Source of the DNA: Henckelia pumila
Taxonomy: Eukaryota; Streptophyta; Magnoliopsida; Lamiales; Gesneriaceae
Direction of reading: 5' to 3'
DNA: 64,000 bases
NCBI RefSeq assembly: GCF_033568475.1
Contig: NW_027331831.1
Coordinates: 8,246,001 to 8,310,000, forward strand
Shown here: positions 1 through 64,000 of the stretch, piece by piece
Position numbering within the stretch: the stretch's first letter is position 1
Layout of the letters: every line of letters begins with the position of its first letter
The notes under the pieces: model-generated
Databases searched by the model: none
Told to the model about the DNA's origin: nothing
The model's input: the letters and a program-made list of their open reading frames with translations, nothing else
Position numbers and translations under genes: made by a program

Positions 1-2227
1 ATATCATATATGTAAAAATTGAAATTTAAAAAATTAACTATTTTTCTTCCTCAAAAAATCTAAAAAATATAACAATTATTTTATTGGATGATGTTACAAT
101 TAACGAAGGAATATTTTTACAAGAGTTGGAGATGAATATCTTCAATTGTTTTTAGCAAAACTATAAGATTGATATTATTTAAATATTATTGATGTCTGTA
201 AATATATTTATGTTAATGAATCTACTACGGGTTAGTTAATATTAATAAATCAAAAAAAGAAGTCTAGAAAAATTATGGATGACACGTCTCACATTAAATT
301 AAAGATTATGTAAAAATTACATTGATGCAAATTTTCAATCAGATGAATAAATAAAGAAAAATATGTAACAAAAGGGTTGAGATAAAATATGGAATGTTAA
401 CATTTGTAATTAAAGACATTAAAAATTCAATCAAAAATTTCAGCAATGAGAGCATTGTAAACAAAAAAAAAAGATAAGTAGATTTTGAAAAAAGATAAAT
501 CAAAAAGGAAAGAGGATGTCCAACAAATACATTGATCGTTCACGATACTGACATACAAGTAATGGAAGACGATAACATACCAGAATGCAAATGAGAATGA
601 TGAAATTATTGTTATTCTTTGCAAGTAAATATTTTTAACATAAAAAAGAGACCACCTGATTAAAAAATAACGATAGAAAAATGCAAATGATAGATGAAGA
701 TAGTATCACAAGAATTGTTATTAAAGATGATGATAATAATAATTCTTTCATGGAGAATAAAAAACACATGATATGAAAAATCATTAAAGAGAGAAAATCC
801 CAAATAAAAAATAAAAAAAATATTTTACGCAATAATTTAAATTAAGATTTAGAATGCATTATATATACCTTTTTTTCATAAATCAATAATGATCAACATA
901 TAACATAGAAAATTACAAAATCATATTTAATATAATTTGATTAACATATCTCACTTATTAACAAATAAAGAATAAATCATACATATATGAGATAGAAAAT
1001 AAGACGAATTCATGGTACGAAGCATGTCATAATTTCTCAAAATTAATAAAAAAAATAGAAAACTCGATCGAGCTGTAATAATTACATAAGTTTCAATATC
1101 AATATTATGTTAATGTAAAACTACAATAAACGTAATACTTATATTTATAAGCTTGCATGAATTATTGATAGTATCTTATTCTAAACTGTTAATATGGATG
1201 TAAAATAATCATGACCGTAAATAATACAAACATTGAAACTCCAAGTGTTACATTGTTCGAAAATGTTGCAAATATTTTTATTAGTTGCAATGTTGAATAT
1301 TATATTGATTACATCACTAAGACATGTAATAGGGTTTTATTTTTCAAAAAGTATATATTATTACCATAAAAATCATTTATTAATTGCGTGTTAATATCTT
1401 CTCATCTCAATTAATTTATTTAACAAAGTTTATCGACTACAAAAGATGTTCCTAAGTGCATCACACGTGATTTTTACTAGTCTTGTAAAATTGATCGATG
1501 TTATGTTAACTTTTATATCTTTATCAGATATGTTCCCAAACTCAAAAAAATTACTGAATTACTTCATCTCGTATGGAAATATGAGTGATTTTATTCTCAT
1601 ACACATGACAACAAATTTCCGACAATCCATAAATATTTAAGACATTCATTCATTTGTCAATAAATTTCAAACAACAATGGGGACAATATTTTTCTTTTCA
1701 CTTTTTAGGTTTGGGATTTAGTTTCCTATATAATGATGGGTTGTGATTGTTGGGTAAACAATGACTCTACACAAAAGCAAATATCATGAATAAGCACGAT
1801 TCAAATGTAATTAATTGCAAAATAAAAAATAATTGGATAACAGGTGCAAATTAATGATATATGGTAAAGTAAAATTTTTGAATGTGTAAGTTATTCAAAG
1901 ATGAAGCATAACTTTTGAGATTTATTCAATATAAATATCACTTGAGGTTTTTACTCCTAAGAAACCTAAAATTATCGTAAAATTTTCCTGTATGCATAAA
2001 ACCAAATTCCAGAAAAATGATTCCTCAAATTTTTGGTTTACTGTTTAAGAGGATGATATACACACACAGTGCACATAGAATACATTCTCGAAAGCTTCTC
2101 TAAATCCCATTCTTTACTTCAATGAGAAAATCCGCATGGAGATCAGTAGGTACGCTGCGTACGTCAGTCCTTGTCAATGAAATGGTGATCATTTGTCAAA
2201 TTTTTTTATAATGAGGCTACCCAAAAA
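1..2227. other. AT-rich intergenic DNA, no gene seen
   Basis: Very AT-rich sequence with stops in all frames. The short open frames on the minus strand at 427-832 are Phe/Ile/Leu-rich, as expected from A-rich DNA, and show no domain. I see no RNA gene or clear repeat here. Confidence 0.6.
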
Positions 2228-2888
2228 GCAAGGTTCTAAAAAGCGTGAATCGCGTCGAAGCGTGTAGGTCAAGCTTAAGCGAGCTTAGAACGAGCTTAAG
2301 CGTGAAAAAGGATTTTCAATTTTTACTATAATTTTAATTATTTTAAGACAAATATTAAATAAAATGTTATATTAACTATAAATATATGATTTAATAATAG
2401 ATAATTCAAGTTCTAAACTATAAATATATAAATTTATAAAAATATTTTCATTTTAAAAAATAGGGAAAACTGCAATTTTGGTCCGATATGTTTGTCACTT
2501 TGCGATTTCGATCCTCTATGTTTTCATATTTCAATTTTAGTCCTGTATGTTTTGATTTTTGGCAATTTTAGTCTTTTTTGTTCGAAAATGCTTACGTGGC
2601 ACCATACACGTCAGCTTCACATCAGCACTGCATTGGTGCCACATCAGCGCCACATCGGAAAAAAGACAAAAATTGCCAAAAAAAACAAAGATAGCGGACT
2701 AAAACTGAAATCTGAAAATATAGAGGATCGAAATCGCAAAGTGACAAACATACAGGATGAAAAAAGTAATTTTACCTAAAAAAATAAATAAAATCTTCCG
2801 TTCTAAAAAGAGGTCTCTTAATCGAGCTTAAGCGTATTAAAGCTTAAGCGAGATTAAGTGTCGCTTAAGCGAGCTTTTTAAAACACTG
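2228..2888. mobile_element. MITE-like inverted-repeat element with a second element inside
   Basis: The left end (about 2230-2310) reads AAGGTTCTAAAAAGCG followed by several AAGCTTAAGCG-type words. The right end (about 2800-2888) is its inverse, with GCTTAAGCG words and a terminal GCTTTTTAAAACACTG. There is no coding capacity. This is the layout of a small non-autonomous DNA transposon. The exact borders and superfamily are uncertain. Confidence 0.5.
2463..2776. mobile_element. Short MULE-like inverted-repeat element nested in the preceding one
   Basis: The outer 100 bases or so at each end are inverse copies of each other. Both ends contain the word TGTTTGTCACTTTGCGATTT, on + at the left and on - at the right. 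The element starts with GGGAAAACTGC and ends with TTTTACC. The flanks are TAAAAAATA on the left and TAAAAAAATA on the right, which could be a 9-bp Mutator-type target duplication changed by one A. The open frame at 2492-2779 simply reads through the repeat. Confidence 0.55.
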
Positions 2889-3273
2889 CCAAAAAGTATA
2901 CGAAGTCGCTGAAATCAAAATATTAATGGGTTAGAAACTTTAATTATAGTATCAAATTTTGTACCTGATATCATGACCAACCTCCTTTATTTTGCATTTT
3001 AGTATATATTTAATTACCAAAATGTTATTTTATTTTTTCATTGATAACCACTTATTTACGAAAATGTCATGTTTATAAAATTTATTTATTTATTTACAAA
3101 AAATCACTTTTCAAAATTGTTCTATAATATATTTATTTTTTTGGTTTTATTACAAAAAAAAAAAAAAAAAAACTGATTGCATAAGAACGCAACGCATGCT
3201 CACAAGTACTAGTATCACATACGGTTTCTATAAGTGCCTCATCTTTAATAAAATAGTATAGATACTACAGATG

Positions 3274-3327
<54 letters not shown>

Positions 3328-3672
3328 TCATTTTTCAAAAAAAAAAGTCTATGTATATGAGATGGATGCAGTTTAAAACATGAAAATGGAATTTACAATT
3401 TTTGAAATAATACATAAAATTCAAAGACCAGTCCTCCTCAATTTCGATATTCTCTCTAGAATATTGCATATCATACATATATAAGTCAGTAAATCCCATT
3501 GTCCTTTAGTTTTCTCTGAGTTTGTGATGTCAAACTATATTCCAAAATCAGTTGGTAAACCTAAAAATATTGCTTTTGCAACTAAATTGAGTTAGTCAGG
3601 TTAGTGTAAAGCATCACATAGTACAACTCATTTCCGAACCTTTGTTAATTATGTTGCTCCAGTACTGGCCAC
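2889..3672. other. Intergenic DNA with an (AAT)n microsatellite, 5' flank of the B3 gene
   Basis: Mostly AT-rich, with an A run near 3154-3172 and an AAT trinucleotide run at about 3272-3321. It should contain the promoter of the gene starting at 3747. No further coding sequence is visible. Confidence 0.6.
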
Positions 3673-3679
3673 TATAAAT
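3673..3679 (+). promoter_or_regulatory. Putative TATA box of the FUS3-like gene
   Basis: TATAAAT lies 68-74 bases upstream of the ATG at 3747, in the context CCACTATAAATTTG. Plant transcription usually starts about 30 bases downstream of such a box, which would give a 5' leader of about 40 bases. This is inference from position and motif only. Confidence 0.5.
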
Positions 3680-3746
3680 TTGAACTTTAACCTAGTGCAA
3701 CCTCGCATACCTAACAAATTAACTTGGCCAAAAATCAAGAGAAACT

Positions 3747-5566
3747 ATGAGAACGGCGAGGTCGAAAAATAGAATTTTCGTTGCAGATGAAAGCGATGAA
3801 GATGGTGGGTTAGCGAGGAGGGAAAATGCCAAAATGAGGTTGGAAACTCTCAGACAAAAGAGGAAAGAAAGGGAGATGGTGGTGCCGCCTCCGGCTCCAC
3901 CCAAGAGACAGTGGCCTCGTCCTCCCATGCCTTCTTCTCTGCCTCCACCTCGGGTATAAATACATTCATATATAAATAAATATTCATGCATGCACAGAGC
4001 GTTTTCTATTTCCCAATTTTGATTGAGCCCACTTAACATCCCAATTTCTATTTCTACATGCATGCACAGAGCCTAATGGAATGATTAACCACAAATTAGA
4101 GCCACGATCTCGTAATGATATAGTTGAGAATTCTTGCTTTTAGGATTGAGAATTTCGTCTAATTCCAAATTCCGAAAAAATATTTTTTTTGGTCTATTAA
4201 CTTGTTCATTTTTTGGTTTTGGTTCATTAACTTTTCAAATTTTTGTTTTGGTGCACTAACTTTTAGTTTTCGGATATTTTCGTCCAACTGCTCATGTGAA
4301 ACTGGAAAATGTTGATGTGACATCGGAAAATGATGACGTGTCTAGCAGCCACGTCAGCAATTGGACCAAAATCACTCAAAATTAAAAGTTAGTGTACCAA
4401 AACCAAATTTTGAAAAGTTAATGGACCAAAACCAAAATATTTCTTCGTCGCATAGTTGATCGAGAGAATCCCCTTCGGGGTCAACCCTTTTCAGAGAGAA
4501 TGTCCCCTACCCTTATTTTCCAATCTCGCTCGTCTTTGGAGGCCCGGAACCCTCATTTCGGTTTTATAGAGTATTTTTCCTTTTGAAGCAAGTGACATGA
4601 ACAATCTAGTCTAGATTCCATTATTCCTCTCATTTTCTTTGGATCTGTCTAAAATAAACAGTAAGATGAAGATTATCCGGGCATGATATCGACAAGTTTT
4701 ACCTTTTTCGAGTGCGACAAATCGACATTATTATTAATCCACAATGTTATGCTGCAGGAAATCGATATTTCCGCCTTGGAATTCCTGTTTGAGAAGAGAT
4801 TAAGGCACAGCGACGTGAAAGATCGAGGGCGTGTAGTCATCCCCAAGGTATTTTTTCCCCAAACTTTTTTTTTTATCTTATTTGATGGTTATGTACTTAA
4901 GTTATAACTTATAATCTCATTTGTTAATTGATATATATATATATGTATGTTTTCTTTCTTGTTTTGGCATAGGAATTTGCACTTAGGCATTTCCCACAAG
5001 TGGAGAGTAAAGAAGGAATCTATATGTCCATGGATGATGTCAGTAGGCCAAAATTATGGACATTTAGATACGGGTATATACATATATATTATATTTTTCC
5101 ACTGACTATATATAAATACAAAATTATCCTTTGTTATTGGATATTAATATTTTTTCAATAATTTCCCAATGACGGAAATTTCGATAAGGACTCATGATTT
5201 TTATGCTTTTAGCTCTCTGATAAAAAAGAATTCATCGTCGTCGAAAATTACTGTTTATATATAACGGTATCATGTGCAGGTTCTGGTCAAACAATAGTGG
5301 AAGAGTACATGTGCTTGAACATGCATGTGAGTAATTTGAATATGCAATTCTATCGTCCATATTTCTATATAATATGTTGTGATTTTGCTACTTAATTCAT
5401 ATGAACTTATAATCTTTAAATGGCCGGACATTTATCTAAATCACTAATTAACTGTAAGCCATTGCAATGCAAATTATTCAGGTGAATTCTTCGCGATGCA
5501 TGGCCTGCATAACGGGGACTTTCTAATGTTTTATATCGATCGTCAAGTCGGAAGATTTGTGAGTGT

Positions 5567-5609
<43 letters not shown>

Positions 5610-5925
5610 ATATCGATTATACACGTAATTATACTACATACATGTTATAATGAAATTACAAAGGCTGACTAAATTAATTTTTTTATGTCGTTGTGCCTAA
5701 ATTCTAAATTCATAGGCCATCGGTTCGAGGAAAGCGCCCGACGTGCAATATTCTGCACCGGACGAGCACCGTGATCTTGGAGGTGCTACTCTATTGGACG
5801 ACAATTCCATATCCTTCGCCTCGACGAGTGACGGAATTATGCCATCTGCTGTTGAAGATGATAGTTTGGCATATTTCCCCATGGATTTATTGGACGATGA
5901 TTTTTTTGATTTACCAAAACTTTAA
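3747..5925 (+). CDS. FUS3-like B3-domain transcription factor (AFL subfamily)
   Basis: Spliced gene with exons 3747-3953, 4758-4847, 4973-5073, 5280-5326, 5482-5558 and 5716-5925. All introns are GT-AG and phases agree, giving 243 residues. Residues 1-69 hold a basic LRQKRKER stretch like the B2 region of this family, then a Pro-rich stretch. The B3 DNA-binding domain spans about residues 75-185: it opens LEFLFEKRLRHSDV, keeps RVVIPK and SKEGI, then LWTFRYGFWSNNSGRVHVLE and GLHNGDF. The acidic tail ends DLLDDDFFDLPKL and may activate transcription. AFL proteins (ABI3, FUS3, LEC2) bind RY repeats in the nucleus and control embryo maturation. The short N-terminus with LxxQKR and Pro-rich linker fits FUS3 better than LEC2 or ABI3. 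The core is divergent (for example GFWSNNSGRVHVL where the family usually has a Lys/Ser-Arg-Met word), so it may be a diverged paralogue. The ATG at 3747 follows a TATA box and gives a continuous family-like N-terminus. Confidence 0.85.
3985..4072 (+). promoter_or_regulatory. Duplicated RY repeat in intron 1 of the FUS3-like gene
   Basis: CATGCATGCACAGAGC occurs at 3985-4000 and again at 4057-4072. CATGCATGCA contains the RY element CATGCA, the site bound by AFL B3 domains. Both copies lie just downstream of exon 1. Established knowledge gives the binding specificity; autoregulation of this gene is my inference. Confidence 0.5.
4176..4446. mobile_element. MITE-like inverted-repeat element in intron 1 of the FUS3-like gene
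   Basis: The left end reads GGTCTATTAACTTG and GGTTTTGGTTCATTAAC. The right end gives the inverse: GTTAGTGTACCAAAACC, then GTTAATGGACCAAAACC. The ends are inverse over about 70 bases around a GC-richer centre. There is no coding sequence, and I could not see a clean target duplication. It resembles the Mutator-like elements at 2463 and 26623. Confidence 0.5.
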
Positions 5926-7138
5926 AAATGCGTCGGTTATATGGGATATATATATATATATAATTTGTGCTCTTTATCGAGATTAAGATTCCATATTGTC
6001 AAAAGAAAAGTAGCACTTGTCGAAATTTTGCATTCATTTATAGAACTAGAGGAAACATGTGTGCCATTTAAGTGCAAAAACTGCATTAATATTATTAGAT
6101 GATGAGGCATGCACTTTTGTTATGCTGCTAATACATGTGCGTAAAAGTTTTTTGAATATATATTTTTTCTTATGTTAATTAATTTTAATGTTGTTTTTCA
6201 GAATTGGCATGATTAATCAAATATTCAAAAGTTTAGATTAAGACAAATATATATATATATATATAGGATTTTAAAATTTCTAAAAAATAGAAAAAATATG
6301 ATAAATAATAATGAATAAGTGGTGAGATATTGTTGGAGATAAGTTTGAGGGTTTAAAAGACAATAAGAATTTTGGGGTATTTCTGCAAAATTAATTAAGG
6401 CTTCAACAAATTGATTAAAATTATTTAGTGATGGGGTAGATTTTTAATTTTAAGAACTTTTTGTGTGCGTTTACGTAATGATAATTTTTTATTTTCAAGT
6501 TAATGATTTTTTCATATTTTTTTATGAAAAAAATTATAAACTATCTAATCTAAAATTTTAAAAATATAAATAAAGATATGATTGGATTTTAAAACATAGA
6601 TAAAGATATGACTGAAGATTCAAAAGGGAGTATAATTTTCAAATTACCGATATGAAAAAAAAAAATACTCATAAGTATCATTTTTGTATATAAAAAAGAA
6701 AAATAAGCATTAGTATAAATTCATTTTGGACTTCACCAATAGTGAGCTATTATTATTATTAATTAAAACTTAAAAGTCACAATAGTTCCCAAAAAAAAAA
6801 AAAAAAAACTTAAAAGTCGCCAAAATAAATATAAAAAAAAAAACTTAAATTTCACATATTATATATATGTGTGTGTATAGTCGCAGTAAATTTCACGGAG
6901 ACGGATAAAAATTACCGAGAGATAAAGATACTCCTAGCTAGCTAATTCCCCGAAATTAGGAGCAAGATTTCTCTTATCAAAAGGTTTCCAACAATTTTCC
7001 TCAATCGTGGGAAAAATATAATGAATCAACGTAATACCCACAAGGAAATTAATATACAGTGAATCAACGTGATAAATAAATATTATTGTACTTATAATTA
7101 ATACCCCAAAAATCTTTTTGTATGTATCAATCACACGG
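5926..7138. other. Intergenic DNA between the B3 and NET3-like genes
   Basis: AT-rich, with AT-dinucleotide runs (for example 5947-5962 and 6247-6266) and A runs near 6790 and 6830. The minus-strand open frame at 6934-7134 has no recognisable domain and is rejected. Confidence 0.55.
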
Positions 7139-7147
7139 ATGATTGGA

Positions 7148-7301
7148 ATGGAAAGAAGTAGCAGCGATGAGCAACACCAATCGTCTCCCTATTCATGGTG
7201 GTGGGATAGCCGCCATTATCGCCCACCTCATTCTCAAAGGCTTCACTCCGATTTGCAAGGTTTTTATTCTTTTCCTCATAATAATTTTAACATATGATAT
7301 T

Positions 7302-7346
<45 letters not shown>

Positions 7347-8445
7347 TTTGGATAATAGGTTAGGTTTGGTTTGGTATGGGTTATGTTTGGATTTTTCGTT
7401 TAATATATCCGACTGATTTGACGTCTTATACATCCAATAATTGAATATCATATTAACAAGAGGAACGATGACGGGCTATCAAATCTATATATCTATGTGT
7501 GTGTAGACTGTAGTGCCGACGTTCTAGGCAATCCATGTGAGCACATATGTGAAAACATTTGTGTTTTATCATATATACCAATACACACAAGGCAGTTGAA
7601 TTACATGTCAATTGTATGCCTTCCCAAAAAAAAATCCATTAAACTTAGCCAAGTACTGTCGGTTGCTATTTTACTATTAAAGCCTCATACTAGACCGACA
7701 AAATGGTGTGGTCAAGCAAGTGACCAAATTCCAGCATAGCCCGTGAGTTATTTTATAACTATGATTACTAGTAATTAGGAAAAAAAGACTATATAAACTC
7801 GAAAAGCGTAGTACAAAGACTGGTATATATTATTGTTATAGAAACATATATATAATGGAGGTAGATGATCATCATATGTTTGTAGACTTGGAGAAGAAGA
7901 TAAAAATGATAATAGAGCTAACCGAAGACAAGGGAGACACGTTTGCGGAGAGGGCCGATATGTATTACCAGAAGAGACCCCAACTCATCAAACTGCTGCA
8001 AGAACTCTACACATCATGTAGCTCTTTGGCCGACAAGTACGATCAACATCTCCTCAAATCCGAATCCTCCGTCAAGCCTCCAACCAACCCGGGATCGGCC
8101 TCCAATTCCTCCATCAATTCCCTCCAAAAGGGCAAACCAAATCCCCACTGCACTCTTGCTTCGAGTTCTCTTTCCGAATCATCAGACCAGCATTTAGCAA
8201 CAGGTTCCGCACTAGTGAACAGCGGAGATAGAGAGGAGAAAGAAGCAGCTGGGAACAACGTCGATGATGCGACGAAGTTTTCGCGACTTTTGGAGGAGAT
8301 TTTGTCCCAACAGGCTGAGTTGATAAGAAGAAATGACGAGAAGAGGGAAACCATAGTTGAATTAAGGAATGAGATCAAGATTCTTAAAAGTGATCCGCGC
8401 AAACAGAAGAAGAAACTGATGAGGGGACTTTTTTGCATGCCATGA
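7148..8445 (+). CDS. NET3-type NAB-domain protein (NETWORKED/KIP1-like family)
   Basis: Two exons, 7148-7259 and 7886-8445, give 223 residues. Exon 1 encodes YSWWWDSRHYRPPHSQRLHS, the start of the NAB (actin-binding) domain with its hallmark tryptophans. Exon 2 continues it with DLEKKIKMIIELTEDKGDTF, AERADMYYQKRPQL and LADKYDQH, so the domain covers about residues 15-90. A Ser/Asn-rich linker follows, then a predicted coiled coil (about 155-205) and a basic end. NET proteins link actin filaments to membranes; the short NET3 type works at the nuclear envelope, vacuole or ER-plasma membrane contacts. The acceptor at 7884-7885 was chosen because it restores the NAB domain without gap. An in-frame ATG at 7139 would add three residues. 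The ATG at 7855 belongs to the intron in this model. The 626-base intron has an (AT)n run at 7306-7341. Confidence 0.85.
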
Positions 8446-9165
8446 TACATATATACATGCATTTCTTTCTTTCTTAGTTTTTTTTTTCTTTACGTACGTT
8501 TTAATTTTCTGAAAAGTTTCGATTTTCGAAATTGGACATGATGTTTTTTCTGAAATGTTGGAATATTGCAGGCTAAAACTTTTTTGAAGGAAACACTCAC
8601 AAGTAATATATAATTATTTCGTCTTGATTGTAATCATAAAAAAATATTACATGTAGTAATTTTGTATGATATAAAAAGATTAATACTTTGATATCAGATC
8701 TGGATATTGTTTTTTTATTTCATGTACGTCGATCGGCCAATGATGTGGCCCATTTTTTAGCTAAATTTGTTGTTTCATCTCCTTCACTTTTTTGTTGGGT
8801 GTTCGGAACTTTTTCGAGTTGTTGGTTAAACTTGTAATATCTGACATTTTTAGTCTTCAATAAAGTTACAAGTTTTTTGTAAAAAAATAAATAAATAAAT
8901 AAGATAACTTAACAGAGAATTAAGGATGCAAGATTATGAGCTGATTGTACAACTCAATTGTGAATAACTATAAAATAATTCAGTTAATGGTAGTGTTTTA
9001 AGGACATTAAATTTGATAAAATTAAACATTGCCGAACGGAAGCTATATATACTACAAAAACCATACTGAACTGCCGATAGAAAGCAAGGACGCAAAAGCA
9101 ATGACAACATTCGAGAAAGCCAAAAAAAAAAAAAAAAGAAGCAATGACAACATTCGAGAAAGCCA

Positions 9166-9197
<32 letters not shown>

Positions 9198-9269
9198 ATT
9201 GACAACGTTCGAGAATGCAAAAAAGGAGAAAAAAAAAAAGAAAAAGAAAAGGGGATCATTGGCATTCCG
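8446..9269. other. Intergenic DNA with a tandem repeat carrying long A tracts
   Basis: Contains three copies of a unit like CAATGACAACATTCGAGAAAGCC at about 9098-9215, each followed by a long A tract. The Phe-rich minus-strand open frames at 8934-9281 come from these A tracts and are not genes. An apparent poly(A)-signal-like AATAAA occurs several times around 8860-8900. Confidence 0.6.
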
Positions 9270-9800
9270 TAGAGCTGTCAACAGGTCAACTTATGTTGGG
9301 ACGAGCCGGCCTGCAAAAACTTGACGTTTGACGGGGTCGAGCCAGCCCACCATCTTGACAGACTAAAAATCCTCAACCCAACCAATCTAAGATGGGTTAA
9401 AGGTTAGGAGGCTAGCTCGTGGGTTGGCTCACAATAAATATACATAAATAAAAATAAAAAATTATTATAATTAATTATAAATTTCGTTTCATAAATAAAT
9501 ATTAATAAAATTTATAATTATTGATTCACGTTTGTACAGTTTATATAAAATAATTAATACAAAAAAATGCACAACTTTCATTAAAAATATATATATCACT
9601 GTAAATCTCTAATATAAAAAAATTTAAATTTTTTTCTTCAGATCTACGGACCAACCCAAGCCCGCCTAATCACGCGACCCACACGGGTTAACCCATATTT
9701 AATTGGGTTGAAAAAGTTTCAACCCATTTTTTCAACACAACCCACCTAAATGTGATGAGTGAGCCGATCAAATGGGCCTAACCCAAATTGACAGTTTTAG
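9270..9800. mobile_element. hAT-like MITE
   Basis: The left end begins AGAGCTGTCAACAGGTCAAC. The right end, read on the other strand, begins CTAAAACTGTCAATTTGGGT. The subterminal parts are rich in GGGTTGG or CCAACCC words in opposite orientation, flanking an AT-rich centre. This pattern is widespread in plant genomes and I take it as a non-autonomous hAT-type element. I did not see a clear 8-bp target duplication. Confidence 0.5.
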
Positions 9801-10477
9801 TATAAAAATATATGTATATATATATATATTTATTACTTTAGATTGCTACTAAAAAGTTTTGAAAAAAATTATCTGAATATTTTTTATTTGAAATATATGG
9901 AAAACTAAATTGCTAGAGATAAAAGCTCGTATTTAATCATCGTCCGAAACAATCTTATTTTGAAACTCTCTTCTTTTCTTTTTTTATGAATTGAGCTTTA
10001 AATCAACATATTCTTTTTAAACTTAAGATCTTAGCCTTAGATAAATTATAAATTACGAGCAATTTTTTAAGAACTTAAAGACGAATGAGGTCTCAAACTC
10101 TCATGTACTAAATAGTTTGATGGATTTAAAGAGAAAAAAAAATATGATATTCCTACCAACTCATCGGAGAACATGTGGGAGTGTCATTCCTCATGAAGCT
10201 CAACTCATTTGACTTGTCGAAATTATAATGCAAATTGCAAAGTAACCAAGTTGGATTTTGTTAAATGAGAGTATCGCTAATACATATTTTTAGTATTAGC
10301 TTTGTAATACGTTTCTTTATCTTTTGAAAAAATATAATCTAATAGTAACATTAAGAAATGATTAACATAATAAAGCACATTTAATGTATAAAAATTACAT
10401 GTATCAGTATATCTTCGAATTTTTCCATCGATTCCTCCAACGATTGGGACTGTTAACTTGTAGATCCAGCCATCCAG
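9801..10477. other. Intergenic DNA and 5' flank of the SCD2-like gene
   Basis: AT-rich, no coding sequence seen. The last part probably contains the promoter and first untranslated exon of the gene starting at 10565. I see no convincing TATA box. Confidence 0.5.
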
Positions 10478-10545
10478 GTAACTGCACTCTGCTAGTCTCT
10501 CCATTTTCTCTTGTTTTTCAACTAACATTCCTGTTACGATTTCAG
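10478..10545 (+). other. Possible short intron in the 5' untranslated region of the SCD2-like gene
   Basis: Donor CAG|GTAACT at 10478, a branch-like ACTAAC at 10521-10526 and acceptor TTTCAG|G ending at 10545 form a complete plant-type intron of 68 bases. It would end 19 bases before the ATG. The motifs are visible; its use is inference. Confidence 0.45.
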
Positions 10546-10564
10546 GCACAATTTTCAGTGAACA

Positions 10565-13500
10565 ATGGAGAAATTCCGCCACTGGAGCAGCGATTCGGGC
10601 AGCGGTTCGCCGGTGCACGGGAATCACGCGCGGTCATCGTCCGGCAGCGGCATTTCGAATTTCAAGCGCACTCAGAACTATGCCGCTAAAGCCGCGGCTC
10701 AGAGGCTGGCTCAGGTCATGGCTTCGCAATCCGCCGCTGGCAATGAAGACGATGAGGATGACGACGGCGAGGATGACAATGACGGAGGTTTAGGACTACG
10801 ATTCAATCCTCCTCTTCCCTTGTCTCTCTCCAGGCCGCCTATCAAAGCTAACGGCCTTAATAACGTCGGTAGTAGCGTTAAGCCTGCGGTCCAGTCTCCT
10901 AAGATTAGTAGATCTTCTTCTGATGCGGTAATTTTACATACTTCTTGCTTGTTTGCGCTAATGCGGTTTCATTTTGCTGTTTTTTTTTTCATGTAAAGAA
11001 AGATTTCGATGTTTTGTGGTGTAGCTGGTGATTTTGCATTTAGTTCTCAGCCAAGACAATCTTAGTGCTTTTTATGTTGAATTTGATTTGGCAGCTCAAT
11101 TACATGTTTGACCAAGGAGTTCAGCTGTCACGTTTCGTCTCTTTCTGTGGTTATATTTCGCTTGCATTCCAAAAGTCCTTCAAATTATAACCAATTTTGT
11201 GAGCAAGGAACACGCCATTAAACTCAATTATCGAAAAATTTGAATTTCCGTGTAGCTCTTTTATATATTTTCTTCTGCTAAATCTTCATCCAAGTAGAGG
11301 AGTTAAGGATCACCTAACTGTTCTCTGGTTCGAGCTCATTGCTGTAGTTATAGGCATATAGTGCCTGAATCCTGATAGGTGACAGTGAATTTATTCCTTT
11401 GAAACCATAGAATTGAGATTTTGTTGTGATTTATTATTTATTTCAGCACGTTGAATGAGGTGTGCTTGTTCAAGCAAGGTTGCATAGCCTGAAGGTTAAT
11501 TTTGGTTCTCCTTTCCTTGAGATTTTGTTGTGCTTTATGATTTATTTCAGCATGTTCAATGGGTGTGCTTGTTTAAGCGAGGTTGCATGGCCTGAATGTT
11601 AATTTTGGTTCTCCTTTCCTTTTCTTATCCTTTTATATCTTTAATTTTATTAGGTTAATCGCAACTTACTGGATGAAGTCCCTCCAGCTCGCTCAACATC
11701 TACAGGACGACCATCGATTTCAGTTGGCAATACGCACTCTGTCCCACCTAGTAGACCACAACTGAAAATTCCTGAGCCTATTCCACCGATTGATCCCCCT
11801 TCCCACCGGCAAAGAGAAAAAAGGTCTATGCTTAGGCATTTTTCAATCTTTCTAAGATCAAATAAGTACAGTGAGTGGCTTTATTGTTTGAATTCTTGGG
11901 TTCATCGGCTTTATGATAATATGATGATAGTGTGCACATGCATCTTAGTTCTAGAAGTCCAATTTCTCTCTATTTGCGCATGAGCTTCCTTTCATAATGA
12001 TAGATGTTGCCAAAGCTTGGATACATGACGATATTATACGATTGCATTTGTACATTCTATTACATATGAATTTAAAGGTACCTACGTGAAATGCAGGTTC
12101 GCACCAGAGTTAGGGCAGATAAACTTAAAAGATGCAGGAGATAAGCATGCTTCTTCTGCCCTACACGATGAAGTATGTTTTTTTTTTTTTTGGTTTGCCC
12201 AAAGTTTGAACATTTGAGAATTCTGCAGTCCAAATAAAATTTTTTTATTTCTCTATAGATGGCAATTATCTTGTCCCTTTGAAGCTAGTTTGAACTATTT
12301 GAGAATTCTGCAGTCCAAATAAAACTTTTTATTCTCTATAGATGGCATTTATGTTGTCCCTTTGAAGCTAATATCTACTTATTTAACAGCTTGATATGCT
12401 ACAAGAAGAAAACGAGAATATTCTAGAAAAGGTCTGTTTAACTTTTAACCCAAACATCCTTCTGCACATTATGGATTTATTGTCTCTGTGGCCTATGTAT
12501 TGAGGCTCATTCTTGGTGTTTATGACTGATGTTGCAGCTCCGGTTTGCAGAGGAGAGTTGCGACGAAGCTGAAGCCAGAGTTAGGGAGCTTGAGAAACAG
12601 GTCAATACATTCTCCTCATGTGCATGTAGAAGGTTCCATAAGTTTTTACTAAATCATATCATAATTTAAACAACTTTGGAGCCTGTATTTTAGTGCTTTT
12701 GGAGTTTTGATGGTTATTTTATCTGTGGTTCAATTGTATATTTGTATGCTCTTGTTCATAGCCTGAAAATGCAAGCAATTTGATTTTCTGATTCAGTGAG
12801 TCTCGTGTGTAGCTATTAGACTCTTACGAAATATTCAAAACATGTCTCTGGCATATAAATATGCTTTTCATTGCTTGGTCCGATGCAACTTAACTGATAT
12901 CTGGTTCCACATTACTAACGGTATGTCGAAACTCCAAATTCAGCTTCCTTATCCTTTCGAGACACTTCTTTACAACTGGTTTGTTGACTGACCTCTTTCT
13001 CTTTGACACTGTTTGCCTTCTACCTTCTGATGGTAATTTGATGTTATTTAAACTCCAAATTATGAGGGAAGCTGAGTGGATTACACTTGTTGTACAATTG
13101 CATAGAGTGTATGACAAGGCAAATGAATCATAGTTACCAATTTCAGTAACCAGCTTCAATTTGAATTCAACTTGAAGGCATTCTAAAAATCCTACAGGTA
13201 GCCGCTCTTGGAGAAGGGGTTTCTTTAGAAGCTAAGCTTTTGAGCAGGTAAAGAAATTTACGAAGACCTCCACCCTGGCTCCTAAGTTCAAATTTTGACA
13301 GCTGTTTTCTAAGTATCATATCAATAATTTCAGGAAAGAAGCGGCACTACGCCAACGAGAGGTACTCTTGATACCTAACCCCCCCCCCCCCCCCCCCCAA
13401 CCATAAAACAATATATGTATTCTGAACCAGTGGATTGAAATTAAAAGAAAAAAAAAAACCAGTGGATTGATCTGGCAACAAGATTGCATAACTTTGCGTC

Positions 13501-16500
13501 TTATTTTTTTCTAATTATGGTAAATGTTTGTTTTACAGACTGCACTTAAAGAGGCGAAGCTTGCAAAGGATGGAATAGATGTAGAATTGGCATCTCTGCG
13601 ATCTGATGTTAAGGTGAGTAGTATCACATTTTACTAGTTTATTTTGACTTAACCAACATATTTCTAAAACGATATATGTTTTGGTTGAATAAGATTGCAA
13701 AAGATGAGGCTGTCGTTGCCATTGATCAACTACATGGAATGGAGTCTGAACTTAAATCTCTCCGCTCCATGACTCAAAGAATGGTTTTGACTCAACATGA
13801 AATGGTAGGTGGCTGTTGTAGAATATTGCTTTGCAGTTAATCGTCTGAAGTTTCTTTTCTGGACTTTTTTTTTGCAGGAAGAAGTTGTACTTAAAAGGTG
13901 TTGGCTTGCGAGATACTGGGGCTTAGCTGCTAGCCTTGGTAATCAATATCTTCACTATCATTCATTCATTTGCTATTACATAGTTAATCTTTTACTTTTG
14001 GTGGCCTTATTGGCTGATTGAAATAATTAACATATAAAATCTTGTGTATCTCGTTTTGGTCAATGCTTATATTAACATTCGTCGGGTACGATTGCTTGAA
14101 ATGCGCATACCAACCTGTACCTAATGGCTAACAAACTGCATGCTGAACTTGAAGTTGTGGACTCCATGTTGTCATATTATTACTTTAGTGTAACAATGAA
14201 AAAATACGTTTGACATGCAGCCTTTCAAATATCACCAAATAAAAAATCTCCTTTGTGCAAGATTTTAGCTCGAATTAATTAAGACTGTTAAAATAAACCT
14301 CTTTTCTTTGCTGAGGCCTATTTGAATATATAGTCTTATTTTATGCCCAGGTCGTTTAAGTCATGCTTAATTACAGCATGCCTGATTAATTCAGGGCTCC
14401 GTCTCATTCTCTTAGATCATAAATTACATTATAAAGAAATGTCTTGGGTGTTCCTAATCATCATCATTGAAATCTTATGATTTCTTGCTCATATATAAAG
14501 TTCTGATCTCTCGCATCTAGTGTGCAGAAAATCCATGGGCGGACAGTCCCTACGAAAAAAAAAAATTAGAAACTGCTAAAATACACTACCATGTTTTTAG
14601 CACTCACCCACGGATTTCCTGCACACTAAGGTGCGGGGATCAAAACTATGTATGTGTGTATATATATTGCGGAGGATCAAAACTGTGTGGGTGTGTGTGT
14701 GTGTGTGTGTGTGTGTGTAGTATAGTTCTTTAGATTAGAGCAATAATCTGATTATGTTTTTCAGATATTAGTTCTCATTGTAATTTCACTGTCCTATTAG
14801 GTATTTGTGCAGATGTAGCTGTGTCAAAGCATGAGTACTGGTCATCTTTAGCACCTCTTCCTTTGGAAGTTGTTCTATCTGCTGGACAGAAGGCTAAGGA
14901 AGAATTTTCAGAAAGAGGTTAGTTTTCCATTGTTGGTTGTATCTCTTACCCTGAAAGACTCGACCCTAAAACAATTCCTTTGCTATATCTCACTGCTTTT
15001 GATATATAGTGATGATTCCTCTCTGTGTTTTGCAGGTGATAATAATCCACAAAGGGGAAAAATTGATGAGGACTTAAATGATCTCTCTGGGGAAGGAAAC
15101 ATCGAGAGCATGCTAACGGTTGAAATGGGCTTAAAAGAACTTGCTTCCTTGAAGGTTTTCCTTGCTGGTTTATTGACATTTCGCTGGCCATGTCGATTTC
15201 TTCTAATTTTATGGGGAATTGTATCATAAAGTTTTTCATTTTAAAGAAACTCAAACTGCCTTCCATTTAAATGTTGTCTAATATTAATTTATCTCAAGTA
15301 CTGGACTAAACTTCTTGTGTTATCGTTTCACTTTGTTTTTAGGGAATTTATGGAATTATTTCACTTGTCCTTTTTTTTTTCTTTTTCGTTTTAAACATTA
15401 TATTTTTCTGTTATTAAGGTTGAAGAATCCATTGCCCTTGCTTTGGTTCAACAACGCCGCCCGAACTCTGCCAGAACGTCAATATCAGGTTTATTTTTAA
15501 CATTTTGCAGTAATAATTAGTTTGAGGGATGACAATGTTTTTAACTTTTCTGAAGGATTTTGACCGCCAGTGCATGTATGTCTGGGTAGGAAGGATTTTG
15601 GCCAAAGAACTGTACTAATTATTACCTTCACTGATTGTTGTTTTAAAGAGTGATGAACCAATTCTTTGATTGATTACTTTCTGAAGTCGCTTTGAGTAGT
15701 TTTGAAATAACATAAGAATTATGAGTTTTCATTTTGCAATACTTTTACATGCTAGCAGATTTCAAGTCACCAAGTGATCCGAAGTACGTGGAAGCATTTG
15801 GTAAGTATAAGTGTCTTAATCTGTGTTCTCTTATTCAGTTGGATAAATTTTTTGTAATGTTATTAGTTAAGGGATTTTCTAAAATGATCTTATTGCATTT
15901 AGTGTTTATGATGCATGAAAGAGTATGGTTTCTGTTCACCATTTTTCATTTGTTCATTTTTCCAATATTACAGCTGACAGTGGTTTAATTAAAGTTGCTC
16001 TGCTACTTTGGATGATGTATCTGATAAATTTGATACTTGGATTTTTCGTTTTCTAAAGATGGCTGACTCCATCTTTTCCTCCAAATCCCTTCATCTATAA
16101 TTTAATTTTCTTGATAGTGGTTTATAATAATCCCCTACAGTGAACTAACAGAAAATCGTTTTTCCTCGCCACCGTAAGTGGTCAAAAATAGCATCTTTAA
16201 GGTAGGTAAATTTCAAATCTTTGGGATCAAATGTTTAATGAATGTATTAAACTGTGGATCTGTAATTGCTTTAATGTGCATCTATTTTTTTTTTCTTACT
16301 CAGTGCGAAAAACTGCCAATGCCCTTTGTCATATGAGACTGATTACAGAAATATTTTAAACTCTACGCGTTCATGTTTCTGTTTGTTTGCAGAACTCAGC
16401 CCAGAGGAATCTGAGGATGTCCTCTTCAAAGAGGTGCATTATTTTGCATTCAGTTCTTCTAGTTTTAGTGTGATCTGATGGTATTTTTAAAAAAAAATCA

Positions 16501-17876
16501 CGGAAGGCACTTTCAACCTACTTGCATCTGTTTTTCTTACCGTTATTTTTTGGTAACCAAGGTAAATTAGTTGCTATTAGTGATGTCTGTGAATCCATTT
16601 ATTGAAAAGACAACATTGCACCCTAGCTTTTATTGCATGTGTCACACTCTTTTTGGCAAGGAAACACAGAGATGTTGGAAAAAGGAAGGATTAAAGGCAA
16701 TAATTATGTGATACTGCGCCTAACTCCTATTAAAAAAATGTAATAATGTTCCTAATGTGATGCATTTATTGGTCGAGGGAGTAAAGGGGAGAAAATGAAA
16801 AGTTTGAGGATTACTACAGCATTAGTAATTTTACCAGAAATTTAAACCATGTTCTCCAACAAATTTATGTTTATTTTTCATGTATCATGCTGATTTATAA
16901 TTCCAATCAACGGTGTCCACAACATTATCTTTCCTCAATGTAGGCTTGGCTTACATACTTTTGGAGAAAATCTAAAATTTATGGTATAGAGGAAGAAATA
17001 GCCAAGTCAAGACTTAAATTTTGGATCAGCCGAAGTGGACAATCTCCTATGTCGCATGACGCGGTTGATGGTGAGTCCTGTAGTTTTGGAATTTCTCAAT
17101 TGAACATGTATTTAAGTAACATAGTGTTTGTACCAGTTCATAAGAAATATCAATGCACATATGCCTGGCATAGTGCTTGTACTAATTCGTATGAAAATAT
17201 CTATGCACATATGTGTTGCGTATATTTTTTAAAATCAGAATTTTCATTTTGTCATCATTAGGATACCATGATTAAATTGCAGACAAATGCTCGACAAATG
17301 AAAGTCGTGCAAGGATTTACACCGTAGCAAGATATGTCTGTTTTGACTTCAGCAATGCTAAAAAAACTGTGATTTTAAACTTCAATTATACTAAACTTCA
17401 ATTATAGTCATTATGGATGCGATGTGTTGACATGCATTACTCCAAATTCAATAAAAGCCTACTAATGTTATCTAGCTTGACATACTTGTGAGGTGAGTAG
17501 ATTTGTTAGAGGTCATTCTAATAGATGGTTTTTGAGTTGCATTCTGATTGACTGCAACTTGATGATCTCTGCTCTGAAGCATGAATTATTTTGTAGATGC
17601 TTGTAACTTTTAAGCATAGTGGCCAATCGTAGTTCTTATGAGCTTGTAATTCCTGATGGTTGAATTAATTTCAATACAATTAATATCAATTCAATGCTCA
17701 ATTGTCTACTGCTTACTGCTTCAAAATAATTGAGGATGTCATTTATTGTTTCAGTTGAGCAAGGTTTGATAGAACTAAGAAAACTGGGAATCGAGCAAAG
17801 GCTCTGGGAGGCATCACGCAAAGAAATTGACATGGGAGCATCCATTGGTGGACGCAGCTCTGTTGCACGGTCTTAA
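10565..17876 (+). CDS. SCD2: Coiled-coil protein SCD2-like (stomatal cytokinesis defective 2)
   Basis: Seventeen coding exons: 10565-10927, 11654-11823, 12097-12172, 12390-12431, 12538-12600, 13198-13247, 13334-13361, 13539-13613, 13694-13804, 13878-13938, 14801-14917, 15036-15154, 15419-15488, 15759-15800, 16393-16433, 16944-17070, 17755-17876. All borders are GT-AG and phases agree, giving 558 residues. The N-terminus is low-complexity (Ser/Gly, [16 protein letters not shown], an acidic run). The middle (about 185-345) is coiled coil ([14 protein letters not shown] and following). The C-terminal half is the conserved family region: [60 protein letters not shown] and [19 protein letters not shown]. 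In Arabidopsis, SCD2 acts with the DENN-domain protein SCD1 in clathrin-linked trafficking during cytokinesis and cell expansion. Length is near the Arabidopsis protein. No break is seen. The recognition rests on recalled motifs, not on a search. Confidence 0.85.
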
Positions 17877-20169
17877 GAATTCTACTTGATAATTCTTCTC
17901 CCAAGATTCAGGAAAATATACTTTTTACTCAATTACACGTGCATTATTAACCATATGATATTTAGCCTTACTAAAGTATTTAATTTAGCTATTGATAGAT
18001 AAAGTGTAGATCCTTGTTCTCTTTTAAAGAAATGAAAAGAAAAGAAAACTCATAGTTATCCATGGCCTTAGACTGCCAGTGATTGAAATGAGAGAAATAC
18101 TCACTGAAGTAAATGTTATCATGCAACGGAGACACCGTTATTCTCCAAACATTCTATTATGAGCCTTGTTGCTGTGATTCTGGAATCACTTGTTGATATT
18201 CTGTAACAAGATTTTTGAAGTGCAAACCAATTAATTTATACCTTTTTTTGTAAGACTAAATTTTTATGTACCAAGAAGACAAAACTTAGTTGCTTGTACC
18301 GTCGAAGAATTGTTTGATGTCTGGGCTGGATCCTGAAATATCACTAAATTCATGTGCGTCAGATTGAATTGATTTGTGCCTCTCTTTGAAGTGATGTAGA
18401 AAATAAAGTTCTGAATTGGACAAAGGACATCACATGTCAAACGTTGATGGATTAAAACCTAGTCTGTTTAGTTCGTGTATCGTCACCATCTAAATTCCTT
18501 ATTGAGAACCGACTTTACGCTTGCGAGACAATCACAAGAATACAGGGCGATACACTTTAAAAAAATGAATAAATTAGAGATATGAGGAATTTGTCATTTT
18601 CCATTTGGAAAGTTTCAATGTGGCCGATGGAATAAAGTATTTGCACAGAGCATTTTAAAGAAATCCTAGCTGTGCGTTGCAGCTGGTTTTGGAGTTAGGG
18701 TGAGCCCTTACATAATTCACGCCTATGTGTGGGGATGGGGGGCTCATTGAAATTGCCAAAAAAAAAAAAACAAATGGAGACAAATGAAGCATGTGATAAT
18801 GTATTATAACAACTCTAGTTGGCACGCAGCAAAAGAAGGGAAAAAGTGGATTAATTTTTGGTGAAAAGGGTTAGAATAGAAAACGAAGGGAGGTCTCTTT
18901 AATGAATAATTTAAAAGGAAATGTTGGTCCAATATCCTTGTTAACAGCTAACCACTTTCTGTTGTTTGATAGGACTTAGGCACTTAGCACACTATATGTT
19001 ATTAATATATATATTACTCCAAGTTGGAGCAATCCTCGAATAAAATACATATTACTTTTCCTTGATTTTCTCAAAACTGACATTAGCCAAAAACCCACTT
19101 TCTTTCACATTCGAGTATGGCCTCAACTTAATGATTCTTTTCGTTTTTGCTTCTCTTTATATAATTTTCTCGTTCCACATCTATCTACGGTGAAACATAT
19201 ACAAATCTCGTGATGATGGTTGTGCCTTTTTGATAATTGAAACTTACTTAACATTTACCATCTATCTTCTAGCTGGTTCTCTTTTAGTAGACCCAAACAA
19301 TATGCAGCTAGATATCTACCTACCACATTCAATAAATTGAACGTAATTATGATTTGCAAGAAAGATTTGTTTATACACACATATAAATCTAATAATTATG
19401 ATTTGTGTGTAATATTACTTAAGTTGGGGTTTGCAGATTTGGGTCGGTTGACATGACAGCGGTCACTTCACTTTCATTCAAATGAACCATAACAGAAGCC
19501 TTTTTCCTACTTTTTTGAAATTTTCCTTTCTGTCCCCAAAAATGGTTTATTGTTCTTTTTTTTTTTTCTAAAAAATTTTGAATCCCGAAAATATGGTTGG
19601 TCCACGTGGGTTATGGGCATGTAAACTGGCCAATAGTTGAGCATAGGCGTGCATAGGTTTTGGGTAAAATAAATTGTATTTTCGGCAACAACCTCAAGTG
19701 CACATCATTTCTATCTTGACACCATTATGGATCCTTTTGTCTATTTGCGGGAAGGCTCCTTGACGAAGAGGAAATTCGGATTCCGTCACTCTGATATCAA
19801 ATATAACTTAAGTTATCTCAATAAATTATGGCTCAAATTTATTAAATTAGTGCACTCAAATTTATTTTTACAAGAACCGAGTCATAATCAAATACATGAT
19901 TGAGATATTCTCTCAATTAACCCCTTATCCAGCCCTCCCCCACTCATTTACCGTTATTATTTTTCAAACAAAATAAAATCAAACCAGCTTCCATTTTCCA
20001 AAGTTCCCGTCTGAATTATAATTTCATTGAAAATTACATATTCATTAAAAAGAAAAATAGTTAATTTGACCGTATCTTCATCTAAATTTTGAGGTACTTG
20101 CAATTGAAGGCTCAATCAAACTTGAGAATGGCAACCAATTTCCAACATTGAACGCCAAAATGGCGCCTG
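17877..20169. other. Intergenic DNA, no gene seen
   Basis: Presumed 3' flank of the SCD2-like gene followed by AT-rich DNA. An A run at 18759-18771 follows a GC-richer 80-base stretch and could be the tail of an old retroposed copy, but this is too weak to call. No open frame of note on either strand. Confidence 0.5.
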
Positions 20170-20652
20170 ATTTGTTGCTCCAACCCAGCGCCATTTTTGG
20201 CGCTAGGTTGGTGCAACACTGTAGCTTAACGCTATCTTATTTTTTTATTTTTTTTTTGTTTTCTAATTAATTCTTTAATTATTTAAATTAATAAAATTAA
20301 AATTCATAAATTAAATAATGAGTTTAAATATTTAAATAAATAAAATAAAATATTTAAAAAAAATTAAAATTATTCTGAAAATATATTTTATTAAAATTTT
20401 TAATTCATTAATATTTCTATGTAGAAAATATTATTTTAGAAATTATTGATATTTTAATTATTGTGTTTAAAAATATTTTGTGAAATAAATTAGTTGTTGT
20501 GAATAAAATAATAGAGAATATTCAGAGAATATTACTTTTAGTATAGAGTTTAGAGTTAATGGGTAGGTGAGTGTTGTATTTGGTGTAAAAATTATATTAT
20601 TTTGAAGTTAGTGTTACACTAAAATAGCGTAATGGGTTGGAGATGGCCTAAA
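20170..20652. mobile_element. MITE-like element with CCAACCCA / TGGGTTGG ends
   Basis: The left end holds GCTCCAACCCAGCGCC and the right end TAATGGGTTGGAGATGGCC, which are imperfect inverse copies around an AT-rich centre. The left end also contains a smaller inverted repeat built on AGCGCCATTTTTGGCGCT. Only weak support for the borders; no coding sequence. Confidence 0.4.
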
Positions 20653-21940
20653 GGTGGGTGGAAAATTGGAGTGGCTTAGTAGCACAAGCAATGATAACTG
20701 ATCGATAACTAAAAACAATGCATGCATAAAGCAAATATTGCAGGTCCTTAATTCTTGCAAAGACTATCTTCCACTTTTTGCAATAACATTTTACGTATAC
20801 ATATTGAATCACTTGATTATGTCTGGACTCCATGCTTTGACAACTTCGCATCACCTTTACACAATCAAGACCACTATTCTAAGACCCGACTTATGTTCTT
20901 CTACAACCAACCATTACGGTTCAATGAAAGATGAAATTGGAACCGGGCCGAATCGAACCGAATCGACATTTTGGTTTTGATTTGATCGAATGTTTGATGA
21001 TATAGAAAATCATTTGTACCAAGCATTTGTCGTCGGCGTAATTATATATAATTTGATGAGTGATAGTTTCAATTAAAAATGTTGCATATCAAAACTTCGC
21101 CAAATAAATGTTAGATTTTTATTTATTATTTTTTTTTTCGCTTTAGTTCAACTGTTTAGAACAATCTCAAAAGTTTCTATTGTTCTAAACTTATAATATG
21201 ATTCAAAAACAAGATGATATGGCATTCAAAAACGATGTTGTCTAAGTTTCGAAATTCTTCAAATATTCAAATATCATAGTTAATTAGTGTTGTTTAGTTG
21301 TCAAATATTAAATGTTATATTTAGATTTTTAGTTATTCATTTTGTTGAAATATTAATTTCGCCTCCCAAAAGAATAAATCTTCTAACTCCGCCACAAATT
21401 TGAATAACGTATATTTATTTCCTTAAATTTTTTTATGAAAAAAGATAATGTTGATCAAACTTTTAAATATACCGATAAAAAATATTTGTTTAGCAGGTGA
21501 GATCGCTTATTTTATAACCAATTAATTATATGATTGAATTAAAAATGATATGTAAAGTATGTTACGTATTTCTAATATTCATCGACTGCACAATCTAATT
21601 TAAGAAAAAACTATATTGACTCTAGAGTCTATGTATATTAAAAACATTAATATATTATAAGCTAAAAAAATTAGATATCTTAGAAAATATTTAGCACATT
21701 GTATACAAAATGATATATAGATGGATGTACAAAAAGATGAAAAAGATACTCCAAAATATTGACTCAATATTAAATGATTAAAAATAACAAAAAATCAAAA
21801 TATACAATATAATTATAATAATTAATATTTAGATAATATTTGAGTTAGCATTTATGATTAACAAATAACATCATAACTAAAATTTCTAAATCCACTAAGT
21901 AAAGCAAATAAACGATTTTTATGATAAAGTAATTAATTAA
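20653..21940. other. Intergenic DNA, no gene seen
   Basis: AT-rich with stops in all frames. The short frames at 20648-20980 overlap on both strands and show no domain. Confidence 0.5.
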
Positions 21941-22210
21941 GGGATAATTGCATATATCACTTCTGTGAAATTATGAGAATGCTGAAAACCCCCTATTATT
22001 ATTAATCTCTTGTATTTTGAAATTTTGAGCACAAATACGTATTTTCAAAAAATACGTAAGAAAAAAGGGTTGTGTGCTCAAAATTTGAAAATATAGAGAG
22101 GTGTGTGTTCAAGATTAAAAAACACAAGGCCGAAACTAATAGATCATTCTTTTTCATATGAGATTTTTAGTAATTTCGATATTTCACGGGAGTTATGTAT
22201 ACAATTACCC
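21941..22210. mobile_element. Small foldback / MITE-like element
   Basis: Starts GGGATAATTGCATATATCAC and ends TATGTATACAATTACCC, which are inverse copies. The inverse match continues inwards: CTGTGAAATTATGAGAATGC on the left against a related word around 22160-22190, and TGAGCACAAA against TTGTGTGCTCA near the centre. No coding sequence; superfamily unknown. Confidence 0.5.
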
Positions 22211-23682
22211 CTGAGTTAATAACAAAAATACTAAATCCACTGAGTTTTATTTTCATTATTTATAATACTTTAGTCTTTTATTTCGATTCTTTAAATTTTG
22301 TGTAGGTCTTCTATTACATTTATTCGTAAGATTGGTTGACCTAATTAATGTAGATTGAAAATAATATTTTGGCATAAAAAATATGATTTTTTATGAGTTA
22401 GATCGAGCAAAATATCAATCTCACCAAACTAACACATGAGATAGTTTATATTAGATATGATATAAAAATAAAATAAATTTAAATTTAATCATATTTATAA
22501 TAGAAATCGACTAAGTAACAATCAAATCATCTATTTGTTTTATTTGTTTTAGATGTATTGTTTTTTTAATGGTAGTAGCTAAAGATCTTATATGCATGGA
22601 TCCTAAGTTTCTTTTGATAAATGTGAATCACGTTTTAAGCTTTATTTTTTAATAATTATCTTCGAAATTTTTTATATCGATGAATTTAATTTTCTACATT
22701 AATTTTTATTGTATAACCATTTCTTTTAAATATGTTTGGCGCTCAATGACATGTTAATACACATCACTACAAATTTTCTTAATTTTTTAATTATAAATTA
22801 TTTTAAAATTTTAATATAAATATAAATAACTTAACTTATAAATTTTAAGAGTGATCACATTCAAATGCATCGATCCATTTTTTATTTCCATATCACTTAG
22901 CTTGCATATAGTATATATAGATATATTAGGAGCAAATATAAAAAAATTTATTTACTCGGTAAAAAATTCAAATGGTAGAAAATAAAACTATTAATTATCA
23001 TTAAATAATACTTAGTAAAAAAGTTGAGAAAAAGAAAGAAATAATAATGTTGTAACACTTATACATGTAGCCAAAAAGAAAGATATGTAGAAATTGTAAG
23101 AGAGGAAGGATAGCACTTTCTCAACCATTTTCTATTTACCTGAATCCGAAAGTAGATTGAATTTACCGATGTTCTTTTTCTCACGTCAAACAAATCGAAG
23201 TCAGAAAAGTTTCATATGAAAGCAACAAGTGAACGCTTTCTTTCTTGGAAGTCATCATTTATTTATTTTTTTATATTCCAAAAAAAAAAAACTTTCTTGG
23301 GTGAAATAATTACCTCAGTTGTCGACTTATCGTACCACCCATTTCTTGGTTTATTTTCCCTTTGAAAATCCATTTCTTGGTTTCTTCTTTCTTTGAAGTT
23401 TTGAAAGATAAAATAAATTCTTGGAACAAATGCAACTTTTGGCACAAAACAACAGTACACAACAGAGCAAACCACAATTACGTACACTCAGCAAAAAAAT
23501 ATATTCTCTCTGTCATAATTCCTGATTCAAACACAGTCACAGTTGCCCACACACCACATGGCTTGGCTTCACTTCACTTTCATACCACAAATCTCTGAAA
23601 CCACACAAGCTGCTATTTCAATAGTTTAATAATTATTACAATAACAATCACGAATTCAGAAAGAACAAGGCTTCCACTTTCA
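22211..23682. other. Intergenic DNA, 5' flank of the carboxypeptidase gene
   Basis: AT-rich. Overlapping open frames on both strands at 23263-23598 have no recognisable domain. The last few hundred bases are presumably promoter. Confidence 0.5.
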
Positions 23683-23690
23683 TATATAAA
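23683..23690 (+). promoter_or_regulatory. Putative TATA box of the carboxypeptidase gene
   Basis: TATATAAA lies 49-56 bases upstream of the ATG at 23739. This would leave a short leader of about 25 bases. Motif and spacing are the only evidence. Confidence 0.55.
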
Positions 23691-23738
23691 TAAAAACTCG
23701 TCCCCTTTTCTTGGCAACACAACGTCTCTCACACTGAG

Positions 23739-26329
23739 ATGAAAAATATGGCCTCTTCACAATGGAAAACTATGGTAAAGTTCGTATCTTTAGCTTTAAT
23801 GAGCCAAGTGTGCCTTTCGATGAGGTGGGATGAGTCTTTCGGTAGTACTCTTTCGACTGCTGACAAGATATGGAAGTTACCCGGGCAACCCCAAGTTGGG
23901 TTCCAGCATTTCTCTGGTTATGTGACCGTTGATCGGGAGAAAGAAAGAGCTCTCTTTTACTATTTTGTTGAAGCTGAAATCGATCCAGCTTCTAAGCCTC
24001 TTGTTCTCTGGTTGAATGGAGGTCCATTTCTCACTTTGTTTTTTTTTTTATTGAACATTTATTTTTTCATGGAGAGGAAGTTATAGATGGATTCTTGGTT
24101 GCTATGATGTGCAGGGCCTGGTTGTTCATCTTTGGGGGTTGGGGCATTCTCCGAGAATGGGCCGTTTAGGCCTAACGGGAATGCGCTGGTTAGGAATGAA
24201 TATAGCTGGAACAGAGGTATGTATGATTATATCCAAGATTTGGGTTTCGGGAGCAAAGAGATCATATTGTTATGTTTTTTTAGTTCAACATTCTTTATCT
24301 TGTGTTTTCTGTGATTTGTTTGTCAGAGGCGAATGTTTTGTATTTGGAGTCACCCATTGGAGTTGGGTTTTCTTACGCGGCAAATTCTTCGTCCTATGAA
24401 GGTGTGAATGACAAGACCACAGGCATGTTTCCTATTCTCGTGTGTGTAAAATGTTCGATTTTCTTGTCTTATAGGGAATTGGGTTGTCTTCTCTTTCATC
24501 GGATGAAATAGTAGGAATAGGTTTCGAATTGCAAGCCTTTTTCAAAAGTCTTTGTAAATCGTTCATAATATTACCTTTTGATGCCATTTTCAAAAGTGAA
24601 AAAGGATACTAGTGGACTTGTAGTACAATGTACGCGTTCACTTTGGTTTTTTTTTTTTTTGGGCTCTCTTTTTTTACTGTATTTGGTTTCTCTTTGGACT
24701 TTTTTTACTGCTGCATCTTAATTTTGTTCTTAATATAGCCTTGGATAACTTGATGTTCCTGCGAAACTGGTTCTTCAAGTTCCCGCAATATAAAGACAGA
24801 AGTTTGTATATCACTGGAGAAAGCTATGCTGGTAATATTAAACTTGAACTCCATCTTTATCACGAGATAAATAAGTTTTTAGACATAATGTTTGTGTCAT
24901 TATTTTCACAGGACACTATATTCCACAGTTGGCAAAGCTAATGCTTCAATTCAATGTGAAGGAAAAGGTGTTTAACCTGAAAGGAATTGCTGTAAGTTGG
25001 TCTTCATCTGTGAAAAGAGTTCGATTTACGTATCTCGAATTCGATTCTTGTGAAATTGAAATTTGTGCTACCAATGCAGCTAGGAAATCCAGTGCTAGAA
25101 TATGCAACAGACCTCAACTCAAGGGCTGAGTTCTTTTGGTCTCATGGATTGATATCCGATACAACTTACAGGTTGTTCACTTCTGCGTGTAACTATTCAA
25201 GATATGTGAGTGAATACTACAGAGGCTCTGTGTCTCCAATCTGCTCCAGAGTGATGAGCCTTGTTACGACAGAAACCAGTAAATTTGTGGACAAATATGA
25301 TGTTACCCTTGATGTTTGTATCTCCTCCGTGCTCTCGCAATCCAAACGTCTTAGTCCTCAGGTGTCTAATCTCTATCCCACCCTTTTTTCGACCATTTTG
25401 ATTCGTGGAACATACTTAGGAATGATGCTCAATGTTTCATTGTGAGTTTGCAGCAAGTCTCCGAGACAATAGATGTATGTGTGGAAGATGAAACTGTGAA
25501 TTACTTGAACAGAAGAGATGTTCAGAAGGCTCTGCATGCCCGTCTCGTTGGAGTTCGTCGATGGCTCGTCTGCAGCAAGTAAATGTGGATTCCCTTTGAG
25601 CTAATTTCAAGTTGGCCTACATTTTATTCTGAATAAATTTCTGGTTGATCATGTTTCAGCATATTGGATTATGAACTGCTCGATCTAGAGATACCTACAA
25701 TCACCATTGTTGGTCAGATTATAAAAGCAGGAGTCCCAGTGTTGGTGTACAGGTAGAATTTTGGCATTTAAAACTCATTCCATCTCCACCCTGATTCCAA
25801 GATTTGATTGTTGGGTCATAGATTCGACGGTGTGCTCGTGCATAAATAATTATGTATCGTGGATTGTCGATTAAGGTTTAAACCGAATCAAAATTGATCG
25901 ATTAAGACGTGGACCTTTGAACCTAAATATACCAATGGAAAAAACAAAATCAAAACACATGAGACTCGGGTTGTGTTTGAGATTGCTTAAGCACTTTTTG
26001 TAAAAGAGAAGATCATAAGCACTTTTGGAAACACTCATATGTATCTGTTATTGCACGACAGTGGAGATCAAGATTCGGTGATACCTTTAACAGGGAGTCG
26101 AAAACTGGTTCATGCACTGGCAAGGGAATTAGGATTGAAAACAAGCACACCTTATCGGGTGTGGTTTGCGGGGATGCAGGTCGGTGGATGGACGCAGGTC
26201 TACGGCGATATCCTTTCATTTGCCACCATCAGAGGGGCATCACATGAAGCACCATTCTCTCAGCCAGAGAGGTCACTTGTTCTATTCAAGGCATTTTTGG
26301 AAGGAAGGCCTCTACCAGAAGAATTCTGA
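23739..26329 (+). CDS. Serine carboxypeptidase-like protein, SCPL45 type (family S10)
   Basis: Nine exons: 23739-24021, 24115-24216, 24327-24422, 24739-24831, 24912-24991, 25080-25361, 25454-25578, 25660-25752, 26062-26329. Phases agree and give 473 residues. It starts with a hydrophobic secretion signal (about residues 8-27). Family landmarks in order are [31 protein letters not shown] (oxyanion region), [10 protein letters not shown], the nucleophile Ser in [15 protein letters not shown], the Asp in [10 protein letters not shown] and the His in [11 protein letters not shown]. The catalytic triad is therefore intact. NSSS and NYSR are possible N-glycosylation sites. It should be a secreted or vacuolar peptidase or an acyltransferase-like relative; the substrate cannot be told from sequence. 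All introns are GT-AG except intron 3, which uses GC (AG|GCATGT at 24423). A second in-frame ATG at 23748 is also possible. SCPL45 assignment is from recalled similarity. Confidence 0.9.
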
Positions 26330-26613
26330 TCACAGATTTTGCATGCTGTCACAGCAAATTTTTGTACAAATTTATAATGTTTTGATATATGAAAGGGATC
26401 CAAGCTGAATGAATCATGTTTCCATTTTCAGCTTAGATTAATACCGACATAATCACTAATTTTACCTCGCAAGTATTCGTAAATCTTTGCTGCTGCAACT
26501 GCTCTCACCAAGCAAATGATAATATTATTTAATATTGAGGTAAAATCAATCTAAAGTTTAAAATTATCGCTAAATAAAGTAGTTTATAATATGTTTTGAT
26601 AATAATATGTACA
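26330..26613. other. 3' flank of the carboxypeptidase gene
   Basis: Untranslated and intergenic sequence leading up to the target duplication of the next transposon. No other feature seen. Confidence 0.5.
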
Positions 26614-26622
26614 TAAGCAATA

Positions 26623-27447
26623 GGGAGAATTATATTTTTGGACCTGTAATTTGCACATTTTTCATTTTTGATCTTATCAAAAGTAAATTTATAATTTTAG
26701 TTACGTAATTTGCATTTTTTTTCTTTTTTGGTCTTATTAACATTGAATTCGCATTTTTAGTCCCGCAACTTAAATGATTTTTTTTTATTTTAAGTCCTAT
26801 AATCACTGAATTTACATTTTTAGTCATGTAACTTGCATTCTTTTTTATTTTTAGTCATGTTAACATTGAATTTTCGTTTTCTATCGTGTAAATTACATAT
26901 ATTTTTATTTTTATTTTTAGTCATATTATCGAATTTAAATTTTTAATTCCATAAATTTCATAATTTGTTTTATATTTTTAATCATAATATATTATGATTT
27001 ACATATTTTAAAACTTTTATAATTTAAATGAATTAAATAAAAACAATTAACTAAAAATTATTCAAAATATTTTTACATTAAATATCATCTTATAAAATAC
27101 ATGATATAAATAAAAATATAAATAAAACTATTAAAATAAAAATTCACCTTTAATATGATTAAAATAAAAATAAAAATATAGGGAATTGCAGGACGAAAAA
27201 ATGAAAATTTAGTGTTAAAAGGAATAAAAAAAAATGCAAGTTACATGACTAAAAATATAAATTCGGTGTTAACACGACTTAAATGAAAAAATCATGTAAG
27301 TTACAAGACTAAAAATGTGAATTCAATGTTAATATGACCAAAAATGAAAAAAGACTGCAAATTACAGGACTAAAATTACAAATTTACTTTTAACAGGACC
27401 AAAAATGAAAAATGTGCAAATTACAAGACAAAAAATGTACTTCTCCC
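26623..27447. mobile_element. Foldback Mutator-like (MULE) non-autonomous element
   Basis: Terminal inverted repeats start GGGAGAATTATATTTTTGG on the left and, on the other strand, GGGAGAAGTACATTTTTTG on the right. The perfect 9-bp direct repeat TAAGCAATA flanks the element at 26614-26622 and 27448-27456. A 9-bp target duplication is characteristic of Mutator-like transposases. Each arm is built from about 60-base subrepeats of the kind ATTTGCA..TTTTTGGTC..TTTTTAG, roughly five on the left and four inverted on the right, around an AT-rich loop (26960-27180). It encodes no transposase, so it would need one in trans. The minus frame at 26630-26827 just reads the subrepeats. Confidence 0.85.
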
Positions 27448-27456
27448 TAAGCAATA

Positions 27457-28242
27457 TTAACTCTTGATTCTTCATGTATACTAGCAAGTGGGCACACACA
27501 CGTTGTGTGTGAAATATAATGGATAAATAGATATATTGTTTGCATGTAATATATTTTAATTAATAAAATATATAATATTAATAATAAAGTATATAATATG
27601 AAATCATGTAATTATGGATACATATTTCTTAATTATGAGCAATCTATTATTTAGTATTTGGTGGAAAAACAAAATTGAGGAACATGTGATATTAGTTTGG
27701 AGAAATGGGTGAAGAAGTTGGAATAACCATACCAACATACCAAACAGTTTTTAAATGACTCTCGCTTAATAAAATAGAAAAGATATATCACTTGAAGACA
27801 ATTAATTTCAGTATAATGTGTTTTTGAAAATACATAAATGTATTTAAAATTTTTACTTAATCTATATTACTATAGCATATTTAAAGTGTATTTATTTTGT
27901 TATCAAACTAAAAAAACCCACTTTAAATACTTTACTTAATATTTTGTACAAATAATAATAGTGGTAGTAATGAGAAAATCAACACAACAATAATATTACT
28001 TTGCACTTCGATTGAAGAATTTAAAATCTATAGATTTTGATTATAGTTTTATTATTAAAAATAAAACATATATCAAATCATAAATTTATATGTACATATT
28101 AGTTATAAAAGTTATATTGTATTTCAAATGACACTATTATTGAGTTGACTTGAATTTCATCATAATCAACATGAAATATTATATAAACAGGAAAAGAGTG
28201 AATTTGAAGTTAATGATTTTATTTTTCTCAACAACAAAAATA
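27457..28242. other. Intergenic DNA between transposons
   Basis: AT-rich, no coding sequence or clear repeat. Confidence 0.5.
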
Positions 28243-28582
28243 CATTTTGTTAGGTTTTGGAACATAAGCAATCCTGATTTTGATGATAACAAAATTTGTT
28301 ATTGTGTTTCTGACATATTTACTCTAGTGTGAAGTTGTTAGACTCAAGATGGAAGTCTAAACTCGAAATTAGCCAAACTGATTTTCTGGCGAGCTCCAGT
28401 TTTTCAATGATATCTTATACCTTATTGATCCAAATGATTAGCCGCCAAGATGAATTCATAGAAAACGCAATTTGGAACATATTGTATTTCACGTCAGTTG
28501 AGCAAAAACGGATTTTATCTATACCAAACTGACGTCTCACTACCAAACTGAATCCGATCAGTTTAGCAGCAAACACACCATC

Positions 28583-30112
28583 TGTAGTAGCCCGGTTCCA
28601 TTTTTACAAGATTAAGTGACTTTAAACATGTTAGAAAATGACATATAATTTTAAAAGTGTCAAAACATGTTTAATGAGTCCTTATTTGGTGAAAATAAGT
28701 GGAAAATCAGATCTGAGACGTCCGAAAATGGTGGGGTAGGTCCCGGGGGTCCAAAATTGACTTCGGAAGGACCAAAACAGTTCGGAGCACACGGACCAGT
28801 TCGGGCCCTCCGAACTCAGTACAGAACATGTGTCAAAAGTGGCTCGGACAAGTAGTAGTTCGGACCCTCCGAACCCAGTTCGGACCGTCCGAACTCCCGC
28901 CAGATTGAGGTGTCAAAAATGCACTCTACACGTGGAAATCATGCCCGGTTCGAAGCCTCCGAACCCAGTTCGGATCGTCCGAACCCAGGCCTATAAAAAG
29001 GGGTCCAAGGCTCTCATTTTGAATGCCAAAATTCATCTCCTCTCCCGGTAATGGCTCTATTTTAAGGGCTTCGGGACTCTTTCTTTAAGAGTTGGAGTTG
29101 GAAATAGTATTTTTATAGCGGACACTGTAGCAGCCAGGCGGCGGAGCTCTGGCGAGGCGTCTAGGGGTCATAGCTAGGCTATGCCCAGGCTTTGGGGCAT
29201 GCGTCATCAGCGCGCTGACGATGAACGAAGGTATGACTTTGGTTTCCTATAGTAAATAGGGAGTAGGCTATAGTTTAATTAAGGCTTTTAGAGCCTAGTA
29301 GGTGATATTTGGCATGATAGGTAATGCATGAGTATTTATGTTTTAGTGTTGCATGGTAGGCTTGGACCTAGATGAGAGCTTCTAGGATCTGTCTTAGTAA
29401 GGTACGGAAGTATTATTCGAGATATCCAGATTGAGTATGCATGTATTATGTGTTTGTATGGATTATGTGACTGCATGTTTTATATGCATTTATATACAGC
29501 ATGTCATGACTGTATGTTGCATACATGAGCATATTGAGCCTGTATCCTTGTGATATCCGGTATTGGGATATTTACCTTTTCAGTAGATGGTTGGACACAT
29601 AGGCTCGTGTCAGGTCACCAATATTAGTTGGACACATGAGCTCGTGTCAGGTCACTGATATTTGGTTGGACACGTGGGCATGTGTTAGGTCACCATCAGG
29701 GCATCTAGGTATGTTTGTCACCTCCTGTAGCGATAGCTCAGCGTGGTACATACCAATGCCCAAGTTATTCTCTATCAGATATTCTGGACCTCGTGTCTTG
29801 ATACCCAGTTCATTTGCATTCATGCACATATAATATTGTATACTCATACTCTCGTATTGATCATGTTAGGCTCACTTTCGGTTATTTTCTGTTGGCTGAA
29901 TGCCCTATTCCATGGAGCAGATGCAGGTAGTTCTCCCAGATACAGGGAGGTTAGGTAGTGACCAAGGCTGGATACCGGGGTTGACCATTAGATTTTGCTT
30001 ACCTGGTATTTGACTTACTTTAATTCCGCAGCTTCTCTGATCAAGATTATTTTATTGATTAATTGAATGCTTAAGTTCTAATTAGTAGGTGATCACGGCG
30101 CGGGTCACTACA
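28583..30112 (+). repeat. 5' LTR of the Tekay-like element
   Basis: 1530 bp, TG...CA ends. Upstream of a TATA box (TATAAAAAG, 28992-29000) it holds near-palindromes of the form TTCGGACCGTCCGAA at 28859-28873, 28879-28893, 28949-28963 and 28969-28983. These lie in the U3 part and occur as pairs 20 bases apart. Transcription would start around 29020-29030. Confidence 0.9.
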
Positions 30113-30116
30113 TTTA

Positions 30117-30128
30117 TGGTATCAGAGC
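30117..30128 (+). other. Primer-binding site (initiator tRNA-Met)
   Basis: TGGTATCAGAGC starts 4 bases after the 5' LTR. It is complementary to the 3' end of plant initiator tRNA-Met, the usual primer of chromoviruses. Confidence 0.9.
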
Positions 30129-30449
30129 ATGCAATAAGATTCTTTGGGACATAGTATTGATTTTGGGTTATCCTTTATAGGATTACAATTTGGTTTCAAT
30201 GACGATAGCAGTATCAGGAATTGGAATAGCAGGATGTCTAGGCTTTTCCAAGATCGTCATTGCCATGGTTGGCAGTAGAGGATCGTATTATGTGGATCCC
30301 AGCAGGATGGAGCTGGAAGAGAAGATCCAGTTTTCAACGCCAGGAGCTTCGTAGGGTTGAACGGAATGTGTGACATGTAGTCATCCATTCTGCGTCGACC
30401 AAGGAAGCCACCCAGATAGATCCTACCAAGAGGATGTCTCAAGAAGCTT

Positions 30450-32900
30450 TGGACATCTCTAGTAGGATGTATTTTTATTTATTTTTGAGATCTTGCGATG
30501 AAGAAGGTCTGCTGACCTGAGGAAAACTTCATGTTCAATATCAGTAGACGGAATGAAAGACTTCCGCAGGAATTTAAATACTGAATTTCAGTTGTAATCA
30601 GAAGTATTAAAATATTTCAGTATTTGATGTACTCAGTTATTGTTGTATTGTACATCTTTCAGTGTAATCTTTTGATTAAGTTATGTATTGCATGGAATTG
30701 TAATAAAGATTGTATTAGAACCTGGATTTGTGATTCAAGTATTGTAATCATTGAAGATTAACTTGGTTATATTAAATAAAAGACTGATCATTGTTTTAAT
30801 GAGTACTTGGGATTTTGCATGTTTTCAATAAATAGTTCTAGATATTTTACCTAGAATATTCTAGTAAACCAAGTGTTTTCAAGAGGTGATGGAATTTTCA
30901 TCAGGAGGACAGACTAAGTAATACCAAGAGTTGTGGATTGTGACCAGTACTAGACGTGAGGAAGCGCGACCTTAGTCGGTATTACTCTGGAAGTTTTCAT
31001 ACTTCAGAGGTTGTTTTGGAGGCCTTGTACTCCAAGGACTATATAGGGAAGGTTACCCAGTCTGGAAATTTGCCAACAATCACAACAGGGTATGGCTTTG
31101 GATAGGACAGATACCAGGTGTGGTATCAAGGTTTAGTTATCGTCTGTTTGAGATAAAGATGTTTCGTTGTCAGAACAGTCTTGAAATGGATTTTTCCTTG
31201 ACAAGTAATTGTTCTGAGTAGACAAGTTTTAATCTTGATTTGTGATTTCGGGATTTAATCCAGGAGATTAGTTGAATTGATATTCAACAGGATTTAATTA
31301 TCAGATGCTTGCAGACTCAGGATTTGAGTTGTGCCTCTACAGAGAATTTTTCCTTGACCAATGATTTTGGTCCAGATAGGAATGTTGCATAATATCAGAG
31401 ACTCGGGGATGAGTTATGCCAGGGTGCTCTTGACTCTCGGGTTCCGAGATGGTATAGTAAGTGCGACCTTATGCCGGTGTATTCTGGAAGGATTCTTTTG
31501 TTTCAGTTTGGCATTATAGGAAGACTTACCTCAGTCTCGTTGTATGTACAGTCATAGCAATGGGTATAACTATCAGGAAAATATTCAGGATTTATTTGAG
31601 TCTTCTGGAATTATACTTGGTACTGGATTAGTTCCAAGGGATTTGAGTTATCGTCTGACTTCATCAAAGATACAGACTTTGGTTTCCGTGGACAGAATAG
31701 TCTTGGAAAAGATTCCTTGACAAGTGAATATTCTGGACGGGTAGTTCTCGCACGTGATACTGGGGGAGAACCATGAGGTTTTACCAGTATTGTCTGATTC
31801 TATCAGAGGTATATTAGTAATCAGGATCTTGATTACGAAATTAACAGGAAATTCTAAGTGATGAGTTTACTTAGGTAAGTTTTCCTTTCGACTAATGGAT
31901 TGTCAAGCAAAGAAGAATTTTATCAGGGCACTGTGATGACTTATACTGGGAGACGTGAACTGTGATCAACGATAGACATGAGAGAGTATAATTCCATTGA
32001 TATTCTGGAAGTCTTTTGTACTTCAGAAGGGGATGAAAAATTTACTCAGTCTGGAGATCATTGCAACAGTTACGTTAAAATATAATTTGGTGTCAGTTTG
32101 ATAACCTTGAAAAGATACTTGATTCTATTGACAGATGTCATGAGCCTGCTAAGTTACGGCATGGATTCGTCAGTATGAGAATTCACTTGGATAGTGAAAG
32201 TTGAGCACTTAGGTGTTCATGTATATTTTGAAATGGTTAGTTAAATTGGTGCAATTTTGGTGCCCAATGACTATTTTCAACTATTTGTTTGAGGTAGATA
32301 AAGATGTTATAACCCCGTGATGGGGGAGCTAAATATTCTTTTGCATAAAGAACGATTGAAATTGTTTACTTTTTGGTAGACTGATAAGATGAGTTTAGTA
32401 CTTAGATATTTAGTTCTCAAGAATGATTTGCAGTAATTCTCGGACTTCAGTGTCAGAAATTGATCTAGCAAGCGTTTGAATTTTAATGAATACTAACATG
32501 ATAGCATCAAGTCTTTAGACATGGAAAAAGTATAGCAGCTGAGATCTAAGGTTATCAGATCCAGCGGGATTGTTATCACCAATTTTTCGAGATGTCTATT
32601 GGATGTGTTAGGTCATTTATAAGTCTGATTCAATGAGATTGAATCAGGGGTTAGCTAGATTGTTTTATTTTAAGGACTTTGCCAAAGAATGATGAAACAA
32701 TTTTGTTCATCTAATAACGTAAGTCAGAATTCAGCAAGGAATTGTTATCCGTGGTAGGATAATCAATATTCTCATTTTCAGATGTTATCTCAAGTTATGA
32801 AATAGATGTCATTATCTTAGTACTAGATATAGTACTAATAAACTTTTGAGTCAATAAGAATATTTGTATTAATATTTCCAAGAAAAGAACCTGAGGGATT
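30450..32900 (+). repeat. Non-coding internal region with degenerate tandem units of about 0.5 kb
   Basis: Similar word series recur at about 30950, 31450 and 31955: GCGACCTTA..CGGT.TTCTGGAAG followed by ..TTTCAG, a second word like AGTTATCGTCTG, then CCTTGACAAGT..TTCTG about 200-280 bases later. The copies are diverged and indel-rich. No gag, protease or RT motif is visible in any frame. Where an intact chromovirus has about 3 kb of gag-pol, this element has this repeat-built filler. Confidence 0.5.
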
Positions 32901-33024
32901 CAGGAAATCAAGAATTGTGGACAACAACGTTGTCACAGGTGTTATGACAAGTGTTAGTCGTAAAGTATGAGAACCCTTTTGGTATACAAAGATTTGCGTA
33001 CGAGGTTCTTTCTGGTGGAAAGGA

Positions 33025-34134
33025 ATGAAAAAGAGTGTGTATCTCTATGTTTCTAGATGTTTGGTGTGTCAGCAAGTCAAGGCAGAGCACCGACGACCTG
33101 GGGGGTTGCTTCACAGTTTATCCATTCCTGAGTGGAAATGGGAGTTGATCATTATGGACTTCGTGACCCATTTACCGGTGAGCTCGAGGAATTGTGATGC
33201 TATCTGGGTTGTGGTGGACCGACTCACCAAGTCAGCACATTTCATTCCTTATAATCGGGACTTTAGTTTTGACAGGATGACACGGTTGTACATCCAGGAG
33301 ATTATTCGATTGCACGGAGTGCCTGTGAGCATTGTCAGTGATCGAGACCTCGGGTTTACTTCCAGGTTTTGGGGGAGTATTCATCGCGCTATTGGTACTA
33401 CTCTTAGTTTGAGTACAACATATCACCCAGAGACTGACGGACAGTCAGAGCGCAAGATCCGTACTCTTGAAGACATGTTGTGAGCATGATCTATGGATTT
33501 TGGTCCAGCTTGGCAAGATCAATTGCCATTGATTGAATTTGCCTACAACAACAGTTACCATCGCAGTATTGGGATGTCTCCGTTTGAGACGTTGTACGGG
33601 CGACGGTGTCGTACTCCACTGTTCTGGAAAGAAGTGGGGGAGCGACAGGTTGAGGAACCAGAGTTAGTCCAGCAGGCTGTTGATAATGTTGGACAGATCA
33701 AGAAGAGAATTAAGGTTGTGCAGAATCGACAGACTAACTATGCAAATGTTAAGCGCAGACCTTTGCAGTTTGAAGTGGGTGAGAAAGTATTCCTGAAAGT
33801 CTCACCATTTCGCAGGATTTTGAGATTCGGTCTCAAGGGTAAGCTATCTCCTAGGTACATTGGTCCATTCGAGATTCTGGAAAGTGTTGGAGATCTGGCG
33901 TTACCGCCGTATTTGTCTAGTATCCATGACGTGTTCCATGTTTCACTGTTACGACGGTATGTGGCAGATGAGTCTCATATCTTACAGCCGTCTGAAGTAC
34001 AGTTGGACTCGAATTTGACCTACGTGGAGAGACCTTTGCGTATCATAGGTCATAAGGATAAGGCGTTACGCAACAAAAACATTCCTCTTGTTCTAGTTCA
34101 GTGGCAGCGCCGAGGCGCTGAGGAGGCCACTTGA
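33025..34134 (+). pseudogene. Chromovirus integrase with chromodomain-like C-terminus, interrupted
   Basis: Two open parts in the same frame, 33025-33483 and 33493-34134, are separated by two in-frame TGA codons (33481, 33487). The first part carries the zinc-finger tail (SRCLVCQQVKAEHRRPGG) and the catalytic core with Asp in IIMDFVTHLP, Asp in VSDRD and Glu in the YHPETDGQSER word. The second part has IEFAYNNSYHRSIGMSPFE, LYGRRCRTPL, the C-terminal YIGPFEIL region and VSLLRRYVADE. It ends with a chromodomain-like YVERPLRI...VLVQWQRRGAEEATWE region. This order is typical of the Tekay/Del lineage. Upstream, the finger domain continues but is shifted by a small insertion near 33010. Both stops fit CGA-to-TGA changes, expected where methylated CpG decays. 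Confidence 0.9.
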
Positions 34135-34285
34135 GAGTCGTATGCGTACAGATTATCCAGAGCTATTTTGATTGTTGTATTTTCAGATTGTAACTTGTAA
34201 AATGAATCAGTTTGAATAAAAGATGTTTATTCAGTATTTTATTGCATTCAGTACTTAAGATTGTTCGAGGACAAAATATCTTAAG

Positions 34286-34296
34286 TAGGGGGAGAA
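34286..34296 (+). other. Polypurine tract of the Tekay-like element
   Basis: AGGGGGAGAA-type purine run directly before the 3' LTR, the priming site for plus-strand DNA synthesis. Confidence 0.85.
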
Positions 34297-35832
34297 TGTA
34301 GTAGCCCGGTTCCATTTTTACAAGATTAAGTGACTTTAAACATGTTAGAAAATGACATATAATTTTAAAAGTGTCAAAACATGTTTAAGGAGTTCTTATT
34401 TGGTGAAAATAAGTGGAAAATCAGATCCGGAACGTTCGAAAATGGTGGGGTAGGTCCCGGGGGTCCAAAAATGACTTCGAAAGGACCAAAATAGTTCGGA
34501 GCACACGGACCAGTTCGGGCCCTCCGAACCCGAGTTCGGGCCATTCGAAATCAATACAGAACATGTGTCAAAAGTGGCTCGGACAAGTGGCAGTTCGGAC
34601 CGTCCGAACTCCCGCCAGATTGAGGTGTCAAAATGAACTCTACACGTGGAAATCATGCCCGGTTCGGAGCCTCCGAACCCAGTTCGGATCGTCTGAACCC
34701 AGACATATAAAAAGGGGTCTGAGGCTCTCATTTTGAATGCCAAAATTCATCTCCTCTCCCGGTAATGGCTCTATTTTAAGGGCTTCGGGACTCTTTCTTT
34801 AAGAGTTGGAGTTGGAAATAGTATTTTTATAGCGGACAGTGTCCGCAGTAGCAGCCAGGCGGCGGAGCTCTGGCGAGGCGTCTAGGGGTCATAGCTAGGC
34901 TATGCCCAGGCTTTGGGGCATGCATCATCAGCGGGCTGACGACGGACGAAGGTATGACTTTGGTTCCCTATAGTAAATAGGGAGTAGGCTATAGTTTAAT
35001 TAAGGCTTTTAGAGCCTAGTAGGTGATGTTTGGCATGTTAGGTAATGCATGTGTATTTATGTTGTAGTGTTGCATGGTAGGCTTGGACCTAGATGGGAGC
35101 TTCTAGGATCTGCCTTAGTAAGGTATGGAAGTATTATTTGAGATATCCAGATTGAGTATGCATGTATTATGTGTTTGCATGGATTATATGATTGCATGTT
35201 TTATATGCCTTTATATACAACATGTCATAACTGTATGTTGCATACATGAGCATATTGAGTCTGTATCCTTGTGATATCCGGTATTGGGATATTTACCTTG
35301 TCAGTAGATGGTTGGATACATAGGCTCGTGTCAGGTCACCAATATTAGTTGGACACATGAGCTCGTGTCAGGTCACTGATATTTGGTTGGACACGTGGGC
35401 ATGTGTTAGGTCACCATCAGGGCATTTAGGTATGTCTATCACCTCCTGTAGCGATAGCTCAGCGTGGTACATACCAAGGCCCAAGTTATTCTCTATCAGA
35501 TATTCTGGACCTCGTGTCTTGATACCCAGTTCATTTGCATTCATGCACATATAATAGTGTATACTCATACTCTCGTACTGAGCATGTTAGGCTCATTCCA
35601 GTTATTTTTTGTTGGCTGGATGCCCTATTCCATGGGGCAGATGCAGGTAGTTCTCCCGGATACAGGGAGGTTAGGTGGTGACCAAGGCTGGATAGCGGGG
35701 TTGACCACTAGGTTTTGCTTACCTGGTATTTGACTTACTTTAATTCCGCAGCTTCTCTGATCAAGATTATTTTATTGATTAATTGCATGCTTAAGTTTTG
35801 ATTAGTAGGTGATCATGACGTGGGTCACTACA
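34297..35832 (+). repeat. 3' LTR of the Tekay-like element
   Basis: 1536 bp, nearly identical to the 5' copy including the TATAAAAAG box (34706-34714). It differs in the palindrome block: one of the TTCGGACC..CCGAA units present in the 5' copy is missing here and another is changed. Confidence 0.9.
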
Positions 35833-37972
35833 CCATCAGTTTATCTCGAGCAGTTCTGGTATTTTGGCCATATCTTGCAGCTTAAACTCGAAATTAGTCA
35901 AACTAATTTTTTGGCGAGCTCTAGTTTTTCAATGATATCGTACAGCTTAGTGATCCAAATGATTAGCCGCCAAGATGAATGCTTAGAAAACTCAATGGAA
36001 CATATTGTATTTTACGTCATTGAGAAAAAATGGATGTTATCTATATCAAACTGATGTCTCACTACCGAACTGAATCCGATCAGTTTAGCAGCAAACACAC
36101 CATCAATTTATCTCGAGCAGTTATGGTATTTTGGCCATATATTGCCCCTCGATTATCTGAATGGAACGATTCACCCTGAGTTGGAAAGATAATACAATGA
36201 TCTACAAATCATATTTACAAGTTGAAGACTAACTCGGATCTTAAAGAGATGCTAAACTGCGTTGAAATTACTAGTTTGGAAATGAAATTCTGCATAGCAG
36301 AATTTCTGACACAGTCCGGTATATCAAGCATAACTCTCTCATTTGAAATCCAAATCGAGTGATTCTTCATTCCGTGGAAATCTAAGAGAAAGGACTACAG
36401 CTTTCACATTTATCACTTTTCCCAGAAATCAACGAATCAAGAGATATAGAACTAAACTGATCATATGCACTCAACTGATTTTGTGCTCAACCGAAGTTTG
36501 AGCAGCTCTGGTATTTCGAGCATAAATTTTGCATATGAACTCCAAATTGATTTATTCTGGTGGCGTTGGAAAGCAAAGATCAAGGCTACAACTTTTGTAT
36601 TCATCACTTTGCCTAGATATCAACGGATCATGCAAAGATATTCGATTAGTTGATCTCCAAGCTATTCAATAAGTTGAGCTCCAATTTATTCCATCTGTTT
36701 AGTAATCCGAGTTATTCCATCAGTCTAGCAGTCCGAGTTATTCGATCAGTTTAGCACTCCAGAAACAATACAAAATCTTCTAACGACTCTATTTTTGTGT
36801 CTAACGGCTATATTATTTTTGGAGCCTATAAATATTGAAGTTTAAACACAAGTCTGTGGAAGACATATTCAAGGCAGAGGGCATCAAAATCATATTCATC
36901 AAGCTAATTGAGATCAAAGCCCAAGGTGTGAAGAACAAGAAGAAATATAAGCGTTCACTGCCAAGTTCTTCATACCAAACAAGTTTTTAGAACACTCGTC
37001 CTTGTCCGAAATCTTTGTATATCAGTTGAAGAGAACTCAACTCACTCACATATTCGAGAGATGTATTCATAGATTAGTTGAGTGAGAGTCTTAACACAAA
37101 GACATTAAAGATTGTATTTGTAGTCTTGGCATAAAGACGTTAAACATTATGCGGATTATGAGGTTGCGTCTTACAATCATTGGAGTGGCTAGGAGTTCTT
37201 TTTTAGGCAGTGAGTAAGCCCTAAACCGGAGTGAGTTTGTACAAATGAGTTGTATAAATCAAAGTCTTCTAGTGATATCCTTCCGAGTAGGAAGAAGAAG
37301 TGACGTAAGAGTTGTTGAAATCTCCGAACATCCATAAAAAATCCGGGTCTATTTATTGCATTTATTTTACTTATGCTACTGATTTTTAAGATGCATTGTT
37401 GAAGCATTTTATGTGTTCTTCATAGCATACAAAGTGTTTGATAAAATGCTTCAACCAAACCGTTTTCATTATTTCAACTTGCATCCTTTTAAAATGATTT
37501 ACACAATGTTAAACTAGTTTCTACGAAGGATTACTTCGAGTTTATTTCGCTTGGTTTGAAAATCAAACTCGATTTAATTAATCGGTGCTCAATATTTCAA
37601 GAACTGAGCTATTGTAACTCAAATATTTTAAAAAGTGTATATTCACCCCCTCTACACACCCATTTCGATCCTATCATATTTGAATATATTTAAAATCATT
37701 TCATCAAAGCACAACCATAAAGAATTTGATTCATCTATAATGACAATGATAATAGAAAGCTATTCAAGTTCTTATTATAAACAAACTGAGTGAAGAAAAT
37801 CATTTTAATATCATGTTTAACATAAAAATATGAATTAAGAGAGTTAGTTTGTGTCTAAATTCATAGTCACATAATTAAAGGGGGAAAAACAGATGAAAAT
37901 ATTAAGGATAAATGGGAAGGAAACACCCCAAAACGATTATTAGAAGATATGCAACTATTACATAATATTATA

Positions 37973-39318
37973 GGGTTGCGTTTACTTAGTAAAATTAATT
38001 TTATATAGATAAATAATACTAAGATTATTAAAATATTTTTATAAGATGTGGAATAATGATGGATAAGCAATAACGTGTTTACTTTGATTCCCAATTTTGT
38101 GATTGTTGTCATTTGCTTATCACATATATAATCTTATTTTTAGTTTGTATTTGTAAAATTGAGATTGTGATTTTTATTGAATAATGCAAATCATTATTAA
38201 TTCACTTTTAAATTATTTTAATTAACAAAATTATTGAGTAGAAATTTTATTTTCAAAAAAATTTTAAAAATTGATTAAAAAAAATTTCATGAATAAGAAT
38301 AAAATCCAATGAAATGTATTAATCATATCTACAATTATTAGAATTTTTATTCATATTTTATAATTTTTAAATGTATTTTTGAATATTAAAATCAAATGAA
38401 ATGTATTAAATATATCTTAAAGTATTTGAAATTTCTATTCATGTTTTATAATTTTGGAAATGGGGTTTTCATATATTATTTTTTGGGAAGTAAATGATAT
38501 TATGTAATTTTAGAAAGATAATTAGTTAAAAAGGATTATTTATCACACATTTTATTTGTGATAAATCATCAAAATTTAAAGTTTAAATTAGATAAATATG
38601 AATGGACTTTATAAGTTAATACGGGTTCTAAAAAAAATAAGTAAACATGAGATTGATAAGATTATTAGGGTCCTCAAAAAGCAAGTAAATGGTGTGATAA
38701 ATAATCATTTTTAACTAATTATATTTCCAATTGAAAAAAATTACACTAATATCCTTTAATTTCCAAAAAAATAATATATGAAAACCCCCATTATTTTAAG
38801 ATATATTAATAGATTTCATTTGATTTTAAAATATGAAAGATCTATTTAAAAATTATAAAACATGAATAAAATTCTAATAATTTAAAATATAATTAATACA
38901 TTTCATTGGATTTTATACTAATTCATGAAAAAAAAAAATTTAACTCAATTTATTAATTTTTTTTTAAAAAATAAATAATATTTATACTCAATAATTTTGG
39001 TCAATTAATACATGTGGATTAATAATAATTTACATTATTCGATAAAAATCACAATCTCAATTTTACAAATAAAAACTAAAAATAAGATTATATATTATAA
39101 GCAAATAACAAAATTGTAACTCGTTACTTAATCATAATATCAATCACAAAATTGATCTATCAAAGTAAACATGTGATTGATTATTCATCATTATTTAACA
39201 TCCTATAAAATTAGTTTAATAGTGTTAATATTATTTATCTATATATAATTAATCTCACTAAATAAACATAGCATTAATATAATCATATGTTTATTATATA
39301 AAGCAAATAAACGCAGCC
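37973..39318. mobile_element. Large foldback element with arms of about 550 bases
   Basis: The left end GGGTTGCGTTTACTTAG and the right end, read on the other strand, GGCTGCGTTTATTTGC start two long inverse arms. Matching internal words include TATAGATAAATAATA, TGTTTACTTTGAT, TATAATCTTATTTTTAGTTT and AAAATTGAGATTGTGATTTT. The arms together cover most of the 1346 bp. No transposase is encoded. The flanks do not show a clear long target duplication; a 2-3 bp one cannot be excluded. Confidence 0.65.
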
Positions 39319-39821
39319 TAGATAGTATGAATATATAATATACGCACACAAAAAAATGGATATATAATATAAGATATGGTGCGCAATAAACTAGCGGATG
39401 AAAATATAATCATTAGAAAACGAGTTGTTATGGTAAAAGACAAGTACACATTAACCTTTCTAAATGTTTTGGAATATTGTTTGTGTCGGATCATCTCCAT
39501 TTCTTGAAAACTCAATTTCCCCATCAACAGATCTATGGTCCAAAAGCACAAAAAACAAAAAAACAAAAAAAAGTCCAGCCCAATATACCCCGTCTGACGC
39601 ACGAAGGCCCAAACGAACAAGAGGCCCAGATTCTTTATTCCATATAAAGCCCATTTTTCTTCTGAGTACGAAAAAGTTGATCCAAATGTGAAGCCCACAT
39701 GACATCCATATTCCCAGTCTACTGCCACGTGTAAAGGTTTCACATTCCAACATTTTTATTCTAGAATTTGTGGCTTGTATACTAATCAATATAAATTCCC
39801 ATGTTATGTACACTATAAATA
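39319..39821. other. Intergenic DNA
   Basis: Minus-strand open frames at 39318-39813 overlap each other in different frames and lack any domain; I treat them as chance. No other feature seen. Confidence 0.45.
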
Positions 39822-40207
39822 GGGCTTGTTTGATACAAATATAAATAATATTTGTATAACTTATTTTATCTAATCTTTCATTCTTCTCGTCATACTATTT
39901 ATTCATCTATTAATTATTTATTTTACATCAATCAAATCATTAATTATTTATCTTATATCAATCAAATCATTGAATTTAAATTACTATATTATCCTTATAA
40001 ATAATATTATTCATATTTTATTTATTTTTAAAAAAGACAAAATGGTACTTTATTATTTTTATATAAAATTCAATCAATCAAATCACATAAACTATAATCT
40101 ATCAATCAAATCAAATACTATATCAACTATTATTTTTTATTTATTTTATATTACATTATATTACTTATACAAGTACTATTTATCTTGTCCTCGAACCAAA
40201 CGGTACC
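39822..40207. mobile_element. MITE-like element
   Basis: The left end GGGCTTGTTTGATAC and the inverse of the right end GGTACCGTTTGGTTC are partly matched. The inner words TATTTGTATAACTTA and, inverse, CTTGTATAAGTAATAT also match. The inside is made of repeated ATCAATCAAATCA words. Borders and family are uncertain. Confidence 0.4.
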
Positions 40208-40470
40208 ATATATGAATCAAGTGCTAATTCATTTTATTATTTTTATATTAGTGATTATAATATATAATTCACATTTTACTAGTTAACGGAAGACACATTA
40301 AATAATATATTTCGTTGTAAAAATATTCAATAATTGGCTCTACAATATTCAGCTTACATTCGAAAAATCAAATGCATTTTTTAAAATAATAAAATAATAT
40401 ATTTTTATAATTTTTTTAGTATCTCGTTATATACATAAAAACGTACTATAATTTTATTATTGATTACTAT
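40208..40470. other. Intergenic DNA
   Basis: AT-rich, nothing seen. Confidence 0.4.
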
Positions 40471-40478
40471 CGTCTATT

Positions 40479-40799
40479 ATTTTTTTTTAAAGCCGCCTGT
40501 TGTGGCGGAGGGTTAGGCGAACCCCTACCCATTTATTAAAAATAAAAAAGAATTACATGAGAGAGGGACTAAGTCAAGACCTCTCAAAAAATTATAAAAC
40601 ATAAAAACAAAAATTACAAAATTCGAAAACAAAAACTTAAAATCAATTAAATCTAAGAGGAGAAACGAATATAAAACATGTACAATCTAATCTACAAATC
40701 CCCTTGAGTTGTCCATAAATATCATATGGCCCCAACAACGCCGAGCCCTTAGCTAAACCCATATTGGCTAACTCATCAGCCCGTCTATTGATTTTTATT
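40479..40799 (-). mobile_element. 5'-truncated LINE 3' end
   Basis: On the minus strand the sequence encodes NRRADELANMGLAKGSALLG, the last part of a LINE RNase H domain. A 3' untranslated stretch follows and ends in an A tract (T run at 40479-40488 on +). CGTCTATT occurs at both ends (40471-40478 and 40792-40799) and may be the target duplication or junction microhomology. Plant LINEs are often truncated like this. Confidence 0.6.
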
Positions 40800-41486
40800 A
40801 TGAATTAGTAATAGATAATAAATAATATGTATGTATCCAAAACTCCAATATTGCTAGCATTTGATTAATTTAAATACGTCCATATGATATTTGTTTGTTC
40901 CAAATGTACGAGTAAGATCAAAAAATCCCATTTCAAAGTGTATATATATATGATCAGATGCATTCTTCAACACTTTTTAATATTCAGAAAAACTCTTTTT
41001 TGGTACACGGGTTTCCGACCCATGGAAAAATACTATTTGTTATATCAAAAATATTATTTTTCAGTACTGCAAGTCGATTCGTTTTACGAATATATATATA
41101 CATGTGAAATCATTTCATATGTGACATCCTTTAAAATATTTCAGTCATAATTATAACTTTGTTTTTATCGTCTCGATTTTAAAAGCATGCATGTAGTCAC
41201 CCAAAAGTTTTCAAGACATGGGTTTGACATGTGATTTTGGGGAGAAAAAAACATTTATTTTGTGCTGGATTTGAAGATGGATGACAGAAAATGAGAGGTT
41301 TCACGTGTCTCACCCAATCCTCCAAATTCAACCGTTAGAGAACTTCAATGGGACCTTACCATTTACATTGATTATGTTTCGCATAGCTAGGCTGAGAATT
41401 TGCGTTGGGTTTTCGAGGACGACACTAATTAGCACTTATAGATTTATATATAGTACTTGCATGTCATTTATCTTGGAGTAGCTAGT
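40800..41486. other. Intergenic DNA
   Basis: AT-rich; the + frame at 40884-41150 has no recognisable domain. Nothing else seen. Confidence 0.45.
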
Positions 41487-41636
41487 TGTAGTGATCCAAT
41501 AAAATATTAAACAAGATTAAAATGACCATTACTTAAGTAAAACAAGGGATTAAACGATTTGGAACCAAATAATTTGAATTCGGACCCTTCGAAGAGTGCG
41601 GATCAGCCGAAATGAGTTCAGAAGCATCGAACGTAG

Positions 41637-41980
41637 TGCTACAACTTAAATTGTAATTCACCCAAGTGTAGGTTGTCTGCAAGTAATATACTCGTGAGTA
41701 CGAGATCGATCCACAGAAAGGATGCTGTAAGTTTAATTTTAACAATGATATATTATAGATGGAAATATTATTATAAAACTTCAAATATACAAATTATAAA
41801 ATTGTCAAGGCTTTAAAGATTCATTGTTGGTTTATTTAAGATTGCTTAACAAAAATAAATAAAAGAAACTAAAATAAGAATAAACATAAAAGAACAATAA
41901 AATATTTAAACAAATATATCATATAATATAGTTCCCACTATATTAATATCAGATTAACTGATATTTAATACATGGTACCC

Positions 41981-42022
<42 letters not shown>

Positions 42023-42132
42023 TGCATAAATATAAACATAAAAGAACAATTAAATATTTAAACAAATATATCATATAATATAGTTCTCACTATATTAATA
42101 TCAGATTAACCGATAATTAATATATGGTACCC

Positions 42133-42206
<74 letters not shown>

Positions 42207-43463
42207 TGCATAAATATAAATTGACATAAAATTAAATAATAGATCAAATCACCATATTTCATTTAGAACAACCGGCAGAGCCACGCTATCGTCTAAATAA
42301 AATATATGACTTTTGTTTTATGTTAGATGCGAGAAAGTAAATGTTAGTTGCGAGAAAGTAAATGTTAGTTGCGGAAAAGTAAATGTTAGATCAAATCACA
42401 ATATATTATTTAGAAAAACCGGCAGAGCCACGCTATTGTCTAAATAATATATATGATTTTATTATAAATTGATACATACATTTATAGTATATAATTATTG
42501 TAGTATTTATTGTATTATATTAGACAACAAATCAAGTTAACCACATTCAAGGTACCAAGTATTTGATGTAAATAGATAACAATAAATCATCCAAATTACA
42601 ACTACAAATAAAGATCAATTAGTAAAAATAAAAATAAAAAATGAAAGAATATACAAAATATAAACAATCTTACTTGACCAACAATGAAACCATTTCACCT
42701 TGACATAAAAGGATTTAGCTTGCCATGAACATAAGACTCAAGAGTAAGGATAAAAGAAATTCATACTTAAACTTGGAGAAATATGCACACTCAAATTCTT
42801 ATTCTTACACACACAATATTTATTTTACAAGTGAGAAATTTCTCTACACTTTTGCACACTACAAAGCTTATACAACACATCTATTTATAGGCCAAATGAG
42901 AGCAAGAGTCCAAGGCTCATTAAATGTGGAATAGTAAATTTGGTGGGTGCTTGTCTCCTTGAATTTCAATACCATGACCCAACTTTAATTGGCATGTTTG
43001 ATGCCTTAGACCACCGATTCAGCCTTTTCATTCAACATAGAACACGTAGGATATTTTGTGTAGATGTGTTTGGACATATAATTCACCTCTTTTGGATAAA
43101 AGGTGAAATAGTTATGATATTTTTACTACAAGCTGGTCATAATAAAAGTAAATCTTTCTCCTTTTTGATTTTTGATAATTTGATCATCTTAATGAGGTTT
43201 TTGGAATTTATTTTCTTCTACAAAGTTGAAGATGCTTTTTTTGTGATTCTACAGGATTTGAGATTACTCCAATATGGCCTCTGTAGCTTGAGTAATTTTA
43301 TTTTTATCAAACTTGCGCAAACCGTAAAATACAACATTTTTAATAAAATATTTAAATATAAACATATAACACTAAAATAATACAAATTCATAATTTTAAT
43401 GAAACTTTAATTTTAAAACACACTTTTTAACATATAAATAATTACAAATTTTAAGTTTCATCA
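41637..43463 (-). repeat. 3' LTR of the Athila-lineage element
   Basis: 1827 bp with TG...CA ends. It contains (AT)n runs at about 41986-42020 and 42138-42204, and three 21-base units of the form GTTAGATGCGAGAAAGTAAAT (42322-42384). These lie between two diverged copies of a 70-base stretch with ACCGGCAGAGCCACGCTAT. The + frame 42940-43380 inside it is not conserved in length in the other LTR and is not called a gene. Confidence 0.9.
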
Positions 43464-43477
43464 CACCCCCAAACCGG
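43464..43477 (-). other. Polypurine tract of the Athila-lineage element
   Basis: CCGGTTTGGGGGTG on the minus strand directly precedes the 3' LTR, the usual form in this lineage. Confidence 0.8.
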
Positions 43478-44953
43478 CTCATTACTAGTCCCTTAGTAAT
43501 AAAATATCATAAAATATCATAAAATCACAAGTTAGATTTTTATTCCTTAATATATATATTCAAATTTGCAAATTTTAACATTTTAAAACATACTTGTAAG
43601 GAGATCATATGTTTATTTATAAATCTTGTTATCAACTAATATATTAATATATAATTGGATGGGTTATACATATATATTGCTCACAATATCAAAATATTAA
43701 ATATATATAATTTTTTTATATAAATATTTTCTAAAAATTTTGAGAATAATATAATCAAAATGATAATAGAAATCATTTTCATAACATGTATAATATCAGA
43801 AATTTTAATGTAAAAGTCTCAACTACATATCCTCTCGGGTTATGATATTTCATATATAGCTGTTTTTCACTCATGGAGTTGGAAGAAAATTATACACTCA
43901 TTGAAAATGACTAGTAAAGCAGACAATCAAATAACCTAATATTGAAAATAAGATAGGATAATTTACAAAGAATAAACCCAATTTTTTTTTTCCTATTTTT
44001 TTTTTGATTGGCTGCAAAATTGTTTTTACATAACCAAATACCTCCAATAAACTTTGAAAAAGTAACATTTTTTTTTAAAGCTTATTTATTTGTTTATTTT
44101 TTTATGAGGTAAATCTATTACATTGATAATTATAGTAGAGATATTAATACTCTACATCTTTACAATCAAACTCCAAACAACTTTGCAGCCAATTTTTATA
44201 TGCACAAATTTTTATTTATTTATTTTTTTTTTCAAAATGGGTTTAATCTAGTAATCAACAATTTCTTAATAATCAATAAAAGCTTATAAGTTGTTTTCTC
44301 AATTTTCACCTCTCACTCACAAAATTTATGTGAATATATATTGCACTTTTACAAATTAATTTTTTCAATTATACATGTTATTATTCATTCAATCAATATC
44401 ACTTTAACTATGTATTCATAAAATTTTTAGAAAATATGTTATTTGAAAACACACAATTATATATTATTTATAACTTATATCCCATCAATTATATATTTTC
44501 TATTAAATTGATAAAAAGAAGAATAAATAAACATCTATACAAAAAGACTTCATTTTCTTAGTAGTTTGCAATTTAAATATATACGAAATATTAAAATCTA
44601 ATCTATTGTGATAATATGATAAATAAAAACTAATGCGTGTCAGGAGTTTTTCGCTCCTTACTCTGCCATTGAAAAAGAAAAATAAATATTATTATAGCAA
44701 TATTTTTTTTTATTTTTAAAATTTTAATAATTTTTTTTTAGAGATAAACCCTCCCCCAAACCTGAATATGACATTGTTTTTAGTTTTTTTTTCTAAAAAA
44801 ATAAAGAGTACATGATGAAAGAGATATCACCTGGAATTTATTGAAGATGGGTAACTAACACAAACCATTTCGTGACACGTTGAATCAATGATCCAGTTTC
44901 CTTTTCTTACTGGTTGGTTGAGACCAATTGATATTTGTTATAGCCGAATCAGG
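43478..44953 (-). other. Non-coding 3' internal part of the Athila-lineage element
   Basis: About 1.5 kb of AT-rich sequence between the LOG stop and the polypurine tract with no open frame of note. A second G-rich tract, AGGTTTGGGGGAGGG on the minus strand at about 44750-44764, resembles the polypurine tract. Confidence 0.6.
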
Positions 44954-45523
44954 TTAACGAACAAAAGCTTGGAGATCATCAATTAATTGGCCGTCATTCG
45001 AAGCAGAGATGAGCATCCTTCGTGCATTTTCTGAAATGAAATTTTGTTCAACAGCTACATCAAGAAAAGTCAACAAACCATCATAATAGTTATTGATATT
45101 CAACAAGCCAACATATTTATTATGATTATTAAGTTGTGCCCAAGAAACAACATGAAAAATTTCTTCTAAACTACCAAAACCACCTGGTAAGGCAATAAAA
45201 GCATCAGAATTATCTATCATTTTAGTTATTCTCTCGTACATTAATGAAACTTTCAACTCTTCCCCAACCGTAACACTTGTAATATTTCCTTCAGCTAAAG
45301 CTGTAGGAATAATACCCAAAATCTGACTACCTCCAAGATGAGCTGCTGTTGAAATAGATCCCATTAGCCCAATATTGCCTCCTCTATATACCAAGTGAAT
45401 TTTTCTCTCTGCTAACTTTTTTCCAAGATTAATTGCTGCATCAACAAATATTTCATTCTTTCCAATATTAGAACCACAAAATACACAAATATTTTTCAAT
45501 TTTTGTGAAGCAGATCCTGCCAT
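44954..45523 (-). CDS. LOG-type cytokinin riboside 5'-monophosphate phosphoribohydrolase inside the retrotransposon
   Basis: Intact 189-residue frame from the ATG at 45523, in a good context (AAAAAACATGGCAGG). Reading further upstream would require a GTG start. LOG enzymes release active cytokinin bases from their nucleotides in cytosol and nucleus. Landmarks are NICVFCGSN near the start, LVYRGGNIGLMG (usually GGG; first Gly is Arg here), ILGIIP, Arg98 in LMYERITKM, and PGGFGSLEE (family PGGxGTxxE) with Glu121. These two positions are the known catalytic Arg and Glu. The C-terminal part keeps SWAQL, YVGLLNINNYYDGLL and ISENARRM. Length and numbering match plant LOG proteins. Plant LOG genes have several introns; this copy has none, so capture through an mRNA is likely. 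It lies in sense between integrase and 3' LTR. The Gly-to-Arg and Thr-to-Ser changes leave activity open. Confidence 0.9.
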   Translation of the reverse strand: MAGSASQKLKNICVFCGSNIGKNEIFVDAAINLGKKLAERKIHLVYRGGNIGLMGSISTAAHLGGSQILGIIPTALAEGNITSVTVGEELKVSLMYERITKMIDNSDAFIALPGGFGSLEEIFHVVSWAQLNNHNKYVGLLNINNYYDGLLTFLDVAVEQNFISENARRMLISASNDGQLIDDLQAFVR

Positions 45524-45989
45524 GTTTTTTTCTTTTCTTAATTTCTCTCTCACACTCTTTTTTTTTCAATATGTAAAGAAAATTCAAGAATGCATTTATA
45601 GAAAAACAATTGTACGAAAAGTCAAAATATGAATAATAGAAAACATACACACATAAAAGTTTAAGAAGTTCATTTTGCACGTATCCACTGGAATGCGTCT
45701 CAAAAGACATTGGAAGTGGATCCAATGGTTCTTTACTCAGCCCATTCCTAATGAATAATATTTTATCTTCTCTGTTTGCGGATGTCATTCCAACATTCTT
45801 ACAATGTCCGTGACAAGTCCACCTAGCACATTTGTAACATTTACCTATATTTTTAGCTCTACTATTTTTAGCATAAGTACTTTTTCCAAATTCAGGCATT
45901 TGTTTGATAATGATCTTACTTGCTTCCCCATCAATTCGAACCTTTGCTTCAATAATAAAGAGAATATCATCAGAAATATTATACGACAT
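45468..45989 (-). CDS. Small basic Cys/His-rich protein, possibly related to carlavirus nucleic-acid-binding proteins
   Basis: The first ATG of this frame is at 45989, giving 173 residues. Residues 35-50 are basic (KSTYAKNSRAKNIGK) and lead directly into CYKCARWTCHGHC, with Cys51, Cys54, Cys59, His62 and Cys63. The preceding part (SYNISDDILFIIEAKV) looks helical. A basic stretch next to a compact Cys cluster, after a short helical N-terminus, is the layout of the cysteine-rich nucleic-acid-binding proteins of carlaviruses, some of which suppress RNA silencing. That link is my inference and needs a profile search. The last 60 residues are Phe/Tyr- and Lys-rich, overlap the LOG start in another frame and may not be functional. 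A 14-codon frame opening at 46090 lies upstream, in another phase, and could be a displaced 5' end. The next gene downstream is LOG, same strand. Confidence 0.55.
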   Translation of the reverse strand: MSYNISDDILFIIEAKVRIDGEASKIIIKQMPEFGKSTYAKNSRAKNIGKCYKCARWTCHGHCKNVGMTSANREDKILFIRNGLSKEPLDPLPMSFETHSSGYVQNELLKLLCVYVFYYSYFDFSYNCFSINAFLNFLYILKKKECEREIKKRKKHGRICFTKIEKYLCILWF

Positions 45990-46196
45990 AAGTAAACGTA
46001 ATCTCTCGCATCTAGCTTTATAAATATTTTTCAACTTATTATGAGCTATACCACAAAATATTTACGAAGATTAAAAATACAAACATCCATATTAATATAT
46101 ATATATTCAATTATTTTGGGAAATTTAAATAAAAACCGACTAAAAGTAGTCACGGAGTAGCGTTATCCGCCACTTAACTGGGAAATGAACTCAATT

Positions 46197-46221
46197 CTGC
46201 AAAAATAAAATGAAAATATAA
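46197..46221 (-). promoter_or_regulatory. Putative splice acceptor upstream of the Cys/His-rich and LOG genes
   Basis: On the minus strand a pyrimidine-rich run ends TTTTATTTTTGCAG|AATTG, with AG at 46198-46197. It lies just after the integrase stop (46229) and 207 bases before the ATG at 45989. Joining a leader to this site would give a spliced mRNA for the 3' genes, as proposed for env-like genes of other Athila elements. Donor and use are unknown. Confidence 0.4.
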
Positions 46222-46228
46222 GTAACAA

Positions 46229-48749
46229 TTAATTTGGATCATATAAAGGCATAAACTCATCATTAAGAATTTCATTTTCTAAAAATAGTTTAAGCCTTTG
46301 CCCATTAACTTTAAACACATTATTTGTTGAATCCGACATTTTGGTGATAACAAACAACAACTCATTGTATAGGAATGTGCTGCCAATATTTTGTATTTCA
46401 GGAATCTACTACAACTCCTACCGCAACCGTCTAAACCCTTCAAGTTATCTACCGAAAGCTTGTCAACCGCCTTTGTCTCTCGACCGATTGCAGTCACAAG
46501 CCTATCGACTGGTTATTCAAACCAGCAGAGGATAAATCTATCTACCGGTAGAATGCCAACTGTCTATCAAGATATCTCAAGACAAATACTTGAGACAAGA
46601 CGTTCATTGAAAGATCTTTTATCAAAAGCAGAACCGGCGTATCAGAAGATCTGTTGACTCTTGCATCGAGAGATAAACCGGCGTATCAGAAGATCTGTTG
46701 ACTCTTGCATCGAGACAACAGGTTGCACTAAAATGGCAAAAACGCAGAATGGCTACAGATAAAGCATTCGACCGTTTATACCAGTTTTGGACCCTGGAAG
46801 TTGTCTGCATTTAAAGAAGTGTACGATCTTCATGCAGAATCATCAATGCATTTATGAAGCATTAAATGTGCATTCAATGCAGCATCAGAACGTTAAAAAT
46901 AAAGACGTTGATGATTGACCTATATAAAGGGAAGATTGCTCAAGAAGTGACAAGAAGACAAGCAACACGAAAAATCTCAATCAACTCAATCACTTGAATA
47001 ATATCAGAAGTCCTCATCTGATATACTGAAGCAATACTTGAGCACACTTACAAGATCATTCACTTTCTGCTCAAATAAACCCTCGCCTACAGTTTACATA
47101 TCTGATCTTCAAGGATCATCCTAGGGTTTCCAAGCCTCTCGACCGCTCTGCAGTTTGAGAAGCTCAACCGGACTGTATTCATTATTGAAGAGACTTGAAG
47201 CTACTCTGAAAGCTTCCACCAGTCTGATAAGAACTGAGAATCTTATCTGTGTAAATCTAGGAGTTTCGGATTAGGCATTGGATAAGTCCTAAATCTGAAG
47301 TGGGTGTATTGCAAGACGTTGTAATAACCAAAGTCTTCTAGTGAATTCCTTCCTAAGTGGAAGAAGGGGAGACGTAGAAGGATTAAGCCTTCGAACTTCC
47401 ATAAATCGTGCCTTAGTCTTTACTGCATATTTATCTTATATATTGCTCATACATCGTGTTATAACTTGCCTTTGCATCACTAAAACCTCTGAACTATTTC
47501 CGCACTATTTAAGTTGTTCAAACCATTTTAGAAGTTGAGAAAACAGATTAAGTGAACTAAACTTCACTTGATCATTTTGAAAAGAAAGAAAATAAGTTTC
47601 AGAGTGTATTCACCCCCCCTCTACCCTCTGAACCGATCCCAACATTATTATTTTTAGGATTTTCAACATCAACAGCACCATGAGGATGGACAAATTTAAC
47701 AATAAATGGTCCAGACCATCGTGATCTAAGTTTTTCTGAAAACAAATGCAAGCGAGAATTATAAAGTAAAACTTTTTGTAAAGGCTTTTGTTTTATCTTT
47801 ATAAATCTTTGCATTTTCATATGCATCATTTCTTAATTCTTTTAGTTCATTTAATTGCAATTTTCTTAATTTAGATGCATCATCTAAATTAGTATTAAAT
47901 ATTTTAATAGCCCAATAAGTTTTATGTTCAATTTCAACCGGTAGATGACAATGCTTACCAAAAACTAACCTATATAGTGACATCCCCAATGATGTTTTAA
48001 ATGCAGTTCTATATGCCCATGATACATCACTCAATCTTAAAGACCAATCTTTTCGATTTGGACTGACTGTTTTTTCCAAAATTTGTTTTATTTCTTTATT
48101 TGCAAGTTCAACCTGACCATTCGTTTGAGGGTGATATGGATAGAAACTTTATGTGTAATACCATATTTTCTTAACAACGAAGAAAATGATTTATTTATAA
48201 AATGACTTCCCCCATAACTGATTATAGCTTTAGGTATTCCAAATCGACTAAAAATATTTTCTTTCAAAAATTTTATCACAACTTTATGATCATTAGTTCT
48301 ACATGCAATTGCTTCAATCCATTTTGAAACATAATCGACAGCCACTAAAATATAAGTAAATCCAAAAGATAATGCGAATGGACCCATAAAATCTATTCCC
48401 CAACTGTCAAATATTTCAATGGATTTAAAGGCATCATGTTTCGTTTTGAAATTGAACCCATTTTCTGACAATTTTCACAAGATTTGCAAAATAAATGCGT
48501 ATCTTTGAATAAAAAAGCCCAATAAAATCCACATTGAAATATTTTTGCAGCTGTTTTCTTTGACGAAAAATGACCTCCACATGCCTCATAATGACAAAAT
48601 TTAATGACACTACTTACCTCATTGTCGGGTATGCAACGTCGAAAAATTTGATCAGGACAATACTTAAACAAATAAGGATCATCCCAATAAAATTTTTTGA
48701 CCTCTTTCAAGAATTTATTTTTATCTTGTGAACTCCAATGAGAAGGCAT
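46229..48749 (-). pseudogene. Athila integrase, split by a solo LTR and frame breaks
   Basis: The first piece (48749-48393) holds the HHCC finger (FCHYEACGGHF ... [11 protein letters not shown]). The second (48471-48088) overlaps it in another frame and has IDFMGPF with the first catalytic Asp. In the second catalytic position the usual Asp of the ISDGG word is Tyr ([10 protein letters not shown]). The reading frame shifts again near 48140, after which [19 protein letters not shown] and [20 protein letters not shown] follow (48079-47646). The solo LTR at 46325-47645 interrupts the frame, and the last 32 codons resume at 46324 and stop at 46229. Loss of the Asp and the breaks make it inactive. 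Confidence 0.9.
46325..47645 (+). mobile_element. Solo LTR inserted in the Athila integrase
   Basis: 1321 bp, starting TGTTGAATCCGACATTTTGG and GTGATAACAAACAAC, ending TTCACCCCCCCTCTACCCTC ... GATCCCAACA. A perfect 5-bp target duplication TTATT lies at 46320-46324 and 47646-47650. It shares words and layout with the repeat at 28248-37676, probably the same or a sister family (likely Ty1/copia, judged from recalled LTR ends). It contains two diverged copies of a AGAAGATCTGTTGACTCTTG word (46645 and 46689). No internal region remains, so it arose by LTR-LTR recombination. Confidence 0.85.
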
Positions 48750-48845
48750 CTAATTTGTCACAAGAAAATTTACAATATTAGCAAACCAAGACATAGTAGT
48801 AGCATAGAATAGTTGATCATCCGAAAAATTTTCATTTATTGGTAT

Positions 48846-49244
48846 TTAATTTTGAGACGATTCAAAAATTATTCTTGATAAATGATCGGTTACTACATTT
48901 TCTTTTCCTTTTTTATATTTTATTACAATATCAAATTCTTGTAACAACAAAATCCATCGTATTAATCTCGGCTTAGCATCTTGTTTATTTGATAAATATT
49001 TTATGGCAGAATGATCAGTATAAACAATAGTAGTAGAACCAATTAAATAGGATCGAAATTTATCTAATACAAACACTACTGAAAGTAATTCTTTTTCAGT
49101 TGTTGAATAATTGATTTGAGCACTATTTAAGGTTCTACTAGCATAGTAGATCACATGAGGTTTATCTTCTTTTCTTTGTCCTAACACGGCTCCTACAGCA
49201 TAATCACTTGCATCACACATTAATTCAAAAATGGTAAATACCAA
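48846..49244 (-). pseudogene. Athila RNase H domain
   Basis: [40 protein letters not shown] and [11 protein letters not shown] give the Asp-Glu-Asp residues of the reverse-transcriptase RNase [15 protein letters not shown] and VVTDHLSRI follow. The frame is offset from the RT frame by one extra T in a T run near 49222, so the polyprotein is broken here. Confidence 0.9.
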
Positions 49245-51112
49245 TCAGGAGGTTGTAAAATAGGTGATGTAGTTAAAAGATTAATTATCTTTTTAAAAAC
49301 AGTTTCACATTCTTGAGTCCATTCAAATTGTGCATCTTTTGTTAAAAGATTTGAAATTGGTTTCGATATTATGCTAAATTTTTTTATGAATCTTCTATAA
49401 AATCCCGCATGACCCAAAAATGATCGAATTTCTTTGATCGTGTTTGGTGATGGTAAATTAGCAATAATATCAACCTTAGCTTTATCAACTTCAATTCCTT
49501 TTTCAGATATGACATGCCCTAACACAATTCCGGATTTAACCATGTAGTGACATTTTTCCCAATTTAAAACAAGATTTTTTTCTTCACATCTTTTTAAAAC
49601 TTCTTCCAAATTTTTAAGACAGTTTTCAAATGAGTTTCCAAAAACAGTTATATCATCCATAAAAACTTCCACAAATTCTTCAATCATGTCACTAAAAATA
49701 CTTAGCATGCATCTTTGAAAAGTAGCCGGAGCATTACATAAACCAAATGGCATTCTTTTAAATGCAAAAGTTCCAAAAGGACAAGTGAAAGTAGTTTTTT
49801 CTTGATCTTCTAATGATATTGGTATTTGATAATACCCCGAATACCCATCAAGAAAACAATAAAAAGGATTACCTGCCACTTTCTCTAAAATTTGATCTAA
49901 AAATGGTAACGAAAAGTGATCTTTTCTAGTTGCATCATTTAACTTTCTATAATCAATGCACATACGCCAACTAGATGGAATCCTAGCTTGTAATAATTCT
50001 CCTTTTTCATTTTTTATAACAGTGATGCCTGATTTTTTTGATACTACTTGTGTTGGACTTACCCATTTACTATCCGAGATTGGATAAATAATTCCACCAT
50101 CTAATAATTTTAACACTTCAGTTTTAACAACTTCTTTCATGTGTGGATTTAATCTTATTTGTGGTTGTTGATATGTTTTAGCATTTTCTTCCAAGTGAAT
50201 TCTATGCGTACAGATTAAAGGATTTATACCTTTTATATCTTGCAAAGTCCATCCAATTGCATTTTTGTGTTTTTTAAGTAATGTTATTAAATCTTCTTCT
50301 TGTTTTGGTAAGAGGGTAGAAGATATTACAATAGGATATGTTTGATTTTCACCAAGAAAAGCATATTTTAGTTCTATTGGTAAATGTTTTAATTCAAGTT
50401 TTGGATGATCATCTTCTTTTACTTCTTCAAGTTCATTAATTTCTTCAAATAACTTTGATTTAAAAACACTTTCCACAAAACAAACTTCTGGTTGTTGATT
50501 TAAGTTTTCTTGGTGTATATTTTCTTCAAAGATTGTTTCTATTGCATTATCATCTTCATCTTCATTCATACTTGGTTGTTTACATAAATTGAACACATTA
50601 AGTTCTAAAGTCATGTTTCCAAAAGATAATTTCATTATTCTATTTTGAAAATTAATTAAAGCATTTGAAGTTGCTAGAAATGGACGTCCCAATATTATTG
50701 GAATTTCATTATGCACTTCTATTGGTTGTGTATCCAAGACAATAAAATCCACAGGATATATGAATTTATCGACTTGAACTAACACATCTTCTACGATACC
50801 TCTAGATATTTTGATTGACCTATCGGCTAGTAAAAGAGTGACAGATGTAGATTTTAAATCTCCCAACTTAAGTTTTTCATAAACTGAATAAGGAAGTAAA
50901 TTCACACTTGCTCCCAAATCTAATAAAGTTTTTTTAATTTTATTTTTTACAATAATACATGAAATTGTTGGACAACCTGGATCTTTATATTTCAAAGTAG
51001 AATTATTTTGAATAATAGAACTTACTTGTTCAGTTAAAAATGTTTTCTTCTTTACATGCAATTGTCTTTTAACAGTACATAAATCTTTTAAAAACTTTGC
51101 ATAAGAAGACAC
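49220..51112 (-). CDS. Athila protease-reverse transcriptase part of the polyprotein
   Basis: 630-residue frame. The protease active site [14 protein letters not shown] begins at residue 65 and the flap-side [15 protein letters not shown] follows at about 140. The RT starts near residue 320: [57 protein letters not shown] region, [16 protein letters not shown], then FMDDITVFG (catalytic Asp pair, residues 484-487). [19 protein letters not shown] and [13 protein letters not shown] close the domain. These words match the Athila lineage. Gag and protease are one polyprotein in such elements; here a stop between 51180 and 51112 separates them, so this is a fragment of a broken frame. Confidence 0.9.
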
Positions 51113-51179
51113 TTGTTTAATAGCATCTAATAATGAAATATTTATTTTTACTTGTTTAAAAATTTAATAAATATCATAA

Positions 51180-52689
51180 TCATTTTTTTGTTTTTTTATT
51201 ATTAACTAATGCATGAGGAAAAGGAACATTTTTATTTGACTCACATATTACTTCAGATAATTTATCATCAACTTTCTTATTATTAGGACCCAAAGCATCA
51301 TCTTTCTCAAAAGTATCGGGATTTGAATCCTTACTCTTTGAGTTTAATTGATCTTTGTTTTCATCACTATATGGATCATTAACTATTTTATCACTTCTAA
51401 GAGTAATAACAACTTTTACTTGATCAAATTTATCTTGATTTTGATTTTTAGGATTAGGTTGTGGTTGAAATGGAAATTTTCCTTTTTTCATGAATATTAA
51501 GTGCAGATGCAAATTTTGCAAGAGTTTCTTTCAAATCATTCATAGATTGAATGTTTTGAATATTGATAGACTCTTGCTTTTGAATGTATGCATGAATTTC
51601 ATCTTCAAAATGTTTTTTTGGAGGTGGGATATAAGGAGCATAACCTTGATGATTTTGGTTATTTTGAAAAGGTTGTTGTGAAGGTTGTGCATTATTATCG
51701 TTCCTCCAACTAAAATTAGGATGATTTCTCCAACCAGGATTATATGTTTGTGAAAAGGGATCTAATGTTGGTTTTTTAAAATTATTAACATAATTGGCTT
51801 GTTCATGGAGACATTCTTTAAATGAAGGCAAAGTAGGACAATTTTTTGTAAGATGGTCATGTGTGTCACATATATGACAAATAATTTCTTGAAAACTTTT
51901 TAATTGATCACTCTTTTTCATTTCTAATGACTCGATTTTTCTTGCTAAAGATGCAAGTTTGGCTTGAATATATACATCATCTTTAAGATTATAAATACCA
52001 ACCCCATTTGTTGAATTATTGGTTTTACTTGGTGGTTCAATTGAGTCTATATTATCCCAATTTTGAGCATTTTCTGCTAATGATTCCAAATATTCCATAG
52101 CTTCATTTGGGTTTTTATCTTCAAAAGTTCCATTACACATGAATTCTATCATTTGCCTATCTTTAGGTATTAAACCTTCATAAAAGTGAGAAACTATTTT
52201 CAATATTTCAAAACCATGTTGTGGGCATGTATTAAATAACTCTTTATATCTATCCCAACATTGATAAAATGTTTCCCCTTGTTTTTGAGAAAAATTTGTA
52301 ATTTGTCTTTTAAAAGAGTTTGTTCTATGGGAAGGGAAAAACTTTTTTAGAAATTATTGTTGCATTTCTTCACATGATCTTATTGAACTTGATCTCAAAT
52401 TTTGCAACCATGTTTTAGCTTTATCTTTTAAAGAAAAAGGAAAAAGCTTTAATCGAACAATATCCATGCTACAATTTTGATCATTATAAGTGTTGCAAAC
52501 CTCCTCAAATTCTCTTAAATGCAAATATGGATTTTCAGAATCTAGGCCATGAAAATTTGGTAAAAGTTGAATAATTTGAGGTTTAAAATTGAAATTAGAT
52601 GCATCAGGAGGAAAAACTAAACAAGATGGTGTACTAGTTATTATTGGATTCATATGGTGCCTAAGTGTTCTTGGTTGTTCATGTTCTTG

Positions 52690-52775
<86 letters not shown>

Positions 52776-52866
52776 CATCTTGATTATTATAATTATCCTC
52801 CATGTTTAAAATATTTTCAGATACTCGAACAAGTCTACCACTTTGTTTACGACTCCAAACAATCAT
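51180..52866 (-). pseudogene. Athila gag with poly-Asn tract, one stop and one frameshift
   Basis: Frame opens at 52866. A run of about 30 Asn codons (an ATT microsatellite on +, 52690-52775) follows a short N-terminus. The gag core has PNFHGLDSENPYLHLREFEE, KLFPFSLKDKAKTWL, an in-frame TAA at 52354, then ETFYQCWDRYKELFNTCPQH, IVSHFYEGL and a zinc knuckle CHICDTHDHLTKNC. GWRNHPNFSWRN follows. Near 51500 the frame moves at an A run (one extra base) and continues to 51180. Gag forms the virus-like particle. Apart from these two breaks the protein looks complete. Confidence 0.9.
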
Positions 52867-52931
52867 ACAGTTAAAAACAACATACTATTCACATAAATAA
52901 CATAAATAACAAAAATTAAACTTAATTTATA

Positions 52932-52951
52932 CCTCCCCGGCAACGGCGCCA
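52932..52951 (-). other. Primer-binding site of the Athila-lineage element (tRNA-Asp)
   Basis: TGGCGCCGTTGCCGGGGA on the minus strand, 6 bases from the 5' LTR end. It is complementary to the 3' end of tRNA-Asp, the common primer of Athila/Tat elements. Confidence 0.85.
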
Positions 52952-53025
52952 AAAACTTGCTACAACTTAAATTGTAATTCATCCAAGTGTAGGTTGTCTG
53001 CAAGTAATATACTCGTGAGTACGAG

Positions 53026-55440
53026 TGTGGGGACCTCGGGTTGCTAATATCGTCTTAGGACAACTAATGATTAATTAAACAATTAATCAAACAATTAAAG
53101 AATAATAAATCAAGAGTAGAATTTTTTTTAAAAAAAAAATCGGAGCCTCGCTCGATCGGTCAAAAGCAGCCGATCGAGCGAGCAAGAAAATCATGCCCTC
53201 GGGTTTGATCAGAATTTGGCCTCGCTCGATCGGTCAAATCCTGCCGATCGAGCGAGCAAGAAAAATCAAGTTTTCTGCCCAAGAAAACCAGGCCTCGCTC
53301 GATCGGTGAAATTCACCCGATCGAGCGGGCACCATTTCCAGAAAAATTCAGAACATTCTTTGCTGTCAAAACTTGGAACCATGGCATGAATCAACCATAA
53401 ATCTACTTCTAAACATGGTATACAATCTGGGAACATACATATAGACATGTACCAAGTCCTCAACCTCAAATCATGTGATTCTTACATCAAACAAATAACA
53501 TAATAAACATTTATCGAGCAAGCTACACAAGGACTCAAATGTGAGCTTCAAATATAAAAGTGTTTATCAAGTTTTATGCTATCTAACTACCATTCTTCAT
53601 CTTAAACCCGAGTCCACACTTGCTAAATCTCGCTCCCGAGCTATCAACATCATCTCAGACTAGCTCATGCCCCATCTGTTGCAATGCATACATACAAAAC
53701 AAAGCAACAACCGGATAAACTCCGATGAGAAATCATCTCAGTATAAGCAACATATAAAGCATTAAATAAATCATAATGACTCTATTCAATCGACTCAAAA
53801 AATAGAGTAAATAACGCTTCTTTCGATCGATCGGGAATTGATTCATACTTCTTCGTTTCCATCAAGATTCGTATCCGATCTTGACATGAATATTCATCTA
53901 TCGAAATCATTCCGGATTCGAAAATAAGGTCGTCCTCCGACCTCGGCATAGAATCAATTCGTATCATCATCGTATCAACATCATATCAACTCAAAATCAA
54001 AGATCCACTACCTGGGATGGATCGACAACATAAAAATCAAATCGAAATAATAAATACATATGTGGTTTTGGCGGGACAACTCAAGAAGAATCGATCTTGA
54101 GTTTCAAAATCCCTGACTCTCGATGTCGTCATTATACCTTCGTATTTATTCTGTTTTGAACGCTTTAATCTGAAACATAACATCAAAACATTCATATCAA
54201 TCTTCATTCTAGTCAATCATTTCAGAATCGAGTCACAATCATCAATATATCTTCAATCAAATTCATTTCAAACCTCACATCTTCTTCTTTGGTTCGAATT
54301 CGGAGTCTTGAGTCGTTAGCCTTCAAAACTAGTCTGAAACGGAGAAATAAAATTGCTATATCATCGATAACATCTAAAAGAACATCTCATCTCAGTTATA
54401 GGCTATCAAAACGGCTTCAAATCATCAATCGACGGCGTAGCGATTAAAAATCGGTAACCGATGAAATATCGAATTCGAATCTAACTTATTTAACTTCATG
54501 AACGTGTGATATATCAGCACTATAACCTCATACACCAGCATATCAACACAATCAGCTGCTATAACTCTCTATATACATGCTGGAAATCATAACAAGTTCA
54601 TTCAAGAATCAATCTTCGATTCGTTTTCGATATCGGAATGTAAATACGTTGAATAACGTAAACATAACATCAATTCCTGATATCTATCAAATTTCAATCT
54701 TCAAAACTTGCCAAAGTAATTCAAAACTTACATCAAGTCGAAGTACTCGTCGCAAGTATTCCAGAACACTTTTCGAAATTGAAATCGGACGATAGGATCA
54801 AAAGTTACGGGATTTCGAAAATCAGAAATCAAAAGAAAGGAAGAGGATCTCGACCTCTGTTCTGAAAATTCTGAATTACACATTTGGAATACACGTATCA
54901 TACTGATAAATCTGATTAAAAATCGGATATGTATTGCATATTTGCAATTTAACCCCAGTCTTCATGAATTGCAATTCAGTCCTCGGCCTTCGTTTTAATT
55001 CAATTTCAATCCAAAATAATTTAAGAATATTATAATTTAAATCGAAACTCTAAATATTCCCAAATTAAATATACTCGAATTAAAATTAAATAAATTTGGA
55101 TTAATTAAATAATCCTGGCCTTTTGCACTTTATCCCTTCAAACTTTGATATTTGCAAATCAGTCCCTGATCGGGTTGTATCTTCAAAATTAATCTTCTTT
55201 AATTCCCGAAACATGGAATTTAATCTTAAATTCCATAAATATTCAAATCGAATATTTATTCTTTTAATTTAAGAATTCTCGGAATTTAATTCTCAAAATC
55301 CGTAAATTCTCAAATTAAATATTTTCGGCTCGGAAATTAAATCTATCATTTTCATAACTTCTCAAATCAATATTAGCCCATAATATGAAATTTAATTCTC
55401 AAATCTCATAATTAATAATTTAATATTTCTGGGCCTTACA
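53026..55440 (-). repeat. 3' LTR of the nested non-coding element
   Basis: 2415 bp. Three strong inverted repeats CTCGCTCGATCGG...CCGATCGAGCGAG with 13-base arms sit at 53147-53182, 53221-53256 and 53294-53329. In element sense they lie near the end of the LTR. Short open frames such as 53782-53970 occur in both LTRs but have no known domain. Confidence 0.9.
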
Positions 55441-55456
55441 ATTCCTCTCCTCTAAG
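55441..55456 (-). other. Polypurine tract of the nested element
   Basis: TTAGAGGAGAGGAAT on the minus strand next to the 3' LTR. Confidence 0.75.
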
Positions 55457-58400
55457 GAATGTTTTCGTCCTCGAAATCGCATTCAATCGAACTATTCAAT
55501 CTGATAGACTGAATGATTATCTGAAGTAATTCTCACTTCAATCATCCAACTCTGATCTTCGTATCTCATCTCTTCATTTCTTATCAGACTATTTCTTTGA
55601 ATCTGCTTCTATTTTCTTGTACTTTAATTAACCGATAAGAATCCTTTCTGAGTGGTTTCTTTCTCAATCAAGGATCTGTCAAATAATCGACTTAACTCAT
55701 AATATTTTCAATATATATCTCATCGGATTAAAGCACGTAGGAAGAATCGACTGATACTTCCTTCACATAGATACGTGGAACAAATCAGATCCATCATATC
55801 AAGCTGAAAAGAATAAATCGTTCAATCAAATCATCAATTCTATCTGACATCTCAGTCAATGAAATTCAGCTTCAGTGACGACTTGTTTCTTTCTCCATAT
55901 TATTCCATGCTCTACATAGAACATATATCAAATCTACACTGTCATTCTGTTCATCGCTTCAAAATCAGTATTCTCATTCATATTCTGAATCTGTAAAACA
56001 ACTCTGCTCTTTCTCAATTCTGAATTGAATAATGTTTCAATAATAACTCTTTCGCTTAACGAATCAGTTTCAGCTTCAAAAGTTATATCTATCATTCAAT
56101 TACTAATTATGTTTCTTCTTCTTTGTTTTTATTTCGTACAGATTCATCTTCAACATCTTTGTGTGTCTCAAATCAAATCTGATCTGATATCGACAAATCA
56201 TGTCTGATCTAATGTCATATACTTAGGTAGTATCATTTCAACACAAAGGAATCAGATTTCTTTTCATCATATCATCATAGCATTATCTCAAAATCGACTC
56301 AATAGCTGTTACAGGAATTATAATCATCAAGTGGCAACACATCAATTCAATTAATACCGAATCAGGTATTAAAGTTCTGAGAATATTCTCAACATCTGGA
56401 AAATCAACTCAAATAATCCATCAATCGAAGAATGATATAATGTAATCACATATAACCAACTCTCAGAACATCAATCAATCAATTGATGCCACATCCTGTC
56501 GAATAAAATCTAAAGTCTTAATCCTGACAATAGATTTTAATCATTCCTGTAATTCCATCATATCTCTATCTTTTCCACAACTATCTAGTCATATCTGTAT
56601 CACATCTTATACAGCGTATTCTAAAATTCTGATTAGTCTATTCGGACTATCTATTAATCAGAGTATAATATGTTGTATTCACATATTTCAAAGTATTCAG
56701 AGCTGTTGATAATCGGTATCATGTCAGATAAAGTTCATTCTCGAAATTCGATTCATCTTCTCTGACTATTCTTCAATTCAAGATTAACATTTTGTACTTT
56801 CACATCCAAAAAGTACTCAAAGCCTTCTGTTCGTCTGTATTACAATTCACTAGTAAACCTAATGTCTCAATTTAAAACAATAATTCTTGGCTTAATGTGA
56901 CATCTCGCACAATTCTAATCACGGATCAGTGATTTATTCGTACAGACAGATCATCTTATTCAGTAACTTCAATCAATCTGATCATAACTAACACATGTTT
57001 ACCTCATCTATACTGCTTCATCATGGTAGTTTCGCAAAATATTCTTTCAAATCATAATCTCGTAACAATTCTGGAGATTCTAAACTGTTACTGAACTAAT
57101 CTAGTCAATGATTTTCAACTTCATAAGAAACTCTCTATACGTTTAACTTCGAAAACGTACTAATTCTGTTACATCTGTTTGCTTAATCTTCTGATAAAAC
57201 AATTATTGAACGAATATTGAAGTCATTGTTGTGCAATTCTTCAAATTCTGATATTTCTTTTCAAAAATATCAGTCACAATCAGATAATCAGTCACAAATG
57301 AATTCATCCATTCTGATCTGAGGCTTCAATTCATATCTCAATCTGGCATTCTTTACTGAATTCTCATCGTTTCAATTTACTTTCTGTGTTTCTTTCATCT
57401 TCTTGAACAGTTCTGGCTTACTTTCAATCGAAAATCATTCTGATTGGTGATATATTCGTCTGAATATTCAAACCAGAATACACAGAAATCTGGAATCAAT
57501 TCATCGGATGCCTATTCCATTCCTCATTTCTATCTCCAAATACCGACAATTCATATCATCTAACCAAAAATCATGGATCATATTCAAATTCTTCTATCAG
57601 TTACGAGCCAACAATCTTAAAATACGCTGAAATATCGTCAAAGGATCAATAATTCTCAAAATCAAAAGAAATAAATCAAGATTGAGAAAATCCCTCAATC
57701 AAGGTCATCCAAAATCAAATCTTTTGGATAACAAACTCTGCAAAGTGAAAACAACTCACTTGCATCACCCAACTCAGAATGAGTGAATCAACACAGGCTC
57801 TAAACGAAAGCAATGTGCCATGAGAGCCAATCAATATTCAATCATTTCAAGAATCATATTTCCAATTGATGTAATCGATTCAGCATAATCAAAGAAAAGA
57901 CTCAACTGTAACTGATTTTCATATCATCGTCTATCTTATAAACCTCAAAAGCAGTATTCAATTCATCAATTCATCAAGTCTCTATAAAATTCCAATTCAC
58001 AACTTAAACGAAAGTCGAAATCTTACTGGAATATATCTGTCATCTCTATTCATCGGCATATCTATCAATGCTGATTTAGATCTTGAACATATCTAGTGCA
58101 TCGAATATACTGATTTCGGAATATTTCTGTAATCCAACATCATATATCAAACCGAAATCACAGAATCTTAATTCTAAATCTCATATCATATCATCTTATC
58201 CATATGCACATTATGTTCTGGCTGATCTAATTCAATCGCTTCTTATAATCAATTTTATAACAATCTGTAATAGGTTATTGCATCATCATCTATCATGCAA
58301 CCTAACTGATATCTCAAATACGAACACAATCATATTCAGTTTCTGTTCTTTGAAGCAAAATCATGTTCAGTCTCATTTCATCAATTCAGTAGTTCAATTC

Positions 58401-59702
58401 TTCAGTTCAATTCACAAAGTCTCTTTTCTGATACAGAGGTACGATATAACACAACTTCCAGCTATCATATATTTATTGCACCAATAACATAAACAGGTTA
58501 AAACAAAATAAATCTGTTACCTGCAATTTCATTCTCAGGTGCAATTTTATTCTGATCCTTTGTATACTTCTGGAACCATTCTTCATTCAAATCATCTAGA
58601 ATCTGATTTACTTAGGACATCGCCTAATAAATCTGCCTGAACTGTTTTTACACTGATCGTTAGGATATCTCCTCCCACAATCAGTGTAATAATCATTAGC
58701 ATACTCTGCATTCAGAACCAGACTAATTTGTCTCAGTTCGCTATAATTAAAGAACTACTTCTAGACCTTTCATCTCATATCTGCTCTAAAATAGAAATTG
58801 TAGCTAAAGTTGTGATTATCTCACATACTATGGCATGTCTACAATTTCATTCTTTCTGCCTCATCATTCAAATTCAGTTCTCTTAGCCGTATTTATGTCT
58901 TTCATAAAATGTTTCAGTCGTCCACATTTATTCAGACATAATCCCCGAATCCAAGCCACCACTAACAATTCAATGTTGAGCTTCTTCATCATCATCATCA
59001 ACAATTCAAAGAATTGTAGTAAACTTGAAAATCAATTAAGGCATTCTCCAAGATTCAAAATATTCAAAATATTCGACTTCTAATGGGTATATCTTTCTTT
59101 CTGATCATTTCTATCTGTTGTGACAAAGAATCATGAATCAAAATCTGTTCTGAGCACTTACCAACAAATAAATATACCTCAAGTCTGTCAGAATTTTTTC
59201 ATCAAAATCTATCAGCTGGTTGCTAGGTCTTGAAGTTGATAAACAGTCAATCTGATACGTCATTCATCAGTATCTTTCAGGTATCTGAACGACTGATCAA
59301 GTTTTTCAAGCCAACTTCTACCTGCAATATCATCTATTCATTCGCTGATATTCTGTTCTGTTCAATCAGAGATACTTCTTTCAGCTGAGCAATACGGTTC
59401 TGTTCAGTCTGACCATACCATTCTGTTTAGTCTGGGGTGCTTACCTCACCCAAAGAACATTGTTTTCTTCGATTCTGGGTGCTTACATCACCCGAGGAAA
59501 ATCTTATAACAAAATCAGTAAAAAATTCAAAAATTTAAAAATCAGTAAATCAAGCAGTTGAATTTCAACGATAGATCACGTTCACATGCAATTTATCAAA
59601 TCATCGAATCATCAAATCAAGTAATGCACAATCATGCAATACTATAAATGCATGTGACTCAATCTACCCCGCTCAGTTTCTATCTCAGTCCAAGAAACTT
59701 AC
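55457..59702 (-). other. Internal region of the nested element without coding capacity
   Basis: About 4.2 kb, TCA/ATC-rich on the + strand. No gag, protease, RT or integrase motif is visible on either strand. The frames at 56025-56207, 58083-58487 and 58835-59083 lack domains and lie on the strand opposite to the element. A GGGTGATGTAAGCACCC-like unit occurs twice near the primer-binding site (about 59437-59500). Confidence 0.65.
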
Positions 59703-59714
59703 GCTCTGATACCA
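59703..59714 (-). other. Primer-binding site of the nested element (initiator tRNA-Met)
   Basis: GCTCTGATACCA on +, that is TGGTATCAGAGC on the minus strand, 5 bases inside the 5' LTR. This fixes the element's direction. Confidence 0.9.
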
Positions 59715-59719
59715 CCTGT

Positions 59720-62124
59720 TGTGGGGACCTCGGGTTGCTAATCTCATCTTAGGGCAACTAATAATTAATTAAACAATTAAAGAATAATAAATCAAGAGCA
59801 GAATTTTTTTTAAAAAAAAATCGGAGCCTCGCTCGATCGGTCAAAAGCAGCCGATCGAGCGAGCAAGAAAATCATGCCCTCGGGTTTGATCACAATTTGG
59901 CCTCGCTCGATCGGCCAAATCCTGCCGATCGAGCGAGCAAGAAAAATCAAGTTTTCTGCCCAAGAAAACCAGGCCTCGCTCGATCGGTGAAATTCACCCG
60001 ATCGAGCGGGCATCATTTCCAGAAAAATTCAGAACATTCTTTGCTGTCAAAACTTGGAACCATGGCATGAATCAACCATAAATCTACTTCTAAACATGGT
60101 ATACAATCTGGGAACATACATATAGACATGTACCAAGTCCTCAACCTCAAATCATGTGATTCTTACATCAAACAAATAACATAATAAACATTTATCGAGC
60201 AAGCTACACAAGGACTCAAATGTGAGCTTCAAATATAAAAGTGTTTATCAAGTTTGATGTTATCTAACTACCATTCTTCATCTTAAACCCGAGTCCACAC
60301 TTGCTAAATCTCGCTCCCGAGCTATCAACGTCATCTCAGACTAGCTCCTGGCCCATCTGTTGTAATGCACACATACAAAACAAAGCAACAGCCGGATAAA
60401 CTCCGGTGAGAAATCATCTCAGTATAAGCAACATATAAAGCGTTAAATAAATCATAATGACTCTATTCAATCGACTCAACAAATAGAGTAAATAACGCTT
60501 CTTTCGATCGATCGGGAATTGATTCACACTTATTCGTTGCCATCAAGATTCGTATCCGATCTTGACATGAATATTCATCTATAGAAATCATTCCGGATTC
60601 GAAAATAAGGTCGTCCTCCGACCTCGGCATAGAATCAATTCGTATCATCATCGTATCAACATCATATCAACTCAAAATCAAAGATCCACTACCTGGGATG
60701 GATCGAAAACATAAAAATCAAATCGAAATAATAAATACGTATGTGGTTTTGGCGGGACAACTCAAGAAGAATCGATCTTGAGTTTCAAAATCCCTGACTC
60801 TTGATATCGTCATTATACCTTCGTATTTCTTCTGTTTTGAATGCTTCAATCTGAAACATAGCATCAAAACATTCATATCAATCTTCATTCTAGTCAATCA
60901 TTTCAGAATCGAGCCACAATCATCAATATATCTTCAATCAAATTCATTTCAAACCTCACATCTTCTTCTTTGGTTCGAATTCGGAGTCTTGAGTCGTTAG
61001 CCTTCAAAACTAGTCTGAAACTGAGAAATAAAATTGCTATATCATCGATAACATCTAAAAGAACATCTCATCTCAGTTATAGGCTATCAAAACGGCTTCA
61101 AATCATCAATCGACGGCGTAGCGATTAAAAATCGGTAACTGACAAAATATCAAATTCGAATATAACTTATTTAACTTCATGAACGTGTGATATATCAGCA
61201 TTATAACCTCATACACCAGCATATCAACACAATCAGCTGCTATAACTCTCTATATACATGCTGGAAATCATAACAAGTTCATTCAAGAATCAATCTTTGA
61301 TTCGTTTTCGATATCGAAATGTAAATACGTTGAATAACGTAAACATAACATCAATTCCTGATATCTATCAAATTTCAATCTTCAAAACTTGCCGAAGTAA
61401 TTCAAAACTTACATCAAGTCGAAGTACTCATGGCAAGGATTCCAGAACACTTTTCGGAATTGAAATCGGACGATCGGATCAAAAGTTACGGGGTTTCGAA
61501 AATCAGAAATCAAAAGAAAGGAAGAGGATCTCGACCTCTGTTCTGAAAATTCTGAATTCCACATTTGGAATACACGTATCATGCTGATAAATCTGATTAA
61601 AAATGGGATATGTATTGCATATTTGCAATTTAACCCCTCAAGTTTTCATTAATTGTAATTTAGTCCTCGGCCTTCGTTTTAATTCAATTTCAATCCAAAA
61701 TAATTTAAAAATATTAGAATTTAAATCGAAACTCTAAATATTCCCAAATTAAATATACTCGGATTAAAATTAAATAAATTTGGATTAATTAAATAATCCT
61801 GGCCTTTTGCACTTTAGCCCTTCAAACTTCGATATTTGCAAATCAGTCCCTGATCGGGTTGTATCTTCAAAATTAATCTTCTTTAATTCCCGAAACATGG
61901 AATTTAATCTTAAATTCCATAAATATTCAAATCGAATATTTATTCTTTTAATTTAAGAATTCTCGGAATTTAATTCTCAAAATCCGTAAATTCTCAAATT
62001 AAATATTTTTGGCTCGGAAATTAAATCTATCATTTCCATAACTTCTTAAATCAATATTAGCCCATAATATGGAATTTAATTCTCAAATCCCATAATTAAT
62101 AATTTAATATTTTTGGGCCTTACA
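59720..62124 (-). repeat. 5' LTR of the nested non-coding element
   Basis: 2405 bp, closely matching the copy at 53026-55440, including the three CTCGATCGG hairpins (about 59827-60010). A short TTAATC-type segment present once more in the other copy near 53085 is the main length difference noticed near that end. Confidence 0.9.
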
Positions 62125-62404
62125 ACGAGATCGATCCACGGAGAGGATGTTGTAAGTTTAATTTTAGCAATGATATATTATAGATGGAAATATTATTATA
62201 AAACTTCAAATACACAAATTATAAAATTGTCAAAGCTTCAAAGGTTCATTGTTGGTTTATTTAAGATTGCTTAAAAAAATAAATAAAAGAAACTAAAATA
62301 AGAATAAACATAAAAGAACAATAAAATATTTAAACAAAAATATCATATAATATAGTTCTCACTATATTAATATCAGATGAACCGATATTTAATACATGAT
62401 ACCC

Positions 62405-62438
<34 letters not shown>

Positions 62439-62682
62439 TGCATAAATATAAACATAAAAGAATAATTAAATATTTAAACAAATATATCATATAATATAGT
62501 TCACACTATATTAATATCAGATTAACCGATAATTAATATATGGTACCCATAATATACATATATAAGTGCATAAATATAAATTGACATAAAATTAAATGTT
62601 AGATCAAATCACCATATTTTATTTAGAACAACCGGCAGAGCCACGCTATCGTCTAAATAAAATATATGAATTTTGTGTTTAT

Positions 62683-62808
62683 GTTAGATGCGAGAAAGTA
62701 AATGTTAGTTGCGAGAAAGTAAATGTTAGATGCGAGAAAGTAAATGTTAGTTGCGGAAAATTAAATGTTAGATGCGAGAAAGTAAATGTTAGTTGCGGAA
62801 AAGTAAAT
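62683..62808. repeat. 21-base minisatellite in the Athila 5' LTR, six units
   Basis: Six units of the form GTTAG(A/T)TGCG(A/G)(G/A)AAA(G/T)TAAAT, starting at 62683, 62704, 62725, 62746, 62767 and 62788. The other LTR has only three such units at 42322-42384. Confidence 0.85.
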
Positions 62809-64000
62809 GTTAGATCAAATCACAATATATTATTTAGAACAACCGGCAGAGCCACACTATTGTCTAAATAATATATATGACTTTATTATAAATTGATACA
62901 TATATTTATAGTATATAATTATTGTAGTATTTATTGTATCATATTAGACAACAAATCAAGGTAACCACTTCAAGGTACCAAGTATTTGATGTAAATAGAT
63001 AACAATAAATCATCCAAATTATACCTACAAATAAAAATCAATTAGTAAAAATAAAAATAGAAAAAGAAAGAATATACAAAATATAAACAATCTTACTTGA
63101 CCAACAATGAAACCATTTAACCTTGACATAAAAGGATTTAGCTTGTCATGAACATAAGACTCAAGAGTAAGGATAAAAGAAATTTCATACTTAAACTTGG
63201 AGAAATATGCACACTCAAACTCTTATTCTTACACACACAATATTTATTTTACAAGTGAGAAATTTCTCTACACTTTTGCACACTACAAAGCTTATATAAC
63301 ACATCTATTTATAGGCCAAATGAGAGCAAGAGTCCAAGGCTCATTAAATGTGAAATAGTAAAGTTGGTGGGTGCTTGTCTCCTTGAATTTCAATATCATG
63401 ACCCAACTTTAATTGGCATGTTTGATATCTTATACCACCGATTCAGCCTTTCCATTCAACATAGAACACGTAGGATATTTGTGTAGATGTGTTTGGACAT
63501 ATAATTCACCTCTTTTGGGTAAAAGGTGAAATAGTTATGATATTTTTACTACAAGCTGGTCATAATAAAAGTAAATCTTTCTCCTTTTTGATTTTTGATA
63601 ATTTGATCATCTTAATGAGGTTTTTGGAATTTCTTGTCTTCTACAAAGTTGAAGATGCCTCTTTTGTGATTCTACAGGATTTAAGATTACTCCAATATGA
63701 CCTCTGTAGCTTGAGTAATTTTATTTTTATCAAACCTGCGCAAACCGTAAAATACAACATTTTTAGTAAAATATTTAAATATAAACATATAACACTAAAA
63801 TAATACAACTTCATAATTTTAATGAAACTTTAATTTTAAAACACGCTTTTTAACATATAAATAATTAAAAATTTTAAGTTTCATCATGTAGATCAGAACG
63901 TTCGATTAAAATTTAGCTCATGCAGATTCTAATTCGGTGTAAAAAATGCATGAACATATGGAGGGTCGGATCCATCGATTCGGATCATCCAAACACAACT

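Follow-up and report, generated by a model that had tools for sequence, protein, structure and literature searches.

Structure of the element and its position in the window

The window, i.e., the whole 64-kb stretch of DNA that was analysed, holds one copy of an Athila-type LTR retrotransposon, which spans 41637-63886 on the minus strand. Between its integrase and its polypurine tract lie two additional genes in the sense orientation, one for a flexivirus-type cysteine-rich nucleic-acid-binding protein (CRP/NABP) and one for a LOG (cytokinin riboside 5'-monophosphate phosphoribohydrolase-type) protein. The features are listed in order of position.

41632..41636, no strand: left target-site duplication CGTAG (sequence)
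41637..43463, minus: 3' LTR (TG...CA termini, self-BLAST)
43464..43473, minus: polypurine tract TTTGGGGGTG, adjoining the 3' LTR (read in the sequence)
44954..45523, minus: LOG gene, 189 codons, early stop
45650..46090, minus: CRP/NABP gene (Pfam, relatives)
46197..46219, minus: splice-acceptor-like site, a pyrimidine tract followed by TGCAG, with its G at 46197
46229..46324, minus: C-terminal end of the integrase (...NNVFKVNGQRLK...), assigned by reading
46325..47644, minus: solo LTR within the integrase, 1320 bp, duplication AATAA
47645..48749, minus: rest of the integrase (H2C2 and rve), frameshifted (Pfam)
48846..51112, minus: protease, reverse transcriptase and RNase H, the protease just below the Pfam cut-off
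51180..52866, minus: gag region in several broken frames, gag and zinc-knuckle matches below the Pfam cut-off
52934..52951, minus: primer binding site of the tRNA-Asp type, TGGCGCCGTTGCCGGGGA
52958..53025, minus: 5' LTR, end part (self-BLAST)
53026..62124, no strand: nested LTR element in the 5' LTR, with LTRs at 53026-55441 and 59720-62124, duplication ACGAG
62125..63886, minus: 5' LTR, start part (self-BLAST)
63887..63891, no strand: right target-site duplication TGTAG (sequence)

The preliminary description of this DNA had placed two sense frames between the integrase stop at 46229 and the polypurine tract, inside a single element with a pair of LTRs and a tRNA-Asp primer site, and both the open reading frames and the sequence bear out this arrangement. 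The 5' LTR is in two pieces because a nested 9.1-kb LTR element has inserted there. Aligned with each other, the LTRs of the Athila-type element differ at 54 of 1697 bases (K2P 0.033), and the flanking duplications are identical at four of their five bases. An age estimate from the 89% identity reported by BLAST was rejected, as gaps mostly depress this figure. The primer site directly follows the 5' LTR (52951-52934), and we take its tRNA to be tRNA-Asp. Matches to reverse transcriptase, RNase H, H2C2 and rve exceed the Pfam cut-offs and follow the gypsy order, those to gag and protease fall below, and the two C-terminal integrase pieces scanned gave no chromodomain match; we thus counted the element as gag-protease-RT-RNase H-integrase in gypsy order without a chromodomain. 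A Pfam scan of the integrase end at 46229..46324 gave no integrase match. The primer site and the gene layout, with additional open reading frames between integrase and polypurine tract, are the basis on which we presume the element to belong to the Athila lineage. In some Athila relatives this slot holds an envelope-like gene.

The nested element has LTRs of 2.4 kb that are 96.6% identical to each other (K2P 0.028), with tandem CTCGATCGG-type repeats at 53145-53337. It looks non-autonomous, because the longest open reading frame listed in 53026-62124 has 134 aa. Part of the solo LTR (47257-47405) is 71.5% like 37189-37338. Elsewhere in the window, repeat blocks occur in swapped order across 28358-36104: 28583-30112 corresponds to 34297-35832 (92.7% identical) and 28358-28582 resembles 35883-36104. 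The integrase-like frames at 33025-34134, between the swapped blocks, probably belong to another gypsy element on the plus strand. Long self-inverted repeats at 37980-39267 (72%) and 26621-27449 (77%) are possible hairpin or foldback elements.

The CRP and LOG genes and their families

The frame first noticed as Cys/His-rich proved to be real. It matches the Pfam families Carla_C4 (PF01623, E 8.3e-7, 29.3 bits against a cut-off of 20.9) and, narrowly above the cut-off of 23, Viral_NABP (PF05515, E 7.1e-5, 23.3 bits), and with both scores above the curated cut-offs both matches lie beyond chance. Like the flexivirus CRPs (carlavirus NABP, Carla_C4; allexi- and mandarivirus CRP, Viral_NABP), the protein has a four-cysteine finger preceded by a basic stretch. 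It differs from them in its setting, beside LOG in an LTR element, in the size of its family members (~180 aa) and in a shorter finger. The accessible text of PMC8839810 gives the viral spacing as C-x2-C-x12-C-x4-C; a spacer of x10-14 was found in 0 of 120 aligned CRP rows, and 100 of them have C-x2-C-x4-C-x3/4-C. These 120 rows (alignment A3) are the window and 119 of the listed relatives, with P0009 and two Citrus fusions, P0154 and P0167, excluded.

A search with the single CRP sequence returned 9 proteins at E <=1, and a profile search returned 1063 at E <=10. Within the best 120 of these, the relatives named by organism are all from plants (Xanthoceras, Populus, Citrus, Acer, Rhamnella and Orobanche). 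At E <=0.01, Viral_NABP is matched by 107 and Carla_C4 by 102 of the 120 aligned rows; no other family matched more than three. Relatives that are only ~50% alike keep the four cysteines and a basic KKRRAK stretch at >=90% conservation. In the viral_contigs collection, one scan with LOG, one with the RT frame and one with each of two CRP alignments confirmed no relative. Phage records gave no tblastn match to the CRP, and none of its relatives was found among solved structures.

The copy of the CRP gene in the window is damaged. Its ATG lies at 46090, a frameshift precedes 46034 and an open core runs from 46034 to about 45650; we place the frameshift near the start of the gene because the relatives begin at the position of ATG 46090. 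The final ~30 codons diverge from the CRP family, the basic stretch is altered (K57N, R58S), and the protein differs at 21 of 64 near-invariant columns, a number to which the truncation of the aligned piece contributes.

The second frame is equally clear as a LOG homologue. The window protein (ATG 45523, stop 44954) matches PF03641 (E 6.4e-35, 120.6 bits, cut-off 27), as the first reading of a LOG frame implied, TIGR00730 (E 1.6e-47, 161.6 bits, cut-off 96.35) and Arabidopsis At2g37210 (E 1.6e-56), which places it in the LOG/TIGR00730 fold family. It reaches only 112.4 bits against the NCBI equivalog CtkRMPhLog (NF058542, cut-off 300), a cut-off also missed by its relatives P0010, P0014 and P0033. 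LOG yields active cytokinin. With the plant LOGs of Arabidopsis (At2g37210, 2a33; At5g11950, 1ydh) the element protein has in common the fold family and the PGGxGTxxE region; unlike them it sits on a long branch, and its relatives add a basic and LxLxL tail.

From the 5146 proteins that a LOG search returned at E <=0.001, the best 120 were considered, and 114 of them were aligned with the window (115 rows). Of these rows, 96 have an unaltered PGG.GT.EE and 97 an unaltered YGGG, and the retention of the former indicates that the active site is constrained. The window sequence fails both motifs, reading PGGFGS and YRGG. It carries 12 changes, including G47R, T118S and P137Y, at positions where P0010 and P0011 share the residue of the family majority, compared with 4 and 8 by the same count in P0010 and P0011. 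Its stop at 44954 is premature, because in-frame PDSAITNINWSQPTSKKRKLDH after it matches the tail of P0010. The gene bounds first proposed, 44954..46034, hence enclose frames that are indeed present, but the CRP gene really starts at 46090 and the LOG gene would have continued past its stop.

Of the 114 aligned LOG relatives, 103 are full-length (>=205 aa). LxLxL, which is one form of the EAR repression motif, occurs at the C-terminal end in 87 of the 103 (0.7% expected by chance), and 96 have a basic cluster within the last 16 residues. Alignments of P0014 with both Arabidopsis LOG proteins end before this basic/LxLxL tail. In the clade of the window LOG (P0010, P0011, P0017 and P0033), KKRK is retained and the leucine (EAR-like) part is absent.

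Broken gag-pol frames, a solo LTR in the integrase, the frameshift and lost C-terminus of the CRP gene, and the early stop and changed motifs of the LOG gene show that the window copy is decaying. It is a dead or dying member of a constrained family, and the idea that it still works finds no support. Neutral decay in all copies, which would have spoken against a kept cassette, is not what the aligned relatives display, since both proteins are constrained across them. Clusters of up to 566 member sequences for CRP (among the best 120 of 1063) and up to 327 for LOG (among the best 120 of 5146) fit repeated genes, although members may be redundant assemblies.

Recurrence of the CRP/LOG pair

The pair is not private to the window copy, judging by related sequences. 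Two Citrus gene models, P0154 and P0167, each predict a single protein in which LOG sequence comes after CRP sequence, as read from the gene models alone. Their LOG parts are without the PGG region, and rescans with Carla_C4 and LDcluster4 stayed below the Pfam cut-offs, which marks them as incomplete copies or models. We also compared the contigs from which CRP and LOG relatives derive, keeping 112 of 122 CRP and 83 of 120 LOG rows after we dropped the rows from contigs >100 kb and a single row that had no contig. Identical source and contig size (in nt) coincided for five CRP/LOG combinations against 0.81 expected, a number reached in 2 of 2000 jittered trials; above 1500 nt there were three against 0.20 expected (1 of 2000 trials). 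The two shorter coincidences, at 905 and 1018 nt, were rejected as pairs, as such contigs are too short for both genes and the matches must be due to chance. The remaining three, P0001/P0033 (1524 nt), P0140/P0013 (8723 nt) and P0141/P0035 (4511 nt), probably carry both genes, given their equal source and size. The motif FPKIIE, found upstream of the CRP start in P0001, is also present in the post-integrase spacer of the window. Recurrence of the pair, for which the preliminary description had proposed to look, is thus seen among related sequences in the two Citrus models and probably in the three contigs.

In the CRP tree (34 rows, the window and 33 of 122 listed relatives from the best of 1063), the window falls in one clade with P0001 and P0002 (100/100). 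The two Populus rows fall in one clade, as do the two Citrus rows, and Acer joins Xanthoceras (98/95); the deeper order is poorly supported. In the LOG tree (52 rows, including 49 of 120 listed relatives from the best 120 of 5146), the window groups with P0010, P0011, P0017 (Primulina) and P0033 (100/97). As P0001 and P0033 both stand in the group of the window, the likely partners track it in both trees, and the clustering of named CRP rows by host family suggests long retention. CRP and LOG identities across eight pairs, of which those from Populus and Xanthoceras were matched by genus only, correlate weakly (Spearman 0.29, p 0.14), and strict co-descent therefore does not follow.

Possible role and origin of the cassette

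The reading we favour, and hold to be fairly probable, is that the window contains a decaying copy of an Athila-type lineage with a long-kept CRP/NABP-LOG 3' cassette whose products would weaken silencing and promote cell division. What is known of relatives of both proteins points to dividing cells, with viral p12 causing hyperplasia and LOG yielding active cytokinin, and in the case of the CRP also to weakened silencing. Reasoning from relatives as regards expression, localisation, every biochemical activity and the benefit to the element, an intact copy would make a sense mRNA, full-length or spliced, from which both CRP and LOG are produced. The genes could be expressed from a transcript spliced at the acceptor-like site whose G is at 46197, between the integrase stop and the CRP gene, though the site is weak and one of nine such in the internal region. 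The CRP may enter the nucleus by means of its basic stretch and bind nucleic acid through its four-cysteine finger. It could then blunt RNA silencing and/or reprogramme transcription as p12 of chrysanthemum virus B (CVB) does; in the accessible parts of PMC12172455 and PMC8839810, viral CRPs are described as suppressors of RNA silencing and CVB p12 also as a hyperplasia-inducing transcription factor. LOG would convert cytokinin riboside monophosphates into active cytokinin, and in the many family members that have the basic and LxLxL tail, this tail may additionally interact with the corepressor TOPLESS. Jointly, the two proteins may hold the cell in division with silencing weakened, and an element transcribed in such cells might place new copies in daughter and germline-forming cells.

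The earlier suggestion that the element has taken up host and possibly virus-derived genes agrees with a host-type LOG and a CRP of the flexivirus CRP/NABP family, but the direction of transfer may also have been the opposite, i.e., flexiviruses (carla-, allexi-, viti- and mandariviruses) acquired the CRP from plant Athila elements in which it had arisen or resided. The CRP is patchy among viruses. The size of the plant family (1063 proteins at E <=10, those named by organism among the best 120 all from plants), the grouping of named rows by host family and a finger shorter than the viral one are all in keeping with such a transfer, which we nevertheless regard as somewhat unlikely, as the CRP tree is unrooted and without viral sequences, and viruses may occur beyond the best 120 of the 1063 matches.

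We also considered whether the cassette is a mere passenger, acquired in a single event of template switching or recombination and useless to the element, its apparent conservation reflecting recent copying and a database bias towards open frames. The window copy does decay, and a protein database lists predicted proteins and hence open frames. Against this, relatives ~50% alike keep the cysteines, the basic stretch and the LOG motif nearly invariant while other columns vary, and the host-family grouping of the CRP tree (Populus; Acer with Xanthoceras; Citrus) suggests long retention, so that we think this explanation unlikely.

LOG could alternatively act as the carrier of its tail rather than as an enzyme, with the fold as a scaffold and the basic/LxLxL end recruiting or titrating TOPLESS. 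The frequency of this tail (87 of 103 full-length relatives from the best 120 of 5146) would suit such a role, and the pathogen effectors HaRxL21 and Jsi1 reach TOPLESS according to the accessible portions of PMC7446885 and PMC8126959. The constraint on the active site, with PGG.GT.EE in 96 of 115 rows, and the loss of the EAR part from the clade of the window LOG make it improbable.

Independent landing of a LOG retrocopy and a fragment of viral origin in one Athila copy is suggested by A-rich stretches near both genes and by 12 8-mers shared between the flanks (1.3 expected), yet it is very improbable, as these are all A/T-rich low-complexity words, there is no target-duplication-like pair around the cassette, two Citrus models and probably three contigs join CRP to LOG, and FPKIIE upstream of the P0001 CRP recurs in the window. 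The preliminary description had named an insertion signature bounding the two genes as evidence to the contrary; this was rejected for the window flanks, where the shared words are of low complexity only.

The common view is that plant LTR elements depend on gag-pol and at most an envelope-like gene. If the favoured reading, a long-kept cassette acting on silencing and cell division, is true, a lineage that pairs a viral-type silencing suppressor with a hormone-activating enzyme would make transposons active manipulators of the host cell, and the cassette would offer a direct test of how plant elements enter dividing and germline-forming cells. The lineage would also supply a plant-genome relative of the flexivirus CRPs. 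It is tempting to go further, although only tentatively, and to see in it a widespread eudicot Athila lineage that serves as an endogenous carrier of effectors, in which two probably nuclear effectors, a flexivirus-type silencing suppressor or transcription factor and an EAR-tailed cytokinin-activating enzyme, form a unit across rosids and asterids, and from which flexiviruses may have obtained their CRP.

Steinbauerova et al. reportedly found, in 2011, two Athila-like elements with similarity to LOGL4. In agreement with that work, Alvarado-Marchena et al. (2022, PMC9289625) detected a YgdH/LOG domain in Citrus Gypsy consensuses and, under less strict filtering, in those of Populus, as far as the accessible text goes, where the full list of 15 extra domains is given in a figure. 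LOG in Gypsy elements is thus already known. The earlier remark, that no described family with the CRP/LOG pair was known, stands, as among the matches listed in the open-licence literature none reported the pair or placed a CRP in an LTR element. The Citrus and Populus Gypsy-Athila-like elements (LOGL4/YgdH) likewise have a LOG-domain frame, and both genera also yield CRP relatives. Unlike the present work, the accessible text of PMC9289625 names no CRP/NABP, pair or EAR-like tail. The same text describes Gypsy elements of Phalaenopsis that carry an AlkB RNA demethylase with assayed activity, likewise an added, retained frame of regulatory promise; there the protein and the host group are different, and the cassette described here is known from its sequence alone.

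Other reports are further removed. Cucumber carries a betaflexivirus replicase-like insert (PMC3136472), in the accessible report of which no nucleic-acid-binding protein was found. A caulimovirid insert (PMC5452135, accessible part) was set aside as irrelevant as a precedent, and a review of added frames (PMC7264820) does not mention LOG, cytokinin, carlavirus or nucleic acid binding in its accessible portion. In a survey whose accessible text states that additional frames were counted at >=250 codons (PMC6317226), CRP (~180 codons) and LOG (~215 codons) would both have been passed over. Several of the LOG relatives are annotated in plant genomes as ordinary LOG or hypothetical genes, and counts of the LOG gene family in such genomes may therefore include transposon genes.
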